Source: Verrucomicrobiota bacterium
GTDB lineage: Bacteria; Verrucomicrobiota; Verrucomicrobiia; Chthoniobacterales; UBA10450
DNA length: 33,650 nucleotides
Direction of reading: 5' to 3'
NCBI GenBank assembly: GCA_003221295.1
Contig: QHRA01000177.1
Coordinates: 1-33,650, forward strand
Part shown: one piece after another, positions 1-33,650 of the stretch
Layout: each line of letters starts with the position of its first letter
Numbering within the stretch: the stretch's first letter is position 1
The notes under the pieces: model-generated
Databases searched by the model: none
Seen by the model: the letters and a program-made list of their open reading frames with translations, nothing else
Told to the model about the DNA's origin: nothing
Position numbers and translations under genes: made by a program

Positions 1-739
1 CAAGCTGCGGTGGGCGACCGGCGCGGGCGCGTTTCACCGCCGTACCGATCACGTCGAGGCATTGCGCCAAATCGGTCCCATCCAGTTCGTAGCCTTCGAA
101 GCCATAACCGCGGGCGCGATCGACCAAGTTGGCGCAGGCGAACTCGCGATCATTCGGAGTGGAATAGGCATAATGATTATTGGTTGCGACGACGACCAGC
201 GGCACGTGCTCAACCGCGGCGATATTCAAACCCTCATGGCTGGCGCCGGTTTGCATTCCGCCTTCTCCAATTGTCGTTAGCCCAATAAAATTTTTCTCAC
301 CCCGGCCGCGCTTTGCCATCAACGAACCCACCACCACCGAGACCATCGCGCCGAGATGACTGATCATGGCCAGCTGACCATGGCGCGGGCTGCCGCGGTG
401 AATGTTGCCGTCGCGTCCTCGCATCGGTCCGGTTCGCGAACCAAGATAGGTGCGCGCGACATCAACTAGCGGTTCGCCAAAGGCGGAGCGGCCGGCCTGA
501 TCGCGGATGAGCGGGGCAAAGATGTCCCCTTTCCGCAAAAGGATCCCGCAAGCGACGCTGACTGCCTCCTGGCCCTTGCCGACGTAAACGCCACCGGTGA
601 TCCGGCCACCGCGATACATGCTGGCGAGTTTCTCTTCGAACGTTCGGGCCAGCAGCATCCAGCGAAACGCTTCGAGATATTTTTCGTGGACCGGCGCTTT
701 CGGTTGGGATTTCGTCTTTGGGCGCGCCGTTTGCAGCAT
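1..739 (-). CDS. 2-oxoacid dehydrogenase E1 component, alpha subunit (partial, 3' end outside window)
   Basis: This is the ThDP-binding alpha subunit of a pyruvate or branched-chain 2-oxoacid dehydrogenase complex, which carries out oxidative decarboxylation of a 2-oxoacid. About 246 residues are visible, starting MLQTARPKTKSQPKAPVHEK; the C-terminus lies beyond position 1. The family hallmarks I see are the GGRITGGVYVGKGQEAVSV segment, SRTGPMRGRDGNIHRG, and the cofactor motif GEGGMQTG followed about 25 residues later by NNHYAYST. The motif has GEG rather than GDG. GEG is usual in branched-chain E1-alpha proteins, so the substrate is left open. The ATG at 737-739 is the first ATG in frame; a TTG 12 codons upstream is possible. 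No E1-beta or E2 gene is visible because the window ends. It is the last minus-strand gene of a long co-directional run and is separated from smc by a palindromic element. Confidence 0.87.
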   Translation of the reverse strand, partial: MLQTARPKTKSQPKAPVHEKYLEAFRWMLLARTFEEKLASMYRGGRITGGVYVGKGQEAVSVACGILLRKGDIFAPLIRDQAGRSAFGEPLVDVARTYLGSRTGPMRGRDGNIHRGSPRHGQLAMISHLGAMVSVVVGSLMAKRGRGEKNFIGLTTIGEGGMQTGASHEGLNIAAVEHVPLVVVATNNHYAYSTPNDREFACANLVDRARGYGFEGYELDGTDLAQCLDVIGTAVKRARAGRPPQL

Positions 740-802
740 CGGACGATTGTAGCCAACATCAGGGCGGCTGCGCAAAAAATTTTCACTGAAACGCCACCGG
801 TT

Positions 803-889
803 GTCATCCCGAGCGCAAGTCGAGGGATCCCGTTGAAGTTACCTTTAAGGCTTCGCGGCGGGGATCCCTCGACTTGCGCTCGGGATGAC
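803..889. repeat. Palindromic element, family A (perfect 29-bp inverted repeat)
   Basis: The arms at 803-831 and 861-889 are perfect inverted copies, beginning GTCATCCCGAGCGCAAGTCG, around a 29-base loop that contains ACCTTTAAGG. The element fills most of the gap between the smc stop and the E1-alpha start. Related copies or fragments occur near 13030, 14558, 15750 and 17525. As RNA it would form a very stable hairpin on either strand. There is no T-run, so a classical intrinsic terminator is not supported. Confidence 0.9.
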
Positions 890-901
890 CGGGAAGACGA
901 A

Positions 902-3900
902 TTAACGTGCTGCGAGCGAGCTAACGCGGTGTGGTTCCTCCGCGATCGAAAAATGACGCTGCGTTGCCTCCGCGACTGTGGTGCTCGCCCCGTTCGCTTC
1001 CGCCTTTCGTGGCGGGGTCATCTTCATCCCGACCAGTTTGCTCACCCCGCGCTCCTCCATCGTCACGCCGTAAAGAATATCGGCTTTGGCAATGGTGCGC
1101 TTGTTATGGGTGATGATGATGAACTGGCTTTGCGAGACGAACCGTTCCAGCACCTTGATGAAACGGTTAATGTTGGATTCATCGAGGGGCGCGTCCATTT
1201 CATCGAGCACGCAAAATGGACTCGGGCGCACCATGTAGATCGCAAACAAAAGCGCGACCGCTGTCATGGTTCGTTCGCCTCCGCTCAAGAGCGAGATGCT
1301 TTGCAACTGTTTGCCCGGCGGTTTGGCGATGATTTCGATTCCGCAATTCAGCGCATCGCTTTCATCCATTAACTGCAAATCGGCGCGGCCACCGCCGAAA
1401 AGCTCGGCAAACATCTCCCGGAAATTCACTCGCACCTGGGCAAATGTTTCTGCGAAAAGTTCCTGCGTGGTCGAATTGATCCGGGCAATGACTTCAAGCA
1501 GTTCGCGACGCGAATTCGTCAGATCGATATTCTGCGTTTCCAGAAAACGATAACGCTCTTCCAGCTCATCATATTCCTGGACCGCCTCAAGGTTGACCGG
1601 GCCCATGTTTTCGAGCTGACGCGCGAGGTCGGCAACGAGTTTTTGCTGGTCTTCTTCTGTAGCCACGATCGCCGGCCGCGGCTCTTTTTCATCGCGCAGT
1701 ACATCGCCGCGGCCAGCGACCTCGGCTACAGATTCTATTTTTTCTTTTGCGCGCTTCAACTGCGCATGCAGAACTTTTTCGTGCCCTTGGATGTCGGGCT
1801 CGAACTGACGCAGATCAACCCGATAGCGTTCCATCACATGTTCGGCCAGATGTTCGATCTGAAGTTGCAGTTGCGTTTGCCGCACGGAATGGGTCCCGCG
1901 TTTCTCTTGTAATTCGCTCAAGTGGTCACGCACGGCTCGTAGTCGGCTTTCATCGGAGTTGATCGTTTCCAACCGGCTAGTGCGCTCAGCCACCAATTTC
2001 CAAATCTCCGCTTCGCGCCGCGTGCATTCCTGTCTTTGCTGTTCGATCGCATTCCTCGCTGCGTCGTCTTCCGCTGCCTGCGTAACCAATCGGGCTTCGT
2101 AATTTTCAATGTCGGCCCGCCGCGTTGCCATCACGTCCGAAAGTTCAGTCTGGCGCGCCAGCATTGGTGCCCGCTGCGCTAGCAAATTCTGGTGTTTCTG
2201 CTCGTGGGTTGCGGCCGCGATGCGCAGCTCTGCCAACCGCACATTCGCCTCTTCTTCCTCGCGCAACGCCTCGTCCCGTTGCGTTTGAAGGAGGGCGGCC
2301 TCCTTTCGATCGCGAGCGATCTTTTCTTCAAGTTCCGCGCCTTGCTCCTCGAGCTGCTGAATCTGTGCGTCTGCTGCTGCGATCTGGCGCTCGAGAGTCG
2401 AGCGCTCAAATTCGAGCGACTCCAGTTCGCGCTCTGCCGAGTGATGTTCGCGTTCGAGTTGGGAAATTTTCGACGCCGATGCGGTTTGTGCGAGCTGTGC
2501 CTCCTGATGTAAGGCGACGGCCTTTTCCAGTGCCCTCATGGCCGTGGCGATCTGCGATTCCAGCGCAACCCGCTGTTGCTCGACCATCGCCTGTTCGCGT
2601 TTCAACTGCCCGAGCTCGATCGCGATCGCATCGATCCGCGCCTTGCGCTCAAGTAACGAGTCCGTCCGCACTCTTCCATTGCCGCCGAAGAGAATTCCCT
2701 CATGCGAGATGTATTCGCCGCGTAAAGTGGCGGCCGCGAGCTCGGGATTCTTTACGATTGCGTTCAGTGCCTCCTCCAAATTTTCAAACAACGCGACGTT
2801 ATGGAGCAAACCCTTCACCAAAGCCTCGAGTGGAGCGGGGGTTCGCACCTTATCAGCTGCCCAGCCGATCGCACTTTGCGGCAAATCATTAGAAGCCGGC
2901 CGATCGCGATGTGCGATTCGCTCGAGAACAAGTGCGGCCTGACCCAACTGTTGTTGATTCAAATGGGAAATGATTTCTGCCGCACGGGCACGATCGCGCA
3001 AAATAAGCGCATGAAGATTGCGGCCCAATGCCGCTTCGATTGCGGGGACAAATTCATGCGAAACATCGAGCTGGGCCGCCAGCGCACCGGCAAATTCAAA
3101 CTCTTTACTCTTTAATAATGCTTGCGAGCCTTGCGCCAGTCCTTCGCCTTCTTCGGTGAGCTGACACAAAACCTCGTGACGCGATTCTTTCTCGGCGATG
3201 GTCCGATCGATTGCGGACAATTTTTTCTCGACTTCGGCCAGTGCCCTTTGGTTCTGGCGCAGGGTTTCCTCCTGCGAGCGGACACTCGCAGAAAGTTGCT
3301 CAACCGTTTGCCGCTCCGCTTCGGTTGCAGCACGTGCCTCTGTCATTTTGACATGTAATTGCTTGTGGCCGGCGCCAGCGGACGCGATTCTGGCGCGCCG
3401 CGTGTCCGCATCCCGATTGGTCGCATCACGCCGTTCGCGCAATTCGCGCAAATCTTCCGCAATCGCGGATAGCCGCAGTTCATCTCTCGACAAACTCATT
3501 TGCACATCGCGAAGTTTCTGATCGCAGGCCCGAAAAACTTCGCGGCGCTTGCTGGCGTCCTCAGTCAGGTGCTCGAGTTCTTGGTTCTTTTGCTCGAGCA
3601 ATCGTGTGGTCTCTTCCACCAGCACATTGGCCGATTCGATTTCCGCGTTCTGTTCGCGCAATTTCGTTTCCGCCGATTCGATCTCGCGCTGGCTGCGTTC
3701 GATCCATTGCCGCAACTCCGCGCCATGTTTTTCGTTGAACTCGATTCGGTGACGATGCGATGCGATCTCATTTTCGAGCTGCTGCACCTTGGCCCGCGCG
3801 TCAGTGATCTTTTCGTCTGCGGCGTCGAGTTCGCGGCGCGCCGCCGCCAGCTTCGCTTCGCCCTCGTTAATCTCGTTGCGTGTTGCCTGTTCCGTGTCCG

Positions 3901-4654
3901 ATACGTGCGCGATCTCGGCGGTGCATTCGTTGAGTTCCTGCTCGAGGCTCTGCAATTTGCGATGTGAAAAATGAGTGTCGAGCACTTGCAGGTCCGCATG
4001 CAGCGCCTGATATCGCCGCGCCTTGCCCGCCTGTCGTTGCAGCGACCCAATCTGCCGCTTCACTTCCTTAATGATGTCGCCGATACGCAACAGATTCGCT
4101 TCTGTCGCTTCCAGTTTGCGGAGCGCTTCTTTTTTTTGCGTTTTGTATTTAGTGATTCCGGCCGCTTCTTCAAAAACGCTGCGCCGATCTTCCGGACGCG
4201 AACTCAAGATCAGGTCGATCTTGCCTTGCTCCATGATGGAGTAAGCGGCGCGACCCACTCCGGTGTCGGCGAACAAACTGTGGATGTCCTTCAAGCGGCA
4301 CCCGGTTTTGTTCAGGAAATATTCGGAATTGCCATCGCGGTAAATACGTCGCGTTACCCGCACCTCATGCCAGTCGACCCCGAGCTCCTCCGAGCACTCG
4401 GTGAAATTCAGCGAAACTTCGGCGAAACCGAGCGGCTTGCGGGACTCGGCGCCGTTGAAAATGACATCAGCCATCTCGCCGCCGCGGAGCGATTTGGCAG
4501 ATTGTTCACCCAAAACCCAGCGGACGGCGTCGCAGACGTTGGACTTCCCGCAGCCATTTGGACCAACAATGGCGGTCACGCCTTCGTGGAAATTAAAGAT
4601 TGTTTTGTCGGCGAAAGACTTAAAGCCGAAGAGCTCGAGCGATTGAAGATGCAT
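902..4654 (-). CDS. smc: Chromosome segregation SMC ATPase
   Basis: This is the structural maintenance of chromosomes protein, the ATPase core of the bacterial condensin (with ScpA and ScpB, not seen here). It is 1250 residues long. The N-terminal head starts MHLQSLELFGFKSFADKT and carries Walker A GPNGCGKSN at residues 31-39. Two long heptad-rich coiled-coil arms (about 170-520 and 680-1020) flank a hinge around FAGALAAQLDVSHEFVPAIE. The C-terminal head has the ABC signature LLSGGERTM near 1122 and Walker B FCVLDEMDAPLDE near 1148-1158. The reading frame stays open upstream to 4843, but conserved SMC sequence begins at the ATG at 4652-4654. The upstream extension would translate a palindromic repeat, so I reject it. 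I see no clear Shine-Dalgarno sequence. The length is normal for the family. Confidence 0.97.
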   Translation of the reverse strand: MHLQSLELFGFKSFADKTIFNFHEGVTAIVGPNGCGKSNVCDAVRWVLGEQSAKSLRGGEMADVIFNGAESRKPLGFAEVSLNFTECSEELGVDWHEVRVTRRIYRDGNSEYFLNKTGCRLKDIHSLFADTGVGRAAYSIMEQGKIDLILSSRPEDRRSVFEEAAGITKYKTQKKEALRKLEATEANLLRIGDIIKEVKRQIGSLQRQAGKARRYQALHADLQVLDTHFSHRKLQSLEQELNECTAEIAHVSDTEQATRNEINEGEAKLAAARRELDAADEKITDARAKVQQLENEIASHRHRIEFNEKHGAELRQWIERSQREIESAETKLREQNAEIESANVLVEETTRLLEQKNQELEHLTEDASKRREVFRACDQKLRDVQMSLSRDELRLSAIAEDLRELRERRDATNRDADTRRARIASAGAGHKQLHVKMTEARAATEAERQTVEQLSASVRSQEETLRQNQRALAEVEKKLSAIDRTIAEKESRHEVLCQLTEEGEGLAQGSQALLKSKEFEFAGALAAQLDVSHEFVPAIEAALGRNLHALILRDRARAAEIISHLNQQQLGQAALVLERIAHRDRPASNDLPQSAIGWAADKVRTPAPLEALVKGLLHNVALFENLEEALNAIVKNPELAAATLRGEYISHEGILFGGNGRVRTDSLLERKARIDAIAIELGQLKREQAMVEQQRVALESQIATAMRALEKAVALHQEAQLAQTASASKISQLEREHHSAERELESLEFERSTLERQIAAADAQIQQLEEQGAELEEKIARDRKEAALLQTQRDEALREEEEANVRLAELRIAAATHEQKHQNLLAQRAPMLARQTELSDVMATRRADIENYEARLVTQAAEDDAARNAIEQQRQECTRREAEIWKLVAERTSRLETINSDESRLRAVRDHLSELQEKRGTHSVRQTQLQLQIEHLAEHVMERYRVDLRQFEPDIQGHEKVLHAQLKRAKEKIESVAEVAGRGDVLRDEKEPRPAIVATEEDQQKLVADLARQLENMGPVNLEAVQEYDELEERYRFLETQNIDLTNSRRELLEVIARINSTTQELFAETFAQVRVNFREMFAELFGGGRADLQLMDESDALNCGIEIIAKPPGKQLQSISLLSGGERTMTAVALLFAIYMVRPSPFCVLDEMDAPLDESNINRFIKVLERFVSQSQFIIITHNKRTIAKADILYGVTMEERGVSKLVGMKMTPPRKAEANGASTTVAEATQRHFSIAEEPHRVSSLAAR

Positions 4655-4668
4655 TGAAATGGCGGGGT

Positions 4669-4843
4669 GGCGCCCAAGGCGCCTTGTTGTGGTGAATATA
4701 ATCGCAAGGATGCGCCCGCAAGGCAAATCTATACAATTCAGCGTGGGCGGCGCCTGCTCCACTACCATATTTTGGGGTGGGAGGGAAGTTTCGGGGTCGC
4801 CCAGTGCGGGGGCCAAGGCGCCAGCCGTGCTGGCGCGCTCCAA
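4669..4843. repeat. Hairpin repeats upstream of smc (family C)
   Basis: Two GC-rich hairpins lie in the 270-base gap between smc and the permease. At 4669-4683, GGCGCC-CAA-GGCGCC. At 4818-4836, GCGCCAGC-CGT-GCTGGCGC. On the minus strand the second begins TTGGAGCGCGCCA, and a related start (TTGGAGCGCGGCCA) lies at 6379 just after the response regulator, which suggests a dispersed family. No gene is convincing in 4655-4924. Confidence 0.6.
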
Positions 4844-4924
4844 AGGCTTCGCGAATTAATGCTGGGCTTCGACCAGCCAGATTGTGGAGTGCGGCAGCTC
4901 TACTGCCGCTTTCTCCGTGCCCGG

Positions 4925-6262
4925 TTACGATACGTCTGGGGTCGATCGCAGCTTGGTTCGTACGAAATACAGGATCGACGCAATCGCCAGCACTATTCCG
5001 TTTACGGCAAATTCAAACAGCGTCGCATGAGCGAGAATCCAGATGATGGCGAGAATGGCGAGCGCGGGGACGATTTTCATCCCGGGAAAATTGAAAGGTT
5101 GACCGTCGGTCCGCACGTCGCGCTGCACCAAAAACCAGCAGGCGGCGCAGCAGAGCAAATACATCAGGAGGACGGCCACGTTGGAAAGGACCGCTAGTTT
5201 TTCGAACGTGCCGGTGACGGACAAGGCAAAGGCGAGGACGGCATATGTCATGATGGCGACGTCAGGTGAGCGATACCGCGGATGCACGTGCGCGAACCAC
5301 GCCGGCAACGCGCCGTCGCGGCCGAAGGCAAAGATCATGCGCGGCGAACTTAGAATGTCACTGGTGACAAATCCGAATGCGGAGATTGTCGCGCCCGCGA
5401 GAAGAATGGTGCGGCCGATGTTGCCGAGAAATAGCGCGGCTGCTTCAGCGAGCGGCGCGTCTTTGTGATTGGCAAGATCGACACCGAGCGTTCCTTGCGC
5501 CACGAGCTGGATGAGAATGTAAATGATGGTGGTAATGACGAGCGCGAGATACGCAGCGCGCGGAACGGTGCGCGACGGATTTTTCACTTCGCCGCTCGGG
5601 ATCAACGCCACTTCGATTCCAACGAAAGCGAAGATCAATAGGATGACACTATCGCCTAACGCCTTGCTGCCCGGCCACGCGATCCAAGTCAGATTCGCCG
5701 GGTGAATGAAAAAGATTCCGGCGCAAACGAACAGAAGTAACGGGAGAAGTTTCGCAATCGTGATCGTCGTGACTGCGCCCGCGCCTTCGCGCACGCCGCG
5801 AATGTTGATGAACACGAGCACGCCATAGACCGCAAGCATCACAACGATGCGCACCACTGGTCCGCCGAGAAATGGAATGACCAGTGCGATTGAGTTCGCG
5901 AGCACATTCACCACGCCCGCAACCGCGCCAAGCGCGGTCAGAAAGTAAAGCATGCCTGCGAGAAACCCGACGTATTTGCCGAACGCGACCTCGACATACG
6001 CGTAGAGTCCGCCCGTGAGCGAGACACGGCTACCCGCGATGGCGAAACAGGTGACGAACAAAACCATCGCGATTGCGCAGCAAATAAATGCTAGCGGCGC
6101 AGCCGGCCCGAGTCCTGCCGCGACCGTCGCAGGAATCACGAAAATTCCTGCGCCGATGGTCGAGCTGACAATGTTGGCAGTGAGCGCGGGAATTCCGATG
6201 CCACGGACAAGTTGATGATCGACCTGTTCCGCTTGTTGGATCGACACTGTCTCATCAGCCAC
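4925..6262 (-). CDS. APC-superfamily amino acid permease
   Basis: This is an inner-membrane amino acid/polyamine/organocation transporter of 445 residues with about 12 hydrophobic segments. The first helix carries the APC motif as NIVSSTIGAGIFVIPATVAA. This is the unwound, substrate-binding GxGIF region of the family. A second conserved segment, VGIEVALIPSGEVKNPSRTV, matches the helix 6 region of APC transporters (usually FxGxExxxxxxxExxNP). The start codon is GTG at 6260-6262; the next in-frame Met lies after the first helix, so the GTG is well supported. Substrate cannot be read from sequence. It lies 118 bases after the response regulator gene and 270 bases before smc, with repeats in both gaps, so co-transcription is uncertain. 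Confidence 0.88.
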   Translation of the reverse strand: MADETVSIQQAEQVDHQLVRGIGIPALTANIVSSTIGAGIFVIPATVAAGLGPAAPLAFICCAIAMVLFVTCFAIAGSRVSLTGGLYAYVEVAFGKYVGFLAGMLYFLTALGAVAGVVNVLANSIALVIPFLGGPVVRIVVMLAVYGVLVFINIRGVREGAGAVTTITIAKLLPLLLFVCAGIFFIHPANLTWIAWPGSKALGDSVILLIFAFVGIEVALIPSGEVKNPSRTVPRAAYLALVITTIIYILIQLVAQGTLGVDLANHKDAPLAEAAALFLGNIGRTILLAGATISAFGFVTSDILSSPRMIFAFGRDGALPAWFAHVHPRYRSPDVAIMTYAVLAFALSVTGTFEKLAVLSNVAVLLMYLLCCAACWFLVQRDVRTDGQPFNFPGMKIVPALAILAIIWILAHATLFEFAVNGIVLAIASILYFVRTKLRSTPDVS

Positions 6263-6299
6263 GCCGCGGATGGTGCGTCATTTAAGCGCGCGAGACAAG

Positions 6300-6379
6300 G
6301 CTCGCGATCAGGTGCATAGGCTTCCAGATCGGCGGGCAAGATGCCCACCGGCCCCACAGCCAGGATGGCCGCGCTCCAA
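6300..6379. repeat. GC-rich repeat between response regulator and permease (family C-like)
   Basis: Immediately after the response regulator stop the minus strand reads TTGGAGCGCGGCCATCCTGG and then GTGGGCATCTTGCCCGCC, a short hairpin-forming stretch (GGGCA/TGCCC). Its start resembles the minus-strand start of the repeat at 4843. It may lie in the 3' untranslated region of the regulator gene. Confidence 0.45.
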
Positions 6380-6380
6380 T

Positions 6381-6914
6381 TCAGCCGCTGATCTTGCCCT
6401 GCACTTTCTCCAACGCGGCTTGCGCGGCGTGAAGTTCTGAAGTGCGCGCATGCACTGCGTCTTCGAGAGCGGCGCGCCGGTTATCGAGCAACTGATGAAT
6501 ACGGCGGGTCTCGAGCAGATTCCGAATGCGCAGGAGCACTTCGATGTGATCCAAAGGTTTGTTCAGAAAATCGGTTGCACCACAATGCAGGGCCCGGCGT
6601 TTGGTTTCCTCGTTGACGTCGGCCGTGAGGACAATGATTGGCAAGTAAACCTCGCTCCGATCGGCACGCAAGGATTCGAGAACCGCGAATCCATCAAGAT
6701 GTGGCATGAACAAATCGAGCAGAATCAAGTCTGGGTCGAACTCATCGCAAAGTTCGAGGACCCGGCGGGAATCAGTCGTTGACTTAAGTTGGGTGTAACC
6801 TTGCTCCCCCAGCATGTCTTCCAGGAGGGCAACGTTGGCGGGCTCGTCGTCAACGATGAGGATCTTCATTTTCGCGTAGGCGGCGAGCTCGCTTTTCCAG
6901 TTGGCAGTGTCCAT
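6381..6914 (-). CDS. Stand-alone receiver-domain response regulator
   Basis: This 177-residue protein has a CheY-like receiver from about residue 16 (MKILIVDDEPANVALLEDML). The acidic pair is D22/D23, the phosphoacceptor is D67 in DLILLDLFMPHLDG, the switch threonine is T97 in VLTAD, and the lysine is K119 in FLNKPLD. After the receiver there is only a helical, probably coiled-coil tail (about 134-172) and no DNA-binding or enzymatic output domain. It probably acts as a phosphotransfer or protein-interaction module. The annotated ATG is at 6914; a second ATG at 6869 (residue 16) begins exactly at the receiver and is a real alternative. It lies 148 bases downstream of the hybrid kinase gene on the same strand. 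Partnership is likely but inferred. Confidence 0.9.
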   Translation of the reverse strand: MDTANWKSELAAYAKMKILIVDDEPANVALLEDMLGEQGYTQLKSTTDSRRVLELCDEFDPDLILLDLFMPHLDGFAVLESLRADRSEVYLPIIVLTADVNEETKRRALHCGATDFLNKPLDHIEVLLRIRNLLETRRIHQLLDNRRAALEDAVHARTSELHAAQAALEKVQGKISG

Positions 6915-7062
6915 GTGCGACGAGTCAGCTTTCTTTCTAACTTGGTTCGCTTTTCCCAGCGTCCTTTCCTACTATTAACTCATCGCGCTCGACCGATTCT
7001 TTTTCAACTACTACGAGAGTGATGGAAAAACGCGACGCCGCGCCATACAATTGCTCGGTCCT

Positions 7063-10000
7063 TCATATTTTCTTAGCTGTTACGTTCTCTCTTCCATTCG
7101 CTTTTTGAATCAGCGTCTTTGAATCGGTCGATGGCCACGCCGATTCCTCGATCACTCGGGAAAATTTTGTGACGTCGAGTGGTTTGGTCAGGTAATCGCG
7201 GGCGCCGGCAGTCATGAACTGTTGAATCTGTCGCGCGGTCGCATCGGCACTAATGACGATGACCGGGATGTTTCGTGTCGTTTCCTCACCCCGCAATTGC
7301 GAAAAGACCTCCCATCCGTTCAAGTCGGGCAGATGTATATCGAGCAAGATGAGATCGGGTGAATGTTTGCGCGCTAAGTCCAAGCCAAGCCGGCCCTGCA
7401 TTGCGCTCAGCAGCTCGACCTGCGGTTGCTGGCGAAGAATTTCCTGAACGAGATTGAGGTTAGAAAGGTTGTCTTCAATATAAAGGATGGTGCGCTTGCC
7501 GGCAGCGGGGTTCCGGTCCGGCAGGGGTTCATCCTCATTGTCTTCCGGCTCCGTGATTGATGGCGGCTCGGCCCGGGGAAGATCAACCCAAAAAGTGCTG
7601 CCGCGTCCAATCGCGCTGCTGGCCCCGATACCGCCCCCCATGGCATGCATGATACGGGCAGAGAGAGCAAGGCCGAGGCCAGTTCCCTCCACCGCCGACT
7701 GCTCCGCCCCCAGGCGATCAAACGGCGTAAACAGCCGCGACAATTTTTCACTGGCAATGCCCGAACCCATGTCGCTAATCACGATCCGCATGGTGCCTTC
7801 GCCGGCAGATCGATAGGAGATTGAAACTTTGCTCTTCTTTGGACTGTACTTTACGGCGTTCGAGAACAAGTTAAGCAAGACCTGCTTGAAACGCTGAAGG
7901 TCGGCTAAAACATGGACCGGCGGATCGGTCCGGACGGGCGCGCTAAACTCAGTCCCGCGCTCGGCCGCGAGTGGCCGCATTATATCAAGCGCTTCATCCA
8001 AAACGTCAGCGAGATTAACCGACTCCAAGCACAACTGCATCGCACCGGCTTCGATCCGGCTGATATCCAGGATTTCATTGATCAAATTGAGGAGGTGACG
8101 ACCGGCACCAGTGATGTGGCCGGCACGGGTACGAAGAGCCCCGGCCGGACTCTGTTTTTCAATAAGCTGGCCAAATCCAAGAATTGCGTTTAGCGGCGTG
8201 CGCAATTCGTGGCTCATGCGGGAAAGAAACTCGCTCTTGGCTCGGTTCGCTCGCTCCGCCTCCTCCTTGGCGGCATGTAACTCGCGTTCGACGCGTTTGC
8301 GATCGGTGGTGTCGCGAATTGCGGCGATTGCCAGGATGCCCTCGTCGGTCTCGAGTGGGCTGAGGCTAATCTCGATTGGAAATTGGTTTCCATTCTTGCG
8401 TTGACCAAATAGGTCGAGCCCGGCACCCATTTCACGGCTGCGAGGGCTTTTGAAAAAGTCGCGTCGATTGCCGGGTTGCTTGCCGTGAAAACGTTCCGGG
8501 ACTAGAACTTCAATTTCTTTTCCGAGCAGTTCCTCGCGTTGGTAGCCGAAGATTTTTTCAGCCTGCGAATTTACCAGCACAATCGTTCCCTCACCGTTGA
8601 CAATGACAATGGCATCGGGAGCGGATTCGAGCAGCGATCTGAATTTTTGATCGGCCTTGCTTCGCTCGGTAATGTCCTGCGACGTTCCAACGATTCGGAG
8701 GACCTTGCCGGTATTGTCGACGACAGTACGAGCCAGGCTATGCAAGAGCCGGGTTTCGCCGTTTGGCAGAATAATCCGGCACTCGATCCCGGTGGACTCA
8801 TGGCCCGCCACTAATTTCTTCAACCACTTGCGCACTCGCTTCCGGTCGTCCGGATGAACGGAGGCCATGAAACGATCGTAGCTGGCCGGGAATTCGTCCG
8901 GCACGAACCCAAATAGCCGGTACTGCTCCTCCGACCAGAACACCTGCCTGGTGGCCACATCCCATTCCCAGCTTCCGACATGAGCAACTCTTTGTGCTTC
9001 CGCCAAACGCGACTCGCTAAACTTGAGGGCGTCTTCAGCTCGTTTGCGTCTGGTGATGTCCCGCAGAATTCCCGTGTAAAACTGCCCCTGGTTTGTTTTC
9101 CACGAAGAGAGGGTGAGCTCGATCGGAAATTCCGCGCCATCTTTTCTCAGGCCTTCGAGCTCGACCGGCTTGCCGACGACGCGTGTTTCCCCTCCGGCTT
9201 TGAGGCGCGCTATCGTCTCGCGGTGCATGCCGTGATACCGCTGAGGAATAATGGTGTTGAGTGGTTTCCCGATTGCCTCCTTTTCATTATAGCCAAAAAT
9301 TGCTTCGGCTCCGGGATTCCAAAAAACGATGTTTCCACTGTCATCCGCCGAGACAATCGCGTCGCCGATGGAGTGCGTGACAGAGCGCAGTTTCGCTTCC
9401 GAAACGCGCAGCCCATTCTCTGCGACTGAGCGTTCAGCAATCTCGCGATGTAGCATCGCGTTGGCCGCAACCAGTTCGTGCGTCCGTTCCGCGACCAGAA
9501 CTTCGTCGCGTTGGCGATGTCCGGTGACAACAAGGAGGAACGCGCCAAGTAGTCCGGTAAAGAGCAAAGCGACAGCGGGCACGCTGCACGACTGCCAGGC
9601 GCGGTGGGCGAGCAAATACTCAGGCGAGAGGGCGGATTCCAGCAACCATTTCCGGCCAGCCATTTCGATACTTGTTTCCATCTGCAAAACTGCCGGCTTC
9701 GCGCGCTCGCTTGCATTCTGGAAAAGAATCTGGTTTGTCGAGGCTGCGTTCTGATCGAGGAATCGCAATCGGAGGCCGTTTTGATCGACTCCCTTAAGCG
9801 ATTGAGCTATCACATCCGCGATTCGAAAAATTGCGGCGACGTAGCCTTCCAATCGGTGTTGCCGCTCTTCAACTGTATTGTGGGAAAGGCCGTTGGTGTA
9901 GATTGGCAAGTAGACTACGAAGCCAGGCGCTGTGCCCTTCTCCTGAATGAGTTCGGTTTGTTTGGTAGCGCGGGCTTCTCCCTTATCTCTTGCCCACTCG

Positions 10001-11151
10001 AACGCTTGGCGCCGGACCGGATCGCAAGCGATATCAAATCCGAGCGCCCTTTCATTCCCGGACAGGGGCTCGATGTAGCGGATGACAATGTATTCATCAC
10101 GCTGGCCCGCCGGAATCAGTTTTTGCTGCGCATCGCGCTCGGTCAGCTGAAAAGTTCCAAGCCCATCCCGGCGGGCCGCTTCGACAAAAGCCGACACTTT
10201 AGCCTGGGGGACTCGCGCATTCCACGAAAGCGATTGGATTCCGGGGTGATCGGAGATATCTCTCGCCACAAACGAGCGAAAACTGCCTTGGCTCACTGCG
10301 GGTGAGCTTGCAAAAAAGTTCTGTATCGAGCGCAGGACGTCGAGATAACCATCAAAGTCGCTCTGGAGTTTTTGGCTGAGATTCTGGGTCCGCTGCTCAA
10401 ACTCCATCTTGATCCGCGCTTGTTCCCATCGATTGGTCTGGAAAAAGAGAGCCACTACCACGGCGAAGGTGAAGGCCATCGGTAGCGTAACGGAAAGCTT
10501 ACGGCGCCAATCCGCGGCCCGGAAGGTCCAGATCAGGACGAGCGGGGCGAAAATCAGGGTGCCGATTGAATCGCCCACGTACCAGGTAACCCAGTTCGTT
10601 AAGAAATCGGCGGAAGAAATAACGCGGGCCAACCAAAGAGTCGTTACTGCGAAGGTGGAGGTGATGAGGCAGCTCGACGATGCAACCAGAGAAAAGCGGG
10701 CAACCTCCTTCTCAGTGGCCAGCGCTGTTCGTATGCCGACGAAACGGCGCACCAGGAACGCTCCTGCTAGGGCCTGTAAAGCTGCGGCCCCGGCGATTAA
10801 GGCCGGGACCGTGACCGATTTTGCGATTCCGCCAAAGGTGGCCGTATCGAGCGACGTCCAAAAATGGACAAGAAAAGATCCGATGATCACGCCCGGCCAG
10901 GCACGATTGCCGAATAGAAGGATACAGCCGAGTGCGAGACCAGCCGCCGGCCAGACCGCCGTTGCATAGCCGGGGGGAATTGCCAGGAGAAGCGCTAACC
11001 TGCCTGCTACGAAGTAGATCGCCGCGGTGGCGGCAATGCCGCCGAGACATCGGATAGTGGAAAATCGTTTGGGGGGCGCGGGTCCGCTATGAGACTGCTC
11101 TGTGATGCGACCAGGAGACATCCAATCGTCTGCGCGCAGGAGATATGCCAC
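7063..11151 (-). CDS. Hybrid sensor histidine kinase (MASE1-CHASE-PAS-PAS-PAS-HisKA-HATPase-REC)
   Basis: This is a 1362-residue membrane sensor. Residues about 35-240 are a multi-helix MASE1-type sensor with the hallmark [17 protein letters not shown]. Residues about 265-480 match a periplasmic CHASE domain ([15 protein letters not shown], then [19 protein letters not shown]). A further membrane helix near 525-550 follows. Three PAS domains start near 581, 711 and 836, each ending in a DIT/DTT-type motif ([24 protein letters not shown]). HisKA has H981 in [16 protein letters not shown]. The ATPase has N1098 (N box), D1127 in DMGSGI and GTGLGL near 1156. A C-terminal receiver has D1271 in [13 protein letters not shown]. 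All catalytic residues are present. The start taken is GTG at 11151, with a weak GAGG upstream; ATG at 11121 is an alternative. The receiver gene downstream is the probable partner. Ligand unknown. Confidence 0.93.
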
Positions 11152-11201
11152 ACGGGGAAGCTTTTCCTCGTTTTAAAATCCAGCCTCAATTCCCCTCCAA
11201 A

Positions 11202-13009
11202 TCAGTAACCTGCGGCCTGACCATCTTTGCGCGATTCGCTCGCACCGACGTAAACGCGCTGGCCATCGTGCATCTCTACTTTAATGGCTTGGTAGCCACC
11301 GTAGCCACCAACGTCAAAACGCACATCGTGACCACGTTTTTCCAGTTCGCGGACGATTTCGTATGGAATTCCACTCTCGACTTCAACGTAACCGCCGCTC
11401 GCCATTTTTTCTCCCGTCGGTTCGTTATCGCCCTCGTGCTGCCAGCGCGAAGCGTCACCTGCTTCCTGCACGTTCAAACCAAAATCGATCTGATTCGTCA
11501 GGACCTGAACGTGCCCTTGCGGTTGCATTCCACCGCCCATCACGCCGAACGCTTCCCACGGTTTTCCATCTCTCATCACAAAACCCGGAATGATGGTGTG
11601 GAAGGGACGTTTGCCCGGCGCGTAAACGTTGGCGTGGTCGGGTTCCATCGAGAAAAGCTCGCCGCGATCTTGAAACATGAAGCCGAGTCCCGGCACAACG
11701 ATCCCACTGCCCATGCCGCGGTAATTACTCTGAATGAGCGAGACCATATTGCCCTCATCATCCGCCGTGCACATGTAAATAGTGTCGCCGTCATCGACTG
11801 TGGAATGTTTTGGCGTCGCGGCAGGATCCTGTAGTGGCAGCCGTGTCGGCTGCGATGTTGGAGCGTTTGCCGGCGGCGCGCCTGCCTCTACAGTCTTCAC
11901 TGCGTGCTCGGGATCGATCAACTTTCGCCGTTCCGTCGCGTATTCCTTCGAAAGCAAACCGGCGAGCGGAATTTTCGCGAACTCCGGGTCGGCGTAAAAT
12001 TTGGCGCGATCCGCCCACGCAATCTTCTTCGCTTCGATCATGACGTGCAGCGTTTCCGCTGAATTGCGACCCATCGATTTGAGATCGAAACCTTCGAGAA
12101 TGTTTAAGATCTGGAGCGTGGCGATGCCCTGTCCGTTTGGCGGCAGCTCGAAGACATCGTAGCCGCGGTAGTTCGTCGAGACCGGATCGATCCACGTCGA
12201 AGTGTGCTTCTCGAAATCGGCTTTGCGTAGAAAGCCGCCGTTCTCCTGCATGAACTTGTCGATCTTGTCCGCAATTTCGCCCTTGTAAAAACCATCCCGA
12301 CCTTTTTCTCCGATCAATCGCAGGGTCTTCGCCAGCGCGGGATTTTTGAAAATGTCTCCTTTTGCTGGTGTCCGGGCCTTGCCATCGAGGGTATAAGTTT
12401 CGAGAAACGCTCCGGGCAGATCTTGGTAAAGTTCCGGCCCAAAGTGCCAGTAAAAGGCAATTAGCTCGGTCACCGGAAAACCTTCGTCGGCATATTTCGC
12501 AGCCGGCGCGAGGTCGTCACTGAGCTTGAGTTTGCCGAATTTCTTATGCAACTCGCTCCATGCATCCACCGTTCCAGGCACACTGAGTGGGAGCATGCCG
12601 CGCGGCGGAATCGTTTTGCGGTGCAATTTGTCGAGCTCCACTTTCATTTGTTCGTAGCTCAGGCCGAGCGGAGAACGGCCGCTGCCGTTGATCCCGTACA
12701 GCTTGTTTTCTTTCGCGCGGTAACGATGGCAAAAAGATCGCCGCCGATTCCGTTCGAAACCGGTTCCATCAATCCAAGGGTGGCGTTGGCCGCGATCGCG
12801 GCATCGACCGCACTGCCGCCGCGCTTCAAGATATCGAGCCCGACTTGTGTGGCCGCCGGTACGCTCGTGCAAACCATTCCGTGCTGCGCCAGAACTTCCG
12901 ATCGTGTGGCGAAGGGTTTTCCGGTGATGCGATCGATTTGGGCCAGCGAAATCCCGAAGCACGCAACCACGAGGAGACAAAGGACGGCGAAACGGCGCGA
13001 TAGGGCCAT
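11202..13009 (-). pseudogene. ggt: Gamma-glutamyltranspeptidase, interrupted by a one-base frameshift
   Basis: This gene would encode an exported gamma-glutamyltransferase (glutathione hydrolysis/transpeptidation) of about 602 residues. The N-terminal part, from the ATG at 13009, has a clear signal peptide ([19 protein letters not shown]) and the family segment [20 protein letters not shown]. Near 12720-12725 the frame breaks: the codons after DLFAIV need one more base to continue as [15 protein letters not shown]. The rest runs open to 11202 with GFDLKSMGRNSAETLHVMIE, the probable autocleavage/catalytic Thr in GDTIYMCTADDEGNMVS (about residue 410), and SNYRGMGSG. Either a real inactivating mutation or an assembly error explains this. 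A palindromic repeat is read in frame just before the cleavage site. The gene is divergent from the M20 dipeptidase, an apt partner for dipeptide breakdown. Confidence 0.85.
11829..11893. repeat. Palindromic element read in frame inside ggt (family E)
   Basis: The element is bounded by CTGTAG...CTACAG; the left arm CTGTAGTGGCAGCCGTGTCGGC is an imperfect inverted copy of the right arm. Read on the minus strand it encodes about 22 residues (VEAGAPPANAPTSQPTRLPL and QD) in the linker before the catalytic threonine. A half copy with 24 of 27 matching bases lies in tgt at 30855-30882, also encoding VEAG-x2-PAN. Confidence 0.8.
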
Positions 13010-13029
13010 GTGTTTACGCTAGCACTGCT

Positions 13030-13112
13030 GTCATCCCGAGCGAATGCGACACGAGATCCCTCCCGCCTTCGCATAAAGCTACGGCGGGCAGGCGACTTTC
13101 GCTCGGGATGAC
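13030..13112. repeat. Palindromic element, family A, in the ggt/M20 divergent gap
   Basis: The 14-base outer arms GTCATCCCGAGCGA (13030-13043) and TCGCTCGGGATGAC (13099-13112) are perfect inverted copies. An inner CCCGCC/GGCGGG pair flanks a loop containing ATAAAGCT. It occupies nearly all of the space between the divergent ggt (start 13009) and M20 dipeptidase genes and contains the ATG at 13108. Confidence 0.88.
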
Positions 13113-14475
13113 AAACGCTTTTGCGTCGCTACCGTCAACCATGCGCGCAAGTCATCTCGAAGATTTTTATCAGTTCCTCCGCTTTCCTAGCGTCTCGACC
13201 GACGATCATTACACGGAAAAAGTAACCGAGTGTGGCCATTGGCTGGTGGAAAAGCTGACTGAGATCGGTTTGTCCGCCAAACTTTGCCCCACGCCTGGCC
13301 ATCCCGTGGTTTGGGCGCACAACAAACAACAACCGGGCCGCCACACCGTTTTGATCTATGGTCACTATGACGTCCAGCCGCCCGATCCAGTCCGGCTCTG
13401 GGATTCCCCGCCATTCGAGCCGGTTTTGAAAAACGGTTACGTCTTCGCTCGCGGTGCGACCGACAACAAAGGTCAGATCCTCTCACACATTCTCGGAGTA
13501 CAGGAGCAAATCGAGGCCTCCGGCGATCTCCCGGTGAATCTGCATTTCGTCATCGAAGGCGAAGAAGAGATTGGCAGCGCCAATCTCGGCAACTTTCTTT
13601 CACAAAATCGGGAGGTGTTGAAACCGGAGATCGTTGTCGTTTCCGATACCGGAATGATTTCGCGCGGTGTTCCGACGATGAGCTACGGGTTGCGCGGTGT
13701 GGCGGCGCTGGAATTGAAAATCACCGGCCCCAAAATGGATTTGCACTCTGGAATTTACGGCGGCGCGGTCGCGAATCCGCTCACCGCCATGGCTCGCTTG
13801 CTCGCCACTTTGCATGACGCGAACGGGCACATCGCCATCCCCGGTTTCTATGAGGAGGTGTTGCCGTTGGAAGATTGGGAGCGTGAAATGTGGCGCAAAA
13901 TTCCGGTGAACGTCGATGAAGAAATCGTGAAAGAGACAGGCGTCCCGGAATTATTTGGCGAGAAAGGTTTTTCAACGTTGGAACGGATTTGGGCGCGACC
14001 GACGGCGGAGATCAATGGATTTGGCGGCGGTTACCAAGGGCAGGGGACCAAGACGGTGATTGGACGCGAGGCGATGGCCAAACTCACGTTTCGTCTCGTG
14101 CCGAACCAAAATGGCGACAAAATCATCGCCTTGGTGCAGGAATATTTGCAAAAAAATTGCCCGCCCGGAGTGAAACTCGACATGGCCGCTGGGCATGCCG
14201 GTCCCTGGTATCTGACCGACCCGCATTCGCAGTATGGTGAAGCAGCTCAGCGCGCGCTCAAGAAAGCTTTCGAACGTGATCCGGTGTTGATTCGTGAGGG
14301 CGGCAGCATTCCGATCGTGTCGGATTTCCGTGACATTCTTGGTGCGGAAACGCTGCTGCTTGGACTCGCTCTTCCTGACTGTCGCGCGCACTCGCCGAAC
14401 GAGAATTTTCCCCTGGAAAATCTTGATGCCGGGATTCGGATCAACAAAGCCGTGCTGCAGGAACTCGCCGCTTAA
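13108..14475 (+). CDS. M20-family metallodipeptidase
   Basis: This is a cytosolic zinc dipeptidase/carboxypeptidase of peptidase family M20 (M20/M25/M40), 455 residues, a normal length. Metal and catalytic residues are visible: H86 and D88 in YGHYDVQPPDP, D119 in ATDNKGQ, E153/E154 in EGEEEIGSANL, an Asp in VVVSDTGM, and the C-terminal His in CRAHSPNENFPLENLDAG. A dimerisation (lid) domain lies between GGAVANPLTAMARLLATLHD and the C-terminal catalytic part. Two starts are possible: ATG 13108, which is formed by the right end of a palindromic repeat, and ATG 13141, which begins MRASHLEDFYQFLRFPSVST. Neither has a good Shine-Dalgarno sequence; the second may be the ancestral start. No signal peptide. 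Substrate specificity cannot be read from sequence. Confidence 0.93.
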   Translation: MTNAFASLPSTMRASHLEDFYQFLRFPSVSTDDHYTEKVTECGHWLVEKLTEIGLSAKLCPTPGHPVVWAHNKQQPGRHTVLIYGHYDVQPPDPVRLWDSPPFEPVLKNGYVFARGATDNKGQILSHILGVQEQIEASGDLPVNLHFVIEGEEEIGSANLGNFLSQNREVLKPEIVVVSDTGMISRGVPTMSYGLRGVAALELKITGPKMDLHSGIYGGAVANPLTAMARLLATLHDANGHIAIPGFYEEVLPLEDWEREMWRKIPVNVDEEIVKETGVPELFGEKGFSTLERIWARPTAEINGFGGGYQGQGTKTVIGREAMAKLTFRLVPNQNGDKIIALVQEYLQKNCPPGVKLDMAAGHAGPWYLTDPHSQYGEAAQRALKKAFERDPVLIREGGSIPIVSDFRDILGAETLLLGLALPDCRAHSPNENFPLENLDAGIRINKAVLQELAA

Positions 14476-14490
14476 TCCGTGGCATAACGC

Positions 14491-14583
14491 CCGGAGGGAC
14501 GTGCTTCTGCACGTCCCATTATTGTGATGCAGGACATGCGGAAGCATGTCCCTCCGGTGCTCCCTCGCATTCGCTCGGGATGA
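14491..14583. repeat. Composite palindrome downstream of the M20 gene
   Basis: Imperfect inverted arms CCGGAGGGACGTGCTTCTGC... (14491-14516) and its counterpart ending GCATGTCCCTCCGG (14532-14557) form a long hairpin. It is followed directly by a right-end fragment of family A (TCCCTCGCATTCGCTCGGGATGA). It starts 15 bases after the M20 stop, so it could also act in transcription termination or 3'-end protection. No T-run is present. Confidence 0.75.
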
Positions 14584-14604
14584 AGGTGGTGCTAGCATGA
14601 CTAA

Positions 14605-15543
14605 GTGGTTACGCCATTCCGTTTTACTGCTGTTACTATCGTTGTAGTTGCATTCTTTGCGCCCTCACCGCCGATAGCTGCGCAATCCGTTGGCGAAAAA
14701 ATCAAAAAGATCTTTTCTACTCCGACGCCAACTCCAACTCCGCACAAAAAGAAAAAATCGGCGACAACAAAAAAAGAATCGGCGTCGCCTTCGCCGACTC
14801 CGTCGAGAAAAAAGAAATCCGTCTCCCCATCGCCGGCTGTGTCTCCAACGGCGAAAGCAAAAAAGAAGTCTTCGCCTACGCCGGAGCCGAGCGAAACGCC
14901 ATCGCCAACACCGACGCCTTCTCTTTCACCAACCGCAACGGCAACGCCGGAAAGCGGAAAACGCGGTGCGCCGAACGCGACTTTGTTACCGGAAGCGATC
15001 AGTGGTTTCGAGAATTATCCGCCGAAAGTGCAGCAACTTCTTAGTTCGGCACTCGAACTCACGACCCGCAATCTTGATTACAAATACGGCTCAGCCGACC
15101 CAGGTAACGGCGGAATGGATTGCTCCGGCTTTGTCTATTTCGTGCTCAAACAAAACGGGGTGGAGGATGTGCCGCGCGATTCCAGCGAGCAATACATCTG
15201 GCTGCGACGAGCTGGGAAATTCGAGCCGGTGGTGGGTCAGAAAGATGATTCCTTTGAATTTGATAATCTAAAACCGGGCGACTTGCTCTTCTGGACCGGT
15301 ACTTATGCGATTAAGCGCGATCCGCCGATCACGCATGCCATGATCTATCTTGGACGCGAGAAGAAAACCGGTGCCCGCGTGATGGTGGGTGCGAGCGACG
15401 GCCGGACTTATCAAAGTCAGCAGCGATTCGGAGTGAGCGTGTTCGATTTCAAGATGCCGCGCGCGGACAAGGGGGAGATCGAGGATGGCAAGGTGCATCC
15501 GCGATTCGTTGGCTACGCGCACATTCCGGGACTGCGGGATTAA
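14605..15543 (+). CDS. Secreted NlpC/P60-family cell-wall hydrolase with Pro/Ser/Thr/Lys-rich linker
   Basis: This is a predicted exported peptidoglycan endopeptidase of 312 residues. It has a signal peptide (about 1-26, hydrophobic core TAVTIVVVAFFA, cleavage after PPIAA). Residues about 37-120 are a low-complexity linker rich in TPTPTP, SPSPTP and lysine runs, which probably spans or binds the cell wall. The catalytic domain from about 135 on has the cysteine C173 in MDCSGFVYFVL and histidine H244 in ITHAMIYLG, with KPGDLLFW between them, as in NlpC/P60 cysteine peptidases. The start is GTG at 14605, immediately after an in-frame TAA. An ATG at 14597 in another frame opens a short signal-like peptide that stops at once, so a frameshift near 14645 is possible. 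No neighbour suggests a specific role. Confidence 0.88.
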   Translation: MVTPFRFTAVTIVVVAFFAPSPPIAAQSVGEKIKKIFSTPTPTPTPHKKKKSATTKKESASPSPTPSRKKKSVSPSPAVSPTAKAKKKSSPTPEPSETPSPTPTPSLSPTATATPESGKRGAPNATLLPEAISGFENYPPKVQQLLSSALELTTRNLDYKYGSADPGNGGMDCSGFVYFVLKQNGVEDVPRDSSEQYIWLRRAGKFEPVVGQKDDSFEFDNLKPGDLLFWTGTYAIKRDPPITHAMIYLGREKKTGARVMVGASDGRTYQSQQRFGVSVFDFKMPRADKGEIEDGKVHPRFVGYAHIPGLRD

Positions 15544-15566
15544 TCGGGCTCCGACGTGCCCATTCC

Positions 15567-15682
15567 GTCATCCCGAATCGCGCAGACGACGAGAGACCTC
15601 CCTACTGGGGATTGGATCAGATAGGAAAGCTTGCGTGACCAATGGAGCTTGTGGGAGGTCCCTCGGTTGTGCCCGGGATGAC
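15567..15682. repeat. Palindromic element, family B
   Basis: The ends GTCATCCCGAA... and ...CCCGGGATGAC frame about 116 bases. The inner parts GAGACCTCCC and GGGAGGTCCCTC are inverted copies. The whole element aligns with the one at 27008-27134, including CTTG(C/T)GTG(A/G)(C/T)CAATGG in the middle. It lies in the 216-base gap between the convergent nlpC-like and queC genes; nothing else is visible in that gap. Confidence 0.83.
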
Positions 15683-15749
15683 GGGCGTTGCTTTCGTGGA
15701 GTTTCGGAAATAATCCAAGAACGCGCCGCAGTCCGTCGCGGCACCTCGT

Positions 15750-15803
15750 GGAAATTACCTTAAAGCTTCCGCAGCGGGATCCCTCGCTTAAGCTCGGGAT
15801 GAC
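15750..15803. repeat. Left-truncated family A element overlapping the queC 3' end
   Basis: This copy has the loop (AATTACCTTAAAGCTTCCGC) and right arm (GGGATCCCTCGCTTAAGCTC then GGGATGAC) of the element at 803-889, in the same orientation, but lacks the left arm. Its right 44 bases form the last codons and stop of queC. Confidence 0.82.
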
Positions 15804-16482
15804 GGGCATAGCGAGTCGGGTCTTCGATGCCCGCCTCACGAAAACCTTTCCGTCGCAACAAACACGAATCGCACTCGCCACACGCCCGGCCGTCTGGCTT
15901 CGGATCATAACAACTCGTTGTTAACGAGAATTGGACGCCGAACTTTGCCCCTTTGCGAATGATTTGGGCCTTTGTCATTTCAATTAGCGGTGCATGAATC
16001 TGGTAACGCGTTCCCTCCACTCCGGCTTTCGTGGCCAGGCGCGCCAGTTTTTCGAATTGAGTGATGAATTCCGGCCGGCAATCAGGGTATCCGCTGTAGT
16101 CCAGCGCGTTCACTCCGATGAAAATATCGTGCGCCCCGATCACTTCGGCCCAGGCCAAAGCGTAGCTCAGGAAGATTGTGTTCCGCGCCGGGACGTAGGT
16201 AACGGGAATTCCGCTCGCTATCTCGTCTGCGCCACGATTTTTTGGAACTTCGATCGCATCGGTTAAGGCCGAACCGCCAAACCCGCGCAAATCTATCTCG
16301 ATCACCCGGTGCTCGCTGACGCCAAGAGATTTGGCGACTCGTTCAGCGGAGGCGAGCTCAATCTCGTGGCGCTGCCCGTAACGAAAGGAGAGCGCGAAAA
16401 CTTCATAGCCTTCTTCCTTCGCGATCGCCAGGGTCGTCGCCGAGTCGAGACCGCCGCTCAGCAAAACAACGGCACGTTTCAT
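15760..16482 (-). CDS. queC: 7-cyano-7-deazaguanine (preQ0) synthase QueC
   Basis: QueC converts 7-carboxy-7-deazaguanine to preQ0 with ATP and ammonia, in cytosolic queuosine synthesis. The protein is 240 residues. It has the PP-loop [20 protein letters not shown] near the N-terminus, the segment [18 protein letters not shown], and a C-terminal zinc site in [20 protein letters not shown] (four cysteines). The last 13 or so residues, [13 protein letters not shown] after RYAR, are encoded by a truncated palindromic element, so the native C-terminus was probably replaced or extended. The ATG at 16482 overlaps the queF stop (ATGA), which indicates translational coupling. With queF here and tgt at 30223, three queuosine genes are in the window; queD and queE are not. 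Confidence 0.96.
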
Positions 16483-16964
16483 CTCCCGGCGGAAGGATGA
16501 CGCTCTGCGGATCCGTCGATCTTCGCCGGCTCGACAGAGTCTCGCCCTAACGAGCGATCCGGAAAACTCGCTCGGACCGTGAGCGCAATTCCACCGCGCG
16601 CGGAAAAGGAGGCGGTGACGTTTGCTTCACGTGGTTCGCAGGCGCGAACGAAATCATCGAGTATGCGGTTCGTGATCGCTTCGTTGAACCCGCGCTCATT
16701 GCGAAATGAGGCCAGATAAAATTTTAGCGATTTGCTTTCGATACAAAGCTTGCCCGGGGTGTAATCGATCTCGATTTTGGCGAAATCTGCCTGTCCGGTT
16801 ATCGGACAAAGCGAAGTGAAATCCGACGTTTCAAAATGAATCCTGTAGTTGCATAAGGCTGGATTTGGAAAGGTTTCCAATGTCGCTTCCGCGGGCGAAG
16901 CGGGAACACGTGCCTCGCTCCGCCCGAGCAGGGTTAGGCGCGCAGATTTCGTTTTTTTTGCCAC
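16479..16964 (-). CDS. queF: NADPH-dependent 7-cyano-7-deazaguanine reductase QueF
   Basis: QueF reduces preQ0 to preQ1, the step after QueC. The protein is 161 residues, a type I (short, unimodular) QueF. The catalytic cysteine and the downstream aspartate are in [15 protein letters not shown], and the substrate-binding segment is [15 protein letters not shown]. In well-studied homologues this is followed by a His-Glu pair (FHE); here it reads GFNEAIT, with Asn in place of His. The start is GTG at 16962-16964. The last about 20 residues ([17 protein letters not shown]) are poorly conserved, and the stop overlaps the queC start by four bases. Function is very likely; the His-to-Asn change deserves a check. 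Confidence 0.94.
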
Positions 16965-17020
16965 GCGCGATTATCGTGCGAAATCAGTGGTGTTCAAACC
17001 TCGCCAAGGAAGTGGAGGGA

Positions 17021-17064
17021 ACACCGGCCTCTGGCCTGTGCGCCCAGCGGGGATTCTCCCCGCT
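17021..17064. repeat. Short hairpin repeat 5' of the DUF6572-like gene
   Basis: ACACCGGCCTCTGGCCTGTG is followed by an 8-base stem AGCGGGGA-TTC-TCCCCGCT (17046-17064). It lies in the 199-base divergent gap between queF and the DUF6572-like gene. No second copy is evident in the window, so assignment to a repeat family is only by style. Confidence 0.45.
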
Positions 17065-17163
17065 GTTCCTGCAGCATGGCGATTCAGCAGCAATCTTGGA
17101 ATCGGCTCATTCCAACACGGCACCGTTGCTCCGTCGCCATTATTTAATAGAATCGACGAGCCC

Positions 17164-17541
17164 GTGACAGAAACACCAACCGGCATCGCCAATCCCGCGG
17201 TTATCGATTTGTTCGGCGTCGATCAGAAAACCGGCGAAGTGTTGCTGGTGATGAACGAGTCCCGGCCCTGGGATGGCGGTCATGAGCAGCTGCACGAAAT
17301 GCAGGAAAAATTCAATGCTTACGCGTCATTTATTCTGGATGGCGAAATGACAGAAGCGCATCGCGAACTTATCGGTCGCAAAGCGCGGATCGAATTGCGC
17401 TGCCAACACACGCCGAACGAAGAGGCGCTGGGGTTATTGCGGGCGATCCACGACCAGCTCGAATTGCAAGCGATCAAAGTGGAAGTGGTGGTGGCTGATC
17501 CTAATTGCGGGGGTCAATGTAGCTGTCATCCCAAGCGATAG
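17164..17541 (+). CDS. Small DUF6572-like protein of unknown function
   Basis: This is a 125-residue soluble protein without membrane segments. It resembles the DUF6572 type: a start NPAVIDLFGVDQKTGEVLLV, then NESRPWDGGHEQLHEMQEK (the LQEK-type helix), FILDGEM, and a second half with RIELRCQHTPNEEALGLL. Function is unknown. The start taken is GTG at 17164; the frame is open further upstream, but that part translates a repeat and lacks family similarity. The C-terminus is odd: CGGQCSC followed by HPKR and a stop, where the last codons and stop come from the left end of a palindromic element. It is convergent with apt and divergent from queF. Confidence 0.72.
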   Translation: MTETPTGIANPAVIDLFGVDQKTGEVLLVMNESRPWDGGHEQLHEMQEKFNAYASFILDGEMTEAHRELIGRKARIELRCQHTPNEEALGLLRAIHDQLELQAIKVEVVVADPNCGGQCSCHPKR

Positions 17542-17608
17542 TCGCGGGATCCCCCCGCGAAAGCTTTAAGGTACCAAATCGGATCCCTCGACTATCGCTC
17601 GGGATGAC
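17525..17608. repeat. Palindromic element, family A, between convergent genes
   Basis: The 28-base arms at 17525-17552 and 17581-17608 match at 26 of 28 positions as inverted copies (GTCATCCCAAGCGATAGTCG / CGACTATCGCTCGGGATGAC). The loop (GCTTTAAGGTACC) is in the opposite orientation to that at 832-860. The element contains the stop of the upstream plus gene and ends 3 bases before the apt stop, so it may serve as a shared 3'-end hairpin. Confidence 0.88.
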
Positions 17609-17611
17609 GAG

Positions 17612-18142
17612 TCAATACTTTAAAAACGAAGTTACTGGCGTTGGCTTAAGCTTTTCGCGCCCGCGCAGAAACTCGAGCTCGATTAAAAAGATCGCCTCGA
17701 TCAAATTGCCGCCGACTTTTTCGATCAGGGTTGCGGCGGAGGCGCTGGTGCCACCGGTTGCGAGCAGATCGTCAATTAATACAATTTTTTCGCCGCGCTC
17801 GATCGCATCGATGTGCAACTCCATTTCGGCTTCGCCGTACTCGAGTGAATATCTCGCGCTTTCCGTCCGATATGGAAGCCGTCCCTTTTTGCGCAACGGC
17901 ACGAAACCGATGCCAAGCTCGTAGGCAACGGCAGAACCAAAAAGAAACCCGCGTGCGTCGATGCCGACGATTTTATCGATTCTTTTGTTGCGCAATTGAT
18001 ACAGAAAAATATCGACCGAGGAGCGGAATAGCGCGCCGTCTTTCAAAATCGGAGTGATGTCCTTAAAAATAATGCCGGCTTTGGGAAAATCGGGCACATC
18101 CCGTACGGCTGCGCGTAGTTTCGAAAGCGTGTCCTGAGCCAT
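17612..18142 (-). CDS. apt: Adenine phosphoribosyltransferase
   Basis: Apt salvages adenine to AMP using PRPP in the cytosol. From the ATG at 18142 the protein has 176 residues (MAQDTLSKLRAAVRDVPDFP), the usual length. Diagnostic segments are GIIFKDITPILKDGALF, IVGIDARGFLFGSAVAYELG, PLRKKGRLP and the PRPP-binding loop KIVLIDDLLATGGTSASAA. The frame is open to a GTG at 18169, which would add nine residues. An AAGGAG stands about 17 bases before the ATG, too far for an ideal ribosome site, so the exact start is a little uncertain. It is divergent from the ccsA-hemA operon and convergent with the DUF6572-like gene. Confidence 0.95.
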   Translation of the reverse strand: MAQDTLSKLRAAVRDVPDFPKAGIIFKDITPILKDGALFRSSVDIFLYQLRNKRIDKIVGIDARGFLFGSAVAYELGIGFVPLRKKGRLPYRTESARYSLEYGEAEMELHIDAIERGEKIVLIDDLLATGGTSASAATLIEKVGGNLIEAIFLIELEFLRGREKLKPTPVTSFLKY

Positions 18143-18231
18143 CGCGGGGCCGATGCTAGCTCCTTGCACGGAAAGGTCAAACGCCGTCGACTTGGTTGCG
18201 AAGCAGGGGGCGTGCTTTACTCTGGTGCACG

Positions 18232-19017
18232 ATGGATCGGCAGCTCCTGATTTTCGCGACGATTTGTTATCTGGCAGCGGTGATCAGAACTGTTGTTTCG
18301 TTCCGGGCGCGCATCTTTCGCCGGAGCCGATTTGTCTTCCTAACAATCGCGCTTGGTTTCGTTTTGCAGACTGCATTTCTCACCGTTCGCGGGCACACTC
18401 TGGGGAGTTGCCCGATTACGAATTTATTTGAAGTGCTCGTTTTTCTGGCCTGGTCGATCGCCCTTATTTACCTGTTGATTGGGCCGGCCTACCGCCTCTC
18501 GCTCATGGGCGCGTTTACGGCGCCGCTCGTTTTTTTGCTGCAAGTCGCTGCCTTGCTCGCGCCGATCGATATACCGCGCGCTTCCCCGATTGCTCCAAAT
18601 CCATGGTTGGAGTTTCACGCCTCTATTTCGATAATCGCCTACGGGGCGTTCGCGCTCGCATGCGTGGCCGGCGCCATGTATCTGGTGCAGGAACGGCAGC
18701 TCAAGACCCACCAGTTGCGCTCAATTTTTTATCATTTGCCACCGCTGCCCAATCTCTTTTCCGCGATGACAAGGCTGCTTTGGTTCGGTTTTATTCTCTA
18801 TAGCGCGGGGCTGATCAGCGGATTTTTTGTGAACGAACCAATGCCCTGGACCAAGATCGTCTTGGCGTTCGCGATCTGGATTTTGTACGGCGCGATTTTG
18901 CAGGGCCGGTATTTGCGATGGATGGCGCCGCGGCGGATTGCCGCACTCTGCATGTTTGCATTCGCCGTTGCCCTGCCGCTTTTGTGGAGCATCGAATTTG
19001 TCGGTCATCGCGCATGA
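18232..19017 (+). CDS. CcsA/HemX-like cytochrome c assembly membrane protein
   Basis: This is a polytopic inner-membrane protein of 261 residues with about eight hydrophobic segments, of the CcsA/CcmC/HemX family that handles heme for cytochrome c maturation. The family pattern is visible in GHTLGSCPITNLFEVLVFLAW, in the histidine-bearing segment WLEFHASISIIAYGAFALAC, and in LYSAGLISGFFVNEPMPW. The frame is open from a TTG at 18196, but the ATG at 18232 (MDRQLLIFATICYL) starts just before the first helix and is preferred. Its stop overlaps the hemA ATG (ATGA). HemX-type genes commonly precede hemA, so this is the first gene of the heme run. Whether it acts in cytochrome c maturation or in controlling HemA level cannot be told. 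Confidence 0.87.
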   Translation: MDRQLLIFATICYLAAVIRTVVSFRARIFRRSRFVFLTIALGFVLQTAFLTVRGHTLGSCPITNLFEVLVFLAWSIALIYLLIGPAYRLSLMGAFTAPLVFLLQVAALLAPIDIPRASPIAPNPWLEFHASISIIAYGAFALACVAGAMYLVQERQLKTHQLRSIFYHLPPLPNLFSAMTRLLWFGFILYSAGLISGFFVNEPMPWTKIVLAFAIWILYGAILQGRYLRWMAPRRIAALCMFAFAVALPLLWSIEFVGHRA

Positions 19018-20084
19018 ACTTTTTTTGCTTTGGTCTCAACCATCGCACCGCGCCGATTGAAGCACGCGAACGCTTCGCTGGCCACGCCCGATCGCCCGCA
19101 CTGTTGCGTGATCTCGGCTGCAGCGAAGTGCTGTTGCTCACGACTTGTAATCGGGTGGAAATTTATGCCGCAGCGGATACAAATATTGCGAACGAAGAAA
19201 TTGCGCAATCCCTGCGCATCGAAGGCGGATCGAGCGCGAAAAACGATTTGGAAGCATTCTATCGCAAGGAAAACGCGGAATGCGCGCGGCATCTTTTTCG
19301 CGTCGCGGCAGGACTTGATTCGATGGTGGTGGGCGAAACCGAAATCCTCGGCCAGGCCAAGCGCGCTTATGCAGAAGCGCTTGCGAACGGAAATGCCGGT
19401 CCGTTACTGCATCGGCTGTGTCAGCGTGCTTTTCGGGCGGCAAAACAGGTGCGCTCAAAGACACAGATTACGCGCGGGCCGGTTTCGGTTGGTTCGGTGG
19501 CGGTGGATTTGGCGGAGAAGATTTTTGGTGATTTACGAGGGCGAAAAGTCCTGGTGTTGGGAGCTGGGGAAACGAGCGCGAAAACTTTGCGTGCGCTCGC
19601 TTCTCGCGGGGTTTCAGATCTGCGCGTAAGTAACCGGACACCGGCACGCGCGGAAGAGCTGGCAAGCGAGTTGGAAGGACTTGCGGTGCCGTTTGCGACC
19701 TGGCTCGAGCAGTGTCGCGAAATCGATATTCTGATTTCATCGACTGCGGCGGAGACGCATCTGCTGACTCCGCCGTTGCTTGTTCCGATTTTGCGCGACC
19801 GAGCCGATCGTCCACTTTTTATCATCGATATTGCGGTACCACGGGACGTCGCCCCGGAAGTGAACGAATTCGACGGCGTTTATCTCTACGACATTGATTC
19901 CTTGCAACAGATTGCCAGCGAATCACACGAGCTTCGCCGGCAGCAACTGGCCGCCGCCGAAGCGATCATCGACGAGCACGTCGCGGATTTTCAAAAACAT
20001 TTGGGGTTGTCTAAGTCCGGAACGCGACCAACAAAGGAATGCCCGGCCCGCGTGAGCGGAGAATTGCGGACATCCGAACTGTAG
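19014..20084 (+). CDS. hemA: Glutamyl-tRNA reductase (short form)
   Basis: HemA reduces Glu-tRNA to glutamate-1-semialdehyde with NADPH, the first step of the C5 heme pathway. The protein is 356 residues and starts MNFFCFGLNHRTAPIEARER. Visible features: the catalytic cysteine in LLTTCNRVEIYAA, the signature LFRVAAGLDSMVVGETEILG, and the NADPH domain GRKVLVLGAGETSAKTLRAL. The C-terminus ends soon after the spinal helix (QQLAAAEAIIDEHVADFQKH), so most of the usual C-terminal dimerisation domain (roughly 60-90 residues in E. coli-type enzymes) is absent. The last about 20 residues have no recognisable match and run into a repeat-rich junction. Start and upstream stop overlap by four bases (ATGA), implying coupling with the ccsA-like gene. 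Confidence 0.96.
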   Translation: MNFFCFGLNHRTAPIEARERFAGHARSPALLRDLGCSEVLLLTTCNRVEIYAAADTNIANEEIAQSLRIEGGSSAKNDLEAFYRKENAECARHLFRVAAGLDSMVVGETEILGQAKRAYAEALANGNAGPLLHRLCQRAFRAAKQVRSKTQITRGPVSVGSVAVDLAEKIFGDLRGRKVLVLGAGETSAKTLRALASRGVSDLRVSNRTPARAEELASELEGLAVPFATWLEQCREIDILISSTAAETHLLTPPLLVPILRDRADRPLFIIDIAVPRDVAPEVNEFDGVYLYDIDSLQQIASESHELRRQQLAAAEAIIDEHVADFQKHLGLSKSGTRPTKECPARVSGELRTSEL

Positions 20085-20138
20085 CGACGCTTCGTGAGCG
20101 TCGAAGAGTCATCGAGGAGCGGTGTTTATGAAACGCCG
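20085..20138. repeat. Double hairpin at the hemA/hemC junction
   Basis: Directly after the hemA stop are CGACGCT-TCGTG-AGCGTCG (20085-20103) and CGGTGTTT-ATG-AAACGCCG (20120-20138, one mismatch or G-U pair). The second half is translated as the N-terminal residues of HemC, and the GTG start of hemC lies in the loop/right arm of the first hairpin. This may be a repeat insertion, or a structure controlling hemC translation. Confidence 0.6.
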
Positions 20139-21023
20139 CGACAGGACATAGTTCTCGGCACTCGCGGGAGTGAATTGGCGTTAGCGCAAACCCGAATGGT
20201 TAAGGAAGCGCTGGCTCGGACTCGGCCTTCGCTCAAGATTGCGACCAAAATCATTCGTACCACAGGTGACCATGACCTCAGGGCTGGGCGCAAAGGAATT
20301 TTCACGGCCGAGCTGGAGCGGGCGCTGATGGAAAAGCGCATTGATTTCGCGGTGCACAGCGCGAAGGATTTGCCCAGCGAACTTGAGGGCGCACTTACGA
20401 TTACAGCGGTGTTGCCCCGTGGCGCAGTGGAAGATTTGTTGCTCAGGAAAAGTGCAGCGCGCAAACCGGTCGCAACAATCGCGACGGGAAGTGTGCGGCG
20501 ACAAAGGCAAGCGCGCTGGAGTAACCCTGCCGCGCGCGTCGTAGGGCTGCGCGGAAATGTGCCCACCCGTCTGCGCAAATTTATCGAAAGCGATTGGGAC
20601 GCGATTATTTTGGCGCGCGCCGGCCTGGAGCGGCTCGGATTCATGCCGCCGGAGTTTGAATTTCAAGGCCAGAAGCTTTTTGCCGAAATACTGCCGCAAG
20701 AAAATTTCGTATCGGCTGGCGGTCAGGGGGTCATCGCCTTGCAAACACGCGCAGCCGATTTGGTCGCGTGCGAAATTGTATCGTCGATTGATGACAGGGA
20801 AACGCATCTTTGTTTACGAGCGGAGCGCGAATTTTTGCGATTACTGGAAGGTGATTGCGATTTGCCAGTGGGCGTGCACGCTCGATTTATGAACGGCGAA
20901 ATGGAATTGCATGCACAGGTTTTTGGCGATGCACCTGCGCCGAAAATGGCGAGTGGGCGAGGGAACGATCCGGAGGAATTAGCGGGAGAGGTTTTTAGAA
21001 AGCTCGAGCATGAGCAGAAGTAA
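20094..21023 (+). CDS. hemC: Hydroxymethylbilane synthase (porphobilinogen deaminase)
   Basis: HemC polymerises four porphobilinogens into hydroxymethylbilane. The protein is 309 residues. Conserved parts: VLGTRGSELALAQT, IRTTGDHDLR, GIFTAELERALMEKRIDFAV with HSAKDLPSELEG, TGSVRRQRQAR, and the cysteine that carries the dipyrromethane cofactor in LLEGDCDLPVG. The only usable start is GTG at 20094, 9 bases after the hemA stop. The first about 18 residues (VSVEESSRSGVYETPRQ) are not conserved and are encoded by a double-hairpin repeat. The 3' end overlaps the next gene by 14 bases, so translation is probably coupled. Confidence 0.97.
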   Translation: MSVEESSRSGVYETPRQDIVLGTRGSELALAQTRMVKEALARTRPSLKIATKIIRTTGDHDLRAGRKGIFTAELERALMEKRIDFAVHSAKDLPSELEGALTITAVLPRGAVEDLLLRKSAARKPVATIATGSVRRQRQARWSNPAARVVGLRGNVPTRLRKFIESDWDAIILARAGLERLGFMPPEFEFQGQKLFAEILPQENFVSAGGQGVIALQTRAADLVACEIVSSIDDRETHLCLRAEREFLRLLEGDCDLPVGVHARFMNGEMELHAQVFGDAPAPKMASGRGNDPEELAGEVFRKLEHEQK

Positions 21024-22539
21024 GAGCAGGAGTAACGAGGGAAAATGTTTTCTGGTCGGAGCGGGGCCGGGCGATCTCGGACTGGTGACATTGCGTGCGA
21101 AAGAGTTGCTGGAGCGCGCCGACGTTATTGTTTACGACGCGCTTGCCAATCCGGAAATGCTTGGCTGGGTGCGGGTTGACGCCGAAATCATTTTCGCCGG
21201 AAAGCGCGCTGGCGAGCAGACGCTTTCGCAGGATGAAATCAACGCGCTCCTAATCGAAAAGTCGCGTATCGGAAAGAATGTAGTCCGATTGAAGGGAGGG
21301 GATCCGTTTGTTTTCGGACGCGGGGGCGAAGAAGCTGAAGCGCTGGCCGCAGCTGGAATTGATTTCGAAATTGTCCCGGGAATCACATCTGCCATCGCGG
21401 TGCCCGCATATGCCGGAATTCCGGTAACTCATCGCGATCAGAATTCGCACGTCACTTTTTTCACCGGCCATGAGGATCCGGCGAAGAGTGAAAGCGCAAT
21501 TGACTTCGATGCACTGGCGAAGCTGGGGGGCACGCAAGTGATGCTAATGGGGGTGGACCGCTTGGCGGCGATCACCCGCGAAATGCTGGTGCACGGCAGC
21601 CGAAAGAACCTGCCAGTGGCCCTCGTCCGTCTCGGCACACAGGGGCATCAAAAAACTATTGTTGGTACTCTCGAAAATATCACAGAGCGAGCGAGTGCAG
21701 CGGGCTTCGAAGCGCCAGCCGTCGCAATTTTCGGTGATGTCGTTTCCTTGCGAAAAGATTTAAACTGGTTCGAAAAACGTCCCCTTTTCGGTAAGCGAAT
21801 CGTAGTCACGCGCACGCGCAAACAGGCGAGCGGGTTGAGCTCACAATTGCGTGCTCTGGGAGCGGATGTCATTCAGTTGCCAACCATCCGGATCGAGCCG
21901 CCCAGCGATCTTCGCGAATTCGCCGAGCTGGTGCAGGACGCGCATTCTTATGACTGGATCGTTTTCACCAGCCCGAACGGTGTCGATGCCTTTTTCGAGA
22001 TTTTTTTCAAACTTTACGATGACGCGCGCGAGATTGGCGCGGCGAAAATTGCGGCCATCGGACCAGCCACAGCGCAACAGGTAAAAGACTTCCGTCTTCA
22101 TGTCGATTTGCAGCCGGAAGAATTCGTGGCTGAAGCGGTGGTGAAGGAGTTTGAAAAAACGGGTGGGGTTGAAAATCTTAGGATTCTGATCGCTCGCGCA
22201 GAGAAGGCGCGGGACTTGCTCCCCAAACGGCTGAGCGGCATGGGTGCGATTGTGGACGAAGCGTTTGCTTATCAAACCGTTCCGGAAACGCGTGACGTGA
22301 CCGGGGCGCATCGCCGTTTTTCGACCGAAGGAGCCGATCTCATCACCTTTACCAGCTCGTCGACGGTGGAAAATTTTCTCGATTTGAAGCTGCCTTGGCC
22401 AGCTGGGATGAAGGTGGCCAGTATCGGCCCGATCACGTCAGCGACGCTGCGTGAGCGCGGACTGAGCGTCGACGTGGAGGCGAAGCGGCACGACGTCGTG
22501 GGCTTAATCGAGGCGATTCGGAAATTTTACGGCGCCTGA
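21010..22539 (+). CDS. cobA-hemD: Uroporphyrinogen-III C-methyltransferase / uroporphyrinogen-III synthase fusion
   Basis: This is a 509-residue two-domain enzyme. Residues about 12-250 are a SAM-dependent uroporphyrinogen-III methyltransferase (siroheme/cobalamin branch), with the SAM loop VGAGPGDLGLVTLRAKEL, VVRLKGGDPFVFGRGGEEAE and VPGITSAIAVPAYAGIPVTH. Residues about 258-505 are uroporphyrinogen-III synthase (GKRIVVTRTRKQASGLSSQL, DWIVFTSPNGVDAFFE, ITFTSSSTVENF). So one protein makes the macrocycle and diverts part of it. This fusion is known in several phyla. The ATG at 21010 lies inside hemC. The grpE-like gene begins 2 bases after its stop. hemB and later heme genes are not in the window. 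Confidence 0.95.
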   Translation: MSRSKSRSNEGKCFLVGAGPGDLGLVTLRAKELLERADVIVYDALANPEMLGWVRVDAEIIFAGKRAGEQTLSQDEINALLIEKSRIGKNVVRLKGGDPFVFGRGGEEAEALAAAGIDFEIVPGITSAIAVPAYAGIPVTHRDQNSHVTFFTGHEDPAKSESAIDFDALAKLGGTQVMLMGVDRLAAITREMLVHGSRKNLPVALVRLGTQGHQKTIVGTLENITERASAAGFEAPAVAIFGDVVSLRKDLNWFEKRPLFGKRIVVTRTRKQASGLSSQLRALGADVIQLPTIRIEPPSDLREFAELVQDAHSYDWIVFTSPNGVDAFFEIFFKLYDDAREIGAAKIAAIGPATAQQVKDFRLHVDLQPEEFVAEAVVKEFEKTGGVENLRILIARAEKARDLLPKRLSGMGAIVDEAFAYQTVPETRDVTGAHRRFSTEGADLITFTSSSTVENFLDLKLPWPAGMKVASIGPITSATLRERGLSVDVEAKRHDVVGLIEAIRKFYGA

Positions 22540-22541
22540 TT

Positions 22542-23222
22542 ATGCCCGACGATTTCGCCAGCACAATGCAGGAACTTAGCGCTGCGGCAACGCTGGCGCG
22601 TGAAGAAGCGCGAAGCAGTGATTTCGCTTCGCTCCTGCGCGAATTCCGCACCGTGACTCAGAACGTGCAAAGCTTGGAATCAGCTCTAACTCGCCGAGTC
22701 GAGCAGATCGCCTCGATCATCTTGCCGGCACACGCCACCGAAGCCGCGGCCCAGTTTCAAAAAATCCAAGAAGGTCTCGAGGCTATCCGCGTGAGCGAAT
22801 CGGTGAACCATCGCTTGTTCGATTCTTTGCACGAGGAGTTGCTGAAATATCGCGACAATTTTCTCTATGAATCGTTGCAAAAGCCGTTCGTTCGCGACCT
22901 GATCGGGGTATACGACGATCTCACAACTCTGGCGACCCAGCTTAAAACGGCGTCGGAGGGACGGAAATCGGAACGGTTAACGCGCTGGCAGGATAATTTG
23001 GGAAATGCGATCCATGCTTTGATGGAGGTGTTTCACCGTCTGGAAGTAACGGAGGTGGAACCGAAGGAATTTGTCGACCTCGCGGTGCATCGGGTCGTTA
23101 CCTATGAAACGACGAGCCGGACCGAAGACGACGGCCGCATCGTCACGCGAGTCAAGCGAGGCTTCATTTGGCGCGGCAACGTCCTGCGACCGGAAGAGGT
23201 GATCGCCCTGCGTTGTCAATGA
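22542..23222 (+). CDS. GrpE-like nucleotide exchange factor
   Basis: This 226-residue protein is, by sequence style and position, a GrpE-type partner for the Hsp70 that follows. An N-terminal helical part (about 1-100, with FRTVTQNVQSLESALTRRVE) could form the GrpE stalk. The C-terminal part has the GrpE-like order: RDLIGVYDDLTTLATQL, GNAIHALMEVFHRLEVTEVE, and a beta part ending RGFIWRGNVLRPEEVIALRC, comparable with the GY...LRPA.V ending of GrpE. It is more divergent than housekeeping GrpE, so I give no symbol. It follows cobA-hemD by 2 bases and its stop overlaps a possible upstream ATG of the Hsp70 gene (ATGA at 23219), so the chaperone genes are translated within the heme transcript. Confidence 0.8.
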   Translation: MPDDFASTMQELSAAATLAREEARSSDFASLLREFRTVTQNVQSLESALTRRVEQIASIILPAHATEAAAQFQKIQEGLEAIRVSESVNHRLFDSLHEELLKYRDNFLYESLQKPFVRDLIGVYDDLTTLATQLKTASEGRKSERLTRWQDNLGNAIHALMEVFHRLEVTEVEPKEFVDLAVHRVVTYETTSRTEDDGRIVTRVKRGFIWRGNVLRPEEVIALRCQ

Positions 23223-23353
23223 GCGCGGACCGAGTCTCTATTTCTCTGACTCCGCTGACGTCTCGCATGGGGCCTGACAAATCCGGCGGGGACGCGGCAC
23301 GAAAGTTGCACCAAAAAGGCCGGGGTGAATCGGCCCCATTGACTTCTCCAAAA

Positions 23354-24916
23354 ATGAACCAACGCAAAGCAGTCGGTATTGATCTAGGCACAACCTTCTC
23401 TGCCGTAGCGCATATCGACGCTTACGGTAAGCCGCAAATTATTCCGAATGCCGAAAGCGAACGGATCACCCCTTCGGTGATCTTGTTTGATGGCTCAAAC
23501 GTGATCGTTGGGACGACGGCAAAGAATAATGCCGTGGCCGAGCCGGAGAAAATCGTGGACTTCGTCAAGCGCGAGATGGGCAAGCCGAAGGAGCAATTTC
23601 ACCGCGAATTTGGCGGCAAAGTTTATTCGGCCGAGGAATTGAGCGCGTTGATTTTAAAGAAGCTCAAACTCGACACGGAAAAGTATCTCAGGCAACCGAT
23701 CACCGACGCGGTCATCACCGTTCCGGCCTATTTCAATGACGCGGAACGAACTGCGACCATCACAGCCGGTCAGCTCGCCGGCTTCAATGTTTTGCAAATT
23801 ATCAACGAGCCTACTGCCGCCGCGCTCGCCTACGGTTTGGATAAACTGAACGAGAACCAAACCGTTTTCGTCTTCGACCTTGGTGGTGGAACGTTCGACG
23901 TTACGATCATGCGCATCCAGGGCCAGCACATCAACATGATCGCGACCAATGGCGATCACCGGCTCGGCGGCAAGGATTGGGACGACACCATCGTCAATCA
24001 CATGGCGGAGGAATTTGATCGCCAGCATGGAGAAAATCCGCTGCTCGATCTACAAAGCTACCAGGACTTGCACACCCGAGCGTTATCAGCCAAGATCCAG
24101 CTTTCCAGCCGCATGCAAAGCGCGGTGGTTCATCATCACAATGGCAAAAGCGTCAAGCTCGAGATCACACGCAATGAATTCGAGCGCCGCAGCCAGCATC
24201 TGGTGGAAAAGTGTAAGACCATCTGCGAAATGGTGATGCAGGAAGCGAACATGACCTGGGACGACATCGACAAAATTTTGCTCGTCGGCGGCATGACCCG
24301 CATGCCGATGGTCCGCACTCTGGTTTCGCAGTTGACCAAAGCGCCGGTGATTGACGAAGTGAATCCCGACGAAGCCGTGGCGAAGGGCGCCTCGATCCAG
24401 GCGATTCTTTCCTTGCTCGAAGAAGAGAAAGTCTCGGGTGAACAAGTGCTGCCGACCGACACACGCGATCAATTTGTCGGACGCGAAGGCGGTCTGATTC
24501 AGGTCACCAACATCACCTCGCACACCCTCGGCGTTGTGCTGTGGGATGAAGTGCACCTCGAGGAATACGTTTTCCCAATGATTCGCAAAATGACGGCGAT
24601 TCCGGCGCGGGCGCGCAATTCATTCGGTACTGCGATGTCCAATATGCAGCGCGCCGTTGTCCGGGTGGTGGAAGGCGAAAGTACGCTGCCGGGCGAATGT
24701 ACGCCGCTCGGAATTTGTGATGTGGAACTTCCCGCATTCTTGCCGAAGGGTTCGCCGGTTGAGCTGACTTACGAATATAACGCCAATCAAGTTCTGGAAG
24801 TTTCGGTCGAGGCCAGTGGTAACCGCGCCAAGGTTTCCATCGAGCGAAACACCGGTCTGGCGCCAAACGAGGTGGCACAGGCGGCGGCGAATCTGGGATC
24901 TCTGCGGGTTGCGTGA
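23354..24916 (+). CDS. Hsp70-family chaperone lacking the C-terminal lid
   Basis: This is a DnaK-like ATPase of 520 residues. The nucleotide-binding domain is complete: AVGIDLGTTFSAVAHIDAYG, AVITVPAYFNDAERTATI, IINEPTAAALAYGLDKL, FVFDLGGGTFDVTIMRI and ILLVGGMTRMPMVRTLV. The substrate-binding beta domain follows (TNITSHTLGVVLWDEVHLEE to KGSPVELTYEYNANQVLEVS), and the protein ends about 25 residues later, so the helical lid and tail of DnaK (roughly 100 or more residues) are missing. The usual VLLLDVTP linker is replaced by GGLIQVTNIT. The start taken is ATG 23354 (MNQRKAVG). An ATG at 23219 overlapping the upstream stop would add 45 residues of no known domain and is a serious alternative. This is probably a specialised Hsp70, not the housekeeping DnaK. 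Confidence 0.92.
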   Translation: MNQRKAVGIDLGTTFSAVAHIDAYGKPQIIPNAESERITPSVILFDGSNVIVGTTAKNNAVAEPEKIVDFVKREMGKPKEQFHREFGGKVYSAEELSALILKKLKLDTEKYLRQPITDAVITVPAYFNDAERTATITAGQLAGFNVLQIINEPTAAALAYGLDKLNENQTVFVFDLGGGTFDVTIMRIQGQHINMIATNGDHRLGGKDWDDTIVNHMAEEFDRQHGENPLLDLQSYQDLHTRALSAKIQLSSRMQSAVVHHHNGKSVKLEITRNEFERRSQHLVEKCKTICEMVMQEANMTWDDIDKILLVGGMTRMPMVRTLVSQLTKAPVIDEVNPDEAVAKGASIQAILSLLEEEKVSGEQVLPTDTRDQFVGREGGLIQVTNITSHTLGVVLWDEVHLEEYVFPMIRKMTAIPARARNSFGTAMSNMQRAVVRVVEGESTLPGECTPLGICDVELPAFLPKGSPVELTYEYNANQVLEVSVEASGNRAKVSIERNTGLAPNEVAQAAANLGSLRVA

Positions 24917-24920
24917 TGGT

Positions 24921-26546
24921 GTGAAATGCGTCGCTGTTTTTCCAACCCCCCTTCCCGACGATCCCCAAAAATGGGAAGGTTGGAGTAAGTATAATTCGAC
25001 CAATCCCTACGAGCGTCTTTGTCTCGATGCCCAGCAGAATCCGACTGACGAGCTGATCGAAGAGCATTGCCGCGAGCTTTTGCGGTGGTGGCAGAAAAAA
25101 CTGCCGCTAAAAAATCAGCCGAGCAATCCGGTTGCCCAGCTTTTGCGCGCCGGCCTGGACGAATCTTCGCGCTATCTGACGGAAGCGCGCATGGAATTGC
25201 TCGATCCCGAGCGGCGGAAAAAAGTTGATGCCGTTTTGGCCGCCGAAGCGGAGCAACAGGCGATCGCGGAATTTAATAAGGTTCTAGCCTTCTCCATCGC
25301 AGACGGCGGGCTCCGTCCGGAGGAAGAGAAAGCTCTCCAGCGTTTTGGCGCGGATCACGGTCTGTCGGAAGAAAAAGTCCTTCAATTTATTGAAGCGAAA
25401 TTAAAGGAAACGGGAACAACTCGCGTGGTTCCCGAGCCGGAATTGGAGACCGAAACCGTGGTGGCAGTCGCACCGGGCGACGCCAAATCGGAATTCCTAC
25501 GCGTGCTGCAGCTTAGCGGTTTGGACAGCGACTCGATGACCGACGATCAACGCGACGCCTTGATCAACATCGCCGAAAATTCCGGGCTCGATCCGGGAGA
25601 CGCCGAGGACATGGTGGACGAATATCTTGAAGAAATCGACCGAAAACAGATCGCCGAGATAACGAAGGGCAAGGGAAAACCTACCGCAGCGGTTGGTCCG
25701 AACGGAACGAGTGCGGTCAAGGCTGCAAAGGTCAAGGTGGTGGACGAGCCGGTCCCCGCTACCTCCGCGCGCCCGGTGCTTTCGCCCCAGCAGGAACGGA
25801 AGCGGTATCCCAACTTTAGCAATTCACTTGGCGGTCAAATGCTTCTTATTCCATCGGGGGAATTCATCATGGGCAATCCGTTTCCGAAAGCGCCTCCAAA
25901 CGAAAGCCCGCATTTCCGCGTTACTATCAGTCGCTTTTACATATCGCGTTTTCCGATCACGAACGCGCATTACGAAGCCTTCGATCCCCTTCACAAAAGT
26001 AAACGCGCGCCTGCGACCGGAGATCGGCATCCCGTTGTTTATGTCAGCAGTCTGGATGCGGTGAAGTTTTGCCAATGGCTCAGCACCCGTGAACGCAGAA
26101 AATATCGGCTGCCGACGGAAGCGGAATGGGAATACGCCGCCAAAGGCACCGACGGGCGAAGATATCCCTGGGGCAACTTCGATAAGCGCGGCGATCTCGC
26201 CAATTTTGCCGACAAAAACACTTCTTTCGCCTGGAGCGATCGCCAGATCGACGATGGTTATGCCGAGAGTGCGCCGGTGGGTTCATTTCCACGCGGAGCC
26301 AGCCCGTTCGGGATCGAAGATATGGCGGGAAATGTCTGGGAATGGTGCAGCGATTTCTTTGAGCAATACAAACCAGCGCGCAAAGCCGATCCGCACGGAC
26401 CCCCGAGTGGAGCCAAACGCGTTTATCGCGGCGGCAGTTGGAAATCGCGCTTCGCCAGTTTGCAGACGACCACGCGCAGCGCCAACGTCCCGAATTTCTC
26501 CTGCAACGATCTTGGTTTCCGAATCGTCTGCGAGTGCGAAAGCTAA
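24921..26546 (+). CDS. Multi-domain protein: J-like/TerB-like helical region plus cysteine-less SUMF (FGE-type) domain
   Basis: This protein has 541 residues from GTG 24921, 4 bases after the Hsp70 stop. Residues about 29-108 (NPYERLCLDAQQNPTDELIE... LDPERRKKVDAVL) are helical and resemble J-domain-type modules in layout but lack HPD. Residues 116-163 and 190-238 are two related helical repeats (EFNKVLAFSIADGGLRPEEE and EFLRVLQLSGLDSDSMTDDQ), TerB-like. A linker rich in K, P and V follows. Residues about 305-541 are a SUMF/FGE-sulfatase fold: PSGEFIMGNPF, YRLPTEAEWEYAAKGTDGRR, DMAGNVWEWCSDFFE, VYRGGSWKSRFASLQ, LGFRIV. The paired active-site cysteines of true formylglycine-generating enzymes are absent near TTTRSANVPNFS, so enzymatic FGE activity is unlikely. 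No signal peptide. It is presumably a client-binding or adaptor partner of the Hsp70 (inference). Confidence 0.8.
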   Translation: MKCVAVFPTPLPDDPQKWEGWSKYNSTNPYERLCLDAQQNPTDELIEEHCRELLRWWQKKLPLKNQPSNPVAQLLRAGLDESSRYLTEARMELLDPERRKKVDAVLAAEAEQQAIAEFNKVLAFSIADGGLRPEEEKALQRFGADHGLSEEKVLQFIEAKLKETGTTRVVPEPELETETVVAVAPGDAKSEFLRVLQLSGLDSDSMTDDQRDALINIAENSGLDPGDAEDMVDEYLEEIDRKQIAEITKGKGKPTAAVGPNGTSAVKAAKVKVVDEPVPATSARPVLSPQQERKRYPNFSNSLGGQMLLIPSGEFIMGNPFPKAPPNESPHFRVTISRFYISRFPITNAHYEAFDPLHKSKRAPATGDRHPVVYVSSLDAVKFCQWLSTRERRKYRLPTEAEWEYAAKGTDGRRYPWGNFDKRGDLANFADKNTSFAWSDRQIDDGYAESAPVGSFPRGASPFGIEDMAGNVWEWCSDFFEQYKPARKADPHGPPSGAKRVYRGGSWKSRFASLQTTTRSANVPNFSCNDLGFRIVCECES

Positions 26547-26564
26547 AGGCTTCCTGCCAATAAA

Positions 26565-26590
26565 CGAAAAACGCGGCTCACCGCCGCGTT
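26565..26590 (-). terminator. Intrinsic terminator of rpsU
   Basis: On the minus strand an 8-base stem AACGCGGC-GGTGA-GCCGCGTT is followed by TTTCGTTTATTG, a T-rich tract. It lies 27 bases after the rpsU stop. On the plus strand the stem is preceded by A residues and may also stop transcripts from the chaperone operon, but without a good T-run. Confidence 0.78.
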
Positions 26591-26617
26591 CTCGAAATCA
26601 ATATTGGCGATCTTCCG

Positions 26618-26818
26618 TTAGCCGTTTGGATTGAACCGAAACTTGGTCCGGCCGCGTTTGGCGTTGGCTTTGGCTTTACGCCTGCTCTTTTGATTCGGTG
26701 TCTCAAACGCGCGCAAGCGTCGCACTTCATCGAGGATGCCTTCCGCGTCCAGCTTGCTTTTCAGCCGCTTGAGCGCGCGATCCACTGGTTCGCCTTTTCG
26801 AACAATGACTTCTGGCAT
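26618..26818 (-). CDS. rpsU: Ribosomal protein bS21
   Basis: This small basic protein of the 30S subunit has 66 residues (MPEVIVRKGEPVDRALKRLK ...). The bS21 pattern VIVRKGEPVDRALKRLKSKL, then DEVRRLRAFETPNQKSRRKA, is unmistakable, with a lysine/arginine-rich C-terminal tail. The ATG at 26818 is preceded by GAGGTG with a 5-base spacer, a good ribosome site that decides the start against a TTG one codon upstream. It forms a monocistronic unit with a candidate promoter at 26870-26899 and an intrinsic terminator. Confidence 0.97.
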   Translation of the reverse strand: MPEVIVRKGEPVDRALKRLKSKLDAEGILDEVRRLRAFETPNQKSRRKAKANAKRGRTKFRFNPNG

Positions 26819-26869
26819 CAATTCACCTCGATTCCGAAAAATTCGCCCATTCCGACCGTGGGCAAAGCC

Positions 26870-26899
26870 AATTTACTCCGGCCGTCTACGCCGCGTCAA
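26870..26899 (-). promoter_or_regulatory. Candidate sigma-70-type promoter of rpsU
   Basis: On the minus strand TTGACG (26894-26899) and TAAATT (26870-26875) are spaced by 18 bases and lie about 50 bases upstream of the rpsU start. The -35 box matches the consensus at 5 of 6 positions and the -10 box at 4 of 6. This is sequence resemblance only. Confidence 0.45.
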
Positions 26900-26947
26900 A
26901 TGGCGTCTAGGAAGGCCTTCTAGGACACCCAGCAGGGAAATTCGACT

Positions 26948-27212
26948 GCGGATTACGCGGATAAAGCAGATCGAACCGCCAGCAAGGCCCGTCGCCTGCG
27001 ATTCTCCGTCATCCCGAACCCAGAAGACTTTCGGGTTGAGGGACCTCCCGAGTGGACGATGATTAGGTAAAGTATCTTGTGTGGTCAATGGCCTTGGGTG
27101 AGGTCCCTCGGTCGCCGAGCCACCTCGGGATGACGGTTGGGCAGTTTGAAGATCGCGCGGGCACTTTAACCGGCGGCTCGGAGCTACATCTGCGCTCATC
27201 CGCGCAATCCGC
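26948..27212. repeat. Nested repeat region with a family B palindrome (27008-27134)
   Basis: The 424-base gap between rpsU and secDF carries no gene I can support. It holds a family B element at 27008-27134 (GTCATCCCGAAC... to ...CCTCGGGATGAC) that aligns with the one at 15567. Outside it are 15-base inverted copies GCGGATTACGCGGAT (26948-26962) and ATCCGCGCAATCCGC (27198-27212), differing at one base. This looks like one repeat inserted in another. Confidence 0.75.
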
Positions 27213-27242
27213 GATCAAACCCTCGCCCGGCCCGCGTCAAAG

Positions 27243-29585
27243 CTAGCTCGCGGTCGCGGGCTTGGTTTGTTTGGAAGTGATTTCGCGTTGGAGGCTGGTT
27301 TTGCTCCCGCCGCGGGCGCGAGTCCACCACAGGACAATGGGCGAGGCAATGAAGATGGAGGAGTAGGTCCCGACGGCTACCCCGATGATGATAGCCAGGG
27401 AGAAATCGCGCAGGACCGCGCCGCCGAACAAGAACAGACACAGAATCGGGATCAACGTGACCGTGCTGGTAAGGATAGTCCGGCTCAACGTCTGATTGAT
27501 GCTTTCGTTCATGATCTGTTCGATCGAACCTTTGCGGCCGCTGGCCAAACCTTCGCGAATCCGATCGTAAACAACGATAGTATCGTTGATGGAATAGCCG
27601 GCGATGGTGAGCACAGCCCCAACCATGGTGAGGGTAAGCTCGCGGTGCAGCAGCGAAAACATACCAATTGTGATCAAGACGTCGTGCAGCAGCGCGACAA
27701 TCGCGCCCACGGCAAAGGAGAGTTCGAAGCGAAGGGTCACAAAAATCAAGATGCCGAGAATACCGAGACCGAGCGCAACAAGGGAGCTGCGCGCCAGCTC
27801 ACCACCGACGAGAGCGCCGACCCGCTCCGCGCCTTCCACTTTGAACTGGGCCTGCGGGATCGCGGTCATGATTTGTTTTTCGACCGCGTCGCTGGTGTGC
27901 AAAGGCGTGCGCACGGTGATGTAATATTTCCCGCCCTGGTTCGATTCCTGGATCGCCGCATCCGCCAGATTGATTGGTTGCAACGCCGCCCGCACTTTTC
28001 CGACATCGATCGCTTGCGGTGAGCTCAGGGTAATCAAATCGCCGCCGCGGAAATCGACGCCGAAGTTCTTTTCGCCGCGAAGATAAAACGAGGTCGCACC
28101 CGCAACGACGAGCGCGAGCGAGCACATGCAGGCGAGAAAACCTTTACCCAGGAAGTTGATGTTCTGCGAGGAAATGAGATGCAGCATCGAAATCTTTTTC
28201 AAGCGGCCGGTCTCAATGAAGAATTCAAAGATGTTGCGCCCAACGATGAGGGCGGTGAAAAGCGACGCCAAAATTCCAAGCGTAAGGGAGATGGCAAAGC
28301 CCTTGACCGGGCCGCTTGCTTTCCAGAAGAGAATAACCGCGGTGATCAACGTGGTTACATTGGCATCAAAGATTGAGCTGAACGCTTTTTCGTAAGCCGC
28401 CTGGACCGCAATCTTGAGCGATTTGCCAAGCGCGAGTTCTTCACGCAAGCGCTCGTAAACCAACACACTGGCGTCGACCGCGAGACCGATCGTCAAAATA
28501 ATTCCGGCAATGCCCGGCAAAGTCAGAACGAAGCGGAACATGGTCAGCGCGCCGATCAGCAACACGATGTTCACCAGCAGCGCCAGGCAGGCGATGATGC
28601 CGGCAAAGCGATAGTAAATCGCAACGCACACCAGCGTGATAGCCAAACCGACGAGGCCGGCTAGAATGCTGGCGCGAATCGAATCTGCTCCAAGCGTCGG
28701 CGATACGCTGCGTTCTTCTTCGATGCTCACCGGCGTTTGCAACGGATTCTCCAGGACACTGGCGAGACCACGCGCTTCTTTTTCGGCAAAATGACCAGTG
28801 ATCACTGCGTCGCCGCCATAAATGGCATCGCGAATGACCGGCGCAGATTGGATAATGCCGTCCAGAACAATGGCGAACCGGTGGCCTTTGTATTGCTCGG
28901 TGATCTGCCCGAATTTTTTCGCGCCCTCGCTATCGAACTTCAACTGCACGGTCCAGCCTTCATTGCCGTAATAGGCATTCGATCCGCTCACCCGATCGCC
29001 GCCAAGGTCGGCTTTCTTTTTCACGAGCAAACGCTCGACGGTCGCCTTCTCGTTATCTTCGGCAGCATGTTTGTAATTCTCGATTTTGTATTCCGGCGGT
29101 ACTACCTCGGTTCCTTTGTCGATCGCAGCCAGTCGTTCGCCGTTATCTGGATAAACCAGGCGGAATTCGAGCTTGGCTACTTTTGAAAGTTGTTCGCGCG
29201 CCTCCTGAATCTTCGCGGTATCGAGTCCCGGAATCTGGACCAGGATTCGGTCCTGGCCGACCGGGCTGATGATGGGTTCGCCGGCGCCGAAATAATCGAC
29301 GCGCTTGCGGATAACTTCCACAGCCTGATCGAGCAAACCAGGGGTGATCGGCTTATCCTTGTCGACTTGCTGGAGCTTGATCAGAAACGAGGTGCCGCCC
29401 TTGATGTCGAGGCCCAGCGCGATCTTTTTCTCCGGCGGCCAGATCGTTGCAATACTGAATGCGATCAGTAGCGCAGCCAGCAGGGCAGCCAGGAGTCGTT
29501 TTCGGAGCCCGTAATCAGTGGCAAAATACCAGCCGAAGAGGATGAGCAACAACAGCCCGATGAAAAATGTGAACGCGGGACTCAT
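27243..29585 (-). CDS. secDF: Protein translocase SecD/SecF fusion
   Basis: SecDF is an inner-membrane proton-driven accessory of the SecYEG channel that helps pull exported proteins out on the periplasmic side. It has 780 residues and about 12 membrane helices. The SecD half has LGLDIKGGTSFLIKL, the P1 head domain (IQIPGLDTAKIQEAREQL region), NPLQTPVSIEEERSVSPTLG and GIILTIGLAVDASVLVYERL. The SecF half starts near residue 475 (NINFLGKG), with FGVDFRGGDLITL, LRFELSFAVGAIVALLHDV and AGYSINDTIVVYDRIREGL. The conserved acidic and arginine residues in the membrane motifs are present. The ATG is at 29585. It follows yajC by 96 bases in the classical tgt-yajC-secDF order. Confidence 0.97.
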   Translation of the reverse strand: MSPAFTFFIGLLLLILFGWYFATDYGLRKRLLAALLAALLIAFSIATIWPPEKKIALGLDIKGGTSFLIKLQQVDKDKPITPGLLDQAVEVIRKRVDYFGAGEPIISPVGQDRILVQIPGLDTAKIQEAREQLSKVAKLEFRLVYPDNGERLAAIDKGTEVVPPEYKIENYKHAAEDNEKATVERLLVKKKADLGGDRVSGSNAYYGNEGWTVQLKFDSEGAKKFGQITEQYKGHRFAIVLDGIIQSAPVIRDAIYGGDAVITGHFAEKEARGLASVLENPLQTPVSIEEERSVSPTLGADSIRASILAGLVGLAITLVCVAIYYRFAGIIACLALLVNIVLLIGALTMFRFVLTLPGIAGIILTIGLAVDASVLVYERLREELALGKSLKIAVQAAYEKAFSSIFDANVTTLITAVILFWKASGPVKGFAISLTLGILASLFTALIVGRNIFEFFIETGRLKKISMLHLISSQNINFLGKGFLACMCSLALVVAGATSFYLRGEKNFGVDFRGGDLITLSSPQAIDVGKVRAALQPINLADAAIQESNQGGKYYITVRTPLHTSDAVEKQIMTAIPQAQFKVEGAERVGALVGGELARSSLVALGLGILGILIFVTLRFELSFAVGAIVALLHDVLITIGMFSLLHRELTLTMVGAVLTIAGYSINDTIVVYDRIREGLASGRKGSIEQIMNESINQTLSRTILTSTVTLIPILCLFLFGGAVLRDFSLAIIIGVAVGTYSSIFIASPIVLWWTRARGGSKTSLQREITSKQTKPATAS

Positions 29586-29599
29586 TCCAATTGCCGACT

Positions 29600-29682
29600 G
29601 CTGATTGCTGATTGCTGCTTGTCGATCTTGGCGCTCATCCGCAGATCAGCTAGTCCATTACTCCAACACCCCATCACCCCAT
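29600..29682. repeat. Short tandem repeats in the yajC-secDF gap
   Basis: Two micro-repeats: CTGATTG twice in 29600-29617, and CACCCCAT twice at 29667-29682, abutting the yajC stop. They fill much of the 96-base gap; no gene is seen there. Confidence 0.6.
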
Positions 29683-30011
29683 CACTCCGCTGCTTTCGCG
29701 ACACTCGCGATGGCCGATTTTTCCATCTCGATCTTCACGTTATCGGCAACTTTTACGATCACGGTGGAATCTTTCACATTGGCAATGAGGCCGTGAATGC
29801 CGGAACCGGTAACGACGCGATCACCGGTCTTGAGCGCACTGATCAATTTTTGCTGTTCCTTTTGCCGGCGTGCCTGCGGACGAATCCCAATAAAATAGAA
29901 GATGATCAGGACAAAGATGAGCGGGACGAAAAGATTGAATCCGCCACCGGGACTGGCGGCGCTCCCGGGCGAGCCGGTCTGCACTTGAGCTAAGAACGTG
30001 AGTAAAATCAT
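29682..30011 (-). CDS. yajC: Preprotein translocase subunit YajC
   Basis: YajC is a small membrane protein that associates with SecDF in the Sec holo-translocon. It has 109 residues with one membrane helix (FVPLIFVLIIFYFIGIRPQ), the typical RPQARRQKEQQKLISAL stretch, and GDRVVTGSGIHGLIANV followed by VKVADNVKIEMEKSAIASV. A Gly/Ser/Pro-rich stretch precedes the helix. The start is ATG 30011; a TTG one codon upstream is less likely. It lies between tgt and secDF. The 211-base gap to tgt shows no convincing gene or promoter. Confidence 0.95.
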   Translation of the reverse strand: MILLTFLAQVQTGSPGSAASPGGGFNLFVPLIFVLIIFYFIGIRPQARRQKEQQKLISALKTGDRVVTGSGIHGLIANVKDSTVIVKVADNVKIEMEKSAIASVAKAAE

Positions 30012-30222
30012 CAAGTAGTAGACGGGAGTCGGAGCTTAATCTTACTCGCGCCGGCTGCAATTCTTTAGTTCGAAGACGAAGCTTGCGACCGTCACCACGC
30101 AATTTTCAGGAGGAAATCGAATCACTGTAATCAATTCACGGCCCCGCCTTTGGCGCCGGGCGCAAGTTTCTATTCGGCGCACATCCATTGATGGGCGAAA
30201 AAGATGGATCGGAGATGGTCGA

Positions 30223-31401
30223 TCACGAGGGCATAAGATCGAGTTCCCGCCCTTTATAATTGGCAATGAAGTTGAACCGGAATTCATTAAACGTTGCGTT
30301 TTCGATGGCGGCGCGCGCCTGTCGCATCAGCTCGAGATAGAAATGCAAGTTGTGCAGGGTGATTAAACGTAGCCCGAGAATTTCTTCAGCTTTGATAAGA
30401 TGACGGATGTAACCGCGCGTGTAATCCTGGCAGGCCGGGCAGGCACAATCTTGCTCGATTGGATTTTTGTCGCGCGCGAATTCGGCGTTCTTCAGGTTGA
30501 GCGTGCCCGTCGCCGCAAACGCGGTGCCATTGCGCGCCAGCCGGGTCGGCAACACGCAATCGAACATGTCCATTCCGCGCGCGATTAGCTCGAGCAATTG
30601 CGGCGGCGTGCCCAGTCCCATCGCGTAACGCGGTTTGTTGTCCGGCAAGAATGGCGCGCTCGCTTCCACCGCGCACATCATCTCCTCTTCCGGTTCGCCC
30701 ACGCTTACGCCGCCAATGGCATATCCATCAAAACCAATTTCAACGGCGGCCAGTGCACTTTGCTTGCGCAATTCCGGAAACGTTGCGCCTTGGACGATGC
30801 CGAAGAGGAGAGGAGGATTGGCTTTAGCGGTGGCCGCGCCGCCCGCATTCTTAAGGTTTGCAGGCGACACGCCTGCCTCTACCGCGCGTTTACAGCGCCG
30901 CGCCCATCGCGTCGTCAATTCCCCACTTCGGGCCGCGTAGTCATAATCACACGGCCACGGAGGACATTCATCCAGCACCATTGCTATATCGCTGCCGAGC
31001 GCGGTCTGAATTTCCATGGCAAACTCCGGCGAAATAAAAGCCGGCGTCCCATTGACGTGATTTTGGAAATGCACGCCCTCCTCTGTGATCTTGCGTAGTT
31101 TCGCCAGCGAAAAAATTTGGTAGCCGCCACTGTCAGTCAGGATCGGTCCATCCCAGTTCATAAAGCTATGCAATCCACCAAAGTGCCGAATCACATCGAG
31201 TCCGGGTCGAACGAACAAGTGATAAGTATTCCCGAGAACGATTTGCGTATTGAGTTCGCCAAGCTCTCGCGAGCTGACCGCTTTGACGCTGCCCTGGGTT
31301 CCTACCGGCATGAACGCCGGGGTCTCGATCAGGCCGTGTTCAGTTTTGAGCCGCCCCGAGCGCGCTCTTGTGCTTTTATCGGTCGCTCTTACTTCAAACA
31401 T
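30223..31401 (-). CDS. tgt: tRNA-guanine transglycosylase
   Basis: Tgt exchanges guanine-34 for preQ1 in tRNAs for Asp, Asn, His and Tyr. The protein is 392 residues. Visible features: HGLIETPAFMPVGTQGSVKA, the catalytic-base Asp in GPILTDSGGYQIFSL, LFGIVQGATFPELR, GGVSVGEPEEEM, the nucleophile Asp in MDMFDCVLPTRLARNGTAF, and the zinc site CACPAC with the later His in TLHNLHFYLELMR. The ATG 31401 has AAGG 8 bases upstream and fits the family N-terminus; the frame is open to 31440. Around residues 172-195 there is extra sequence (AVEAGVSPANLKNAGGAATA) compared with usual Tgt, encoded partly by a palindromic repeat also found in ggt. Only 16 bases separate its start from that of the divergent membrane-protein gene. 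It acts after QueC and QueF. Confidence 0.97.
   Translation of the reverse strand: MFEVRATDKSTRARSGRLKTEHGLIETPAFMPVGTQGSVKAVSSRELGELNTQIVLGNTYHLFVRPGLDVIRHFGGLHSFMNWDGPILTDSGGYQIFSLAKLRKITEEGVHFQNHVNGTPAFISPEFAMEIQTALGSDIAMVLDECPPWPCDYDYAARSGELTTRWARRCKRAVEAGVSPANLKNAGGAATAKANPPLLFGIVQGATFPELRKQSALAAVEIGFDGYAIGGVSVGEPEEEMMCAVEASAPFLPDNKPRYAMGLGTPPQLLELIARGMDMFDCVLPTRLARNGTAFAATGTLNLKNAEFARDKNPIEQDCACPACQDYTRGYIRHLIKAEEILGLRLITLHNLHFYLELMRQARAAIENATFNEFRFNFIANYKGRELDLMPS
30855..30882. repeat. Palindromic repeat half-copy read in frame inside tgt (family E)
   Basis: On the minus strand this is GTAGAGGCAGGCGTGTCGCC followed by TGCAAACC, including a 7-base hairpin GCAGGCG-ACA-CGCCTGC (plus strand). 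It matches the ggt repeat at 24 of 27 bases, in the same reading frame (VEAG-x2-PAN), at residues about 173-182 of Tgt. Confidence 0.72.
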
Positions 31402-31417
31402 TGGCGGAACCTTGGAA

Positions 31418-33100
31418 ATGATCGCACAGCTCGCAAGCAATCAATCGTTTCGGCTGGGGGAAGATTCGCTTTGGCGGCTTTTTTATTGGGCTCTGATTGC
31501 GCTCGTTTTTGCCGGGGCGATTTGGCAACGCTTTAGGCTCCCACTCGATCCAATTGCCGATCCCGATACCTGGGGCTATCTCTCGCCCGCTCTCCGGAAA
31601 TTAACCGGTGCCGAATTTGGTCACACCAACGGCCGAAATTTCGCTTATCCCGGGTTTCTCTTCTTGCTTCTCCGCCTTTTTGCGGATTTTCGCGCGATTA
31701 CCATCACTCAACATTTCCTCGGGCTTTTGGCCGGTGCAGTTTTCTTACTTACCTGGAAGCGTGCGCGCATTTTCGTGTCGAATCCGCGGATCGGCCGCGT
31801 TGCTCACGATCTGCTGGGATTGGTTGGGGCCGCGATCTTTCTCCTGCAGTGGCAGACGATTGTTTTCGAGAAAGATATCCGGCCCGAAGGCATCTGCGCG
31901 TTTGTCGTCAGCATTACTTTTTATCTGCTAATCCAATTTCTTGCCTGTTTTTTTCTGAAGCACCGGCGCACGGCCACGGTTGCATATGCGATTGCGCTTG
32001 CCTTTACCGCAATCTTTCTCGCTTCGATCAAACCGAGTTTTGGTCTGGCTTCGCTTTTGGTATTGTCGCCAATCATTGCCTTGTTTGGGCGGAGTGGTTG
32101 GTCGTGGCAAAAGGTTTGGTTTTCTCTCGGGTTCGTCTTTAGCGCCGCCGTCCTTTTGTTGCCGGAACACTTTCTCAGTCGCAATGATGAAATGAGCCGG
32201 ACATTCTTGCCGACCACGCTTTTCGTATTTCATGCCGAGCTTATTCGTGACCAGTTGGCAAACGATTTGGCAAAAAATGTCAGTCTTCCATATCCGCGCG
32301 ATCGGCTGGAACGCCTCTACCTTGCGCTGCGGACCGAGATCGAAAAATCTCGTACGGCTCGGCAGTACGCCTACCGGTCCCTCGGCTTTGACGCTGATTT
32401 TCTGATGTACGATCCCAACTCAATCGCGGTCCAAGCCCGTCGCGAATTTCGTGGTGATGTTGCAGCGCTTTGCGCGTTTTACCGGTTTTATTACGGGCGG
32501 ATTTGGGAAAAACGGCCGCTCCAGGTTCTGGCAAAGGTTGCGCGGCAGATGCAAATTTTCTATCTGCCGTACTGCCGGGCCTATGACCCTAGAATAAGCC
32601 GAAAGCTGGGCGGCGAATATCAATATAGTGTCGTTTCTCTCAGTGACCCAATCTGTCGCAAAGTCTGGATGGGTTATCCGCCGGCTGTGGATTTCATGAA
32701 CCGGACGGAAGAGCTTGCCCGGCGCGAGTTGCGCTTTCGACAGCCTCTGCTTCTTCCACTAATTCCGATAGCTGTTTTGCTGATGTCGATTAGCTATTCG
32801 ACCTCGCTTGCCGTAGCTCTCGTTCTTGCCGTGATCGTTGCCCTAACTTCAGGGCGCTGGCGACGGCTGCACTGGATCGCGGCCCTGGTCGTGTTCTGGT
32901 TCTCATTTAACGCAGCCTGTTGCCTTGAAGTGGCAACCATCACTTCGCTCGAGATTCACCGTTACATGACCGTGCAAATGTATTCTACTCTGTTGGCACA
33001 GCTTCTCGGCTTGTGGTTTATCCTCGAATTCGTTGTGCAAATGTGGGAGTGCCGAAGGCAAGGTGCGGTTCAACCAACAGGAGCAGGCGATAAACCATAA
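31418..33100 (+). CDS. Polytopic membrane protein, GT-C-like, function unknown (copy 1)
   Basis: This is a 560-residue protein with about ten or more hydrophobic segments, starting MIAQLASNQSFRLGEDSLWR. After the first helix comes a conserved periplasmic-loop-like segment LPLDPIADPDTWGYLSPALR with acidic residues, followed by GRNFAYPGFLFLLLR. That layout is reminiscent of GT-C fold, lipid-linked-sugar glycosyltransferases. I cannot assign a family, so a sugar-transfer role is only a suggestion. A long soluble segment lies at about 285-450 (YPRDRLERLYLALRTEIEKS, YCRAYDPRISRKL) before the last helices. The start at ATG 31418 is supported by alignment with copy 2; longer upstream reading is antisense to tgt. 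The gap to copy 2 is 30 bases. Confidence 0.75.
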   Translation: MIAQLASNQSFRLGEDSLWRLFYWALIALVFAGAIWQRFRLPLDPIADPDTWGYLSPALRKLTGAEFGHTNGRNFAYPGFLFLLLRLFADFRAITITQHFLGLLAGAVFLLTWKRARIFVSNPRIGRVAHDLLGLVGAAIFLLQWQTIVFEKDIRPEGICAFVVSITFYLLIQFLACFFLKHRRTATVAYAIALAFTAIFLASIKPSFGLASLLVLSPIIALFGRSGWSWQKVWFSLGFVFSAAVLLLPEHFLSRNDEMSRTFLPTTLFVFHAELIRDQLANDLAKNVSLPYPRDRLERLYLALRTEIEKSRTARQYAYRSLGFDADFLMYDPNSIAVQARREFRGDVAALCAFYRFYYGRIWEKRPLQVLAKVARQMQIFYLPYCRAYDPRISRKLGGEYQYSVVSLSDPICRKVWMGYPPAVDFMNRTEELARRELRFRQPLLLPLIPIAVLLMSISYSTSLAVALVLAVIVALTSGRWRRLHWIAALVVFWFSFNAACCLEVATITSLEIHRYMTVQMYSTLLAQLLGLWFILEFVVQMWECRRQGAVQPTGAGDKP

Positions 33101-33130
33101 CTCTTGCGCAAGATTGGGCCGTGCTTCGAA

Positions 33131-33650
33131 ATGATGGGGCAGCTCGCCAGCAGGCAATCATTCCGCCCGGGAAAAGATTTGCTTTGGCCGATTTGTTATT
33201 GGGCTACGGTCGCATTCATCTTTGCCTGGGCGGTTTGGCAACGCTTTAAGCTGCCGCTGGATCCAATTGCTGATCCCGATACCTGGGGTTATCTTTCGCC
33301 CGCGCTGCGAAAATTGACCGGTGCCGAATTTGGTCACAGTCAGGGCCGTAATTTTCTCTATCCGGGTTTCCTCTATTTGGTGTTGCGCGGTTTCGGAGAT
33401 TTTCGGGCGATCGGGGTCGTACAGCATTTACTTGGCCTGGCCGCGGGCGGGTTATTTTTGCTTACCTGGCGACGTCTCCGTGTCTTTGTCCCGGACTCGT
33501 TAGTCAATCCTTCCCTTCATGATGCATTCGGCTTGGCCGGCACCGCGATTTATCTTCTCGCCAGTGATACTAATCGAACTGAGACGCAGCTTCGACCTGA
33601 AGGCGTCTGCGCCTTTTTGATCAGTATTAATCTCTATTTTGCGGTTCAGT
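33131..33650 (+). CDS. Paralogous polytopic membrane protein (copy 2, partial)
   Basis: The frame is open from the ATG at 33131 (MMGQLASRQSFRPGKDLLWP) to the window end, 173 codons. It aligns without a large gap to the start of copy 1, with roughly two-thirds of residues identical by eye. LPLDPIADPDTWGYLSPALR is identical in both, as are RKLTGAEFGH and RPEG. So this is a tandem gene duplication. The rest of the gene, and any third copy, lies outside the window. The second ATG one codon later may equally be the start. Confidence 0.8.
   Translation, partial: MMGQLASRQSFRPGKDLLWPICYWATVAFIFAWAVWQRFKLPLDPIADPDTWGYLSPALRKLTGAEFGHSQGRNFLYPGFLYLVLRGFGDFRAIGVVQHLLGLAAGGLFLLTWRRLRVFVPDSLVNPSLHDAFGLAGTAIYLLASDTNRTETQLRPEGVCAFLISINLYFAVQ

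Follow-up and report, generated by a model that had tools for sequence, protein, structure and literature searches.

A 541-residue protein combines a J-like domain that lacks the HPD tripeptide, two related helical repeats, and a SUMF domain that lacks the catalytic cysteine pair of the formylglycine-generating enzyme (FGE). It is encoded in an operon directly behind a lid-less Hsp70 whose residues for HPD-dependent switching have been replaced. We consider it, with a probability of roughly 0.55, to be the J-type partner of a dedicated second Hsp70 machine, which would dock without the HPD-R167 contact and would bind a client with its SUMF domain. The missing FGE cysteines are not remarkable by themselves; what stands out is the J-like domain together with its setting. 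Positions below refer, unless a locus is named, to the window, that is, the whole stretch of 33,650 nucleotides that was analyzed.

Gene and domain organization

The reading frame starts with GTG and ends with TAA, and its start codon is located 4 nt past the stop codon of the upstream hsp70, a start position that is shared by the homologs. Comparison of this gene, hereafter sumf, with four close relatives gave dN/dS of 0.06-0.16, indicating purifying selection. The features of the region are collected in Table 1. A Pfam search of the 541-residue protein found nothing credible on the N-terminal side of the SUMF domain, no signal peptide was apparent in its sequence, and a promoter scan found 4 sites against 3.5 expected from shuffles, i.e., no excess. 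No description of the J-like/SUMF gene or of its module was found in the open-access literature.

Table 1. Positions of the module genes and of the domains of the J-like/SUMF protein in the window
Feature	Position	Strand	Evidence
hemA, hemC, fused uroporphyrinogen-III methyltransferase/synthase (hemDX)	18918..22539	+	NCBIfam; order conserved in most loci reaching that far
GrpE-like nucleotide exchange factor gene	22542..23222	+	PF01025, 42.4 bits vs cut-off 25.8
Lid-less Hsp70 partner gene, ATG at 23354	23354..24916	+	PF00012 E 1.2e-123; R167 position Q, linker D393 position N
J-like/repeat/SUMF protein, 541 aa	24921..26546	+	ORF, homologs, purifying selection
J-like domain without HPD, about aa 26-119	24996..25277	+	model, structural matches, hhalign
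Nearly invariant motif WWQKKLPLKNQPSNP, aa 56-70, helix II/III hairpin at HPD site	25086..25130	+	column conservation
Three-helix repeat 1, called TerB-like, about aa 112-168	25254..25424	+	helices in model, repeat-repeat hhalign, PADLOC PDC-S48 E 0.0013
Three-helix repeat 2, about aa 188-243	25482..25649	+	model, hhalign, PADLOC PDC-S48 E 1.1e-5
SUMF/FGE-sulfatase domain without catalytic cysteine pair, aa 306-536	25836..26528	+	PF03781 E 6.7e-51, VIA, alignment

A sequence-only reading of this region had proposed a helical, J-like N-terminus without HPD, and structure prediction bears this out. The model of the isolated N-terminal domain reached pLDDT 94.5, and its 15 best Foldseek matches were all J-domains or chains bearing one, with probabilities of 0.60-0.99, although the E values of 0.3-3.7 make each match weak individually. 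When the same model was compared using VIA, J-domains filled almost every one of the first 43 rows, the best with Z 9.2 over 78 residues at 2.8 A. Alignment of the N-terminal profile with canonical J-domains of the same clade by hhalign scored 24.0, whereas the maximum of 200 column shuffles was 20.3 and the reversed control scored 9.5. These comparisons indicate that residues 26-119 are, as modeled, a true J fold with helices I-IV and without HPD in the helix II/III loop. Pfam DnaJ gave no match to the N-terminus even at E 1, and identity as a canonical DnaJ was rejected for this reason.

Compared with a J-domain, the matched stretch has about 14 extra residues, and the model shows helices II and III with lengths of about 23 and 25 residues. 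The tripeptide HPD is absent from every homolog, and its place is taken by QKK according to helix register, by LPL according to profile alignment (LPLKN against HPDKN), or by QPS at the tip of the hairpin. The motif found there, WWQKKLPLKNQPSNP, is more conserved than any other part, with a mean column conservation of 0.994 compared with 0.744 for the SUMF domain. Diverged second copies of the J-like/SUMF gene that stand alone, away from any Hsp70, also occur (L033, L034, L035 and L037), and the motif is retained in them.

The two repeats that follow are mutually related (hhalign, E 2.7e-6), so that the repeats expected from the sequence stood. Their assignment to TerB is not established, as PF05099 matched weakly in only one of the 61 members (E 0.17). 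The VIA comparison of the full model barely covered this stretch.

The SUMF domain lacks the FGE cysteines

Retention of the FGE-sulfatase fold and loss of its paired active-site cysteines had also been anticipated, and both were confirmed. PF03781 matched all the 61 homologs tested, and the C-terminal fold gave VIA Z of 26.3 to 2y3c, 26.0 to PvdO, about 23.5 to FGE and 20.8 to EgtB. In the alignment with solved FGEs, Ser509 occupies the place of the first catalytic cysteine, and 70 of 71 homologs have serine there. The second cysteine faces an alignment gap near Ser513, and none of the homologs restores the pair. The protein therefore has the fold of FGE (SUMF1) without the paired copper-binding cysteines, and its identity as an FGE enzyme is ruled out by the absence of the pair. 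Loss of the catalytic cysteine pair is ordinary in bacterial SUMF proteins, of which PvdO, GldK and TvpA are examples.

A complete known enzyme family such as EgtB would have contradicted the sequence-only reading, and none was found. All the curated SUMF enzyme families of the NCBIfam equivalogs scored far below their cut-offs, with 64.1 bits against 360 for EgtB (TIGR03440), 89.9 against 500 for PvdO (NF051459) and 115 against 350 for GldK, and membership in these three families is excluded accordingly. The N-terminal DinB-type domain of EgtB, with its iron-binding His residues, is likewise missing, since no DinB-type domain matched in the 61 members.

Several cysteines of the SUMF domain outside the FGE pair are almost invariant (window 26070-26537): C384 in 72 of 72 homologs, C476 in 71, C537 in 69 of 70, and C539 in 65. 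C537 and C539 form a CEC pair at the C-terminus of the protein. The counterpart of C384 in human FGE is a cysteine that does not belong to the catalytic pair, and the conserved cysteines may therefore be structural.

Distribution of the module

The module is conserved chiefly in a single order of soil bacteria, the Chthoniobacterales. When 84,980 species genomes were scanned, 74 loci were recovered, almost all of them under the labels Verrucomicrobia, Spartobacteria, Chthoniobacterales or Chthoniobacter, and Chthoniobacter flavus is a cultured member that carries the gene. When the N-terminal part was used as query, it was found in 51 of 98 relatives and in only 5 of 388 genomes of the phylum. 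The Hsp70 neighbor noticed in the window is maintained, as a PF00012 gene lies directly upstream of sumf at 68 of the 74 loci; of the other six, L066, L098 and L119 begin at a contig edge and L100, L101 and L103 are stand-alone copies. The order hemA-hemC-hemDX-grpE-hsp70-sumf is found at most loci with enough sequence. At six loci (L105, L112, L123, L128, L132 and L133) grpE was not found and hsp70 and sumf are still adjacent, and in one genome from a different order within the class (G412, L213) the trio grpE-hsp70-sumf occurs without hem genes. These two cases indicate that the unit consists of hsp70 and sumf, usually with grpE, and the latter case indicates that the link with hem genes is not obligatory.

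A phage origin is not favored; PHROG matches were confined to the SUMF and Hsp70 domains. In the draft genome of Chthoniobacter flavus Ellin428 (L135, 5319-8678), hsp70 and sumf are each split into several frames, by sequencing errors or by true frameshifts. The glutamyl-tRNA reductase of the window (18918-20084) matches only positions 2-333 of the 416-position model, and its C-terminal dimerisation part therefore seems absent.

The partner Hsp70 has lost the contact residues of the switch

The Hsp70 encoded upstream has the nucleotide-binding domain and the beta domain of the substrate-binding part (PF00012), and since it ends after the latter, it has no lid. It is not DnaK proper: it scored 416 bits against the equivalog cut-off of 822, and has R167Q and the linker IQVTN in addition to the missing lid. 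Of the 62 readable copies of the module Hsp70, 57 have Gln where DnaK has Arg167, and the others show Ser, Asn, Lys or an unread residue. Within the linker, VLLLD is changed to IQVTN; Asn replaces Asp393 in 53 of 65 copies, and an insertion precedes this position. A single fixation in an ancestor is the probable origin of these changes, so the two counts do not represent independent events. The same genome carries elsewhere a canonical DnaK, a GrpE-DnaJ pair and one more J-protein, and this DnaK retains both Arg167 and the linker Asp393. When the C-terminal substrate-binding domain of the module Hsp70 was searched against 289 genomes of the phylum, it exceeded 230 bits in only four, each of them a carrier of sumf, whereas every other match was below 50 bits.

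In the DnaJ-DnaK complex, HPD Asp35 contacts Arg167 and His33 touches the linker, and the DnaJ mutation D35N is suppressed by DnaK R167H (PMC7289447, PMC8215388, PMC13012618). Loss of HPD on one protein and of R167 on the other thus affects both sides of one contact. The occurrence of WWQKKLPLKNQPSNP at the HPD site and the matching loss of R167 and D393 in the partner go beyond what the sequence-only reading had seen.

A few other divergent Hsp70s seem to point in the same direction, and we regard them as a lead, not as a test. At L211 (G365:C7:1-9000, 1-3338, minus strand), a GrpE-like gene, a lid-less Hsp70 with Asp at position 167, a vWA gene and a small J-like-looking gene without HPD adjoin a HerA-like ATPase. 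At L215 (G123:C1:538000-550000, 3444-10531), a GrpE-like gene is accompanied by two lid-less Hsp70s, with Ala and Glu at position 167, and by a 900-residue protein that has a J-like start, NYFEIL, and a double zinc ribbon; these are followed by a P-loop protein together with a T4SS coupling gene, and this module is present in 3 of the 79 genomes of its family. Profile comparison of the large protein at L215, as a single sequence, gave no tie to the J-like/SUMF family. At L212 (G328:C122, 5236-9289), a 578-residue Hsp70 that retains Arg167 is followed by a J-domain protein with KPE in place of HPD (PF00226 E 5.6e-5, below the cut-off). Except for that at L212, the J-like assignments at these loci come from reading the sequence.

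Proposed mechanism and alternatives

We propose that the GrpE-like factor, the lid-less Hsp70 and the J-like/SUMF protein would constitute a specialised Hsp70 machine. The J-like domain would dock on the cognate Hsp70, and may thereby affect its ATPase, by the lengthened helix II/III hairpin with WWQKKLPLKNQPSNP instead of by HPD-Arg167; docking by a different contact is probable because the partner Hsp70 has also lost the matching half of the switch. The two repeats would serve as spacer or assembly module, and the SUMF domain, of C-type-lectin-type fold and without the copper-binding cysteines, would be the client- or ligand-binding end; the protein probably delivers particular clients to this Hsp70. 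The tetrapyrrole gene products encoded upstream would be the first candidate clients. The sequence-only reading had favored an adaptor rather than an enzyme, and the absence of the cysteine pair and of a complete SUMF enzyme family, the J fold without HPD and the strict Hsp70 neighbor make an adaptor the most economical reading; of this claim, Hsp70 binding and the absence of chemistry in the SUMF domain are the parts that we infer. We also consider, as a tentative extension that may well be wrong, that the Hsp70/J pair has been freed from the HPD-Arg167 switch on both sides, and that the J-like partner still drives the cycle by its WWQKKLPLKNQPSNP hairpin acting on the linker, where Asp393 is neutralised.

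The main rival is that the HPD-less domain has lost Hsp70 binding, being placed off the J site of Hsp70 as a structural or pairing module similar to Pam16 or CJD1/ARC6, which would bring in a canonical J-protein or keep the complex assembled. We regard this as unlikely. The cognate Hsp70 has here itself lost R167, unlike the Pam16 case, where the canonical J partner remains and the Hsp70 remains ordinary, and there is no second J gene in the operon. In favor of a pairing module, HPD is absent from all the homologs, canonical DnaJ-type proteins are encoded in the same genome, and precedents for such a module are described in a report that also cites Tim16-Tim14 (PMC3196505). In addition, Arabidopsis CJD1, which has no HPD, did not bind chloroplast Hsp70s in yeast two-hybrid analysis and did not replace DnaJ (PMC3196505). 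The stand-alone copies away from hsp70 (L033, L034, L035 and L037) keep the motif, which would also run counter to a role as Hsp70 partner.

The remaining alternatives concern the SUMF domain and the nature of the module. That this domain works as an enzyme with an unrecognised chemistry, either PvdO-like or using C384, C476, C537 and C539, with the Hsp70 trio only maturing or regulating the SUMF protein, agrees with an intact and well conserved fold that has PvdO and EgtB among its neighbors and with the near invariance of C384, C476 and C537. We nevertheless consider it improbable: the FGE pair is gone, the curated families score far under their cut-offs, there was no match to a DinB domain as in EgtB, the conserved cysteines may serve a structural role, and the highest conservation lies in the J-like motif, not in the SUMF domain. 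Still less probable, in our view, is a conflict or stress-response system similar to the GTPase-centred systems with HSP70, GrpE and DnaJ fusions, in which SUMF would be an effector or sensor. The description of those systems includes both HSP70-GrpE-DnaJ-fusion themes and FGE-type effector domains (PMC7159879), both repeats match the PADLOC candidate PDC-S48, and in the other Verrucomicrobiota family (L215) the GrpE gene, two lid-less Hsp70s and large protein lie beside a T4SS coupling gene. The present module is, however, vertically conserved behind housekeeping hem genes under strongly purifying selection, and among its genes we found neither an effector nuclease nor a STAND NTPase or GTPase.

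If the J-like/SUMF protein is indeed the partner of an Hsp70 freed from the switch, the two would constitute an orthogonal Hsp70 machine, insensitive to ordinary J-proteins. HPD is treated as a defining and indispensable part of the J-domain, and a conserved natural pair in which both HPD and the contact arginine are replaced would allow a direct test of J action without the salt bridge. Such a pair could also give an Hsp70 system insulated from the chaperones of the cell itself. Many non-enzymatic SUMF domains are labelled 'nonheme iron enzymes' in databases, and client binding would provide a likely role for one of them.

Comparison with known systems

The whole C-terminal fold is shared with FGE (SUMF1; 1y1e, 2q17), at VIA Z of about 23.5 and rmsd of about 3 A over 222-226 residues, whereas the present protein lacks the copper-binding cysteine pair, is fused to a J-like domain and has no apparent signal peptide. 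PvdO (5hha), GldK/PorK (9mzu) and TvpA (2y3c) are among the closest structural neighbors, with Z of 26.0, 23.6 and 26.3, respectively, but they have other architectures, and the NCBIfam scores for PvdO and GldK are below the cut-offs. The sulfoxide and selenoxide synthases EgtB, OvsA and SenA have a SUMF domain at the C-terminus (Z 15-21) as well; their N-terminus is a DinB-type iron-binding domain, whereas that of the present protein is J-like. With the GTPase-centred conflict systems (PMC7159879), the module shares a second Hsp70, GrpE and a J-fused third protein, and it differs in that their GTPases and FNIII repeats are not seen in it.

On the J-protein side, Pam16/Tim16 and Arabidopsis CJD1 and CPP1 have the same J fold without HPD and different C-terminal domains, and none of them is known to pair with an R167-less Hsp70. 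The class C J-proteins with dedicated Hsp70s, HscB-HscA and DjlC-HscC, resemble the present system in the J fold, in the divergent dedicated Hsp70 and in having a C-terminal domain of their own, and the differences are the absence of HPD from the present protein and of R167 from its partner. HscA and HscC are considered to be independent of GrpE (PMC8215388), whereas most copies of the present module include a GrpE-like gene.
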